Assembly: GCA_963855995.1 (NCBI GenBank)
Contig: OY979716.1
Coordinates: 50,043,379 to 50,107,378, forward strand
DNA from: Muricea muricata
Taxonomy: Eukaryota; Cnidaria; Anthozoa; Malacalcyonacea; Plexauridae
DNA: 64,000 bases
Direction: 5' to 3'
Below are positions 1-64,000 of this stretch, in pieces. Under the pieces are notes generated by a model that worked only from the letters and a program-made list of their open reading frames with translations, did not search any database and was not told the origin of the DNA. Each line of letters begins with the position of its first letter. Position 1 is the first letter of the stretch. The translations under genes and the position numbers were made by a program.

Positions 1-1687
1 CGTTAAGTTTAAAATCTACCGAAGAAACCTCTAACTCTAAGCGTGAAAAATCCAAGGACCTGTTCATGTTTCTTCCTTTAATATTGCTTTAATTTATGTG
101 TTAGTACAGTTGTATATGCAATTAATAGTACATTTTTCTAAACACAGATAGTAAGTTTAATTTTTTCACAGAGGTGCTACCAGCAACATTCGCGAAAACT
201 GGACGGTGCAGAGGCAAGATCGCTACGGTTTCTCTGCTATAGCATGCGATCAGGCCATCGAACAAACAGCCAATAAAGATTCTAAGACCAAAGGTGGCAT
301 AATTGGGTTCACCCTTAATCGTGGCGATGTTCATAGGTGGTTCTTATCCCAGGCCGAGAGATCTGCTATTGCTAACCAATGCTTGTTAATGACCAGTGCA
401 ACGAAGGAATACAGGTGTGTTTAACGTACAACGGCTGATCCAGACGTGCGTGTGTCATATACTGTAAATTGGGCCGCAATTTGAAATTCAAAGTACCTTT
501 ATTTCATAGCAACTCTATTTGTTAGTCATTTCTAAAGAATAATTCAGGTAACCAATAGCATTGTTATTCACTCAGGGATTATGACCTTCAATTCTGAAAT
601 AATGAAATTGTGTGGTCGCTTGAGGCCATATACTGCAGCTTATGCTATCACAAGATTCTATTTTTCAAGTTTTATCAGTGAATTTGGCACTTTTTAGGAT
701 AACGCAAAGTAAGGTTTTAGAAACGCCAAGCATTATCCTAGCTTCCGTGACCAAAAATAAAGTAAGAACTATTACTACACCCTTATTCGAGGGGTGTGTC
801 ACTTCAAATTGGTGAAGGACATTTTTGCTACATATGTGCACAATTTTTGGAGTGACATGCTAGGCTATGTGACCTATGATTCCTTCTTGTGTTACTTTAA
901 TTTGGTAAGTGTCTTTACATTATAGGACAAGAAAGAATCTTGATGAACCAAAAAGAAAGTCACACGAAGCTGATGTTCGTAGAATTATGAGTACGATAGA
1001 AAACACCATTAATCCATTTGAACTAGATCGAAGCGAAATGGTACATATAACAAGTGGAGTGGTTGCAAATGACAGCGTAAAAAATGATCTGCAGAATGTT
1101 AAAGCGAAGTGAAGGGAGACTATCTACTTTTGTTCGGACGAAGTTACTATCCAAAGAACCAGATATTTTTGCCTCGATCCAAAAAACAAAACTCCATACA
1201 TTTTCATCAATAACGAAACTGGTTTCCACGACTAAAGCCAAGGGCAAGGAAGTGTCTTTAAAGAGCTCTAGAAATTTGATGGGAAAACTGTTGTTATTGG
1301 CAAGAAGTCAGGAAATCGATTTAAAAGAAGTTCTATCGTTTTCATTGGGCCCATATCCACCAAGTCTTGCAATGACTGATGGCCTCATGGTAAAAACCGT
1401 GAAATCAAACTTGATGCATATCATCAAAGATATGGTAGATAATTCTGTTACTGATGTTATGCCATCGAATGCAGCGCTGATCATTGATGCTATGGCTTTG
1501 TTGCAGTCACTCAAGAAGATTCCCGCCACGTTCGAAGAGCTTCCCCCGTTTCTCCTTTCTATCCTTATTTCGACGGCGACACGGATGAATGCAACGAGAG
1601 TTGATTTTGTTGTTGATTGTTACCCGAAAGTGAGTATTAAAATTAATATATTGCATATCCAAAGGCCTTCAAACGTGAAAAAGCAGT

Positions 1688-2961
1688 CAGTGGCAGATCC
1701 AGGGTAGGTCAAAATAAATTATAGCAGCTCAATTTTAAATTCAAAATAACTTTAACAATATCCAGGGGCGTAAGAAGCAAGTTAAAGTTGGGGGGGGGGG
1801 GCTCTGGCTTTCAAGGGCACTTTTTCATAAAAAAAAGGGCACCTTCAAGTAAATTCATTTATGGTGGCTATACAATGCAATTGTCTTTGAAATTGTTAAA
1901 TAGTGAGTGTTTGTAATTCATGCACGTAAATTAGGCAGTCCTGAGAAAAATATGTATTTGCAAATTCCATAAAACACTGTAATATAAAATTAAATAGTAA
2001 TCTAATTCTGTCCACATGGTGCCTGTATATGTTGTATGCCGTTCTATTTAATTCTACGTTATAGTTTTACGTAACTAGTTTTAAAACTTAAAGAAAAACC
2101 TTTAACAAGAAAATGTTGTAAAAATCCTCGAAGTATATTGGCAAAAACAATATTTCAAGGGGCAATTGGATTGGTATAAAACCAAAGAATTTTGCAGTTT
2201 CATATTCACGAGAAAAAAACAATATATTTCTAGCTAAAATTGTTCAGTATAACGTATTTTTAGCAACGAGTTTTGCAACGAGTATTTTTGTCTTTTAAGT
2301 CCGCTTTGTTGTACATCAACATTTGTTATATGGTTAAGTTTTCACCTGGTTTTTACAATCATGCTTTAATGTTTTTAAAATTGCTTACATGCTATCTTGT
2401 TTTGATGTGAACGTCATCTAAATCAAGGCTTTTTGTTTCTTAACTGTCTTTAATATTTATAGTTTACTGGTAGAACTGGAAATCTTGCATTTTACAAATG
2501 TTTTACATACACGTTTTTGTGTCTCCTAACGTATTTTTTGGAAATAATATTGTATGTAATCTGACCATTATACTTGTTTAACTCTATTCCACAACAATAC
2601 AACTGAAAATGTATTATTTGTTGCTTAAACTATTTGAATTAATTAAGGTCCAATTTTTCACCACCAATACTCCACAGATCTAGAGATAAATACTCCACAC
2701 AAGAAATGAGTATTGTAACATACCAATGTTATTGTCAGCCATGCAAAAAGGGCACTTTCCTTTTAAAAAGGGCACTTTTTCTCATCACTCTAAAAGTTGG
2801 GGGGCACGTGCCCCAACTACGCCCCTGACAATATCATAGGTTATGAATTTCAAAAGAATAAAATCTAACCAATGAAGTTGCTTTGAAGGTATTTTTAAAT
2901 GTAAATATATCCTAGAATGAGCTGTGGTAATTTATTTTGACTTACGCTAGATCTGCCACTG
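1688..2961. mobile_element. Non-autonomous hAT-type element (outer)
   Basis: The ends are inverted: CAGTGGCAGATCCAG at the left and CTAGATCTGCCACTG at the right. The similarity continues inward for about 60 bases (AAAATAAATTA..AGCTCA against its complement). The flanks are 8-bp near-duplications, AAAGCAGT (1680-1687) and AAGGCAGT (2962-2969), one mismatch apart. CAGTG-type ends with an 8-bp target duplication are typical of the hAT superfamily. It has no coding capacity of its own and interrupts the gene at 172-3465. Confidence 0.75.
1763..2827. mobile_element. Non-autonomous hAT-type element nested in the previous one
   Basis: Termini are CAGGGGCGTA at 1763 and TACGCCCCTG at 2827, flanked by a perfect 8-bp duplication ACAATATC (1755-1762 and 2828-2835). 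The subterminal parts are also inverted (AAAGTTGGGGGG against GTTGGGGGGC..GCCCCAAC) and AGGGCAC motifs recur near both ends. The 1065-bp interior has no convincing coding sequence. CAGGGGCGTA ends plus an 8-bp duplication are the standard hAT signature. It inserted after the outer element at 1688-2961. Confidence 0.88.
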
Positions 2962-3929
2962 AAGGCAGTTGCAAAACCATTGAAGGAAATTCCCACATAT
3001 GGCAATAGTTTTACACTGCCCCCCCCCCCAAACGTGCCAAGACAATATAAGTGTATAATGAAAATGCTTAAGTTATTAAAAGTTTCCCCTATATAAAATT
3101 ACCAAAATTCCTATCTTTTTCTCCTATATAAAATTAATTTTTCAAATATTCTACAGGATATGTACAGTTGATTCTAAATGAAGTCATGAAATAAGGAGTC
3201 AGTACCAAAGCTTGAAGAAGGCCAAAGCCCATGCACATGATATACTACCTACTGGGCCACAGTCTCTTGTTGCAAAGTACTTCACAGGAAAGGAACGCCC
3301 TTCAAAGGAACAGGTAGTGGCCAGCAAAGGTCGCGTTTCAGTAAACCAGCCTTACCTGCAACTGAAAAAGAAAGGTCACAAAATAAGCCCTGTGCTTGTA
3401 AGTGTGCTAGACGAAAGTGCAACTGTAGGGCAGTAGAAGTGTTGTGTGACAGCAAATGTAACTGAAATCAGCTTAGTGTGTAAACCGTGAATGAGATATT
3501 TGTGCACTTTCATACTCAATGTAAATACTAGTATTACTATTAGCTTAACCCATTGATGTGCAATAATTTGCCCTTCTTTAGTATCTACTGCGTCAGACAA
3601 TTTTACTGGTCAAACAAAGGAAAAGTCTTGGATGTTAATGGGTTAAAAATGTGGTATTCATTAGAGTTATGTGGAAAGTATTATTGTGTTTCCCCATTTT
3701 GAGGTATTACTGTAAAGGCGAAAAGGCTTTATTTGTATCATATTTAGTGTATCATTCTGTGGTTTGCACCATCGCTCTCAACTATTCACTATTTTAAAAG
3801 TTTCTTTAAATTGCCCTAGTCCAGGAGAAATGTATATTAAATGGGGAAACACGTTGCTTTTGCCCACAAGATTTGGACTTTTGGAAATAATATAAATAAT
3901 TTAAATATATATAAAAGTAACATAAAAGA

Positions 3930-4451
3930 TTACCGTTTTGATGTTTTGGCATATTTGAAATGCGTGTATAGGCCATCAGGCGACGCAAAGCATTCTCGTA
4001 TCCTTGAATAAACACACGCAGGATATGGTCTTCGCCTTTTCTTGCCCAAAATCTGGAAAATCCACCGTGAACATCGTTGATATGCCACTAAACGATAAGG
4101 TTTGTGTATTTTCTCCAGATCCCCATCATCTAAAGGCCAAATTTCTTCGAGAAAGCGGCAAACATCTATCTTCAGTACCCCTTCCGACAACATGTTGTCT
4201 CGAAAGTCCGGATGTACTGTCAAACATTCTTCGCCAAGTGCTTCTGTTTGATCAAGAAGCACTCCATATTCGTCGCACTCCACCGCTTTTTTGTGGCAAC
4301 AAAAACACTCAATAGCCTTAGTTGACAATGCACAATGACCACATTTGCACCAGCTTAGGTTTTCAAGGCGCCAAGCGTTTGCCCTTTTGACCTCGTTATC
4401 GACTTCCTGCTCAGACGAAGACAGCACTGCTTTGTTCCGAATCGCTTTCAT
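3930..4451 (-). CDS. P2X7 C-terminal (ballast) domain protein
   Basis: The 173-residue reading shows the Cys-rich zinc-binding pattern of the P2X7 intracellular domain: WCKCGHC (residues 34-40), ECFCCHKKAVEC (48-59), then the Y-x-x-x-A-Y-x-x-C-x-x-W core around 119-130 and RRRPYPACVYSRIRECF..DGLYTHFKYA at the end. In vertebrates this domain sits on the P2X7 ion channel; in cnidarians it is common in soluble proteins without the channel. The ATG at 4451 gives an ORF, but just upstream another frame reads an acidic stretch (SNFSDESDSEQSS) like the usual N-terminus of this family, so a one-base frameshift or short intron near 4400 is likely. No transmembrane segment is visible. The cellular role is unknown. 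Confidence 0.7.
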   Translation of the reverse strand: MKAIRNKAVLSSSEQEVDNEVKRANAWRLENLSWCKCGHCALSTKAIECFCCHKKAVECDEYGVLLDQTEALGEECLTVHPDFRDNMLSEGVLKIDVCRFLEEIWPLDDGDLEKIHKPYRLVAYQRCSRWIFQILGKKRRRPYPACVYSRIRECFASPDGLYTHFKYAKTSKR

Positions 4452-5136
4452 CGCTAAAATTTGAGATTCCTGCGCCAGCTACTGGCTCAACATTACAATA
4501 AAAAAAAAAACGACACAATTTCTTTTAAAATCTCACAAACCTCTGTAGAAAATTATATTGTTGTTTTGACGCTGCCCTACTAATGACGTCACATCGGGTC
4601 ATGTGACCCAAGGATAATTTTTTGAGAACTATTTTCAAGATGGCAGACGAAAATCAAAATTTTGGTGCATTAATATGTGAATAACTTTTGAACAAAAGAG
4701 TTTGGCAAGAAATTAATATTATATTTATTCTTAGATGAGTAAGTAATTTTAAATTACGCGATAAAAATTTTCGTTGCCAATGTCCTTTAACTCTGGGTAC
4801 GAGGTTGTAAAATTGTGCAATAATGCATCAAAAAATGCTCCAGACCCCTTTAATTGGTGATTACTTTACAGTATAGACTTTACCTAGTCCCCCACCAGAC
4901 CTCCTCCGCAAGCAACTTGTGTGAACCTTTCTTATATATGAAATAACATTGGATTATCTTACCTTTTTGCATGGGATTAGTAATATTTTCTGAATTTTTC
5001 ATTGTCAAGACACCTTACTCTAGCCTAGTTGTGTTGCTTCTTATTTAAACCCCCATTTTTAGACTGCCTGCCTTGTGCATGCATTTGTGCACAGTAATAA
5101 CAGGCCTTTTCATATTGGCTAGGTATACCTTGTGCG
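4452..5136. other. Intergenic stretch without recognised gene
   Basis: I see no coding exon here. The stretch contains a short palindrome GGGTCATGTGACCC next to a TGACGTCA site near 4580-4610 and a CTGGGTACGAGG end-like motif near 4795, which resemble MITE termini, but I could not pair them or find a target duplication. Confidence 0.4.
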
Positions 5137-5464
5137 ATTTGCATTGTTGCAAGACCACGATGATGAAGATGAAGATGATGATGAGTTGAATACTGAACAG
5201 CCACAAACGAATAGGAAGCACAATATTTCAACCCCAGTTCAGTCTGTCTAGCCAAGTGTGGAGATTACATACCCATATTCGATATCTGTGGATGAATTGC
5301 CCAAAGCTGGTCGTTTAATTAGACCAAAAGCAAGAAAACTGGTATCATTCGAAGTAGAGAAGTTTAACATGGCAACTCGGCAATGGGAGCCAGGAATGAA
5401 TATCACAGCAATGGTTGACGATGATAAGTTCTCTTCTCGTGGCTTTACACAATTTGAAAGTTGA
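5137..5464 (+). pseudogene. Alpha-kinase fragment (N-lobe only)
   Basis: Frame +1 from about 5137 gives an acidic tract (DDEDEDDDE) followed by an in-frame TAG at 5249-5251, then an open reading to the stop at 5464. The reading contains LVSFEVEKFNM, GMNITAMVDDDKF and SSRGFTQ. This lines up with the first strands of alpha-kinase catalytic domains and with the alpha-kinase encoded at 36668-37882 (LEEFKINEKAW, KEKFASGGVRDAY). It stops at the Gly-rich first loop, so none of the ATP-binding lysine, HCC zinc site or catalytic Asp is present. It is a truncated relic; I cannot tell whether it came from a transposon like the one at 36220-40796. Confidence 0.55.
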
Positions 5465-6063
5465 ATTTCATTCTGATTTTGAAACGAGAATCGCATTTTA
5501 GTTTTTATTTTTAATGTTTTTATTGTATTTTTTAAAAATAATTTTTATATTATATTTTCATTAGTTTTTTTATTTTTAATTTTATTTTTTTAGAATAATT
5601 TAATTTTTTTCTATTTTCTATTTTTATTATGCTTTTTTTAAAAATTTCATAAATATATTTTTGTGTTTTTTAATATATTTTTATGTTGAATATACGATGC
5701 AAACGATGGGCCACCATACCCCAGCAATAACTCTAACAAACTACAAAGCCTGGGTGAAAATTTAAAACTAATTATATCATACATGTTGTGAATACATGTT
5801 GGTAAACAAATGTTGGTAAACAAATGTTTAGATTAGTTCAACCCATTTGATACAATTTACAAGTACTCTCAAAGTCTATCGTGAACCACAAAAGTAAAGT
5901 AATGTGCTTACATATACTTGATGTTATACTATTCTTAACAATATGCAACTGCCTCTCTCTTATATCCCCTTTGGCTATTACCTTCAACTTTTTAAAAAAG
6001 GTATATTGCAATAGTATACATACTGACGACAACAAAATTAAAACAAGTACAGTTAATGGCAGT
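5465..6063. repeat. AT-rich low-complexity tract and gene-free spacer
   Basis: About 5490-5690 is nearly pure A/T with long T runs (TTTTTATTTTTAATTTT-like). The remaining bases to 6063 show a TGTTGGTAAACAAA direct repeat near 5800-5825 and no recognisable exon. It is probably the 3' flank of HECT1. Confidence 0.6.
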
Positions 6064-6529
6064 TCAAAGCTTACTAAAAATGCCTCCATTTATCAGAGCA
6101 GTTATAAAATCACTAAAACAATCACCATCCACTGTTTTAGCATTCACATACAAGTACAGCACATTAGAACATGTTTGAGCACTGGGAATAGTCTTGGTGT
6201 CATCATGAATAAAACAACATGTTGGTGATGGCTCAAATCCAACAGCTGGAATCCCACGAGCACCAGTGGCAAACAACATATGGGTTGGTGTAAGCTTTGG
6301 GATAAAATTCTTTTGTTCAGGAGTCAAGTCATGACCATCCTCTTCCATGCATTGTAGAAGACTATTAGCTAAAAATAGGCAATTTATAATACGTGAGTTA
6401 CCACACAGACCGAGAAACTCCAAAAATTTAGTCATTACCACCTCTTGCACACGGCGATTGCTACCTACTAGTGAAAAAGCTGGTCGTAATATTTGCACCG
6501 CCTGCTTAGCACTAAAGGTAGCATCTGTC
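6064..6529 (-). CDS. HECT-domain E3 ligase HECT1, C-terminal exon part (split gene)
   Basis: This is the C-lobe of a HECT-type ubiquitin ligase of the G2E3-like class seen in cnidarians. Visible motifs are LTPTHMLFATGARGIP, then IPSAQTCSNVLYLYV, where the Cys of QTCSN sits at the catalytic thioester position, and the usual ending DFITALINGG. The exon is interrupted at 6529/6530 by a 22-kb element. Its other half lies at 28647-28705, and the spliced upstream exon at 28996-29211. Joining 28647 to 6523-6529 through one copy of the target sequence gives an uninterrupted reading (..FLSLKTD/ATFSAKQAV..). HECT1 therefore looks functional before the insertion and is unlikely to be so now unless the element is spliced out. 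Confidence 0.75.
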
Positions 6530-6799
6530 TATGGTTGGCGAAGTGTTTCAAAATTCAACAAAAAATATTTATTCAACTTCAATCGTGTACATTCCATATT
6601 TAACAAAAATATTGATTCAAATTCAACAATTGTATTTACATTCAAGAAAAATATTCATTCAACTTCATCAATCAACAGTTGTATTCACATTCAAGAAAAA
6701 TATTCATTCAACTTCAACAGTAGATTTTTTGTTCAACTTCAAGCTCTAAAATATCTATTCAAGGTCTAAACCCTCAAGAGCCAACCTGCTCGCGGGTTA
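6530..6799 (+). repeat. Left terminal inverted repeat of the 22-kb element
   Basis: Inverse of 28427-28646. It consists mainly of reiterated units built on TTCAACTTCAA and AATATTCATTCAA, and ends at the inner side with CAACCTGCTCGCGGGTTA. It has one internal unit more than the right repeat, which explains the length difference. The transposase exon starts 21 bases further in. Confidence 0.85.
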
Positions 6800-6819
6800 C
6801 AGATCAAATCCAAATCAAC

Positions 6820-6996
6820 ATGGCGGAGGCAATCAAAGAAGATGTTTCACTGCGACTAGAACAATGCTTCGAAGATATCGATAACCTGCTATGTACGTGC
6901 GATCAAGAAAGAAATACAACAGCACAACATGTAATCGAAAGAATAATAAGCAAATTAGAAATAAGTATCGAGTTTTTACTGCAAATAATTCCATTG
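6820..6996 (+). pseudogene. Probable first exon of the IS3EU-like transposase (22-kb element)
   Basis: An ATG 21 bases inside the left terminal repeat opens a 59-codon helical reading (MAEAIKEDVSLRLEQCFEDI.. to ..EFLLQIIPL) ending at a good donor (TTG/GTAAACG). Proteins of this transposase family begin with a comparable helical N-terminus. The next exon is taken at 11736, after ATCTTCAG, but its frame does not match phase 0, so either another donor is used or the copy has suffered an indel. The intron holds two later insertions (MITE and hAT-like gene). Confidence 0.4.
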
Positions 6997-7346
6997 GTAA
7001 ACGAGAGTAGAAGCGTTTTGCCAGTTTGCAGAGTGCGTCACGCGCACACGCAATATTATTTTTGGGTAAGTCATTGTCCACGCCAAAATGTCATGTGTCA
7101 CACGGAATAAATGTTTTGACTACTGACTACAGTAAACGACGCTTTTTGCATCTACTCAAATAACACAATGGAAACAAAATTTATTTCAAATTCTCATAAT
7201 ATATATCTTTCAACAGAGTGCTATAAACAGTCAAACAGATATTATAACAACAAGGGTGAAGAATAGAAATAATTATCAATTAATTAATTTCAATATTGTT
7301 ATTAATTACACTAATATTAAACAATGAAATGTAAAACATCTATCAT

Positions 7347-7808
7347 TAGCCTCGTTCCCAGGCGCTTTCTAATTTTCTAATCAGGAAAAGTGTATAGGAT
7401 TGTATATATCGATTTAATATCGTGAATGCGCGCGGGAAACACGCGAGGAGAAAAAAGGGGGGAAGGGAGCGAAAGCGCCTGGCAGAAAATGAATTCAAGA
7501 TGGCGGAATGCGTGGAGCAGCCACTGCCAAGTTTAATATAAACTCCCCTCGACGATATAAGCGAAGAAGAGCAGCTTCGAGATTAGATTTCTTAAGGCTT
7601 TCGGTAATCTCTTCCATCTATCAAACACATGTATGGCCAACACACGCGACTGGAAAACGAAAGTCTCAATAAAATACTATCTTATCACTTTTTTGTTGAA
7701 TCATACACTTTTTTCTGCATTTTCTGCCAGGCCCGACCGCGCGTTTCCGACTGTGTTTTCCTCGCAATACCCACGCAACGGTAACGGTTGGGCCTGGGGA
7801 CGAGGCTG
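7347..7808. mobile_element. 462-bp MITE with 9-bp target duplication
   Basis: Ends are TAGCCTCGTTCCCAGGC at the left and GCCTGGGGACGAGGCTG at the right, inverted with two mismatches. ATCTATCAT is duplicated exactly at 7338-7346 and 7809-7817. A 9-bp duplication points to a Mutator-like mobiliser, though an 8-bp hAT reading is possible if the last A is excluded. There is no coding capacity; the interior holds a GATGGCGG motif and G-rich stretches. Confidence 0.78.
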
Positions 7809-7907
7809 ATCTATCATACTAAGTCCATCTAACAAGAAGTTTGCTTCCATTAGTTCCGGAAACACATACAATGCTTGTTCAAAGCAGTACCTCGTTCACT
7901 TCAAAAT

Positions 7908-10900
7908 TTACTTTTTATAGTCTCTATCCTTTTCATTCAAAACAAAGTAATCAGTTCTGGAACTGGAAACCAGTCTATCCAGGACTTTGCTTCCATGCGC
8001 ATACTTGCTTAAAGCACGACCTCGTTCATCCACGAACACTTGAATTTCATGACGTGGTAGTCCGATCTCTTTATTGCCGTCCAGATATAGGGACGCCACC
8101 TCTCTAATAGTTTCTACACACTGTAAAGGCATGGGGAAACACCAGTCTACGTTTGTTCGCTGGTTGAGGGTGTCATTCAATTGACCCCCTGCCTTCGACT
8201 GCGTATTCATCACGAAATAGTACGACTTGACAACAGCCTCAGAACCACTCATAGCCAGTGCAACATCCAATGCTATACAGAATTCTTTGCCAGCCGCTTG
8301 ATATTTTGCTTCATTCGTATAAAAGGTTGAGAATGCCTTGGCCTGGTCCAGTCTGGCAGTGCAAACACCGTTATCATAAGTGAAAATGAATTTTTCATCT
8401 ATTTCACGATCTTCGCTCTTTACTCTGAATTCCTTTAACGGTGCTTGACTGTGTGTTCCTTCTCCAGGTCGTTCAGGTGGAAACCAATACTTTCTGCACC
8501 CGCCGAGATCCATCTAGACAACTTGAAAAACTACGTCCTTGAACTGATGATGCACGTGGTTTGATAGAGCTGGAAGCAACGTCAATTCCTCCTCTTCTTG
8601 TGCCAATCGTTTGATGTGGGCCAAGGAACAGACATAGGTGTAGAAGGAGCGGAACTCAGCATTCCCATAAACATCACGAGCAGCTACTTGACGTGCAGTG
8701 AATCTGTCGTTTAGTCCTTGTACCAAGGACGTCTGGTAAATGTAAACAACGTCCCAATATATGTGCTGCTTCGAAGACGCTTGTGGCATATGTAGAATCC
8801 ATTCCATCTGTAACATTCTCGCAAAGAATAACCAGTTTTTATAAGCAATCTTCCACCGTTCTTTCCTTTTTGGAAATGCTGTCGACCTGTTCTGCCGTAT
8901 CCACGACCATCCATCCTGGTAATAACTGAACCCCTTTAAAAATGCAATCTACGCTATCTTCTTAATCAAGATCTTCATAATGTTTCCAGAGTTTTGAGAA
9001 TAGTTCCTTTCGTACTGTTACTTTATGAATGTCAAATAGCTGACTGGTCAGATCTCGTTTCATTGTTAGTAGAATGGCTTTTACTTTTGGCCACCACTTG
9101 GTAACAGACCACAGGTACTGATCCAAAGATTGAGACTTGATCATCATCTCCATAGGTTTTGACAGGATGTCTATGATTCCACATAGATCTAGGCAGAAAT
9201 CCCGACCTTTAATCATATACTTCTGTTGTTGCGTACACTTTAGTAACATGAGCCCTCAAGGAATTTTGCTTTGCAATGCCCTGGTATTCGGCGTGCCCCT
9301 TTTGTCTGCCATACATCGTATTGAATTGGTTTGCTCTTTTGATGAAGCGGCGTAAGAACTCGCTACTCTCACGAATATCCACCACACAAAGATCCATCCA
9401 GTGGGCAGTATCCCAGGGTATAATGAAAAAGATATCATGACCAACTGGCAGGTCCTCGTCGTTGTCTCCTTGTGCAGATGATTTCAATGTTTGAAGAAAC
9501 ATTCTTGCCTGGTACTGACCATCAGCTTGATGGGCCATCAACGATGACAAAGTGTTATTTGGAAGCTTCAAGGTTTTAACCAGGGCAGATATCACCTGTT
9601 TCGCTAATTCGTCAGCTGTCCCTCCTTAAAGGCCTGCTTCAGAAAATGAGTACACAGGCGGAGCATCGACTGGAATGGCTATCTTCATGCCATTTACCAT
9701 TACTAGGATCATTATGGCGTGATTTGAAACGTGAATTGGAGAGTAGACTCGTCTGACGTAGTTCCAAAGCGTGGAGGCAGTCCTGTTGATGGTAAAGGCG
9801 TAGTGAGGAGATCGCGTGCTCGCTTGTGTAAGTAGCATTCAAAAGCATGAACCATGGCTTTCATTTGATTTCTTCCATGACCTAAGTTCCCAACATCCGA
9901 ACCGCAACTATGAACTAAGCCAATGACATTTTCGTAATGTAGTGATGCAGCTTTTATTTTGACTGTAAGGAGAGCTGACTTTAATTGATTACACAATACA
10001 TCCATCGACCTTTCTTTGATAACACGTCACCTTTTTCGGGCAATAAGTGCTCTGTAGTGTGCACTCCCTCCATTTCTAGTTGTACAGCTTGCATGTTCTA
10101 GCATCATGTTTTTAAAGCTATACCATGGTTGATTTCCTCCTGTCATCAACTTTTCCACTCTTTCCTTTTGAATCATTAATCCAGCTCCTAATGTATTTCC
10201 TTGAGATTTCTCCATCTTTCGTTGAACTTGTAATGGATCTTTGTCCAGTAGAGCAGGACTGCAGTCACATATCATCTCAAAACATGCTTTGCATCTGACA
10301 ATTCCACCTCCAAAAGTATCAGGGTAGAAGTTAAAACCGGAGCCATCAATGTCCAAAAGACAAGAAGATTCCTTTAAAATCTTTACTGCCGCTTCAGTTT
10401 CGCCGTTGTGCATAAACTTGTTTTCTGAAGGAGTTATCTCCATCCTTTTTAGAAGCTTGTCAATTTTATTGTGAATCACTGAAATGTCATAACCACAAAC
10501 TCTACTTGCTTGCTTAGAATTTTCTTCAGAAGTGAAATTAAGAGTTGATTGGATAGGACGTTTGCTTCCAAATTGCATGGTTGTTACTTAAGCGGGACTT
10601 ACATTTCCAGAGGATGAATTGTCAGAGGAATTTTGTATTTCCATTACTTCCTCTGTGTCTTCACTTTCACACAATGTATTATTTTCTTTCTTCCTTTTCG
10701 CTGCAACAGCTGCTTGATGATTTATTGGAACAATTGATTTTGAGAGGTTGAAGCCAGGATCATTTTTGTGGTTTGAAGCAGCATGTCTTTCCTTTGATGC
10801 TTGATTACCACGGCATTATAGACCAAGCAAAAGTGAGGGTCTTGCTGCATTCTTTTTTTGTTAGTTCCAGGCTGTACGTTTTTTACATGCTTAGGAACCT

Positions 10901-11093
10901 GTGGATCATTGCCACCATCTGAGAGTTTCTTGGAAGCGGTTTGAAAATACTGCAAAAATTTTCGCTCATTTGAGATTTTGCTCGATTTTCCACCAATCTG
11001 TTCACTTTCAACATCGGGCTCATTGTCACTGGTATTCTCGTACTCATCACTTGATGACATTTTTTCAAAATCCGTTTTTAAATAAATTGCCAT
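7908..11093 (-). pseudogene. hAT-like (KIAA1586/ZNF862-type) transposase-derived gene, decayed
   Basis: Read right to left, several adjacent minus-strand segments make one protein. They are an acidic Ser-rich N-terminus (11093-10722), a zinc-finger-like part with RCKACFEMICDC (10578-10027), a part continuing in the same frame through a TGA at 10027-10029 (GLVHSCGSDVGNLGHGRNQ, 10005-9712), NHAIMILVMVNG and AIPVDAPPVY (9838-9626), ADGQYQ and IPWDTAHWMDL (9595-9209), a segment at 9249-8962, and the C-terminal dimerisation part (LAMSGSEAVVKSYYFVM and VDWCFPMPLQC, 8513-7908). The order resembles the KIAA1586/ZNF862-like hAT relatives abundant in cnidarians. At least one nonsense codon and several frame changes (near 10720, 9750 and 8514) mean it is broken, although some breaks may be short introns. 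I could not find its terminal repeats. It lies in the presumed first intron of the transposase gene. Confidence 0.6.
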
Positions 11094-11735
11094 TGATATT
11101 TTAACAGTTCACAATTCACAAATTTTTATAATTTTTATAATATATGAACTTTTACGGCTTTTATTAAATATTACCATTTGCGTCCATTTGCCGCATGCTT
11201 TATAAATTTATGCATATTGTCATTGAATATCTTAAAATATGTACACGCCATAGAGATCAATAAAACAACAATTTAGTAATAGTTACTATTCATTAACAAA
11301 AAATAGTACTTACATTTAACATCTTCAGCACACTTGAACATATTGCTATTATAAAACCAGTAAAAATGTTGAAATTTAATTTAAAACTTACAAAATTAAG
11401 ACGTATTCAGCTGAGCAAATTCACAGTGGGCACGTGGATTCCATATTGATGCATGTTAAATGAAGTACTTCGCCTGGTTATAAGCAACAGGACTTTTATG
11501 TTTTCGAACAAAAACAAAGATCTCAAGTTGAAATAAATATAGTTTTGACCAAAAAGATCGACAAGTGCTCCAAGTCGCTCAAGACAAGAGTAAGTATGCA
11601 CACAGAAATTTAGATACGATACCTTTTGCACGCGATGCACGCCACTAAACTGGGTTTGCGCGCGCGAGATCTCGTCGAGTATTGCCCAAGTATTGCAAAC
11701 TGGGTGTTTTCAATGAAATAACCACAAATCTTCAG
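11094..11735. other. Gene-free spacer, presumed intron
   Basis: AT-rich sequence upstream of the hAT-like gene and before the transposase exon. It contains a GCGCGCGCGAGATCTCG run near 11660-11675. I see no exon and no clear transposon end. Confidence 0.4.
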
Positions 11736-12256
11736 ATTATTCGCCATGGCTGGTGTCCAAAACTTTACGAATTGGAACTACAAACGCCTCCGAATTGTAC
11801 ACATTTGGCTACTCGCTTTATCCGCCGCAAGTGACGGCCTCAGCAAGACCTAGCAGACCTAAGTTTGACATTTCAGAGGATGTATTGCTGAATCTAAGAG
11901 GCCTGGGCTACACCTGGAAAGAAATATCATCTCTTCTTCTTGTCTCGCGTACGACTCTGTGGCGAAGAGTGGCAGAACTTGGAATAAAAGAGGAAACAGG
12001 TTTTTCTGATATATCTGATAAGCAACTAGACCAATTTGTTGTTTCATTTGTCAATATCCATGGTTTTCACATTGGTTTTTCTATGGTCTATGGTCATCTA
12101 TGTTCCAGGGGTTTAAAAGTCCAGAGAGATCGTGTTCGTGCAAGTTTAAGAAGAGTAGATCCAAACAATTCTCACCTAAGATGGGCAACAGTGATTACCA
12201 GACGAACCTATTCTGTTCCCGGCCCAAATAGTCTATGGCACATAGATGGGCACCAT
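11736..12256 (+). pseudogene. IS3EU-like transposase, HTH and start of catalytic core (22-kb element)
   Basis: After a splice acceptor (ATCTTCAG) the frame reads an HTH-like segment (DISEDVLLNLRGLGYTWKEI, then LLVSRTTLWRRVAELGI). It continues with SDISDKQLDQFV, GHLCSRGLKVQRDRVRASL and PGPNSLWHIDGHH, which carries the first catalytic Asp. The exon is cut after the HH codons by the CACTA element and resumes at 23482 (SLINWGFVVHGAIDGFS). The protein belongs to the integrase-core (rve-like) transposases that I associate with the IS3EU superfamily. Gene start and splicing of exon 1 are uncertain. Confidence 0.72.
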
Positions 12257-12266
12257 ACCCTGGTGA

Positions 12267-12840
12267 GAAACCTTACAGGATCCTTAAGGATCCCTAAGGA
12301 TGAGTAAGGATCCTGTCAGGATCCTTGAAGGACAAAATCCTTGCAGGAACCGTAAGGATTTTTACAAAAATCCTTGCAGATTCCTGCAAGGATTTAAGGA
12401 TTCTGTCCTTGAAGGATCCTTAACAAAATCCTTGAGGATTTTGGAGGATCCTTGAAGGATCCTGCAAGGATGCAGGGCTCTTATCCTTGAAGGATCCTTG
12501 ATAAAATCCTTAAGGTCTTTTGACAATCCTTCCAGGATCCTGCAAGGATGCAGGGTTCTCATCCTTGAAGGATCCTTGATGAAATCCTTATGGTGTTTCA
12601 AAAATCCTTGCAGGATCCTACAAGGGTGCAGAGCAACCTCAGTCCTTGAAGGATCCTTGGCAAAATCCTTAAAGATTGTCAAAAATCCTTGCAGGATCCT
12701 GCAAGGATACAGGGTTCTGTCCTTAAAGGATCCTAGGCAAAATCCTTGAGGAGTGTCAAAATAAATCCTTGCAGGATCCTGCAAAGATGTCAGGAAAGTC
12801 ACTGGTATTAGTACCAAATTGACCTAGAATTAGGATCCTT
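12267..12840. repeat. Left subterminal GGATCC array of the CACTA element
   Basis: I count about 16 GGATCC sites, most within AAGGATCCTT or CAGGATCCTG palindromes. Between about 12410 and 12795 they form five degenerate direct repeats of roughly 78 bp. Each unit has TGAAGGATCCTTG, AAAATCCTTA, AAATCCTTGCAGGATCCTGC and a GATGCAGGGTTCT spacer. Open frames across this block are translations of the repeat, not genes. Confidence 0.9.
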
Positions 12841-14307
12841 GAAAAAAATTTTCGAGAATAATTAAAGATTGTTTAGCATTCCAACATTTGTTGTAAGTTT
12901 GATTAATGATCATCTCTTTTTAAAAAATAGAAAGATGATTTTTACTCATACCGAAGATATCAGGAATTAGGATTTGTTCCATCGATTTATGTATATCTTT
13001 TTACGCATGAATTTTAAACTTTTAAGTATGAGTAGCTTACTCAGTACAGCGTCCGACGTTGAACATAATTGAGGTTTATAATATTTTTATTTGGTTTTCT
13101 CAGTTTTTGGTGAGCGGATTTGCGGTGTGCGGTGAAAAAAGGCCAATTGCCCAACTGATACGGGATGCGAGGTATTAATGTATGCATGTAGCATTTTAGC
13201 ATTCTTTTTAACATGACATACGATTTTGAATCAACTTCCTTTTCGGAGATGACGTAAAAATCTTAACAGAGGTCTGATCATGGATTGAAGCAGCGTGACT
13301 ACCAGCCTGGAAGGCACGCGTGGCGGCCACAAAATTGCATGTGCTTGCTTAAGTTTAAAATTAGAGTGCTGTCATAGCTGCTGCAGAAAATATTGGGGGG
13401 GAAGGGAACGTGCTTGTTTATGCCTTTTTTCTTAAATTCTTGTTGCGGGATTTTTTTATTTTTGATATCTCCTATTTCGGAAACAATTTAGAGCCCAAGC
13501 TGGTTAAACAAGCAAGAGAATTGATGAGATATGATAAGCAAGATTTTGGCAGTTTGCGTGCAGAAAGCAAGCGATCTTAAATTTGTTGTTAATCTTATTA
13601 CCCGTTGTTTTAATCCGTGCTGTTACAAGTTTCATGGGTTGGCCACTTAATCAAATAGAAGTAATTGTTCCAAAAAGATATTTAGACTCTTAACATGTCG
13701 CCAGTGTCAATGAATATTTTATTATATGAAGAAATCTTGCATTCCATATTCCAAACTCGGCCGGATTACATGTTCAGCCATGCTGTTTATAGAGCGTTTT
13801 CACTTCTTCCCTTGGGATTAAAACAACAAAGAAGCTGGCAGCCACGTTGGTGTACCTTTTAAAAGAATAGATTTTAAATTCTTTTGTCCTCGTACATCAA
13901 CATGGCGGCCGTGACGTCAGATGAAAACGCTCTATAGGATGTATGCACATAATTTACGTTTCATTTATCAGAGTTTTGGTATTAAAAAGGTCTAATCTTT
14001 CGGTATATCGTGAGCTGATTCAAAACAATGTAAATTAAATACAATGACTACAGATATTCGCTCCTGAAGCCCCAGCTATAATCGTCAGCTATAATCAACC
14101 ATCTTCTTTTCAGATTATTGGGAGAGAAAAAATATGCAAGCGACAATAAAGTATTTTGCAAACAATTACTACAACGACTACAAGTTCCACACAGTAAATT
14201 AAGAATTTTTGTTTAAAGCATAATTTTATTAAAATAGTTTCTTGCACTCCCACTGTGCGCACTCGCTAGTACTAATTATCGTCTTCATCATTAAACTAAG
14301 TTTCATT
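12841..14307. other. Spacer inside the CACTA element, with one MITE
   Basis: No exon is seen between the left array and the transposase 3' end, apart from a 149-bp MITE at 13788-13936. The region is AT-rich. Confidence 0.45.
13788..13936. mobile_element. 149-bp MITE (TATAGAGCGTTTTCA ends)
   Basis: Perfect inverted ends TATAGAGCGTTTTCA and TGAAAACGCTCTATA enclose about 120 bp with a CATGGCGGCCGTGACGTCA stretch. The TA at each end may itself be the target duplication (mariner-like) or part of the ends. It has no coding capacity. Confidence 0.75.
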
Positions 14308-17300
14308 TCAGTCATGTTCATAATTCTTTAAAACAGGACATAAATAACCTGATATATCTATTTCTGAGCACGGAACAAATATACATCTACGTCTAATGTT
14401 TATACAACGCGTAACTTCAGTTATGTGGCTTTCGTTTACTGCCACAAATGGCTTTCCAAGCGCATTTCGTTCATTAAATGCCTTTAAGAGGTCGTCCTTT
14501 GGATCTGGTAATCCCGACATTATATTCCTTGAGCTTCGCTGAAAGCACTGTACTGCAGCAAAAGGAACACCAGCAACAACCAGATACAACAAAATTTTCC
14601 CATATTTCAGGATGTGCGATCTTTCCAACGTATACTGGATCAAGTAACTGCAACTTTTTCCTTTTCTTCTATATGCTGTGCTGTGGTAAACCTGGTTATC
14701 TTTCTTCATACGCGAAGGCCTGCATCACGGTGGATATCACGATATTGGCACCAAAACGTTGCTGTAAAGCCTCAAGGACAGGACCATGCAAATTAACGCA
14801 TTTTTTCACTTCGCCAAGCAAACTAATTCCGCCATCATACACTTGCGAACATGGTGATTTCTTGTGATCTGCAAGGTGTCGTGCGAAATGACATATCTCT
14901 TTGTTGTCCCCATCAACATTTAAAGTGCTGTCCTCGATAAACGCGTTTGTGTTCTGAGCGATAATCAGGTTTTTAACAATCTGGTCAGGGATACACCGCG
15001 TACCATGGAAAAGTCTTTTTAAGTGGCTGATCATAGCTTCAAACACAAATCCCGAATGTAAAATCAAGGGCCCAAAGTTCTTAACTTGGTCTGGTAGATG
15101 TTGAAGTGCATGTACAAAATACGTCAATTCGGACTTGCCATAGAGGGATTCAACCAGCCTTCCATAATGAACCAGGAGAATCCTTGCTAAATCAACATCT
15201 TCGGACGTGACTTCATCATGGATAAGTAGCCATATCGCTGTCACAAGAATGGAGAGATGAAAAAAGAAATCTGGTGGTAATAGGGATTTCAACAATGGCA
15301 GACTTCCATGAAGAAAAAATTTTTGGATTTCCCTATCTTTCCATCTTTTGAAATCTCGAAACGATCGTAACTTTCGGTTGAAATCATGGGGGAAATTGAT
15401 TTCATTCATAGCCTCTTCTAAGGGTGGAATTTGCTTTGCCAAAAAGCCATTCTTATCTTGACCGTTCAACCAAATTGAAAGCCGTCTCACAAACTCACCC
15501 TCAAGAACTAAATGCATATAATCTAAAACAAGGCTGTCCGGTATGCGAAGTATGTTGTGGAGGGGCGACGTACCAAGCACACCAAAAAATGACCTCTTGG
15601 CTGCTTGTGCTAGCTGTGCTTGATCGATAGTATCCGAATGATTCCGTCTTTCAGGAATATCTTCGTAAACTGGATAAATCTGAACTGTACCCTTTCCTTT
15701 GGCTATTCGCTCCCCGAGATGAAGGCATATACTGCAGCCAAATTGACCGTTGAATTGTTTGAAATTCAATGAAGGAGCTTTAGCGACAAGGCACAGAATA
15801 GAAATAAACAGAAAGGCCACTCGAGTCGGAACCTTTGAAGTTTGTGTCTCCACGCATGTCTCATTACGCATGTTCATTATGCAGGTTCTGGCCAGTCAAT
15901 TGCCTTTTCTGGCCAATAGGAACGCTGAACTGGCCGTTCCGCCATTATTCTGGCCAGATGCGTGCATAAAAATAGGGGGACATGTTGCACTGCTGAGTGG
16001 CCCTACTGTTTATACCCTATACTGTGGACAAGGTCTGCTATATGACCGTGAATGTTTAGCAGAGTAACTTTCACCTGTTCCGTAGTTGCTCGTATGTTCA
16101 CATTTAGTCTCGATTCGTTTATCTCTTGAACCTGATCACCAAAATATTTTTGAAATAATTGAAGGTCAGGCTTTTTTGTTCCACACCAAAGTCCACAGAA
16201 CAAAACGTTCTTAAATGAGTAGCGAGTGGTAAGTGGCAGTTCCACCAAAATACACTGAATTGGCCATAAACTGAGGGTCTTAGATTTGACAGCAGGTGCA
16301 CCATCAATATGAAACAACAGCGAAAGCAACTTTGTTGGGTCGTCACAGCCAGTTTGTTGTCGAGACAAATCACCACAACAAATGTCTCTAAGCTTCCCGT
16401 CATTATGACTATGGTCCGACTTGTACTTTTGTATAGACGTCCAATTCTCCTCTAGGATCCTTTTTAATTGAACTGCAACAGGGATGATGAAAAATAGCTC
16501 TGTTGGTTCTGTGGTAGGAATACCATTAAAATATGTACAGTCACGATTTTCACTTATTCGTGTTTTGAGATGCAGCAGGTGGTTACAACCGGGGCAGAAT
16601 TCATATTTTTCGAAATTCACGTCAATAGCTTTCCAGATATCTTGATCGAAGGAATAGTTTGATGTGGGAAGATTCGGATTAGGTGATATTAAATTGAAAA
16701 ACTTTAAAAGGTCATATTTTGAAAGCTTGTGTTTTTTACTAATAGCAAGAAATGTTGCTTCAAAGTTTGATCTTGTAACTGTAGATCCTTGAAATGCGGG
16801 CATTGCTGAAGCATCTGTTATAGCTCGGTCCGATGTTTCAGTGTCCGAGTCTGATTGACTTGAGTTACGGTCGGAACTGGAATCAGTATGGCAAGGTTCT
16901 GAAATATTGTTTTCACTTGACAGATTACTTAGTTCATCATTTTCGTATTCTACAAAATCTCCGTCATAATCGCTTTCAATCTCATTATTGATTTCAAATT
17001 CTTCATTAAAAACAGTTTGTGCGTCTGCAGGTTGAACCTCGATTTCTGGACGTTGCGGCACATCAATGCGTGGTCGTTTGTATACTGGGCGTTGCATTAC
17101 ATAACTTACATTATCCGTGTCCGTATCAGTGTCAGGGCTCGAAGAGTTTTCCGATCTGTCATTGTAGACTTCATGTTCTGACGAATGATCTACGAAAGAG
17201 TGTGGTGATGAATAATGCAGTATTCCGTACTCAGGCTCTTTATCACCATTGTCGTCGTAAAATTCTGATTCCAAAGCCAATTCTTCTTGCACGGTTGATT

Positions 17301-17403
17301 CAGAATCGGCATCCTCATTGCTAGACTCCCTAGATAGACTCTCAAGACTGCTGTTTTCAGTCAATGACAATTGCGATGAGCTATCGGAATAAGGCGATGC
17401 CAT
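14308..17403 (-). pseudogene. Tnp2/CACTA-type transposase (frameshifted)
   Basis: Exon 1 (17403-16075, 443 codons) has a Ser/Asp-rich acidic N-terminus (1-200), a Cys cluster EFCPGCNHLLHLK (269-280), an FFIIPVAVQLKRIL block and LLFHIDGAPAVKSKTLSLWP with the first catalytic Asp at about 367. Donor CAG/GTGAAAGT joins in phase 0 to the acceptor before 15832. Exon 2 continues with VAFLFIS, LNFKQFNGQFGCSIC, the LVLDYMHLVLEGEF helix and FVHALQHL..SGFVFEAMISHLKRLFHGT, the region of the catalytic Glu. A one-base frameshift near 14700 separates this from the C-terminal part (14709-14308: YRRKGKSCSYLIQYTL, INIRRRCIFVPC). In relatives a DxPA-type motif precedes the KQFNG block; here it reads CLVAKAP, so the second Asp may be missing. 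Probably inactive. Confidence 0.75.
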
Positions 17404-19242
17404 GGAATGACAATTAGGTTGGGCCGTTTATGATCTATTTAATGACGTACTCCACGACTGTACAACATGCAAGGACCATCCATCTTTTTTACTCAGATTA
17501 TTCCTTTTAAAATACCAGTTGTGACTGGTTTCATTTCATTTTCAACAAGCAGGAAATTTGTTAATAACTACAAATATTTATATAATTGACTATTTCCTTT
17601 CGTGAGTACTCTAGACCTGTAATGGGCTTAGGCTATAGCATAAAAGACTTATACACGAAAATAATTTAAATGCGTATCTTGTCTCAGTTCATATATTTCT
17701 TGTTAGCTTTTGTTAGTTTCAATAGCCAATCAAAGAGCGTATACATATTCTTAAAGATGATAATTATTATAAAGTGTATTTATAAAGTTTGAGTCATCTG
17801 AAAATGTTTCTTGTTTTTGCAAGAAAGTACATGGGTCGGTTGTACGAAAGGTGGATAGCGCTATCCACCGAATAGTTTTATTTCAAACTTTCTAAAGATG
17901 TTCAGTAACTGGTAAAACGCAAATGGTACAAAAACTTCAATCCATGGATTTGGCGTGAAAACCAACGGGGGGTGCTAATTGGTTTTTCTTGCAGTAAAAT
18001 CAGATTCCTTAATAAAAATATAATAAAATGCCTAAAACTAAATGCTATTTTTCGCCAGAGTATTTATTTTTTCCAGTTTTTCTTTTTGTTTTGCAGTGTT
18101 GCAGATAACACAAAGTTACATTTTTGTGGGCTGAGTATGCTAAGTTCTATAAAATGCACCAGCGAGAACACAAAGAAAGTGTAAACAGATATTTCGCGCC
18201 GTGTGGCAGTATTTCTATTGACTAATCAGCTTCAAAAAGAAACATTTATCGAGCGAAAATTGCGCAGTGTATCTGTTGTAAACATGTTAATGTACATACA
18301 TATGTAGAGCAAGAATATCCCTACATATTATGCAACGGCAAGGAGTGATGCGCATATAAAAGAAGTCCATAAATGAGGAAATCATTTCTCATCGTTATTA
18401 TAGGGAACCTATGAACCATAGTTTTTTCACGGATATAACGCGTTCACAAGAGTTTCTTCTTGTAAATTTATGTTGTGTAAGTTCACTAAGTTGCGTTAGA
18501 TTGCTATAAGTATAGATTAGTAATAGCGCTAGAAATCTAGCGCTATTATGATCCTAGCGCAATTTTTTTCAATGTAAACCCAAATTGCCTCTCTGGAGGA
18601 AAGAGGACAACAGATACGCTACGCAATCTTTGCTTTGTAAATATTTCTTGTCAAAGATATTAGTCAATAAAGATACTGCCAAACGGCGCAAGATATTTGT
18701 TTATAATCTGCGTTCTCCCTGGTACTGGTGCATTTTATTGAACTTAGCATACTTAGCCCACAAAAATGCAAATTTGTGTTATCTGTAATGCTGCAAAACA
18801 AAAAAAAACTAGAAAAAATAAGTACTCTGGCAAAAAATAGCGTTTATATATTTTTATTAAGGTTTTATTAAGGTATTACTTCACTGTAATAAAACCAATT
18901 AGCAGTATTTAGCACCCCCACCCTCGTTGGTTTTCACGCCAAGTCCATGGATTCGATCAATTTTTCATGCCTTTGTTGCTTAATGGCAACTGTTTATTTC
19001 CATAGGTAAAATATGCCTCACGCCATGGGCGTATTTAATTAATAATATCCTGTCGTGCTATAGCAAAACATCTGTTGATCTATATAAAAATGTATATGTA
19101 TACATGCATGTATGTGTATGTGAAAGAAATGTAATAGTTTCTGATCATATCAAATCAATTTGTCTGAATAAAGCTCTTTATATATAGTACAATTGCTTTC
19201 CAACTTGAATGTTGTATATATCTAATTTCTTTTAATAAAAAC
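17404..19242. other. Central spacer between the two CACTA-element genes
   Basis: No coding exon is seen between the divergent starts of the transposase (17403) and the BEN gene (19243), so both promoters should lie here. A 20-bp perfect palindrome GGTGGATAGCGCTATCCACC sits at about 17851-17870, and a large foldback structure occupies about 17930-18965. Confidence 0.5.
17930..18965. mobile_element. Long foldback element inside the CACTA transposon
   Basis: Two arms of roughly 240 bp are inverted: 17930-18175 (CCATGGATTTGGCGTGAAAA .. CTAAGTTCTATAAAATGCAC) and 18720-18965 (GTGCATTTTATTGAACTTAG .. TTTTCACGCCAAGTCCATGG). They surround about 545 bp that contains a smaller palindrome TAATAGCGCTAGAAATCTAGCGCTATTA-like core at 18521-18548. 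The arms differ at many positions, so the structure is old. I could not identify a target duplication. Confidence 0.65.
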
Positions 19243-22200
19243 ATGGCAAACGGCTCTCACGCAAACTGTCAAGATATAATTATTACAAGGTGCTTGTCAC
19301 ATTTTTGCAGCCAAGCCAAGCACGCAAGCGACGGCTACTTTTGTTATCGATTGTGCTTGCGATACAATGAACACCTTTTTCACGAATCAGTCTTTTTTAC
19401 GAATAAATCTTTTAAAAAATCAAATATGGCCAAGAGTGAAAGACTTCAGATGAAGCGGATTGCTGAAAATGAAGGTTTTGTCACAGGTTAGTAATATGCT
19501 GTGTACTAAATTTCATGTATGTGTAGTACAATGGCATGCTTATAGTTACCACAAAATGCGAATACAGCAACTTAATTACTTTGCGTAGTTAGCTTAATAT
19601 AACTTGTTATATTCTCATGTTCCAATTTAGTGAAATATTTATATGTCGTGATTTACGAAAATATTGTCACTCAATATTAAACAGTTCACGATATTTCTGC
19701 TGCCGTCTTGTCGCATGGTTTTTCATATAGCTACTTTCACCTACATGGATTTGATAAGGCGAAAAGACATCAAAGAATATCGTGGCATATACGTCTTTAA
19801 AAGTTATTTCTATGCACTAAGCTGTATGAAATACCACATCTAAAGTCGGGGTGAAAATCCACTCAAAGTTCCCTTCGTTGTTATAGTCGAAATCAACAAT
19901 CTATATTTACTTCTCTTCTACCATACTTTCAAAAATAATTGTTTCTACATCTCAATTTGTCACAATGATTCCATTTTGTAAGGACAAAGACAAAGTATTA
20001 ATGGTACTGCATGGTTAGCTAAATCCTGACGATTTTACTCAGTGGAATAGCTTCATGTATTGTACAAGGATAGGCAACTGTCTTATGTGTACATTAACCA
20101 AATCTTTGCGCTCTTGTTATTTGATTAAAACAGCCACAATCGCAGTCATTTTCTTTCCTGACGAAACGAAATACAGCGTGGTGTCATTATCATGCATCAA
20201 AGAAGCCAACCCTAAGATAGGCAATTTTGTGAAAGTTAAAGAACAAGGGAAAACACACAATGCGATATTAATTGAAAAAGGTATAACTCGAGTATCACCA
20301 TAATATCCTTTATATAAATGGTATTATGATTATAATAAATGGTAAATTAACCAATGTGCCATTTTTAGCGCTCTTTCTCATTCTTTTACATTATTACTTC
20401 AGGATCCGAAAGTGCTTGCAAAAACAAGGCTAATAACCTGGAAAAAGCGCTAGGAGGTAACAGCGAATCTTTTGAAGAGGAAACTGAATTTGGCGACGAC
20501 GAGGATCGTAACGAAGGTATATACTTATGAATTATGATTACCTAACTCAATACATTTATGCAGCACCTAATTGAAAAACTTCAATGCGACTTATCAAATT
20601 ACATTTATGTGTACATTATAGATTTAATTCCAAACAAGCAGGGAAAAAATGCGGAAACCCAAAGGCAAAAAGGTATCTGAAACAAAAAGGAAGTCTCAAT
20701 TTGTCATTCACTCGTTTACGCATTCTAGGCAGTTCATTTTATGCATGGAACCCTCATCGTATTGGTAAACTATCGAATAACAGTAACTGTGAATGTTTGT
20801 TAACATATAAACGTTTCTTTACAGGTCAGACATCATCTGAATGTTGGAAAGGTATTTAAAAGACTAAAACAAGTGCTCATTGAAACTCTATTACTTAATA
20901 TGCATAATCACCCAAATATAAAACACAGAAAACATAAGATCTTTCACTACCAAACGATACAAGCGAAAATTCGACGCTTAAATGAAGCCTAGGAACGCTC
21001 GAAACGTCAAATCTGGTTGTATCGTTCAGGTGATGAAAGGTCCTATGTTTTTTGTAATGACTGCACTATATATATCTAGCTCTGCCAACGTTAGTTCGAA
21101 TGTAAATGATATAGTAAAGACTGATATCTGATCAATTTTACCATTCGCTTATATTTCTATTTTTGTGTCTCAGCGCACTACCAGTCCGCCTCATTTCTTA
21201 TTTGTCCAGTAAAGTGTATAATAACAGTTCAATAAAGTAATTAGTAAAATTTTTCTGAATTTGTTTAGCAAAATTACTTAGTTTAGTTTATTGGACCAAA
21301 ACTTTATATAAATGGTGAAAAAATTGGGTATTTTGATCGAAAATTGTCGCTGAATCCTGTTTCAAATATATTATGTATATATACATATAGTCATGAAATG
21401 CCTCAAAAACTTACCATACAGCCTGTTTCAACCAAAAGGAATCTTCAGGTGGTAGATTAAACTATAATTACTGGCGTATTTTATTGTCGAGTATCAATTC
21501 ATCGTTCATTCTAATTTGAATTACGTATGTTTTTACAGGTAGACAATCTGTTTTCCTGTGTGAAACATTTATCAGGAAAAGTAGATACGCTGCTCCAAAC
21601 GGCAAAAGTGAACACCTTAGCGACCCCACAAACGCCACAGCAATTTCGGAAGATAGAATCCAGGTCAAGCACGTCATGTTCATCAAAGGTAATTGTCTTG
21701 CTGGAGAGTCGTATAATATAATGTCTTACGGGGTAAACAGGTGCAAACAGGCTAAAATTAAATTATTTGGAATCTACTAAACTGAAGCAGCCGATCAAGT
21801 ATTAATTTTTACATATTTTCGGAAAAAATAATCTTGTATCAACTAAGATACTTTATTGTAATTTCAGGATTCTGAACCAGTGCCAGATGTTTTATATGAC
21901 ACTGAAAGTGGGGAAAATTCACACGGTTTGGTAAGTCTCCTTTTTTTATAAAGTGTCTTTTGACTTTACTTAAGAACTACTTAAATTACTTAAGAAAACT
22001 TTTGTAAGATTCTTTCAATCTTTGTACAGGTATACGATGGTGTAGATCTGCTGTCATTACCTGCAAATCCCAAAAATCCTCAAAAATACGCATTGAGGGT
22101 GTTATCCACTTTATTCACCAAGGACGAACTAATGAATGGCATGATCGCACCAGTCAACAAAAAAGGGATCAAGACTGAACTTGATTCTGGCAGAATAGAC

Positions 22201-22431
22201 ATTCTCAAAGGTAACTTGAGTTTAAACTCAAAACGTGAATTCACTTTACGCATCTATACAGATGTCATTTAATATCAAAAACTTTATTTCGTAGATTATA
22301 TTACAAGAAAATACGGGGAAAAGACATTAACGAAGATGTGGTCGACAATACGAACGTCTTGTAACCAAAAAGGGTGCGATTTGCTCAAAAAGAAAATAAA
22401 ATTGGAAAACAATCCTGGTGATTCAAAATGA
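19243..22431 (+). CDS. BEN-domain DNA-binding protein of the CACTA element
   Basis: Exons supported by splice sites and phase: 19243-19486, 20134-20280, 20403-20516, 21539-21688, 21868-21930, 22030-22210 and 22295-22431. Short exons between 20620 and 20850 are likely but their phase is unresolved. The second exon (AVIFFPDETKYSVVSL..GNFVKVKEQGKTHNAILIEKG) matches the small domain often found in front of BEN proteins. Exon 21539 is a coiled coil (VDNLFSCVKHLSGKVDTLL). The last two exons form the BEN domain (YALRVLSTLFTKDELMNG, IDILKDYITRKYG, WSTIRTSCNQKGCD). BEN domains bind DNA, often palindromes, as dimers. I infer that it recognises the GGATCC arrays, playing the part TnpA has in plant CACTA elements. 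The ATG at 19426 (MAKSERLQ) is an alternative start. No broken codon was seen in the exons listed. Confidence 0.7.
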
Positions 22432-22729
22432 GACATTAGATTCAATAACTAAGTGTCGTTGTATACAGTACAAAATTTTTAGAACATTTAAATTTTATCG
22501 ATATTTTATCATGTCCTTGAAAATAGATTTAAATGTTTTGAAGTGATTGTGATGTATAAAACGAAATATCACTATTTCAATTTTAATAAATGGAATAAAA
22601 AATAATATAATTATTAAGTTTATTTTGCGTAGTTAGTATTTTTATTGTGGGTGTCTTTACAAACGTTGAGAATATTCAACGAATTTCAGCTGATTTTAAA
22701 GATTATACAAGATTTTATAAGATCTCTTT

Positions 22730-23468
22730 AGGATATCGCAAAGATATTTGAGAATACCCCTACTAAGGTGCTTTAGTATATTAACACACAAGTTCTCACG
22801 GATTTGCCAAATACCAGTAAGGATCTGCTAAAGATTACTATAAAAATCTTTAGGGACTTTTTTAGGATCCTCGTGGCACAAGTATAATACTTACAGTTAG
22901 ACATTTAGACTTAAGATAAGATAGTATTTTCTGAGTACTGACTTGCAGGAGACTGACAACTAGGATTCCTTGAGGATTTCCTAAGATTTTTTAGGATTTT
23001 AAGTACCAGTGATCCTTCAGGATATGACTAGGATCCTGAAGAATTTCCAAGCATCCTTCAGGATAAAACTAAGGATCCTTCGGGATTTTTCAAGATCCTT
23101 CAGGATCCTTCAGGATAAATCAAAGATCCTCAAGGATAAGCAAGGATCCTTCAAGATACAATTAAAATCCTTAAGGAATTCCTAAAATCCTCCAGGATAA
23201 ATCAAGAATGTGCAAGGATCCTTCAGGATACAACTGGGATCCTTAAGGATTATACAATTTCCTTCAGGATTTCTCCAAGGATCGTAAAGGATCCTTAAGG
23301 ATTATACAATTTCCTTCAGGATTTCTCCAAGGATCCTTCAGGATTTCTCCAAGGATCCTTGAGGATCCTTAAGGAATCCTTAAGGATCCTTGAGGAAATA
23401 TGACCACTTTCCTACAAGGATCCTGCCAAAGATCCTCAAGGAATCCTTAAGGATCCTTGAAAGGATTT
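22730..23468. repeat. Right subterminal GGATCC array of the CACTA element
   Basis: I count about 14 GGATCC sites, mostly AAGGATCCTT or TTCAGGATCCTT, together with many half sites (TCAGGAT, AAAGATC). A unit with TTATACAATTTCCTTCAGGA and TTCTCCAAGGAT is duplicated near 23250-23350. Site density rises towards the terminus at 23478. Confidence 0.9.
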
Positions 23469-23481
23469 TCACCAGGGTCTA

Positions 23482-24261
23482 AGCCTTATCAACTGGGGAT
23501 TTGTAGTTCACGGTGCCATCGATGGGTTTTCATGCCTCATTTGCTTTTTAAAGTGTTCTACAAGTAACAAGAAGGAAACAGTTGAATCCTTATTTCTTGA
23601 AGCAACTGAGAAATATTCTTAGCCATCACGTGTACGCACATACCATGGGGGTGAGAACACATTAGTATGGCAACACATGATTGCAAGGCGCGGTGAGAAC
23701 CGCGGATCTGCTCTGGTTGGCAATTTAACACAAAATCAGAGAATTGAGCGCCTTTGGTGAGATCTGTTTAGATGTGTCTGTAGCACATTTTACTACACTT
23801 TTATTGCAATGGAAGAAGCTGGCATTCTAGAATGCAATAATACTTTGCATCTGTTTGTTCTCCACTACATATTTTTACCAAGAATAAACACTGCAATCGA
23901 AAGCTCTACAAGGGCTTGGAACAAACATCCCATTAGGACTGAAAGGAATTGGTCACCTGAGACAACGTGGACAAATGAGCTAATTGATGCCACAAACAGT
24001 AACCTGTCAGCTGTAGCTGATGTTAGAGATGGTAACAGTTTCGTTACAGATTTGGAGTGGTTTGGCCAGGATCCTCATGCACCCCTTCCTCCCGATGACG
24101 GACTTTCCACAGTAGAGGTAAATGAAATCCAAGTTGACCTGCCTGAAGAAATAATACAGACTCTATTTCAAGAAGTAAATCCATGCCTGGAATCCACAAT
24201 GTTTGGTATTGATCTGTATCAAATAGCTTTGGATCTTGTGAAAAATATGCTTTCCATTTAA
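23482..24261 (+). pseudogene. IS3EU-like transposase, rest of catalytic core (22-kb element)
   Basis: Continuation of the exon ending at 12256. The frame reads SLINWGFVVHGAIDGFS, an in-frame TAG at 23620-23622, RVRTYHGGENTLVWQHM, QNQRIERLW, a TGA at 23758-23760, then open to the stop at 24261 (FYYTFIAMEEAGIL, HLFVLHYIFLPRINTAI, HPIRTERNWSPETTW). The second catalytic Asp expected before HGGEN is Tyr here; the Glu in QRIERLW is kept. Two nonsense codons and the missing Asp, in addition to the CACTA insertion, show that it is dead. Confidence 0.78.
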
Positions 24262-25198
24262 ACAGAAACTTTAAAATTAACCTTATCTAATTTGAATATG
24301 ATTGTAGCACCCAGTGCATTGATGTATAAAAACCTGCAGAGCTACAATCTTGGACAAAAAGACTTGAGAAAAATAAAAAGAATGAAAATATTCCATATTT
24401 CAGGTTTATTTTCATTTTTTGCCCCAACCCCCCCCCCCCTCCCCCCAATTAATGTTGGACATTTTGAAAGAGGAATCCTTAACATTGATTTGGGGAGAGG
24501 GGGATATTTAAAATAGTGGTATTTTTGTATTTGAATATCAACACTACGTTATATTACAAAATTTTCACAACACTTTTGTCCATGATTGAGTCGTCTTGCT
24601 TCTGACAAGAGTCAATTTGACAAACCTTAGTTTGTTTTCAGAACAGAATTTAATTTAATAACCCAACACCTCTAAATTAGTAATAGAGCTCTTTATTTCA
24701 CAGGATTTGGATTCAACAAGCAAAAATTAGTAAAGTAAACTAAACTGCAAAATTAGAACTATTCTAAGATATACCAGTACAAATGGTTTTTGTACAACCC
24801 AATCCAAACTTTGTATGTTGTAAGGGTTGGGGTTGTGACCATATCAAGCTCACTATATATGTGTAAACTTTAATTTTAATAACTATTAGATTTATTTGTC
24901 AGTTGTATGTAATTAAGTTAAGTTATTGGAATTATATGACAGTTGTATGTGGCAAAGGTACTTTTTACAAGAATGGATTGGTGGCTTGCTGTAAATGTCA
25001 ATCTTTAAAGTTGTCATTAGCTTCATTATTTAACAATATCAAAGTTTAATAATTACTAACAGTACTCAGAATGGTCATGTAGATGAAATTTGATGTAGAA
25101 CACAAATCATTTATCATTGACAATTTATGCTACACTGTCCAAACAGAGTCTTTCTCATTGAGAGGTTATTTAACTATAAATAACATACTTTTGTTTTC
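24262..25198. other. Spacer between the convergent transposase and HECT2 genes
   Basis: No exon is recognised. There is a C-rich run at about 24428-24447. It is presumably the shared 3' flank of the two convergent genes of the 22-kb element. Confidence 0.45.
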
Positions 25199-25206
25199 TT
25201 GCACAT

Positions 25207-25334
25207 GGGCGTTTGTATTCCGAGTACTGTGTAATAACCAATGATTTTTGTTCTTACAGTGTCATTTACATTGTTTAGGATTGTAAGAACGAAAATCGTT
25301 GGTCATTACTCATTACTCGGAATACAAACACCCC
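25207..25334. mobile_element. 128-bp foldback MITE with 8-bp target duplication
   Basis: Arms GGGCGTTTGTATTCCGAGTA and TACTCGGAATACAAACACCCC, continuing inward to TTCTTACA/TGTAAGAA, form a hairpin of about 50 bp per arm. TTGCACAT is duplicated at 25199-25206 and 25335-25342. An 8-bp duplication suggests hAT-type mobilisation. Confidence 0.85.
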
Positions 25335-25644
25335 TTGCACATTACCATTCATATTACTCTGTTTCGTAAAAGTGTTTGTAATATAAGTGGGTCAGTATTT
25401 CTTATCTTTAGCAACTGGCTGGCTGACCAGTTGTACATTGATTTTAACTGTACAGTATAATACTTAGTACTACTAAACTTACAGTAGTAGACTGTACCAA
25501 AATTTCATTGACATGGATAATGTAAATCAACTCTACTATAGTAGGTAAAAAACCTACAAAAAATTAAAATATAAATAGCAAAACAATCTATTAACTCAAC
25601 ATCAGTGTTTTAAAGTGTTTAACAGCACATGTGGATATCCAGAT

Positions 25645-28355
25645 TTATGTGGTAGTGAATGGCTTTCCAGAATCATCCATAACAGCTAACAGTGCCACTT
25701 CAAAAACATTGTATGCACTGAAGGATTTAGGGAGTTGCAGCTTTAATGAATATGTGGAAGAAAAAATATAGCTCTGGTCATGGAACTCTTCCTGAATCTT
25801 CTTATCATGCAATGGTAGGATATCTTTACACCCTGCACAAAACTTCAGAAAATTTTGCAATCTATGCTGTGGTGCCTCATCCAAAAATTTTACAAGCATT
25901 CCCTGAGTCAGTTCCTGTTGTTGGGGAAACAAAAGTAGGTCTTTTACCTCTGTAGATGTAGGCTCCTTTTGACCTTGATTGAAGACCCTTTCAAATAAAA
26001 ATGGATGTTTTTCCATCTCACTCAGCAGGCCTAAGGTTTTCATTCCTTTTTGAAACTGATCAAGTGCCATTTTGCGTTTGCCAATGATTTCAAAAGTTGC
26101 TATTGATTGAATGATCTTTCTCTTATTTGATATCTAAAATTGAAGCCCACACATAATCTGACATAAAGTCTAACTTCTCTTTCTAATTTCATTGCCAATA
26201 AATATATTTTAAAAGAGCAATAGAAACATGAATGCATATGACTCAACTAGCTTTATAACTGACACAGAAGTCTTGCTTAGATTTTATATCCTTAATCTTT
26301 AAATCACTTTATTGAACTATAACAGTCCAAAAGGGAAGGACAACAAGAAAACCCCAATTACTGTACCCCCCAGGCCTATTATAAAATGAATTATACAATG
26401 GAATAATATTAGGTTAATGTTTAAGAAGGCTATGTCACAATGTTTAAAACGATTATGAAAGGGTTAAAAAGGAGAAAGTCACTGATATTATTTAGACAAG
26501 GTAAAATATGCACACTAGTGTCTCCACACGATGAGTAGAGGTCCATGAATTGATCATTTTCGACTATTTCTTGCATATCTGACTCACTCTTAGTATCCAC
26601 GACCTATATTTAAAACAATAATCATAAAATTATAACTTAGTACATGTTACCAATTACCATATTTATATACATTGTAAAAACCCAGTTACATAATAATACA
26701 CAATTATATGTTCTAACAAAATTTTAACACAATGTTTTGTTATAAAAACAACATAGAGGCATATACAAAAGTAGACATTTATTGCCATGAAACAAACAAT
26801 GCTTCAAATTTCCCATTATTTTTCACGATCTCTTCAACAATAGTGTCTTTTAGTATAATAACAGTAAAACAATTCTCTGGATTAAATTACCTTCAAAACC
26901 CATTAGCGATTGACTGTATCAGGTATATCCCAAGGATCACAATAGGCCATGGAATTTATCACTTCGCCTGTTGCCAAATAATAACACGGGAGAGATAAGA
27001 ATGGAAACCCAGGTCCACCTTGAACCAAAGAGTGTGCAATCACTTTGCCAACAATATCAATCAAGCCTGAAAACACAACTTGTGGACTATGAGTTGGGCA
27101 CATTCGACCAAACTCTCCCAGAAACAGGGGAACAGGTTTCCCCTGTGTTAAGCATGAATACAGGTCGGTGAAAAATTGTCTGAGAAGACCACCACCATCA
27201 ATTGCCGGTTGGTCAACAAAATTGATGCGCAATGGAACTTCTGGATCAAAAGCTACATCCTTGTAAAAAGCTATTGCATCGTTAAAGATATCATCTTGGT
27301 CAACTGTCAGTTTTGCTGGTCTGCACTTCACCTTCGACTCCTTGTCAAGCAAGCTATCTAGGGTAGAATTTATATCACCTTCACAGCTTGAAAGAGTGTT
27401 AGTAATAGCCTCCACAGAAGAATTAGGCAGCATCTCCTGCAATGAATCACTTGGACAGGGCGATTCACTATTTATTGCAATAACATGCACATCTGTGGAA
27501 TTTCTTTGAGAAGAACAGGATGTACTGGCACCAAATGTTGAATTGCTGGAATTGTTCCTTGGAGTGGTTGAATTTCTCTCAGGCTGATTCACGGTTGTGT
27601 CTATGTTTTCTTCTGCTTCACCGTCTTCGCTTATTTCCAGTGCTTCTGCATCTACATTTAAGCGGACATATAGCTTAACTTGCCCACACAGCTCTTTCAC
27701 TTGCTGAAAGTCCCATCTATGACTACTTTTGACAACTGGCATTACAATAGTATTTCTCTCTCTCTTAACGAAATCGAAAAACGTGAGAGTAATCAATGGA
27801 AACTTATGTTGCAAAGTTTCGGAAATTTCAGTTCGTATCTCTGACTCGGTGTAGCTTGTGGAGAAATCACAATAGCCTTTAACTAAAATCATATCATCTC
27901 CCAATGCATAATCTGGAATAAGTTCGCTATCAGCATGATATGGCGGTGCATCAATCAAACATATTTGTTTTGTCACAATTTTACCTGGCTTTGGCTTCTT
28001 AGAATTTTTTTTTAAAATGCCACGAATGAGATGAATGCCCACTAGTACTAGTTGAAGCTCTGTTTGGCCATTGTGGATTACTGATAGCTAGAGAACGATC
28101 GGTCGTTGAAGCAGTCGAACTAGATGAAGCAGTTGAACTAGATACGGCTGATACCAAAGAATTACTACGCCAGTTGTTAAACTCTCGAGGCACGGTTGTT
28201 GTAGCATTTGCAATAAGATCTCGCGTTCGATGCAAAAGGTTTGACGTTCCTTGTCTTCCACTCCGTTGAAAATTGATTTCTTCTCGAGCACATTGGCGAA
28301 TAATGCCAGCTAATTCTGAGTCATTTATCTCCGTTTCGCGCTCAGAGGTGGCCAT
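25645..28355 (-). pseudogene. HECT-type E3 ligase gene HECT2, cargo of the 22-kb element (broken)
   Basis: It starts about 70 bases inside the right terminal repeat (ATG at 28355, MATSERETEINDSELAG). A Ser/Thr-rich N-terminus follows, then a middle part and the HECT N-lobe (LRINFVDQPAIDGGGLLRQF, VVFSGLIDIVGKVIAHSLVQ), a short exon 26603 to about 26520, and the C-lobe exon 26133-25645. Damage: a frame change at the A9 run near 28015, a TAA replacing a codon just before a good donor (near 26903), and no Cys at the thioester position (FSAYNVFEVAL where HECT1 has AQTCSNVLYL). Even without the nonsense codons this protein could not form a ubiquitin thioester. Whether the ancestral element carried an active ligase is open. 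It resembles HECT1 in class, but the two differ clearly in sequence. Confidence 0.7.
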
Positions 28356-28426
28356 TTGCAATTGTAATTTCGCTGGTGCATCGACTTCGATCGGACGAAG
28401 GGATCCGACCGATGATTAACGCATTT

Positions 28427-28646
28427 TAACCCGCGAGCAGGTTGGCTCTTGAGGGTTTAGACCTTGAATAGATATTTTAGAGCTTGAAGTTGGACAAAAA
28501 ATCTACTGTTGAAGTTGAACGAATATTTTTCTTGAATGTAAATACAATTGTTGAATTTGAATGAATATTTTTGTTAAATATGAATGTAAATGGTTGAAGT
28601 TGAATAAATATTTTTTGTTGAGTTTTGAAACACTTCGCCAACCATA
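28427..28646 (-). repeat. Right terminal inverted repeat of the 22-kb element
   Basis: Reverse complement of 6530-6799, from TAACCCGCGAGCAGGTTGGC at the inner side to CCAACCATA at the outer end. It lacks one of the TTGAAGTTGAATGAATATT-type units present at the left. HECT2 begins about 70 bases inside. Confidence 0.85.
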
Positions 28647-29211
28647 TCTGTCTTTAAAGAGAGGAAATTAGCTATGTCCTGATTTCCAGAAGCCAAATCA
28701 AACACCTAAATATAAAAGTTATCCAGAGTTAGCCCCCTTATGGTTTTCGGTTTTCTTTGTCCAGCACCACCAGAGTGCAGGCCAAGCTTCAGTGAAACAT
28801 GAAAATCCCTTACCCAGGGCAGAGTCATATTGTATTTTAATATTGATAAAAAGGCCATCTTTGAGCAATTTGATACTTCCAGAGTCTTGCTAAAGACACG
28901 TATACTGTAGTATTTATGTAAGTACAGTAAGTAGCAAACTAAACTAAGATACATCAATTAAGTGCTGCACTTTTAAGTATGCATTGCCTACTTACCTTAC
29001 AGTATTTGAGGCCTTCAATGAGTTGATCCAACATTGGCTGGCATTTGATTATCACAAAGTATTTTGCCACCTCCAACACAAATTGCTCAATTTTGTCCAC
29101 TGCAATGGTTGTTGGAAGGCCATCTATACTCCACCTCCATTCACATGTGTTTAAAATGGACTCCAATTCATGTGCTGTCTTTGCGGAGATTACACAGGAT
29201 GAAATCAGTAT
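28647..29211 (-). CDS. HECT1 upstream exons (split gene)
   Basis: Two exons of the gene that ends at 6064. Exon 29211-28996 (acceptor after TTGATAG, donor AAG/GTAAGT) contains EWRWSIDGLPTT and KYFVIIKCQPMLDQLIEGLK, the region before the HECT C-lobe in G2E3-like proteins. Exon 28705-28647 (acceptor TTTAG/GTG) reads VFDLASGNQDIANFLSLKT and is truncated at the target duplication of the 22-kb element. Phases match (0/0). The N-terminal part of HECT1 is not seen; the sequence beyond 29230 is a TTTAATC repeat block, so it may lie far upstream or have been lost. Confidence 0.72.
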
Positions 29212-29249
29212 CTATCAACACCGTTAAATGTGGCGTGAAGTGATGTTAT

Positions 29250-29775
29250 TGGTGGCTTTAATCACATTTAATCACTCTGATTAAATTTTTTAAATGTATC
29301 TAATGTCTCCTTTAATCATTCGAATTAAACCGTTTTCTGGAGGCTTTAAATAAACAAATTAAAGCTTGATCATAGGCGATTAAAGACGAAGAATTAAAGG
29401 CGAATTAAAGTTTGGCTAAAAAAGCAAAGGTTTCTTAGTTAGTCTTTATATGCTACGAGAAAAGGATTCTAAATGCATCTTTACGCTCTTGACTCACATT
29501 TACAGTGACTGATTTCATTATTTATTTGTCCAATTTAATCACATTTAATGTTTTTAAAAGTATGAAAAAGGTATCTTTAATCACATTTAATGTAATAGGA
29601 AAAGAAGTGAAATATACTTTAGCGGGTGTTTAAATTACCTTGATTTTGCTAATTAGTTATCTTACTCACATGTTAATATGATCTGAAAAGGGTCAAAAAG
29701 TTGTCTTTAATCCTCTCTTTACCTCATCTTTATGATTATGCCTTTCAATCTTTAATCATATTTAATATTAAAGAA
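29250..29775. repeat. TTTAATC-rich repeat block
   Basis: Many copies of TTTAATC/GATTAAA occur in both orientations, beginning with TGGTGGCTTTAATCACATTTAATCACTC and ending around CTTTAATCATATTTAATATTAAAG. The arrangement is like the subterminal arrays of CACTA elements. No matching second end or transposase is seen nearby, so it may be one end of a truncated element or a solo derivative. Confidence 0.6.
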
Positions 29776-30609
29776 AGAAGTGCCTTTACGTCTGTTGTAA
29801 ATCCCAATGATTCTGTTAATAATTACCAATAATGAAAGCTATATATAATCTTATCATGAATTCTATGCTCATAAAATTGCTTCAAATATTTCATCAAGAG
29901 AATCCAATAAATTAGGTAAAGTACAATTAAAATAGCAGTACAACTCATTGCAACACACAAACCATAAAAACAAAGTTATTTCTCACGCTTCATTAATCAA
30001 TATATTTTACTATATAGTTATATTGAATACACCATACATATAATTGATAACTAAATTACTCTAAATTACAAGTGCGACCATAAATTTTATAGATAATCTA
30101 GCTAGTAAAACAATGCTTCGTATTTTGCCGGCAGAATTAAGTAAAATTCACAGGCTATAAAATTTCATGCCATGCAACACAACATAAATTCATTCCCTTT
30201 TTGCCAAATTAGTTTTTAAAACGAATTATATAGGGGCGAAACTAGACAATTGCCAAGATCCCGGCCCGCTTGTGGTATAAAATTAATAGTCTGTGACGTT
30301 GAGTGTTTATATGATCCTGCTTCCATTCCCCTAAGCAAGAACCCGTGCAGCACGAGTTTCTGACATCTCGGTTAAGAGGGATAGAAATTGACCACGTAAA
30401 CACTTCATGTCGCCTGGCTGGGACTTTATCGCTATTTTACACGAAAACCATATTAAAGGGACTATAAGTGTAACAGACTCGACTCTGTTGGGCCTAAATT
30501 TCTTTTGGATGTCTAAATATGTTTTAGATTGTTACGTTCACTTGCTTAATCTTTGTTCTGGCTAAAACATTTATGCCCGTGATGCGTTTATGTAAATATG
30601 TATAATTAT
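29776..30609. other. Gene-free spacer
   Basis: AT-rich sequence with no recognised exon or repeat pair, lying upstream of what remains of HECT1 and downstream of the coiled-coil gene that ends at 30610. Confidence 0.4.
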
Positions 30610-33600
30610 CTAAAAAGAGTCATTGAATGAAGAGTCAGCATTGTCACTGGAAGAAACTCCGGATCCGTCGACAGCTTGAACTGCATTATCTTCCTCAGGC
30701 TCAGCGACAGCTGCTGCCCAGTCAGGGCAATTTATCGGTTTTCGTCGTGTGGAAGGTTCTCCTGTTTCGCGAGGAACAACTCTTCTTTTAATTAACTCAG
30801 ACAGTGAGTCATGATGCAGCCTGTCAAGCTTCCTTTTTGCTTTTCGAAGCGATCGACTCTCCCAGGGCAGTTTTCGCACACTGTATTTAATAATTTTATG
30901 AGGTGGCTCATCGTCGGCTTTGCTTTCTTCCGAAGACATATACTCAGGTTTCAGAATCTCCAAAACCTTTGCCATTTTGCCAGCATCCCACGAGGTTTTT
31001 TCCAGCTGCTTGAGCCTACGTGCCAGCTTCTATAACACAATATTTGTAAGGTTGTCGTAAGAAACGCAATAGCAATAGACATGCAAAAAATAATTATGGC
31101 ACAAAGCTCGGGGTTTCAGCTTAACGGTATGCCTATACGTGTAATTTATAATATCTACAAAATGCCGGTCTGCATGTATGTTATGACATACAGTTGCCTA
31201 TAAATGATATTTTTTATTGCTGAACATGCATCATGAGCTGAGAATGGAATATGAACATAAAGGCATGTCATGCATCCTGTTATTGACGTGCATATTTCTG
31301 CAATGCTTTTGTCGCCGGGAAAAAAGCTGAAATTAATACGCCGCTAGCTATATAACGATAGCCACTCGCTAGCAGTGAAATGGTTTTTGGATTATGTACA
31401 GTATGTAAATGTATATTTATACTTAATTCTTCCCCGGCCATACATCAGAATTAATGTTATGGAAACCCAGCGCTATGTACAGGAAGTTGAATCTGAGTGC
31501 ATGCTTGATTACAGGCAAATGCTGATATTTGTGTTGTGCATGCCTTAAAACCGAACACGATGAAAGTATTAGCAATTTAGTTGTTTTTCATTCAGTAAAA
31601 ATAATGAAACACAAACCTCGTCTTTTCTGTTCCGTCGTCTGCAGTTTTTTACATGCTCCCCTTGCGTGCCTTTCGTACTCCTGGCATGGGAAGCCCTTGA
31701 AAATCTAAAGTACGTCTTGAAGGCTTCTAAAAATTAACAAGAAAATGCTTTGTAAGTTAAGATCTACAGTATAAAGCATAAAGGCTTAGCATTGATCCTT
31801 TTAAGAACCAGAATAGTTAAAATATTCAATTGTGGATTGGCAAAAATATTGCGGGATCAGCATTTCAAATAGCGCACACATTGGTCATTGCATTGTCCAG
31901 ATCAGTTACAATCAAACTATAACTTTTTTGTAACAGTTTTCGTAACTGTCTTACTTGTCTATATATTCAATCTTATTTGATACTAAAATAACACAACCCC
32001 GACATCATTCTGCATACATAGCATAACGACTTTTCGAAAATCAAAAGTAGTTAAAATATTACACATAAATTACCAGACGTGAATTTAAATCACAACATAC
32101 ACACATGCAAGTGTAGTTTTACTTATTTTACATTCTTATATGTCATGAAATAAGCAATCTCATTGACACTCAAACACCGCCACACAATATATCTCACAAG
32201 GAAGGGAACTACATAAATTCTACCAAGTTAAATTTAAGGATTTTTTCATGAATTGGCGTGCTCAATAACTCGATTGAGCACGCCAACTCATGAAAAACGC
32301 TTCCGTAATATACAATTTACACAAAAAAAGTGAAAAATATTCTCCCGCTCATTGGCCGTGCTCAATCGTGTTTTTGAGCACGCGTTTCAACCAACGAAAA
32401 AGCTTGGTTTATAACATGTATATTATAATGTTATTTTTAATGAATGTTTTTTAATGTTATTTCATTTTAATAGACAAAATTTCGTTACAAAATTTTAAAT
32501 TCTTAACCATGTGCGCAGCCCACTATGGGATGTTTGCACAGTTCTTGTTCATGCCTGTCATCGCCATCGCCATGGGGTATCCGGATCCAATGTGTTGAAT
32601 TTTTGGCAGTTCATTTGTGTGGGTAGCAAAAGAAAACAACTTACAGAGATTAGCTAATAAATATATGTATGCGCGCAGTTCTGTGTCTTATGTTCTTTCA
32701 GCTACAATTATATTCATATTTGTAGAAATTATTCAACTGATGCTAAATGTTTGGCGCTATTTTCTGCATCATGCCACGAGGTTAAAAAACTCCCTTAACA
32801 TCCCCGCACAATGGGGGATTTTGACATAGGCGGAAATAAATTTTAGCATCTTTCTAAAATACCTTAGATTAGAACGGACGAGCATGGGCATTTCTCCGTT
32901 CCCCCATATTCATGAGTCAGTTCTTCAGAAACTTTGCGGCACAACATGTTGTTATGCTGCGAGTCGATACTAAAACAAATAGAGCACCGATATATTAGAT
33001 ATATGCACACAAACTACAAACGTGTGCTTCTGTAGATCTATACAACACTTCAGAATTGTCTTGCTATATTTCAAATACCCTACCCTGTAAACAAAGCTTA
33101 TTTTCCTTCCTGTTCAGAGAGTAGAAATATCCTTATGTATATCCTTAAATATTACCTTTCCTCAAACTTGAATGACAAATTACTATCATGTGCTTTCAAC
33201 GTTTTCAATTTACGACGAACATCGTTCTGTAAAAATACCAAACATTGCAAATAGCATCTTGTGTCTATGTTATAGACCAAAGTGGGTTAAAGACTGAAAT
33301 AAGGAAAATAAATAAGTATACTCTGATACACATATTTTAAAATCAGTTCCAGACTTAGCCTTACGCTCGTTTTGGATGTCGTTCACTTCAAACAATTAAC
33401 TAGGCAAGTCACCTCGTTCATATAATCAGCCTAAAATAAGAAGACACTTCTTTTTATGATAAAATAATTGATGTTAATAGCAAGATCTCGTTAACCGTTT
33501 CCTGGGGTAGTTTCAACTGAAATTACATCAGTCTGACTCATGATCCATGACGACATGTACCCATGTTGGTTCTGAATCATGTCTGTAGTTCCACCGCCAT

Positions 33601-33905
33601 TCATGCGACATTTCAATATGAACACAGCTGCAGTATTGCGAAAATGTTACAGTATAAGATTTTAGAAATTAATGAAAACTTACCCTACATAACTTCGGAA
33701 CACGAATAGACCTGGCTGGTCCTGTTTGACGGACTCGGTTCCTTCCAGGAGGCAGATTCTCAATGTTGTCAACCTTCTTCTTGATTTCCTCTAAGGACGA
33801 CTTTGTCTGGTCGACAGTATTTTTCATTTGTTCTCGTAAAAGTCTATTTTCGTTTACCACGTTTTGCAACAAAAGCACATATTGGTCTGACAAAGAAACG
33901 GCCAT
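30610..33905 (-). CDS. Small coiled-coil protein of unknown function (copy 1, complete)
   Basis: Four exons with matching phases: 33905-33684, 33226-33156, 31704-31617 and 31029-30610, 266 codons plus stop. Residues 1-60 form a coiled coil (DQYVLLLQNVVNENRLLREQ .. SLEEIKKKVDNIENL). A basic segment (KNCRRRNRKDE, then KLARRLKQLEK) follows, then a conserved-looking EYMSSEESK, KLPWESRSLRKAKRKLDRL and an acidic tail. The combination of MSSEES and LPWxS followed by a basic helix is one I have seen in a large uncharacterised cnidarian family. Nuclear location is plausible from the basic stretches. Only this copy keeps the last exon; the other two units lose it because the array junction falls in intron 3. 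It is divergent from the kinase gene at 34489. Confidence 0.72.
32242..32297. repeat. Hairpin with GTGCTCAA arms (copy 1; also in copies 2 and 3)
   Basis: Arms of 24 bases (32242-32265 and 32274-32297) are inverted with one mismatch around an 8-base loop, built on TTGGCGTGCTCAA. About 60 bases further the pair CCGTGCTCAA/TTGAGCACGCG repeats the core, so four copies of GTGCTCAA lie within 130 bp. It sits in intron 2 of the coiled-coil gene. Copy 2 has one arm base changed. Confidence 0.8.
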
Positions 33906-34488
33906 GACGATCTGATTTTACTGTGTCTTTTGAAACTAAACTAACTCAAACGTGAACCTTGAACAAATTGGACGGTTGAGCTGTCATGCAGATATACAAA
34001 ATTAGGCGGGAATGAGCAAAATGCCTCTCATTGGATGCGAACAAGACAGCACCACAGGGATGCTGATTCACATGCTAAAAGCAAGAAACAGTCCAACACA
34101 TATGGCCATAACAATTTCTCGGTGAAGCAACAATCTACGTTATTATTGACCAAACTAAAATTTCTTGTGAAGTTATTCATAACAAAATACACCATATTCG
34201 CGTCAAATGTTACATTCAATTACCATGTATCAAGATCAATGAAACAGACGATTGTTTGCACATTATTAATAATTATTGAATAATTATTTGGTGATTGGAG
34301 GGGGGTTGATAATATAGCAATCAGTGAAGCAATATCCGGAAAAGCGCGGGTGCGCGAATTTTGGTTCAACTTATTGTTTACACTCTGACAATCGACATCA
34401 TTCTGGTTCAGCGAGGGACGGAGCGAGCACGATTTAAAGCATCTTTTCTGACTATCTGGTGGTATGAGCTTACGTACAGTCGGTTGAA
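33906..34488. promoter_or_regulatory. Divergent promoter interval between coiled-coil and kinase genes
   Basis: The two start codons face away from each other across 583 bp (repeated at 45385-45967 and 56866-57448). No exon is seen in it. Shared control of the pair is inferred from the layout only; I could not recognise specific sites. Confidence 0.4.
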
Positions 34489-35343
34489 ATGGCGCATTTT
34501 AACTCGACATTCCACACAGCGAGTGGCGCACTTGCTACAGTTGGGATACGTCACGATCTGGGAGAAATCTCAGTACCACCAGTGACTCAGAAAGAGCAGA
34601 CATCTGCGAAGCAACGTCGCCTTTCTCGGCCCAACACAATTGAGGAAATTCGACGCAAAAGACGCAAAAGGAATATGAAGGAACGGGAGAAATACAAAAC
34701 AATGTCAAGAAAAGAAAAAAAATGTAAAAAAGAACGAAAAATACATGAAGCATTTACCCAACAAGAAGATAAGATAAAAAAGCTTGTCGTACGAGTACAC
34801 AAAGAAAGAAAACGTGCTGTTGATTTTTGGCGTCTGTGGGACAAGGAAAAGATGCTGCGTAGTGCAAGTACCATGTGAGTAATGTTACAAATACGTTAAA
34901 ATGTCTAACTGAAAATTATTATACCATTTACTTCACAATTATATGCAATGACCTATTGCAGTTTAAATCTGCCTCTCACCCAGAAAACTTCAGTTGACAT
35001 TCTAGGAAGGGTTGTTATGAAAAATGTAATTATCAGGGGAAGGGGTACAATCAAAACCCTTTGAGAGGCTGGAAAGAATAGGAACATTTCATAGGGGGTA
35101 GAAAGAATGGGGAAATTCCTATTTGTCAATACCAATCCCTTTTTAATACCAAATAAACCCACAAATTATGTCTTCAATACATGAAATCATTTCTCATTTT
35201 GCTGGTAGCGGCTACCATTGTACCCAACCCAATCTTTTATAAGTAACAGACAAGGAATTATTCAGAAACTGAAGCATTTGAATATTTGGTGGTTCACCAG
35301 CTTTTAAAAGTGAAAAAGGGTGCTGTTGAACAATACCAGGTCA

Positions 35344-35496
35344 CAGTGGTGTAGCCAGCCTGACAATTTAGTCTTGCCATGCAAATTTCAAAGTATTATC
35401 ATTATTCATTTCTTTAGATATTGATTGTTTTCATAATCATTGAATATAAAAATATTTGCACAGCAGGACTAAATCGTCAGGCTGGTTACGCTACTG
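35344..35496. mobile_element. 153-bp hAT-type foldback MITE (copy 1; also 46823-46975, 58304-58456)
   Basis: Ends CAGTGGTGTAGCCAGCCTGA and TCAGGCTGGTTACGCTACTG are inverted with one mismatch. Perfect 8-bp duplication CCAGGTCA at 35336-35343 and 35497-35504. It lies in intron 1 of the kinase gene. An open frame that crosses it has no protein character. Confidence 0.88.
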
Positions 35497-36219
35497 CCAG
35501 GTCAGTAATTGATATTGCTGCTATCACTGGTATTGATTACCAAGTATCCTGCATTGCAATTACTAAAAATTCAAAAGGGGGTGGAGATTACATCATAGAA
35601 TTTTGTCCATGTACACTCATTTTTAAAAAAGCCCTGTAGGAAATTTCCTAGGGGGAGAAGATTATACTGAGGATTAGTTTATTGTGCAACTTGCCTTTGG
35701 GGGTGTACACACAAAGGATTACTCCACAAGGGAGATGGGATTAAAATTGCAATAGCCCAATGTGCATTTAGTCCTGTTTAGAGCATGAAGAAATTTGCCA
35801 AATCCCTAGAGAAATTCCTGTCGTAACATTTCCTCATGTCAGCAAAAATATGTTTCAGACCATGGCATGATTGCTTGTCCTAATGATTTATTACAAGAGA
35901 TAGCTATTCAAAGGTATCAGTGCTAACCATTGGATTAATACAAACTGGTGTCATAAAGCTCATCAGTGTCTGATTCTAGTAATCAGCTCAGCACAATTTT
36001 AAAAACAAAAAATTGTTAATTGGTAATAAATGATAAATCTTTAGAATGTCTTATATAATTTAAGTTTAGCATGTAACAAATTGTGACAAAATGTCTCAAC
36101 AATACAAACCTGTGTGCCCGTGTGCTGTCAGAAGACTGCAAATCCTATTTCAGAGACCTAAATTTTAATCATTTCCTTGTGAATGCCCATATTAAAGACC
36201 TGGTCCTACTTGAGTTGTC

Positions 36220-36535
36220 TATGGTGGCCTATGAGTGCCATAACAATTACCACACTTTTTTACTATAAATTGTTACATTTTTATCACGTTTATAATAGTA
36301 TAAAATTATAAATTACAATTATTTGGTTTTACTTTATTGTAAATGAATTTTGTTTTGTTTTGTAAGAAACCTTTTAAGTTTTGTTTCGGTTTGGTTTCAG
36401 TTTTGTTTCGGTTTTGTTTTATATCAAATCAGTTCAGCTACCTTAAAAAATAAAACTGAACTAACCCATGGCCTATGAGTGCCATAGCCCGCAGTCGCGC
36501 GTGCCAAATATATGATGTACTATATGAAGTATGTC
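36220..36535 (+). repeat. Left terminal inverted repeat of the alpha-kinase transposon
   Basis: The terminal motif GGCCTATGAGTGCCATA occurs at the outer end (36226-36242) and again about 245 bp further in (near 36472), so each repeat has two copies. Between them lies TTTTGTTTCGGTTT in tandem. Two spaced motif copies per end are what a bipartite transposase binding site would look like. Confidence 0.8.
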
Positions 36536-36667
36536 CTGTGACAAAATTGAGTCGAGCACCGATTCCCACGCGAGATACGGTATTTGTATTTCTATATTAT
36601 CAAATATTATCATATTTTAAAACACACTTCTGAAAGGTCTTTTCCTTTCATATCCCACAAAATAAGA

Positions 36668-37882
36668 ATGTCGAAACGAAATTTCAAAGAGGATTTCGCA
36701 AAGTTCAAAGAGAGGGTGTCGAAAAAGAGGCGAAAAGAAGATACAACATCCAAATCAGATATGGAATATATTACAGTACAACGATTGTCCTCGCATGTTG
36801 AAGGAAGATATCAAAAGTATGCTAGGATTGGACCATTAGCAAGCGTTCCTCTCGGTCGGGAACCCACAATCCAGAATATTAAAGAGGCTTGCAAGCGCTA
36901 TTTCAACGTGGAAGATGGATCTAGCTGTGATGTACTAGCTGGGGAGAGAGGACCATCTTGGACGGAGACGAGCCAAATAAATAACTGGAAGGTAATCCAT
37001 ATCCGTTTCATTGAGGGCAGTGACGATAGCCAGTTGCGTGATGAAAAGCCGATAGATATCAGTTCCAGTCAACGGTGGAAATCTCAGGGAACCCCTACAA
37101 AAACAGCCCCTTCAAAGTCCACCAAAGTTGCTGCCTCTGTACCTCTTAGTGCTATGCTTAAACTTGGCAAAATAATTCAACCTACTGAGGAAATAGTTAC
37201 ATTGCAGCTTGAAGAATTCAAGATAAATGAAAAAGCGTGGGCTCAACCATTTGAAGTTACGCTTTCTCTTGCCAAAGAGAAATTTGCCAGTGGCGGTGTC
37301 AGAGATGCTTACATTGCTACCCCTTTGTCAGGCTTGAGTCCTGGAAAATATGTATTAAAGAAAGTCCAGGAACAAAAAGTCGATGAAATTGAAAAGCTGT
37401 TTAAGTCAATTGAAGAGCACACACGAAAAGCAGTGCAAATGAATGCACTAGTCAGAAACTTTTCTTTGACATTATCTAGTGAGGCACCAGTTGAATATGG
37501 GCAGGTCTTAAGTTACACAAAGGTTTACTTTGGGAAGCTTTATGGTGAGTTTGTAACATTAGAAGACTACCTGGAAGGCGAGTTCCAAAAATATGTCAAT
37601 AACACTGGGGAGATTTTTGGAAAAGGTGAATTAACTCTCAAGGGTGAGTCATTCTGTCACTATACCTATGAAAGGTCAGGACAGCAACTTATTGTCTTAG
37701 ACATTCAGGGAGTAGATCACAGTCTTTTTGACCCAGAAGTTGCCAGTTCAACTCTTATTGATTCTAGTGACAAGACAATCTTATTTTGCTGTGGCAACCT
37801 TTCTACAGATGCTATTGATAGGTTCAAGGAAGAACATGTTTGCAACAAATTTTGTCACATGCTTAAGCTAAATGAAATGTAG
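36668..37882 (+). CDS. Alpha-kinase (atypical Ser/Thr kinase), transposon cargo, copy 1
   Basis: Single-exon 404-residue protein; the first ATG in frame is at 36668 (the frame is open further up but only from a TTG). The N-terminal 160 residues are basic then Ser/Thr-rich linker, with a PLGREPTIQNIKEACKRYFN segment seen in related cnidarian alpha-kinases. The catalytic domain (about 170-402) has FASGGVRDAY (206-215, first loop), YVLKK (228-232, ATP lysine), EFVTLEDYLEGEFQKYVNN (294-312), FCHYTYERSG with His331, LIVLDIQGV with Asp345, LFDPE and GNLST. It ends in EEHVCNKFC with His390, Cys392 and Cys396. The His/His/Cys/Cys zinc site typical of TRPM7 and eEF2 kinase is complete, so the enzyme looks active. 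There is no channel or vWA domain. Its protein sequence is identical in all three copies. Confidence 0.88.
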   Translation: MSKRNFKEDFAKFKERVSKKRRKEDTTSKSDMEYITVQRLSSHVEGRYQKYARIGPLASVPLGREPTIQNIKEACKRYFNVEDGSSCDVLAGERGPSWTETSQINNWKVIHIRFIEGSDDSQLRDEKPIDISSSQRWKSQGTPTKTAPSKSTKVAASVPLSAMLKLGKIIQPTEEIVTLQLEEFKINEKAWAQPFEVTLSLAKEKFASGGVRDAYIATPLSGLSPGKYVLKKVQEQKVDEIEKLFKSIEEHTRKAVQMNALVRNFSLTLSSEAPVEYGQVLSYTKVYFGKLYGEFVTLEDYLEGEFQKYVNNTGEIFGKGELTLKGESFCHYTYERSGQQLIVLDIQGVDHSLFDPEVASSTLIDSSDKTILFCCGNLSTDAIDRFKEEHVCNKFCHMLKLNEM

Positions 37883-38364
37883 GCAATTTATAACCAAGTG
37901 TGAAACATGGAAAGACATTAACATACTTGAAAGAAAGAATATCTGTACATTGTTTACTTAACCTAAGGGGATTTTAACTGAAAGCAAACATTTTAAGGCT
38001 TTGTTTATTCTTGTTGCACCAAAATTGTTGAAATTTACAGCAGTATAGATGTCATCTGATAAAGATACATACTGTATTAAGGTAAATTTGTGGCCAGTAG
38101 TACCACAGACCAATTAATTTTTAACAATTTGCAGTTGGTGTATTGTAGTAGGTTGTATAAAACTTGGCTCAATTGCACAATTTTTTCCATCAAACTTTAT
38201 CACAAATATTATCACGAAACCTTGGTAATTATTGGGCACAAATTAGCAGTTATAAATATTGTGTTATGTGGTTCAAGTTTAATCTTTCATTGTTCAGATT
38301 TAACTTCAGTTTGTAAGATAAATAGAAATTTTAATGAAAAAAAAGGTCGATAAAATATTTTGTC

Positions 38365-40442
38365 TTAAAAAACATTCTCATCAACATTTGCCTTCAAGTA
38401 TAGGTAAGCATCCTTAGCATCATTTGGCTTGATTTCTTCTATTTTAGGTAAGTACTTTTCACATTCTTTACGAACAGCTGGTCTTAAGTAATCATCGTTA
38501 TGTTGCAAAACATCTGACAGCTCAGCAACCTCGAGCAGTTGTTCTTCTGTTATATCAATACCACATTGGTCACCACCATACTTCTCTGGAAACTGGAATA
38601 TGTGCTCTGGAACTCCTGTTGGCAGCTCTTTTCCTTTTTGTTTACGTGTCCTGTGATTGTTCCAAACACACTCACGAAAAACATCTAGCTCCCTTTGGAC
38701 AATTGGGATATATACATAGGCAAGTAGGTCACTACAAAAAGTTAAACAGGTTGTGTTTCTCAAAAATTTCAAGAACCACTGAGTATTTTTATAAATCAGG
38801 AATCAGGAGGATATCAGGAATAATCTCCTGACGATGACTAAAACTTAGTCGAAAGCTAGAAAATAAAAATGTTTATTTTTGGAGTTACCGTTGTTTTATA
38901 TTTTGTGTTTCTCCTTAGCTGCATGATTTTTTAGGTGTGGTGACGTATTTTCATATTTTACTGGGAGGGGCATGTGTTATCACTAAACACAGCTGCATGT
39001 AAAATGTAACTTATGCAGTTATCATACCGGTCATTTTGATCACTGGAATCGTAATCTCCACTTTCAACTAAGAATGTAAGTTGCTCTTTAAAAAAACGCT
39101 CCATTCTTTCCAGAAGCTCCCTCCACCATCTCTCAATCTTGTTTTGGGTGGATGGCCCATATAATATTGCATCTAATGGATCATCCAAATCACCATTTTT
39201 TTCTCTGAGGAAACAATGAATTGTGGTCATGACATCAGTTTCTGTCCCTCTGTCGACCCTCAATGTTTGTGGTAGAACTGAGAAAAATACACAATACAGC
39301 ATTTCATATATTATACATGCATGTATGAAGAAAGTATGATATTCTCACTTCAAGCTACTGTAGTGAGCCACCAGAGAAATAGCAAAATTATAAATAATGT
39401 AAAACAATACAACATCCTACCCCTAGACTTAAATAGGTACTCCAAGTAGAACCTTCCTATTACCAAAGGGTTATTGTTCGTTGTCCATACTCTGAGAAAA
39501 TTCATCCTACCACTATAAGTATCAAGGCCACCGTAAATGCACAAAGGAAACATAGACTTTTGATAGCCACAAAGCTTGTCCTGCCCATCCAAGGACATAG
39601 TACTGTTGGATCCCTGTTGATTAACAAAATCATAAAAAAATAATAAGCTAGCCTTCATGGTATAGTAAAAATGACCAAGAAAAATAAGACAAACTGATCT
39701 TGGAGCAACATTCTCAATAAGCATTCAAATGATTCAATAAGGCTCTTTATTAAGTAACATCTGCATTCCCCAGGTGGCTTTTATAACAGAGACCCCCCCC
39801 CCCATTTTATACAGTATTGCTACCCTGGGGACAAGAAAACTCTAAATCCCAACCCTAGGGAAATTTCAATTATTATCAATTGCCTGTAAAGCAATGACTT
39901 GTACAATGCAAAGAACAGAATCGTCAGAATATGCTTCCAGTTGTCAAAGGTCATGTATAAACAACATAGTTGACAGCCCAAATTCCTTGTGTTTGAACAA
40001 TAACGTTAGAACTTACTCCGCTCACAAATACGTTCGTTCTTCGTGGCCGTTTCGCCTTTCCAATTCCACCTCTAGATTTCAGTCCTTCTGGATCTGCTTC
40101 CCCCATCACAGCATAAACTAAATCGCGCGAGGCATTGAGCCCATGCACCTCTCTAACTTTCTGCTGCATTGCTCGATAACCCAAAAGAACACCTGGACCG
40201 TCTAACTCTTTTTTCACAGCTCTCTTTACGTCTTCCAAGTCAATTTCATAGTCCGTGTATTTGATGCCAAAGTGCTGAAGCCTACGACTTAAACTGCGAA
40301 TGCTCCATGCATACATGGGATAATGCACAATCATGAAATCTAAAATCTCTTCACGTCTTAAATTCTGCCGTACATATTTTTCAAGGTCTTGTCTCATCTC
40401 TTCATCATTTTCCCAATCGTTGTTTCTAATGCGTTCCGCAAT
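38365..40442 (-). CDS. IS3EU-like integrase-fold transposase (copy 1, start codon lost)
   Basis: Four exons in matching phase: 40442-40017, 39613-39421, 39277-39028 and 38731-38365, 411 residues in the intact form. Residues 30-63 form an HTH (LRREEILDFMIVHYPMYAWS..LSRRLQHFGI). The linker LLGYRAMQQKVREVHGL..RDLVYAVM precedes the core. The DDE triad is Asp151 (MSLDGQDKL), Asp215 (LRVDRGTE) and Glu255 (QNKIERWW), 39 residues between the last two, close to the D-D-35-E of IS3 and retroviral integrases. In this copy the ATG is ATT (40442-40440), the only change seen in the reading; the next in-frame Met is residue 16 (MRQDLEKYV), which would keep the HTH. No retroelement polyprotein surrounds it. 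Confidence 0.85.
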
Positions 40443-40459
40443 ATTTATAAAAGTGCTCC

Positions 40460-40796
40460 TGTGTGGATATACTTTATGTATGATATATTTGGCACGTGGG
40501 ACTGCGGGCTATGGCTATCTAATCTGTGCTATGGCACTCATAGGCCATGGGTTAGTTCAGTTTTATTTTTTAATGTAACTGAACTGATTTGATATAAAAC
40601 AAAACCGAAACAAAACTGAAACCAAACCAAAACAAAACTTAAAAGGTTTCTTACAAAACAAAACAAAATTCGTTTACAATAAAGTAAAACCAAATAATTG
40701 TAATTTATAATTTTATACTATTATGAACGTGATAAAAATGTAACAATTTATAGTAAAAAGGTGTGGTAATTGTTATGGCACTCATAGGCCACCATA
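40460..40796 (-). repeat. Right terminal inverted repeat of the alpha-kinase transposon
   Basis: Reverse complement of 36220-36535. It carries about 18 extra bases (ATGGCTATCTAATCTGTGCT region, near 40510-40530) beside the inner copy of the GGCCTATGAGTGCCATA motif. The transposase start lies just inside. Confidence 0.8.
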
Positions 40797-41635
40797 GTTG
40801 TCCCTTTGGCACTTAAAAATTCAATAAAATGTATGTTCCAGCTGCTTGGTCATAAGCATGAAAAATGTCTTCAGAGATGTTGTTTAGATCATTTTATATA
40901 GTAATAGTGTTTACATCATACCAGTCAAGTGGTTAGCTAAGTGGCCACCAGGTGAATCAGAGGTAAAAATGCTTTGTTTGAATAATTTTAGAAACGTACA
41001 TCAGATTGAAAAGGAAAATATTGAAGATATTAATGAAGACATTGATGATTTGATTGGTGAAGGTAAATTTGGAACATGTATGAAAAAAGTGTATAGAGGC
41101 CATGTTGTTGCTGTGAAGTACTATAAAGAGAATTCCTTAGCATCAGATGTGGAGAAAGAAGCAATGATGATAAATACATTTGATCATCCAGGTGAATACT
41201 TAACATTGTCTCAGTCTCAATTCCAAAAAGAAAATGTATACTATGTTCATATTAACAACCAATCATCTTTCTTTTTATACATGCTAATGCCCTGGTGCTG
41301 CCTTGTGTAATTTGTTGCACTAGTTTCTAGCTTGTTCGTGCAAACAATAGTTCAAGGCCATCGGAAGCATATTGATATTGGGGGGCTGGCAACAGTAGAA
41401 ACCAGAATTATTATAAATCTGAATTAGGTTCACACTTTTCTAGTCTGGGTGTTTTGCTCTGCCTTAGAAAGATTGAAATTATTGGGAGGGGGGCTCAAGC
41501 TCAAGCCCCCCCCCCCCTCCCCCCAGCCCCCCACTTTTGATGGACTATTGGGACTGTTAGGCCAGGCAACTTTGCTTAGCAAGAGAAATTAATACTTATA
41601 AACATAAGTACTGTAAAGTAAAGTTAATAACAGTA

Positions 41636-41807
41636 CAGTGATGGATCTAGAGCGTTAATTGGGGGGGGGGGGGTGCATATTCATATTATTCAGGTTCTGA
41701 CCGATTAATTTCTTTTGAAATAAGGTTGATTTCAAAAGAAATTGGTCGGGCAGAACCTGAATATATGAATATGCACCCTCTCAAATAATGCTCAAGATCC
41801 ACCTATG
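41636..41807. mobile_element. 172-bp foldback hAT-type MITE (copy 1; copy 2 at 53117-53288)
   Basis: Ends CAGTGATGGATC and GATCCACCTATG are imperfectly inverted, and the interior folds back (AGGTTCTGACCGATTAATTT against AAATTGGTCGGGCAGAACCT). Perfect 8-bp duplication TAACAGTA at 41628-41635 and 41808-41815. It contains a G run whose length differs between copies. It lies in intron 2 of the kinase gene. Confidence 0.85.
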
Positions 41808-43095
41808 TAACAGTATAAGTACTGTACAGTACATTATTGAAATGCTAAATTTTAATGCTTCTTGATGGAGCCAGTGACTACACTCCATCCTATTTTTTCC
41901 TTTTGATTTGAAGCATGCTAAACAATGAACAATCAGTTAAGTACACACAGGGCCAGATATAGCATTAGGTCAAGAAATTAAACACTGAGAAATAAAATCA
42001 AAATCATGTGGCATTAAGTAAAATAATCTGGTGTTTGAAAGGGTCATATAGTAAAGTTGAGTATCTCAGGGTACTGTACATTCTGTACATGTACAGTGGG
42101 TTAAAATCTGTTTTACCAAAAGATTTTGTGTTTTAGGTTTACCATTTGTTTTTGGTATGAATGTGCAAAATAAGCCCTACATCCTTGTTACTGAATTTTA
42201 TGGAATTGATGGCCAATGTGTGACGTTAGCAAATGCTCTCAAGGGTAGGTTGACACTGAATGTATTACAATGGGCAGGCATATTGGGAAAAATATCTGAA
42301 GCTCTTTCTCATATCCACAGTAAAGGGTATATCCATGGTGATATAAAAAGTGACAATATTGTGATCAGAAGTGCATGTGGTTCATACATGCCCATAATAA
42401 TAGATTTTGGCAAAGCAAAAAAGTCTGGTGAGGCAAAAAAGTATAAACTGACTGAGAATGAAAAAGAGAAATACAGTAGAAAATACAAACACATTGCACC
42501 AGAAGTTGTGTAGGGAAGGCATCCCAAATCTGCAGCCAGTGATATATATAGCAATAGACATGCAAAAAATAATTATGGCACAAAGCTCGGGGTTTCAGCT
42601 TAACGGTATGCCTATACGTGTAATTTATAATATCTACAAAATGCCGGTCTGCATGTATGTTATGACATACAGTTGCCTATAAATGATATTTTTTATTGCT
42701 GAACATGCATCATGAGCTGAGAATGGAATATGAACATAAAGGCATGTCATGCATCCTGTTATTGACGTGCATATTTCTGCAATGCTTTTGTCGCCGGGAA
42801 AAAAGCTGAAATTAATACGCCGCTAGCTATATAACGATAGCCACTCGCTAGCAGTGAAATGGTTTTTGGATTATGTACAGTATGTAAATGTATATTTATA
42901 CTTAATTCTTCCCCGGCCATACATCAGAATTAATGTTATGGAAACCCAGCGCTATGTACAGGAAGTTGAATCTGAGTGCATGCTTGATTACAGGCAAATG
43001 CTGATATTTGTGTTGTGCATGCCTTAAAACCGAACACGATGAAAGTATTAGCAATTTAGTTGTTTTTCATTCAGTAAAAATAATGAAACACAAAC

Positions 43096-45384
43096 CTCGT
43101 CTTTTCTGTTCCGTCGTCTGCAGTTTTTTACATGCTCCCCTTGCGTGCCTTTCGTACTCCTGGCATGGGAAGCCCTTGAAAATCTAAAGTACGTCTTGAA
43201 GGCTTCTAAAAATTAACAAGAAAATGCTTTGTAAGTTAAGATCTACAGTATAAAGCATAAAGGCTTAGCATTGATCCTTTTAAGAACCAGAATAGTTAAA
43301 ATATTCAATTGTGGATTGGCAAAAATATTGCGGGATCAGCATTTCAAATAGCGCACACATTGGTCATTGCATTGTCCAGATCAGTTACAATCAAACTATA
43401 ACTTTTTTGTAACAGTTTTCGTAACTGTCTTACTTGTCTATATATTCAATCTTATTTGATACTAAAATAACACAACCCCGACATCATTCTGCATACATAG
43501 CATAACGACTTTTCGAAAATCAAAAGTAGTTAAAATATTACACATAAATTACCAGACGTGAATTTAAATCACAACATACACACATGCAAGTGTAGTTTTA
43601 CTTATTTTACATTTTTATATGTCATGAAATAAGCAATCTCATTGACACTCAAACACCGCCACACAATATATCTCACAAGGAAGGGAACTACATAAATTCT
43701 ACCAAGTTAAATTTAAGGATTTTTTCATGAATTGGCGTGCTCAATAACTCGATTGAGCACACCAACTCATGAAAAACGCTTCCGTAATATACAATTTACA
43801 CAAAAAAAGTGAAAAATATTCTCCCGCTCATTGGCCGTGCTCAATCGTGTTTTTGAGCACGCGTTTCAACCAACGAAAAAGCTTGGTTTATAACATGTAT
43901 ATTATAATGTTATTTTTAATGAATGTTTTTTAATGTTATTTCATTTTAATAGACAAAATTTCGTTACAAAATTTTAAATTCTTAACCATGTGCGCAGCCC
44001 ACTATGGGATGTTTGCACAGTTCTTGTTCATGCCTGTCATCGCCATCGCCATGGGGTATCCGGATCCAATGTGTTGAATTTTTGGCAGTTCATTTGTGTG
44101 GGTAGCAAAAGAAAACAACTTACAGAGATTAGCTAATAAATATATGTATGCGCGCAGTTCTGTGTCTTATGTTCTTTCAGCTACAATTATATTCATATTT
44201 GTAGAAATTATTCAACTGATGCTAAATGTTTGGCGCTATTTTCTGCATCATGCCACGAGGTTAAAAAACTCCCTTAACATCCCCGCACAATGGGGGATTT
44301 TGACATAGGCGGAAATAAATTTTAGCATCTTTCTAAAATACCTTAGATTAGAACGGACGAGCATGGGCATTTCTCCGTTCCCCCATATTCATGAGTCAGT
44401 TCTTCAGAAACTTTGCGGCACAACATGTTGTTATGCTGCGAGTCGATACTAAAACAAATAGAGCACCGATATATTAGATATATGCACACAAACTACAAAC
44501 GTGTGCTTCTGTAGATCTATACAACACTTCAGAATTGTCTTGCTATATTTCAAATACCCTACCCTGTAAACAAAGCTTATTTTCCTTCCTGTTCAGAGAG
44601 TAGAAATATCCTTATGTATATCCTTAAATATTACCTTTCCTCAAACTTGAATGACAAATTACTATCATGTGCTTTCAACGTTTTCAATTTACGACGAACA
44701 TCGTTCTGTAAAAATACCAAACATTGCAAATAGCATCTTGTGTCTATGTTATAGACCAAAGTGGGTTAAAGACTGAAATAAGGAAAATAAATAAGTATAC
44801 TCTGATACACATATTTTAAAATCAGTTCCAGACTTAGCCTTACGCTCGTTTTGGATGTCGTTCACTTCAAACAATTAACTAGGCAAGTCACCTCGTTCAT
44901 ATAATCAGCCTAAAATAAGAAGACACTTCTTTTTATGATAAAATAATTGATGTTAATAGCAAGATCTCGTTAACCGTTTCCTGGGGTAGTTTCAACTGAA
45001 ATTACATCAGTCTGACTCATGATCCATGACGACATGTACCCATGTTGGTTCTGAATCATGTCTGTAGTTCCACCGCCATTCATGCGACATTTCAATATGA
45101 ACACAGCTGCAGTATTGCGAAAATGTTACAGTATAAGATTTTAGAAATTAATGAAAACTTACCCTACATAACTTCGGAACACGAATAGACCTGGCTGGTC
45201 CTGTTTGACGGACTCGGTTCCTTCCAGGAGGCAGATTCTCAATGTTGTCAACCTTCTTCTTGATTTCCTCTAAGGACGACTTTGTCTGGTCGACAGTATT
45301 TTTCATTTGTTCTCGTAAAAGTCTATTTTCGTTTACCACGTTTTGCAACAAAAGCACATATTGGTCTGACAAAGAAACGGCCAT
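43096..45384 (-). pseudogene. Coiled-coil gene copy 2, last exon missing
   Basis: Exons 45384-45163, 44705-44635 and 43183-43096 are as in copy 1. The fourth exon (MSSEES region and tail) is absent because the unit boundary at 42549 lies in intron 3. Transcripts would run into the antisense of the upstream kinase gene's truncated exon. The encoded part stops at about residue 127 of 266. Confidence 0.75.
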
Positions 45385-48146
45385 GACGATCTGATTTTAC
45401 TGTGTCTTTTGAAACTAAACTAACTCAAACGTGAACCTTGAACAAATTGGACGGTTGAGCTGTCATGCAGATATACAAAATTAGGCGGGAATGAGCAAAA
45501 TGCCTCTCATTGGACGCGAACAAGACAGCACCACAGGGATGCTGATTCACATGCTAAAAGCAAGAAACAGTCCAACACATATGGCCATAACAATTTCTCG
45601 GTGAAGCAACAATCTACGTTATTATTGACCAAACTAAAATTTCTTGTGAAGTTATTCATAACAAAATACACCATATTCGCGTCAAATGTTACATTCAATT
45701 ACCATGTATCAAGATCAATGAAACAGACGATTGTTTGCACATTATTAATAATTATTGAATAATTATTTGGTGATTGGAGGGGGGTTGATAATATAGCAAT
45801 CAGTGAAGCAATATCCGGAAAAGCGCGGGTGCGCGAATTTTGGTTCAACTTATTGTTTACACTCTGACAATCGACATCATTCTGGTTCAGCGAGGGACGG
45901 AGCGAGCACGATTTAAAGCATCTTTTCTGACTATCTGGTGGTATGAGCTTACGTACAGTCGGTTGAAATGGCGCATTTTAACTCGACATTCCACACAGCG
46001 AGTGGCGCACTTGCTACAGTTGGGATACGTCACGATCTGGGAGAAATCTCAGTACCACCAGTGACTCAGAAAGAGCAGACATCTGCGAAGCAACGTCGCC
46101 TTTCTCGGCCCAACACAATTGAGGAAATTCGACGCAAAAGACGCAAAAGGAATATGAAGGAACGGGAGAAATACAAAACAATGTCAAGAAAAGAAAAAAA
46201 ATGTAAAAAAGAACGAAAAATACATGAAGCATTTACCCAACAAGAAGATAAGATAAAAAAGCTTGTCGTACGAGTACACAAAGAAAGAAAACGTGCTGTT
46301 GATTTTTGGCGTCTGTGGGACAAGGAAAAGATGCTGCGTAGTGCAAGTACCATGTGAGTAATGTTACAAATACGTTAAAATGTCTAACTGAAAATTATTA
46401 TACCATTTACTTCACAATTATATGCAATGACCTATTGCAGTTTAAATCTGCCTCTCACCCAGAAAACTTCAGTTGACATTCTAGGAAGGGTTGTTATGAA
46501 AAATGTAATTATCAGGGGAAGGGGTACAATCAAAACCCTTTGAGAGGCTGGAAAGAATAGGAACATTTCATAGGGGGTAGAAAGAATGGGGAAATTCCTA
46601 TTTGTCAATACCAATCCCTTTTTAATACCAAATAAACCCACAAATTATGTCTTCAATACATGAAATCATTTCTCATTTTGCTGGTAGCGGCTACCATTGT
46701 ACCCAACCCAATCTTTTATAAGTAACAGACAAGGAATTATTCAGAAACTGAAGCATTTGAATATTTGGTGGTTCACCAGCTTTTAAAAGTGAAAAAGGGT
46801 GCTGTTGAACAATACCAGGTCACAGTGGTGTAGCCAGCCTGACAATTTAGTCTTGCCATGCAAATTTCAAAGTATTATCATTATTCATTTCTTTAGATAT
46901 TGATTGTTTTCATAATCATTGAATATAAAAATATTTGCACAGCAGGACTAAATCGTCAGGCTGGTTACGCTACTGCCAGGTCAGTAATTGATATTGCTGC
47001 TATCACTGGTATTGATTACCAAGTATCCTGCATTGCAATTACTAAAAATTCAAAAGGGGGTGGAGATTACATCATAGAATTTTGTCCATGTACACTCATT
47101 TTTAAAAAAGCCCTGTAGGAAATTTCCTAGGGGGAGAAGATTATACTGAGGATTAGTTTATTGTGCAACTTGCCTTTGGGGGTGTACACACAAAGGATTA
47201 CTCCACAAGGGAGATGGGATTAAAATTGCAATAGCCCAATGTGCATTTAGTCCTGTTTAGAGCATGAAGAAATTTGCCAAATCCCTAGAGAAATTCCTGT
47301 CGTAACATTTCCTCATGTCAGCAAAAATATGTTTCAGACCATGGCATGATTGCTTGTCCTAATGATTTATTACAAGAGATAGCTATTCAAAGGTATCAGT
47401 GCTAACCATTGGATTAATACAAACTGGTGTCATAAAGCTCATCAGTGTCTGATTCTAGTAATCAGCTCAGCACAATTTTAAAAACAAAAAATTGTTAATT
47501 GGTAATAAATGATAAATCTTTAGAATGTCTTATATAATTTAAGTTTAGCATGTAACAAATTGTGACAAAATGTCTCAACAATACAAACCTGTGTGCCCGT
47601 GTGCTGTCAGAAGACTGCAAATCCTATTTCAGAGACCTAAATTTTAATCATTTCCTTGTGAATGCCCATATTAAAGACCTGGTCCTACTTGAGTTGTCTA
47701 TGGTGGCCTATGAGTGCCATAACAATTACCACACTTTTTTACTATAAATTGTTACATTTTTATCACGTTTATAATAGTATAAAATTATAAATTACAATTA
47801 TTTGGTTTTACTTTATTGTAAATGAATTTTGTTTTGTTTTGTAAGAAACCTTTTAAGTTTTGTTTCGGTTTGGTTTCAGTTTTGTTTCGGTTTTGTTTTA
47901 TATCAAATCAGTTCAGCTACCTTAAAAAATAAAACTGAACTAACCCATGGCCTATGAGTGCCATAGCCCGCAGTCGCGCGTGCCAAATATATGATGTACT
48001 ATATGAAGTATGTCCTGTGACAAAATTGAGTCGAGCACCGATTCCCACGCGAGATACGGTATTTGTATTTCTATATTATCAAATATTATCATATTTTAAA
48101 ACACACTTCTGAAAGGTCTTTTCCTTTCATATCCCACAAAATAAGA

Positions 48147-49361
48147 ATGTCGAAACGAAATTTCAAAGAGGATTTCGCAAAGTTCAAAGAGAGGGTGTCG
48201 AAAAAGAGGCGAAAAGAAGATACAACATCCAAATCAGATATGGAATATATTACAGTACAACGATTGTCCTCGCATGTTGAAGGAAGATATCAAAAGTATG
48301 CTAGGATTGGACCATTAGCAAGCGTTCCTCTCGGTCGGGAACCCACAATCCAGAATATTAAAGAGGCTTGCAAGCGCTATTTCAACGTGGAAGATGGATC
48401 TAGCTGTGATGTACTAGCTGGGGAGAGAGGACCATCTTGGACGGAGACGAGCCAAATAAATAACTGGAAGGTAATCCATATCCGTTTCATTGAGGGCAGT
48501 GACGATAGCCAGTTGCGTGATGAAAAGCCGATAGATATCAGTTCCAGTCAACGGTGGAAATCTCAGGGAACCCCTACAAAAACAGCCCCTTCAAAGTCCA
48601 CCAAAGTTGCTGCCTCTGTACCTCTTAGTGCTATGCTTAAACTTGGCAAAATAATTCAACCTACTGAGGAAATAGTTACATTGCAGCTTGAAGAATTCAA
48701 GATAAATGAAAAAGCGTGGGCTCAACCATTTGAAGTTACGCTTTCTCTTGCCAAAGAGAAATTTGCCAGTGGCGGTGTCAGAGATGCTTACATTGCTACC
48801 CCTTTGTCAGGCTTGAGTCCTGGAAAATATGTATTAAAGAAAGTCCAGGAACAAAAAGTCGATGAAATTGAAAAGCTGTTTAAGTCAATTGAAGAGCACA
48901 CACGAAAAGCAGTGCAAATGAATGCACTAGTCAGAAACTTTTCTTTGACATTATCTAGTGAGGCACCAGTTGAATATGGGCAGGTCTTAAGTTACACAAA
49001 GGTTTACTTTGGGAAGCTTTATGGTGAGTTTGTAACATTAGAAGACTACCTGGAAGGCGAGTTCCAAAAATATGTCAATAACACTGGGGAGATTTTTGGA
49101 AAAGGTGAATTAACTCTCAAGGGTGAGTCATTCTGTCACTATACCTATGAAAGGTCAGGACAGCAACTTATTGTCTTAGACATTCAGGGAGTAGATCACA
49201 GTCTTTTTGACCCAGAAGTTGCCAGTTCAACTCTTATTGATTCTAGTGACAAGACAATCTTATTTTGCTGTGGCAACCTTTCTACAGATGCTATTGATAG
49301 GTTCAAGGAAGAACATGTTTGCAACAAATTTTGTCACATGCTTAAGCTAAATGAAATGTAG
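48147..49361 (+). CDS. Alpha-kinase, copy 2
   Basis: 404 residues, identical in protein sequence to copy 1 (36668-37882), with the His/His/Cys/Cys zinc site and catalytic Asp intact. Confidence 0.87.
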   Translation: MSKRNFKEDFAKFKERVSKKRRKEDTTSKSDMEYITVQRLSSHVEGRYQKYARIGPLASVPLGREPTIQNIKEACKRYFNVEDGSSCDVLAGERGPSWTETSQINNWKVIHIRFIEGSDDSQLRDEKPIDISSSQRWKSQGTPTKTAPSKSTKVAASVPLSAMLKLGKIIQPTEEIVTLQLEEFKINEKAWAQPFEVTLSLAKEKFASGGVRDAYIATPLSGLSPGKYVLKKVQEQKVDEIEKLFKSIEEHTRKAVQMNALVRNFSLTLSSEAPVEYGQVLSYTKVYFGKLYGEFVTLEDYLEGEFQKYVNNTGEIFGKGELTLKGESFCHYTYERSGQQLIVLDIQGVDHSLFDPEVASSTLIDSSDKTILFCCGNLSTDAIDRFKEEHVCNKFCHMLKLNEM

Positions 49362-49843
49362 GCAATTTATAACCAAGTGTGAAACATGGAAAGACATTAA
49401 CATACTTGAAAGAAAGAATATCTGTACATTGTTTACTTAACCTAAGGGGATTTTAACTGAAAGCAAACATTTTAAGGCTTTGTTTATTCTTGTTGCACCA
49501 AAATTGTTGAAATTTACAGCAGTATAGATGTCATCTGATAAAGATACATACTGTATTAAGGTAAATTTGTGTCCAGTAGTACCACAGACCAATTAATTTT
49601 TAACAATTTGCAGTTGGTGTATTGTAGTAGGTTGTATAAAACTTGGCTCAATTGCACAATTTTTTCCATCAAACTTTATCACAAATATTATCACGAAACC
49701 TTGGTAATTATTGGGCACAAATTAGCAGTTATAAATATTGTGTTATGTGGTTCAAGTTTAATCTTTCATTGTTCAGATTTAACTTCAGTTTGTAAGATAA
49801 ATAGAAATTTTAATGAAAAAAAAGGTCGATAAAATATTTTGTC

Positions 49844-51921
49844 TTAAAAAACATTCTCATCAACATTTGCCTTCAAGTATAGGTAAGCATCCTTAGCATC
49901 ATTTGGCTTGATTTCTTCTATTTTAGGTAAGTACTTTTCACATTCTTTACGAACAGCTGGTCTTAAGTAATCATCGTTATGTTGCAAAACATCTGACAGC
50001 TCAGCAACCTCGAGCAGTTGTTCTTCTGTTATATCAATACCACATTGGTCACCACCATACTTCTCTGGAAACTGGAATATGTGCTCTGGAACTCCTGTTG
50101 GCAGCTCTTTTCCTTTTTGTTTACGTGTCCTGTGATTGTTCCAAACACACTCACGAAAAACATCTAGCTCCCTTTGGACAATTGGGATATATACATAGGC
50201 AAGTAGGTCACTACAAAAAGTTAAACAGGTTGTGTTTCTCAAAAATTTCAAGAACCACTGAGTATTTTTATAAATCAGGAATCAGGAGGATATCAGGAAT
50301 AATCTCCTGACGATGACTAAAACTTAGTCGAAAGCTAGAAAATAAAAATGTTTATTTTTGGAGTTACCGTTGTTTTATATTTTGTGTTTCTCCTTAGCTG
50401 CATGATTTTTTAGGTGTGGTGACGTATTTTCATATTTTACTGGGAGGGGCATGTGTTATCACTAAACACAGCTGCATGTAAAATGTAACTTATGCAGTTA
50501 TCATACCGGTCATTTTGATCACTGGAATCGTAATCTCCACTTTCAACTAAGAATGTAAGTTGCTCTTTAAAAAAACGCTCCATTCTTTCCAGAAGCTCCC
50601 TCCACCATCTCTCAATCTTGTTTTGGGTGGATGGCCCATATAATATTGCATCTAATGGATCATCCAAATCACCATTTTTTTCTCTGAGGAAACAATGAAT
50701 TGTGGTCATGACATCAGTTTCTGTCCCTCTGTCGACCCTCAATGTTTGTGGTAGAACTGAGAAAAATACACAATACAGCATTTCATATATTATACATGCA
50801 TGTATGAAGAAAGTATGATATTCTCACTTCAAGCTACTGTAGTGAGCCACCAGAGAAATAGCAAAATTATAAATAATGTAAAACAATACAACATCCTACC
50901 CCTAGACTTAAATAGGTACTCCAAGTAGAACCTTCCTATTACCAAAGGGTTATTGTTCGTTGTCCATACTCTGAGAAAATTCATCCTACCACTATAAGTA
51001 TCAAGGCCACCGTAAATGCACAAAGGAAACATAGACTTTTGATAGCCACAAAGCTTGTCCTGCCCATCCAAGGACATAGTACTGTTGGATCCCTGTTGAT
51101 TAACAAAATCATAAAAAAATAATAAGCTAGCCTTCATGGTATAGTAAAAATGACCAAGAAAAATAAGACAAACTGATCTTGGAGCAACATTCTCAATAAG
51201 CATTCAAATGATTCAATAAGGCTCTTTATTAAGTAACATCTGCATTCCCCAGGTGGCTTTTATAACAGAGACCCCCCCCCCCATTTTATACAGTATTGCT
51301 ACCCTGGGGACAAGAAAACTCTAAATCCCAACCCTAGGGAAATTTCAATTATTATCAATTGCCTGTAAAGCAATGACTTGTACAATGCAAAGAACAGAAT
51401 CGTCAGAATATGCTTCCAGTTGTCAAAGGTCATGTATAAACAACATAGTTGACAGCCCAAATTCCTTGTGTTTGAACAATAACGTTAGAACTTACTCCGC
51501 TCACAAATACGTTCGTTCTTCGTGGCCGTTTCGCCTTTCCAATTCCACCTCTAGATTTCAGTCCTTCTGGATCTGCTTCCCCCATCACAGCATAAACTAA
51601 ATCGCGCGAGGCATTGAGCCCATGCACCTCTCTAACTTTCTGCTGCATTGCTCGATAACCCAAAAGAACACCTGGACCGTCTAACTCTTTTTTCACAGCT
51701 CTCTTTACGTCTTCCAAGTCAATTTCATAGTCCGTGTATTTGATGCCAAAGTGCTGAAGCCTACGACTTAAACTGCGAATGCTCCATGCATACATGGGAT
51801 AATGCACAATCATGAAATCTAAAATCTCTTCACGTCTTAAATTCTGCCGTACATATTTTTCAAGGTCTTGTCTCATCTCTTCATCATTTTCCCAATCGTT
51901 GTTTCTAATGCGTTCCGCCAT
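49844..51921 (-). CDS. IS3EU-like transposase, copy 2 (intact)
   Basis: Exons 51921-51496, 51092-50900, 50756-50507 and 50210-49844 give an uninterrupted 411-residue reading from an ATG (MAERIRNNDWEN). It has the HTH and the D151/D215/E255 triad described for copy 1. Unlike copy 1 the start codon is present. If the predicted introns are removed correctly this copy could make a full-length transposase. Confidence 0.85.
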
Positions 51922-54576
51922 ATTTATAAAAGTGCTCCTGTGTGGATATACTTTATGTATGATATATTTGGCACGTGGGACTGCGGGCTATGGCTATCTA
52001 ATCTGTGCTATGGCACTCATAGGCCATGGGTTAGTTCAGTTTTATTTTTTAATGTAACTGAACTGATTTGATATAAAACAAAACCGAAACAAAACTGAAA
52101 CCAAACCAAAACAAAACTTAAAAGGTTTCTTACAAAACAAAACAAAATTCGTTTACAATAAAGTAAAACCAAATAATTGTAATTTATAATTTTATACTAT
52201 TATGAACGTGATAAAAATGTAACAATTTATAGTAAAAAGGTGTGGTAATTGTTATGGCACTCATAGGCCACCATAGTTGTCCCTTTGGCACTTAAAAATT
52301 CAATAAAATGTATGTTCCAGCTGCTTGGTCATAAGCATGAAAAATGTCTTCAGAGATGTTGTTTAGATCATTTTATATAGTAATAGTGTTTACATCATAC
52401 CAGTCAAGTGGTTAGCTAAGTGGCCACCAGGTGAATCAGAGGTAAAAATGCTTTGTTTGAATAATTTTAGAAACGTACATCAGATTGAAAAGGAAAATAT
52501 TGAAGATATTAATGAAGACATTGATGATTTGATTGGTGAAGGTAAATTTGGAACATGTATGAAAAAAGTGTATAGAGGCCATGTTGTTGCTGTGAAGTAC
52601 TATAAAGAGAATTCCTTAGCATCAGATGTGGAGAAAGAAGCAATGATGATAAATACATTTGATCATCCAGGTGAATACTTAACATTGTCTCAGTCTCAAT
52701 TCCAAAAAGAAAATGTATACTATGTTCATATTAACAACCAATCATCTTTCTTTTTATACATGCTAATGCCCTGGTGCTGCCTTGTGTAATTTGTTGCACT
52801 AGTTTCTAGCTTGTTCGTGCAAACAATAGTTCAAGGCCATCGGAAGCATATTGATATTGGGGGGCTGGCAACAGTAGAAACCAGAATTATTATAAATCTG
52901 AATTAGGTTCACACTTTTCTAGTCTGGGTGTTTTGCTCTGCCTTAGAAAGATTGAAATTATTGGGAGGGGGGCTCAAGCTCAAGCCCCCCCCCCCCCCTC
53001 CCCCCAGCCCCCCACTTTTGATGGACTATTGGGACTGTTAGGCCAGGCAACTTTGCTTAGCAAGAGAAATTAATACTTATAAACATAAGTACTGTAAAGT
53101 AAAGTTAATAACAGTACAGTGATGGATCTAGAGCGTTAATTGGGGGGGGGGGGGTGCATATTCATATTATTCAGGTTCTGACCGATTAATTTCTTTTGAA
53201 ATAAGGTTGATTTCAAAAGAAATTGGTCGGGCAGAACCTGAATATATGAATATGCACCCTCTCAAATAATGCTCAAGATCCACCTATGTAACAGTATAAG
53301 TACTGTACAGTACATTATTGAAATGCTAAATTTTAATGCTTCTTGATGGAGCCAGTGACTACACTCCATCCTATTTTTTCCTTTTGATTTGAAGCATGCT
53401 AAACAATGAACAATCAGTTAAGTACACACAGGGCCAGATATAGCATTAGGTCAAGAAATTAAACACTGAGAAATAAAATCAAAATCATGTGGCATTAAGT
53501 AAAATAATCTGGTGTTTGAAAGGGTCATATAGTAAAGTTGAGTATCTCAGGGTACTGTACATTCTGTACATGTACAGTGGGTTAAAATCTGTTTTACCAA
53601 AAGATTTTGTGTTTTAGGTTTACCATTTGTTTTTGGTATGAATGTGCAAAATAAGCCCTACATCCTTGTTACTGAATTTTATGGAATTGATGGCCAATGT
53701 GTGACGTTAGCAAATGCTCTCAAGGGTAGGTTGACACTGAATGTATTACAATGGGCAGGCATATTGGGAAAAATATCTGAAGCTCTTTCTCATATCCACA
53801 GTAAAGGGTATATCCATGGTGATATAAAAAGTGACAATATTGTGATCAGAAGTGCATGTGGTTCATACATGCCCATAATAATAGATTTTGGCAAAGCAAA
53901 AAAGTCTGGTGAGGCAAAAAAGTATAAACTGACTGAGAATGAAAAAGAGAAATACAGTAGAAAATACAAACACATTGCACCAGAAGTTGTGTAGGGAAGG
54001 CATCCCAAATCTGCAGCCAGTGATATATATAGCAATAGACATGCAAAAAATAATTATGGCACAAAGCTCGGGGTTTCAGCTTAACGGTATGCCTATACGT
54101 GTAATTTATAATATCTACAAAATGCCGGTCTGCATGTATGTTATGACATACAGTTGCCTATAAATGATATTTTTTATTGCTGAACATGCATCATGAGCTG
54201 AGAATGGAATATGAACATAAAGGCATGTCATGCATCCTGTTATTGACGTGCATATTTCTGCAATGCTTTTGTCGCCGGGAAAAAAGCTGAAATTAATACG
54301 CCGCTAGCTATATAACGATAGCCACTCGCTAGCAGTGAAATGGTTTTTGGATTATGTACAGTATGTAAATGTATATTTATACTTAATTCTTCCCCGGCCA
54401 TACATCAGAATTAATGTTATGGAAACCCAGCGCTATGTACAGGAAGTTGAATCTGAGTGCATGCTTGATTACAGGCAAATGCTGATATTTGTGTTGTGCA
54501 TGCCTTAAAACCGAACACGATGAAAGTATTAGCAATTTAGTTGTTTTTCATTCAGTAAAAATAATGAAACACAAAC

Positions 54577-56865
54577 CTCGTCTTTTCTGTTCCGTCGTCT
54601 GCAGTTTTTTACATGCTCCCCTTGCGTGCCTTTCGTACTCCTGGCATGGGAAGCCCTTGAAAATCTAAAGTACGTCTTGAAGGCTTCTAAAAATTAACAA
54701 GAAAATGCTTTGTAAGTTAAGATCTACAGTATAAAGCATAAAGGCTTAGCATTGATCCTTTTAAGAACCAGAATAGTTAAAATATTCAATTGTGGATTGG
54801 CAAAAATATTGCGGGATCAGCATTTCAAATAGCGCACACATTGGTCATTGCATTGTCCAGATCAGTTACAATCAAACTATAACTTTTTTGTAACAGTTTT
54901 CGTAACTGTCTTACTTGTCTATATATTCAATCTTATTTGATACTAAAATAACACAACCCCGACATCATTCTGCATACATAGCATAACGACTTTTCGAAAA
55001 TCAAAAGTAGTTAAAATATTACACATAAATTACCAGACGTGAATTTAAATCACAACATACACACATGCAAGTGTAGTTTTACTTATTTTACATTCTTATA
55101 TGTCATGAAATAAGCAATCTCATTGACACTCAAACACCGCCACACAATATATCTCACAAGGAAGGGAACTACATAAATTCTACCAAGTTAAATTTAAGGA
55201 TTTTTTCATGAATTGGCGTGCTCAATAACTCGATTGAGCACGCCAACTCATGAAAAACGCTTCCGTAATATACAATTTACACAAAAAAAGTGAAAAATAT
55301 TCTCCCGCTCATTGGCCGTGCTCAATCGTGTTTTTGAGCACGCGTTTCAACCAACGAAAAAGCTTGGTTTATAACATGTATATTATAATGTTATTTTTAA
55401 TGAATGTTTTTTAATGTTATTTCATTTTAATAGACAAAATTTCGTTACAAAATTTTAAATTCTTAACCATGTGCGCAGCCCACTATGGGATGTTTGCACA
55501 GTTCTTGTTCATGCCTGTCATCGCCATCGCCATGGGGTATCCGGATCCAATGTGTTGAATTTTTGGCAGTTCATTTGTGTGGGTAGCAAAAGAAAACAAC
55601 TTACAGAGATTAGCTAATAAATATATGTATGCGCGCAGTTCTGTGTCTTATGTTCTTTCAGCTACAATTATATTCATATTTGTAGAAATTATTCAACTGA
55701 TGCTAAATGTTTGGCGCTATTTTCTGCATCATGCCACGAGGTTAAAAAACTCCCTTAACATCCCCGCACAATGGGGGATTTTGACATAGGCGGAAATAAA
55801 TTTTAGCATCTTTCTAAAATACCTTAGATTAGAACGGACGAGCATGGGCATTTCTCCGTTCCCCCATATTCATGAGTCAGTTCTTCAGAAACTTTGCGGC
55901 ACAACATGTTGTTATGCTGCGAGTCGATACTAAAACAAATAGAGCACCGATATATTAGATATATGCACACAAACTACAAACGTGTGCTTCTGTAGATCTA
56001 TACAACACTTCAGAATTGTCTTGCTATATTTCAAATACCCTACCCTGTAAACAAAGCTTATTTTCCTTCCTGTTCAGAGAGTAGAAATATCCTTATGTAT
56101 ATCCTTAAATATTACCTTTCCTCAAACTTGAATGACAAATTACTATCATGTGCTTTCAACGTTTTCAATTTACGACGAACATCGTTCTGTAAAAATACCA
56201 AACATTGCAAATAGCATCTTGTGTCTATGTTATAGACCAAAGTGGGTTAAAGACTGAAATAAGGAAAATAAATAAGTATACTCTGATACACATATTTTAA
56301 AATCAGTTCCAGACTTAGCCTTACGCTCGTTTTGGATGTCGTTCACTTCAAACAATTAACTAGGCAAGTCACCTCGTTCATATAATCAGCCTAAAATAAG
56401 AAGACACTTCTTTTTATGATAAAATAATTGATGTTAATAGCAAGATCTCGTTAACCGTTTCCTGGGGTAGTTTCAACTGAAATTACATCAGTCTGACTCA
56501 TGATCCATGACGACATGTACCCATGTTGGTTCTGAATCATGTCTGTAGTTCCACCGCCATTCATGCGACATTTCAATATGAACACAGCTGCAGTATTGCG
56601 AAAATGTTACAGTATAAGATTTTAGAAATTAATGAAAACTTACCCTACATAACTTCGGAACACGAATAGACCTGGCTGGTCCTGTTTGACGGACTCGGTT
56701 CCTTCCAGGAGGCAGATTCTCAATGTTGTCAACCTTCTTCTTGATTTCCTCTAAGGACGACTTTGTCTGGTCGACAGTATTTTTCATTTGTTCTCGTAAA
56801 AGTCTATTTTCGTTTACCACGTTTTGCAACAAAAGCACATATTGGTCTGACAAAGAAACGGCCAT
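54577..56865 (-). pseudogene. Coiled-coil gene copy 3, last exon missing
   Basis: Exons 56865-56644, 56186-56116 and 54664-54577 as in copy 1; the fourth exon is missing because of the unit boundary at 54030. Confidence 0.75.
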
Positions 56866-59627
56866 GACGATCTGATTTTACTGTGTCTTTTGAAACTAAA
56901 CTAACTCAAACGTGAACCTTGAACAAATTGGACGGTTGAGCTGTCATGCAGATATACAAAATTAGGCGGGAATGAGCAAAATGCCTCTCATTGGACGCGA
57001 ACAAGACAGCACCACAGGGATGCTGATTCACATGCTAAAAGCAAGAAACAGTCCAACACATATGGCCATAACAATTTCTCGGTGAAGCAACAATCTACGT
57101 TATTATTGACCAAACTAAAATTTCTTGTGAAGTTATTCATAACAAAATACACCATATTCGCGTCAAATGTTACATTCAATTACCATGTATCAAGATCAAT
57201 GAAACAGACGATTGTTTGCACATTATTAATAATTATTGAATAATTATTTGGTGATTGGAGGGGGGTTGATAATATAGCAATCAGTGAAGCAATATCCGGA
57301 AAAGCGCGGGTGCGCGAATTTTGGTTCAACTTATTGTTTACACTCTGACAATCGACATCATTCTGGTTCAGCGAGGGACGGAGCGAGCACGATTTAAAGC
57401 ATCTTTTCTGACTATCTGGTGGTATGAGCTTACGTACAGTCGGTTGAAATGGCGCATTTTAACTCGACATTCCACACAGCGAGTGGCGCACTTGCTACAG
57501 TTGGGATACGTCACGATCTGGGAGAAATCTCAGTACCACCAGTGACTCAGAAAGAGCAGACATCTGCGAAGCAACGTCGCCTTTCTCGGCCCAACACAAT
57601 TGAGGAAATTCGACGCAAAAGACGCAAAAGGAATATGAAGGAACGGGAGAAATACAAAACAATGTCAAGAAAAGAAAAAAAATGTAAAAAAGAACGAAAA
57701 ATACATGAAGCATTTACCCAACAAGAAGATAAGATAAAAAAGCTTGTCGTACGAGTACACAAAGAAAGAAAACGTGCTGTTGATTTTTGGCGTCTGTGGG
57801 ACAAGGAAAAGATGCTGCGTAGTGCAAGTACCATGTGAGTAATGTTACAAATACGTTAAAATGTCTAACTGAAAATTATTATACCATTTACTTCACAATT
57901 ATATGCAATGACCTATTGCAGTTTAAATCTGCCTCTCACCCAGAAAACTTCAGTTGACATTCTAGGAAGGGTTGTTATGAAAAATGTAATTATCAGGGGA
58001 AGGGGTACAATCAAAACCCTTTGAGAGGCTGGAAAGAATAGGAACATTTCATAGGGGGTAGAAAGAATGGGGAAATTCCTATTTGTCAATACCAATCCCT
58101 TTTTAATACCAAATAAACCCACAAATTATGTCTTCAATACATGAAATCATTTCTCATTTTGCTGGTAGCGGCTACCATTGTACCCAACCCAATCTTTTAT
58201 AAGTAACAGACAAGGAATTATTCAGAAACTGAAGCATTTGAATATTTGGTGGTTCACCAGCTTTTAAAAGTGAAAAAGGGTGCTGTTGAACAATACCAGG
58301 TCACAGTGGTGTAGCCAGCCTGACAATTTAGTCTTGCCATGCAAATTTCAAAGTATTATCATTATTCATTTCTTTAGATATTGATTGTTTTCATAATCAT
58401 TGAATATAAAAATATTTGCACAGCAGGACTAAATCGTCAGGCTGGTTACGCTACTGCCAGGTCAGTAATTGATATTGCTGCTATCACTGGTATTGATTAC
58501 CAAGTATCCTGCATTGCAATTACTAAAAATTCAAAAGGGGGTGGAGATTACATCATAGAATTTTGTCCATGTACACTCATTTTTAAAAAAGCCCTGTAGG
58601 AAATTTCCTAGGGGGAGAAGATTATACTGAGGATTAGTTTATTGTGCAACTTGCCTTTGGGGGTGTACACACAAAGGATTACTCCACAAGGGAGATGGGA
58701 TTAAAATTGCAATAGCCCAATGTGCATTTAGTCCTGTTTAGAGCATGAAGAAATTTGCCAAATCCCTAGAGAAATTCCTGTCGTAACATTTCCTCATGTC
58801 AGCAAAAATATGTTTCAGACCATGGCATGATTGCTTGTCCTAATGATTTATTACAAGAGATAGCTATTCAAAGGTATCAGTGCTAACCATTGGATTAATA
58901 CAAACTGGTGTCATAAAGCTCATCAGTGTCTGATTCTAGTAATCAGCTCAGCACAATTTTAAAAACAAAAAATTGTTAATTGGTAATAAATGATAAATCT
59001 TTAGAATGTCTTATATAATTTAAGTTTAGCATGTAACAAATTGTGACAAAATGTCTCAACAATACAAACCTGTGTGCCCGTGTGCTGTCAGAAGACTGCA
59101 AATCCTATTTCAGAGACCTAAATTTTAATCATTTCCTTGTGAATGCCCATATTAAAGACCTGGTCCTACTTGAGTTGTCTATGGTGGCCTATGAGTGCCA
59201 TAACAATTACCACACTTTTTTACTATAAATTGTTACATTTTTATCACGTTTATAATAGTATAAAATTATAAATTACAATTATTTGGTTTTACTTTATTGT
59301 AAATGAATTTTGTTTTGTTTTGTAAGAAACCTTTTAAGTTTTGTTTGGGTTTGGTTTCAGTTTTGTTTCGGTTTTGTTTTATATCAAATCAGTTCAGCTA
59401 CCTTAAAAAATAAAACTGAACTAACCCATGGCCTATGAGTGCCATAGCCCGCAGTCGCGCGTGCCAAATATATGATGTACTATATGAAGTATGTCCTGTG
59501 ACAAAATTGAGTCGAGCACCGATTCCCACGCGAGATACGGTATTTGTATTTCTATATTATCAAATATTATCATATTTTAAAACACACTTCTGAAAGGTCT
59601 TTTCCTTTCATATCCCACAAAATAAGA

Positions 59628-60842
59628 ATGTCGAAACGAAATTTCAAAGAGGATTTCGCAAAGTTCAAAGAGAGGGTGTCGAAAAAGAGGCGAAAAGAAG
59701 ATACAACATCCAAATCAGATATGGAATATATTACAGTACAACGATTGTCCTCGCATGTTGAAGGAAGATATCAAAAGTATGCTAGGATTGGACCATTAGC
59801 AAGCGTTCCTCTCGGTCGGGAACCCACAATCCAGAATATTAAAGAGGCTTGCAAGCGCTATTTCAACGTGGAAGATGGATCTAGCTGTGATGTACTAGCT
59901 GGGGAGAGAGGACCATCTTGGACGGAGACGAGCCAAATAAATAACTGGAAGGTAATCCATATCCGTTTCATTGAGGGCAGTGACGATAGCCAGTTGCGTG
60001 ATGAAAAGCCGATAGATATCAGTTCCAGTCAACGGTGGAAATCTCAGGGAACCCCTACAAAAACAGCCCCTTCAAAGTCCACCAAAGTTGCTGCCTCTGT
60101 ACCTCTTAGTGCTATGCTTAAACTTGGCAAAATAATTCAACCTACTGAGGAAATAGTTACATTGCAGCTTGAAGAATTCAAGATAAATGAAAAAGCGTGG
60201 GCTCAACCATTTGAAGTTACGCTTTCTCTTGCCAAAGAGAAATTTGCCAGTGGCGGTGTCAGAGATGCTTACATTGCTACCCCTTTGTCAGGCTTGAGTC
60301 CTGGAAAATATGTATTAAAGAAAGTCCAGGAACAAAAAGTCGATGAAATTGAAAAGCTGTTTAAGTCAATTGAAGAGCACACACGAAAAGCAGTGCAAAT
60401 GAATGCACTAGTCAGAAACTTTTCTTTGACATTATCTAGTGAGGCACCAGTTGAATATGGGCAGGTCTTAAGTTACACAAAGGTTTACTTTGGGAAGCTT
60501 TATGGTGAGTTTGTAACATTAGAAGACTACCTGGAAGGCGAGTTCCAAAAATATGTCAATAACACTGGGGAGATTTTTGGAAAAGGTGAATTAACTCTCA
60601 AGGGTGAGTCATTCTGTCACTATACCTATGAAAGGTCAGGACAGCAACTTATTGTCTTAGACATTCAGGGAGTAGATCACAGTCTTTTTGACCCAGAAGT
60701 TGCCAGTTCAACTCTTATTGATTCTAGTGACAAGACAATCTTATTTTGCTGTGGCAACCTTTCTACAGATGCTATTGATAGGTTCAAGGAAGAACATGTT
60801 TGCAACAAATTTTGTCACATGCTTAAGCTAAATGAAATGTAG
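59628..60842 (+). CDS. Alpha-kinase, copy 3
   Basis: 404 residues, identical in protein sequence to the other two copies. Confidence 0.87.
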   Translation: MSKRNFKEDFAKFKERVSKKRRKEDTTSKSDMEYITVQRLSSHVEGRYQKYARIGPLASVPLGREPTIQNIKEACKRYFNVEDGSSCDVLAGERGPSWTETSQINNWKVIHIRFIEGSDDSQLRDEKPIDISSSQRWKSQGTPTKTAPSKSTKVAASVPLSAMLKLGKIIQPTEEIVTLQLEEFKINEKAWAQPFEVTLSLAKEKFASGGVRDAYIATPLSGLSPGKYVLKKVQEQKVDEIEKLFKSIEEHTRKAVQMNALVRNFSLTLSSEAPVEYGQVLSYTKVYFGKLYGEFVTLEDYLEGEFQKYVNNTGEIFGKGELTLKGESFCHYTYERSGQQLIVLDIQGVDHSLFDPEVASSTLIDSSDKTILFCCGNLSTDAIDRFKEEHVCNKFCHMLKLNEM

Positions 60843-61324
60843 GCAATTTATAACCAAGTGTGAAACATGGAAAGACATTAACATACTTGAAAGAAAGAAT
60901 ATCTGTACATTGTTTACTTAACCTAAGGGGATTTTAACTGAAAGCAAACATTTTAAGGCTTTGTTTATTCTTGTTGCACCAAAATTGTTGAAATTTACAG
61001 CAGTATAGATGTCATCTGATAAAGATACATACTGTATTAAGGTAAATTTGTGTCCAGTAGTACCACAGACCAATTAATTTTTAACAATTTGCAGTTGGTG
61101 TATTGTAGTAGGTTGTATAAAACTTGGCTCAATTGCACAATTTTTTCCATCAAACTTTATCACAAATATTATCACGAAACCTTGGTAATTATTGGGCACA
61201 AATTAGCAGTTATAAATATTGTGTTATGTGGTTCAAGTTTAATCTTTCATTGTTCAGATTTAACTTCAGTTTGTAAGATAAATAGAAATTTTAATGAAAA
61301 AAAAGGTCAATAAAATATTTTGTC

Positions 61325-63401
61325 TTAAAAAACATTCTCATCAACATTTGCCTTCAAGTATAGGTAAGCATCCTTAGCATCATTTGGCTTGATTTCTTCT
61401 ATTTTAGGTAAGTACTTTTCACATTCTTTACGAACAGCTGGTCTTAAGTAATCATCGTTATGTTGCAAAACATCTGACAGCTCAGCAACCTCGAGCAGTT
61501 GTTCTTCTGTTATATCAATACCACATTGGTCACCACCATACTTCTCTGGAAACTGGAATATGTGCTCTGGAACTCCTGTTGGCAGCTCTTTTCCTTTTTG
61601 TTTACGTGTCCTGTGATTGTTCCAAACACACTCACGAAAAACATCTAGCTCCCTTTGGACAATTGGGATATATACATAGGCAAGTAGGTCACTACAAAAA
61701 GTTAAACAGGTTGTGTTTCTCAAAAATTTCAAGAACCACTGAGTATTTTTATAAATCAGGAATCAGGAGGATATCAGGAATAATCTCCTGACGATGACTA
61801 AAACTTAGTCGAAAGCTAGAAAATAAAAATGTTTATTTTTGGAGTTACCGTTGTTTTATATTTTGTGTTTCTCCTTAGCTGCATGATTTTTTAGGTGTGG
61901 TGACGTATTTTCATATTTTACTGGGAGGGGCATGTGTTATCACTAAACACAGCTGCATGTAAAATGTAACTTATGCAGTTATCATACCGGTCATTTTGAT
62001 CACTGGAATCATAATCTCCACTTTCAACTAAGAATGTAAGTTGCTCTTTAAAAAAACGCTCCATTCTTTCCAGAAGCTCCCTCCACCATCTCTCAATCTT
62101 GTTTTGGGTGGATGGCCCATATAATATTGCATCTAATGGATCATCCAAATCACCATTTTTTTCTCTGAGGAAACAATGAATTGTGGTCATGACATCAGTT
62201 TCTGTCCCTCTGTCGACCCTCAATGTTTGTGGTAGAACTGAGAAAAATACACAATACAGCATTTCATATATTATACATGCATGTATGAAGAAAGTATGAT
62301 ATTCTCACTTCAAGCTACTGTAGTGAGCCACCAGAGAAATAGCAAAATTATAAATAATGTAAAACAATACATCCTACCCCTAGACTTAAATAGGTACTCC
62401 AAGTAGAACCTTCCTATTACCAAAGGGTTATTGTTCGTTGTCCATACTCTGAGAAAATTCATCCTACCACTATAAGTATCAAGGCCACCGTAAATGCACA
62501 AAGGAAACATAGACTTTTGATAGCCACAAAGCTTGTCCTGCCCATCCAAGGACATAGTACTGTTGGATCCCTGTTGATTAACAAAATTATAAAAAAATAA
62601 TAAGCTAGCCTTCATGGTATAGTAAAAATGACCAAGAAAAATAAGACAAACTGATCTTGGAGCAACATTCTCAATAAGCATTCAAATGATTCAATAAGGC
62701 TCTTTATTAAGTAACATCTGCATTCCCCAGGTGGCTTTTATAACAGAGACCCCCCCCCCCCCATTTTATACAGTATTGCTACCCTGGGGACAAGAAAACT
62801 CTAAATCCCAACCCTAGGGAAATTTCAATTATTATCAATTGCCTGTAAAGCAATGACTTGTACAATGCAAAGAACAGAATCGTCAGAATATGCTTCCAGT
62901 TGTCAAAGGTCATGTATAAACAACATAGTTGACAGCCCAAATTCCTTGTGTTTGAACAATAACGTTAGAACTTACTCCGCTCACAAATACGTTCGTTCTT
63001 CGTGGCCGTTTCGCCTTTCCAATTCCACCTCTAGATTTCAGTCCTTCTGGATCTGCTTCCCCCATCACAGCATAAACTAAATCGCGCGAGGCATTGAGCC
63101 CATGCACCTCTCTAACTTTCTGCTGCATTGCTCGATAACCCAAAAGAACACCTGGACCGTCTAACTCTTTTTTCACAGCTCTCTTTACGTCTTCCAAGTC
63201 AATTTCATAGTCCGTGTATTTGATGCCAAAGTGCTGAAGCCTACGACTTAAACTGCGAATGCTCCATGCATACATGGGATAATGCACAATCATGAAATCT
63301 AAAATCTCTTCACGTCTTAAATTCTGCCGTACATATTTTTCAAGGTCTTGTCTCATCTCTTCATCATTTTCCCAATCGTTGTTTCTAATGCGTTCCGCCA
63401 T
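61325..63401 (-). CDS. IS3EU-like transposase, copy 3 (intact)
   Basis: Exons 63401-62976, 62570-62378, 62237-61988 and 61691-61325; the start ATG is present as in copy 2. The exon readings show the same HTH and DDE residues. The 3-bp deletion lies in intron 2 and does not touch the coding sequence. Confidence 0.85.
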
Positions 63402-64000
63402 ATTTATAAAAGTGCTCCTGTGTGGATATACTTTATGTATGATATATTTGGCACGTGGGACTGCGGGCTATGGCTATCTAATCTGTGCTATGGCACTCAT
63501 AGGCCATGGGTTAGTTCAGTTTTATTTTTTAATGTAACTGAACTGATTTGATATAAAACAAAACCGAAACAAAACTGAAACCAAACCAAAACAAAACTTA
63601 AAAGGTTTCTTACAAAACAAAACAAAATTCGTTTACAATAAAGTAAAACCAAATAATTGTAATTTATAATTTTATACTATTATGAACGTGATAAAAATGT
63701 AACAATTTATAGTAAAAAGGTGTGGTAATTGTTATGGCACTCATAGGCCACCATAGTTGTCCCTTTGGCACTTAAAAATTCAATAAAATGTATGTTCCAG
63801 CTGCTTGGTCATAAGCATGAAAAATGTCTTCAGAGATGTTGTTTAGATCATTTTATATAGTAATAGTGTTTACATCATACCAGTCAAGTGGTTAGCTAAG
63901 TGGCCACCAGGTGAATCAGAGGTAAAAATGCTTTGTTTGAATAATTTTAGAAACGTACATCAGATTGAAAAGGAAAATATTGAAGATATTAATGAAGACA

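What the first reader, a model, noticed from the sequence alone, without database searches (positions are those of the whole stretch)
36220..40796. A DNA transposon pairing an integrase-fold transposase with an alpha-kinase
Seen: 315-337 bp inverted repeats, TATGG termini, a perfect 6-bp duplication GTTGTC, and exactly two convergent genes filling the space. One is a four-exon DDE transposase with D151, D215 and E255; the other is a 404-residue alpha-kinase with all metal and catalytic residues. Known: alpha-kinases (TRPM7, eEF2K, vWKA) are cellular regulators, and IS3EU elements as I recall them are described by their transposase. Inference: the kinase is a regular element gene, possibly modifying the transposase, chromatin or translation in favour of the element. 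I know of no described transposon class defined by an alpha-kinase.
Basis: partly seen in the sequence, partly recalled or inferred. Interest (0 to 1): 0.88.

Follow-up and report, generated by a model that had tools for sequence, protein, structure and literature searches.

The report
Jumping gene carrying an alpha-kinase
An animal DNA transposon of the IS3EU type carries its own alpha-type protein kinase gene beside the transposase; such kinases were already reported in fungal IS3EU elements, but the animal copies suggest the kinase is an old, conserved part of the element rather than stray cargo.

Summary
The element is 36220-40796, with 98% matching inverted repeats, TATGG..CCATA ends, a GTTGTC duplication and two convergent genes: a four-exon DDE transposase (PF24764) and a single-exon 404-aa alpha-kinase (PF02816).

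The kinase looks like a regular gene of this transposon type. Of 133 full-length kinases (query included), 131 keep the same uncharacterised N-terminal motif and 117 keep all nine catalytic and zinc residues. Five large contigs hold both a kinase and a transposase relative (0.005 expected); a sixth pair has consecutive gene numbers. Kinase and transposase distances co-vary over seven pairs (Mantel r 0.89). Against: 23 of 27 species-named transposases shared no contig with a listed kinase.

It is not a new class. Kojima 2025 (PMC12730594) reports fungal IS3EU elements with transposase and alpha-kinase in opposite orientation, 6-bp duplications and TAYGG..CCRTA ends. New here are the animal two-gene form, the conserved N-terminal domain and the co-divergence. 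The substrate is unknown; nuclear action on transposase or chromatin is inferred.

The parts
36214..36219 (.). left target-site duplication GTTGTC
   Evidence: sequence
36220..36537 (+). left terminal inverted repeat, TATGG start; 18-bp motif TGGCCTATGAGTGCCATA near its outer end (36225) and again at 36469
   Evidence: the inner limit is approximate
36668..37882 (+). alpha-kinase gene, single exon, 404 aa; N-terminal module of unknown fold (about residues 33-116), kinase domain 207-396
   Evidence: PF02816 E 9.5e-29; conservation in relatives; N-terminal part has no significant Pfam match and no PDB match
38365..38731 (-). transposase exon 4 (with stop)
39028..39277 (-). transposase exon 3 (second D and E of DDE)
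39421..39613 (-). transposase exon 2 (first D)
40017..40442 (-). transposase exon 1; start codon at 40442-40440 present in copies 2 and 3 but not in copy 1, next in-frame Met at 40397
40480..40796 (-). right terminal inverted repeat, ends CCATA; carries a 20-bp insertion relative to the left arm; inner limit approximate
40797..40802 (.). right target-site duplication GTTGTC
   Evidence: sequence
31069..42547 (.). first unit of the tandem array that contains the element
47699..52275 (+). second copy of the element (unit 2, 42548-54028)
59180..63755 (+). third copy of the element (unit 3, from 54029, cut by the window end)

Best explanation
It is an IS3EU-type cut-and-paste DNA transposon of a (probably anthozoan) animal with two core genes: a DDE transposase that recognises the long inverted repeats and makes 6-bp target duplications, and an alpha-type protein kinase with its own conserved N-terminal domain. 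Shown: anatomy, an intact kinase frame with the catalytic and zinc residues, conservation of the N-terminal module and kinase across relatives, repeated co-location and co-divergence with the transposase. Inferred: the kinase works in the nucleus (a near-invariant basic KR pair in a basic N-terminus) and promotes the element's own transposition or expression by phosphorylating the transposase, a partner in the transposase-DNA complex, or chromatin, much as released TRPM7 kinase phosphorylates histone H3. I put about 0.85 on 'conserved functional element gene' and about 0.35 on 'nuclear action on transposase or chromatin'.
For: TIR, TSD and termini fit the published IS3EU description: TA..TA ends and usually 6-bp TSDs (passages of PMC10045372), TAYGG..CCRTA (PMC12730594). 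PF24764 in the window's protein and in 49 of 49 relatives that I chose to align out of 120 listed. PF02816 in all 66 rows of the kinase alignment, the window's own included. In the full-length set of 133 (132 proteins of 380 aa or more plus the query), 117 keep all nine catalytic/zinc positions and 131 keep the N-terminal D-G-P-S positions. Kinase tree: 59 of 77 inner branches starred, with a long-branch warning for P0120. Five contigs of 20 kb or more are shared between 86 distinct kinase and 64 transposase contig lengths; a jitter control gives 0.005 expected, maximum 1 in 2000. A sixth pair has consecutive gene numbers (P0057/P0153). Distances over seven pairs: r 0.89, reached by 15 of 5040 permutations; without the window r 0.82, 12 of 720. 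Small trees agree in coarse order, though no branch of the transposase tree is starred. Fungal IS3EU have the same gene pair in opposite orientation. Kinase ORF identical in all three tandem copies. Nuclear alpha-kinase precedent: passages of PMC8128914 and PMC13143021.
Against: 23 of 27 species-named transposases with a contig share no contig length with a listed kinase (Dendronephthya 0 of 7, Xenia 0 of 3, Clytia 0 of 3, molluscs 0 of 4). The lists are cut at 120 rows, but IS3EU lineages without a kinase are not excluded. 16 of 133 kinases lack at least one of the nine residues, 12 of these at the C-terminal zinc positions and 10 only there. Same contig is not same element: the Ciona contig is 12.3 Mb, and equal length is itself only a sign of the same contig. 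The window's copies are not independent. No dN/dS, expression data or substrate. The nuclear signal is only a basic stretch.
Confidence: 0.75

Rival explanations
1. Passenger: an alpha-kinase gene was captured once by an old IS3EU lineage and rides along, giving the host or the element little; its persistence reflects age and copy number rather than function in transposition.
For: 23 of 27 species-named transposases show no listed kinase on the same contig; some kinases have lost residues (16 of 133); a degraded relic of a related kinase lies at 5201-5446 without a transposase found beside it.
Against: 117 of 133 keep all nine residues although identity to the query falls to about 35%; an N-terminal domain special to these kinases is conserved; co-divergence with the transposase; the same gene pair in fungi.
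Confidence: 0.17
2. The kinase acts on host translation or signalling (eEF2-kinase-like or innate-immune-like) to blunt a host response to transposon activity, not on the transposition machinery.
For: Profile matches to eEF2 kinase (1.7e-23) and myosin heavy chain kinase A (4.8e-25) are almost as good as to the TRP-channel kinase 1ia9, TRPM7 as I recall it (5.6e-28); alpha-kinases have diverse cytoplasmic targets (recalled).
Against: Basic N-terminus with near-invariant K20 R21 hints at the nucleus; no second known domain was found by Pfam in the window's kinase.
Confidence: 0.2
3. Accident: a host alpha-kinase gene was trapped between the ends of one element in this genome only.
For: Only one independent insertion is visible in the window.
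Against: Relatives with the same N-terminal domain and co-located transposases in Exaiptasia, Ciona, a EukProt species and an unnamed contig; fungal IS3EU have the same pair.
Confidence: 0.02

Closest known systems
TET+ IS3EU transposons of rust fungi and Tuber (Kojima 2025, PMC12730594; section 4.1 read whole, other passages seen)
   Same: Transposase and alpha-kinase in opposite orientation, 6-bp TSDs, TAYGG..CCRTA termini
   Different: The fungal families described have a TET/JBP dioxygenase between the two genes; here there is none, and the host is an animal. Fungal TIRs are given only as longer than 30 bp (here about 300). Whether the fungal pair is convergent, and whether those kinases share the N-terminal domain, could not be seen.
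IS3EU/GingerRoot superfamily (PMC10045372, passages seen)
   Same: TA..TA termini, 6-bp TSD, integrase-like DDE transposase
   Different: The word 'kinase' does not occur in the main text of that paper
Cellular alpha-kinases (TRPM6/7 kinase, eEF2K, MHCK-A, ALPK1)
   Same: Kinase domain by sequence, catalytic Lys/Asp/Gln and the His/Cys zinc site
   Different: Stand-alone 404-aa protein with an N-terminal domain without significant match in Pfam or PDB, single exon, encoded between transposon ends
Cnidarian 'TRPM6-like' proteins with only a kinase domain (PMC13143021, passages seen)
   Same: Kinase hits here carry such names (P0012, P0080)
   Different: That paper calls such sequences wrongly annotated TRPM; 'transpos' occurs 0 times in its main text. 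Whether its sequences are the same ones was not checked.

Membership tests
IS3EU | TA..TA (TAYGG..CCRTA) termini | tested here: met
   TATGG..CCATA; definition
IS3EU | 6-bp target-site duplication | tested here: met
   GTTGTC both sides; one independent insertion only
IS3EU | IS3/IS481-related DDE transposase | tested here: met
   PF24764 E 3.1e-18; a relative (P0131) matches NCBIfam IS481 weakly, E 0.001, 18.7 bits, far below its cut-off of 224
IS3EU | Transposase groups with Repbase IS3EU in a tree | not testable with these tools
   No Repbase sequences available
IS481EU | TSDs of about 4, 15 or 25 bp and TNT..AYA ends | tested here: not met
   6-bp TSD and TATGG..CCATA ends; definition
Alpha-kinase (PF02816) | Score above the curated cut-off over the whole domain | tested here: met
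   101.2 against 21.3 bits, profile 1-185 of 185
Alpha-kinase (PF02816) | Catalytic Lys, Glu, Asp, Gln, Asp and the His/Cys zinc ligands (roles recalled from TRPM7, positions matched by alignment to 1ia9) | tested here: met
   K231, E299, H331, D345, Q347, D355, H390, C392, C396
TET+ IS3EU of fungi | TET/JBP gene between transposase and kinase | tested here: not met
   The largest open frame lying between the two genes is 90 aa; no TET model was searched against it

The most novel reading that the evidence does not exclude
The alpha-kinase with its private N-terminal domain is a founding, required gene of an IS3EU lineage that spans animals and fungi: a transposon whose movement is controlled by its own protein kinase, and the true source of many stand-alone 'TRPM6-like' or 'myosin kinase-like' genes in cnidarian genomes and possibly of the alpha-kinase expansion in rust fungi.
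Probability: 0.35. Interest if true: 0.68.

Novelty: new member of a known kind. Interest (0 to 1): 0.45.

Why it matters
The one published mention that I found of this transposon-borne kinase is a two-sentence remark with no function. If the kinase is required for transposition, it would be a self-encoded switch for a eukaryotic transposon and testable in cell culture. It may also explain why cnidarian genomes are annotated with kinase-only 'TRPM6' genes: some genes so named fall in this family, and one of them (P0012) sits on a contig with this transposase, so they are probably transposon genes.

Tried and rejected
Genome-wide TIR search in the window's own genome: the genome search did not answer nine identical requests, so copy number, kinase-less copies and dN/dS stay open. 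Viral contigs with kinase and transposase alignments (13 and 33 pattern matches, none confirmed), prokaryotic genome contigs with the kinase alignment only (543 pattern matches, none confirmed), phage and plasmid records with the kinase only (no match): no relatives there, so an origin or carrier in those collections is not supported. A third protein search from the most distant listed kinase (P0120) was meant to reach fungi; it reached Ciona and Clytia but no named fungus among the 120 rows listed. No Rfam family at gathering threshold in 30000-43000 and no tRNA in the window. N-terminal domain: no PDB match even at E 10, and only Pfam matches below their cut-offs. PHROGs: no match. The transposase alignment has no PDB match at E 0.1. 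Rejected: accidental trapping of a host gene; IS481EU membership; the three window copies as independent evidence. Papers: listings contain PMC12730594; beyond it I saw no title or abstract on a transposon-borne alpha-kinase in the listings, but most listed papers were not opened, the library holds open-licence PMC papers only, and Repbase entries were not available. Passages of PMC6505742 turned out to concern eIF2-alpha kinase; passages of PMC4150398 and PMC5295586 mention alpha-kinases in wheat rusts without any link to transposons.
Full report
Observation. The element lies exactly at 36220-40796, flanked by GTTGTC at 36214-36219 and 40797-40802. Its arms are 98% complementary over 270 nt (BLAST E 6e-130) and remain similar for roughly 50 bp more, past a 20-bp insertion in the right arm. 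Each arm carries an 18-bp motif near its outer end and again 244 bp further in (12 matches in the window, four in each of three copies; 0.03 expected by chance).

Genes. The kinase is one open frame, 36668-37882, 404 aa, with Pfam Alpha_kinase at E 9.5e-29. The transposase is on the other strand in four exons with GT..AG introns and matches PF24764, an integrase core, at E 3.1e-18. From the next in-frame Met copy 1 would still make 396 aa with all three residues. The largest open frame lying between the two genes is 90 aa.

From 31069 to the window end the sequence is a tandem array of a roughly 11.48-kb unit, 99.9% identical over 21,456 aligned bases. The three element copies share flanks and duplication and are therefore one insertion amplified later. 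They differ at a handful of sites, none in the kinase frame. So the window by itself gives one independent case.

Relatives. The kinase search gave 165 proteins (120 listed), the transposase search 266 (120 listed), and a search from the most distant listed kinase 149 (120 listed, 83 of them new). Where a species is named, it is a cnidarian or Ciona for the kinase, and these plus limpets for the transposase. Of 133 full-length kinases (132 proteins of 380 aa or more plus the query; the shorter listed proteins were left out), 117 keep all nine catalytic and zinc positions and 131 keep the N-terminal D-G-P-S positions. C75, G95, P96 and R113 are invariant in all 133. Of the 16 that lack a residue, 12 are changed or gapped at the C-terminal zinc positions. 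The N-terminal domain has no significant Pfam match and no PDB match, yet it aligns along its length even with the most distant group (profile comparison, 411 columns, 33% identity overall).

Linkage. Equal contig lengths in the kinase and transposase lists were taken as a sign of the same contig. Of 86 distinct kinase and 64 transposase contigs of 20 kb or more, five are shared (Exaiptasia 143151, 214097 and 374143; Ciona 12273785; unnamed 64267). Jittering the lengths by up to 2% gives a mean of 0.005 and never more than one in 2000 trials. Four shorter shared lengths (1503, 1640, 2842, 4612) were not counted because short values may coincide. A EukProt pair has consecutive gene numbers (P0057, P0153), and the Exaiptasia pair on 374143 has locus numbers two apart. 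Against this, only 4 of 27 species-named transposases with a contig (one named row without a contig, P0162, left out) and 4 of 16 species-named kinases fall into such pairs. The lists are truncated, so this neither proves nor excludes kinase-less lineages.

Co-divergence. Over seven kinase-transposase pairs (window plus six) the two distance tables correlate at r 0.89; 15 of 5040 permutations reach it. Without the window it is 0.82, 12 of 720. Small trees give the same coarse order, but no branch of the transposase tree reaches starred support. Several of the proteins are partial (302, 320, 334 aa), and the pairs are not independent, so this is moderate evidence for long joint inheritance.

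Literature. Kojima 2025 (PMC12730594; [quoted passage not shown] the families make 6-bp duplications and end TAYGG..CCRTA. This is the same kind of element; the present one is the two-gene form in an animal. The word kinase occurs twice in its main text, both in that section, and no function is proposed there. PMC13143021 (passages) notes that some cnidarian 'TRPM6' sequences are only a kinase domain; such names occur among our hits (P0012, P0080), and P0012 shares a contig length with a transposase. PMC4469406 (passages) calls the alpha-kinase family highly expanded in the rusts; that these are transposon-derived is my inference and untested.

Mechanism. Shown: an intact, conserved kinase that repeatedly lies with the transposase. 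Inferred: nuclear action. The protein begins with a basic stretch whose K20 and R21 are near-invariant, and released TRPM7 kinase acts in the nucleus on histone H3 (passages of PMC8128914). The most likely use is phosphorylation of the transposase, of a partner in the transposase-DNA complex, or of chromatin at the element. A cytoplasmic role (translation, host response) and a passenger role remain open.

Host. Not identified.

Noticed in passing
window 31069-64000: Tandem array of an 11.48-kb unit, about 2.9 copies in the window at 99.9% identity, starting at 31069 and running off the window; the units differ by a few substitutions and two small indels.
   Followed up: partly
window 40380-40445: Copy 1 lacks the transposase start codon that copies 2 and 3 carry; an in-frame Met 15 residues on could still serve.
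   Followed up: yes
window 5201-5446 (+): Relic of a second, different alpha-kinase of this family (41% to a Desmophyllum protein, P0300), one stop, only the start of the kinase domain found; no transposase match beside it.
   Followed up: partly
window 11717-12304 and 23464-24087 (+): Pieces of degraded PF24764-like transposase of another lineage; in the translations both broken ends seem to run into similar minisatellite sequence, as if split by later events.
   Followed up: no
window 40888-41307 and 42061-42510 (+): Pieces of a eukaryotic-type protein kinase gene (PF00069: E 2.9e-12 for the second piece, weak for the first) in the tandem unit next to the element, cut near the unit boundary.
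   Followed up: no
window 7911-10587 and 14699-17427 (-): Long frames that to my eye resemble other transposon proteins; of the three scanned, two had no Pfam match and one only weak DUF1258 similarity below its cut-off.
   Followed up: no
proteins P0012, P0080, P0077: Cnidarian genes named TRPM6, TRPM6-like or eEF2 kinase are members of this transposon kinase family; P0012 and P0077 share contig lengths with transposase relatives.
   Followed up: partly
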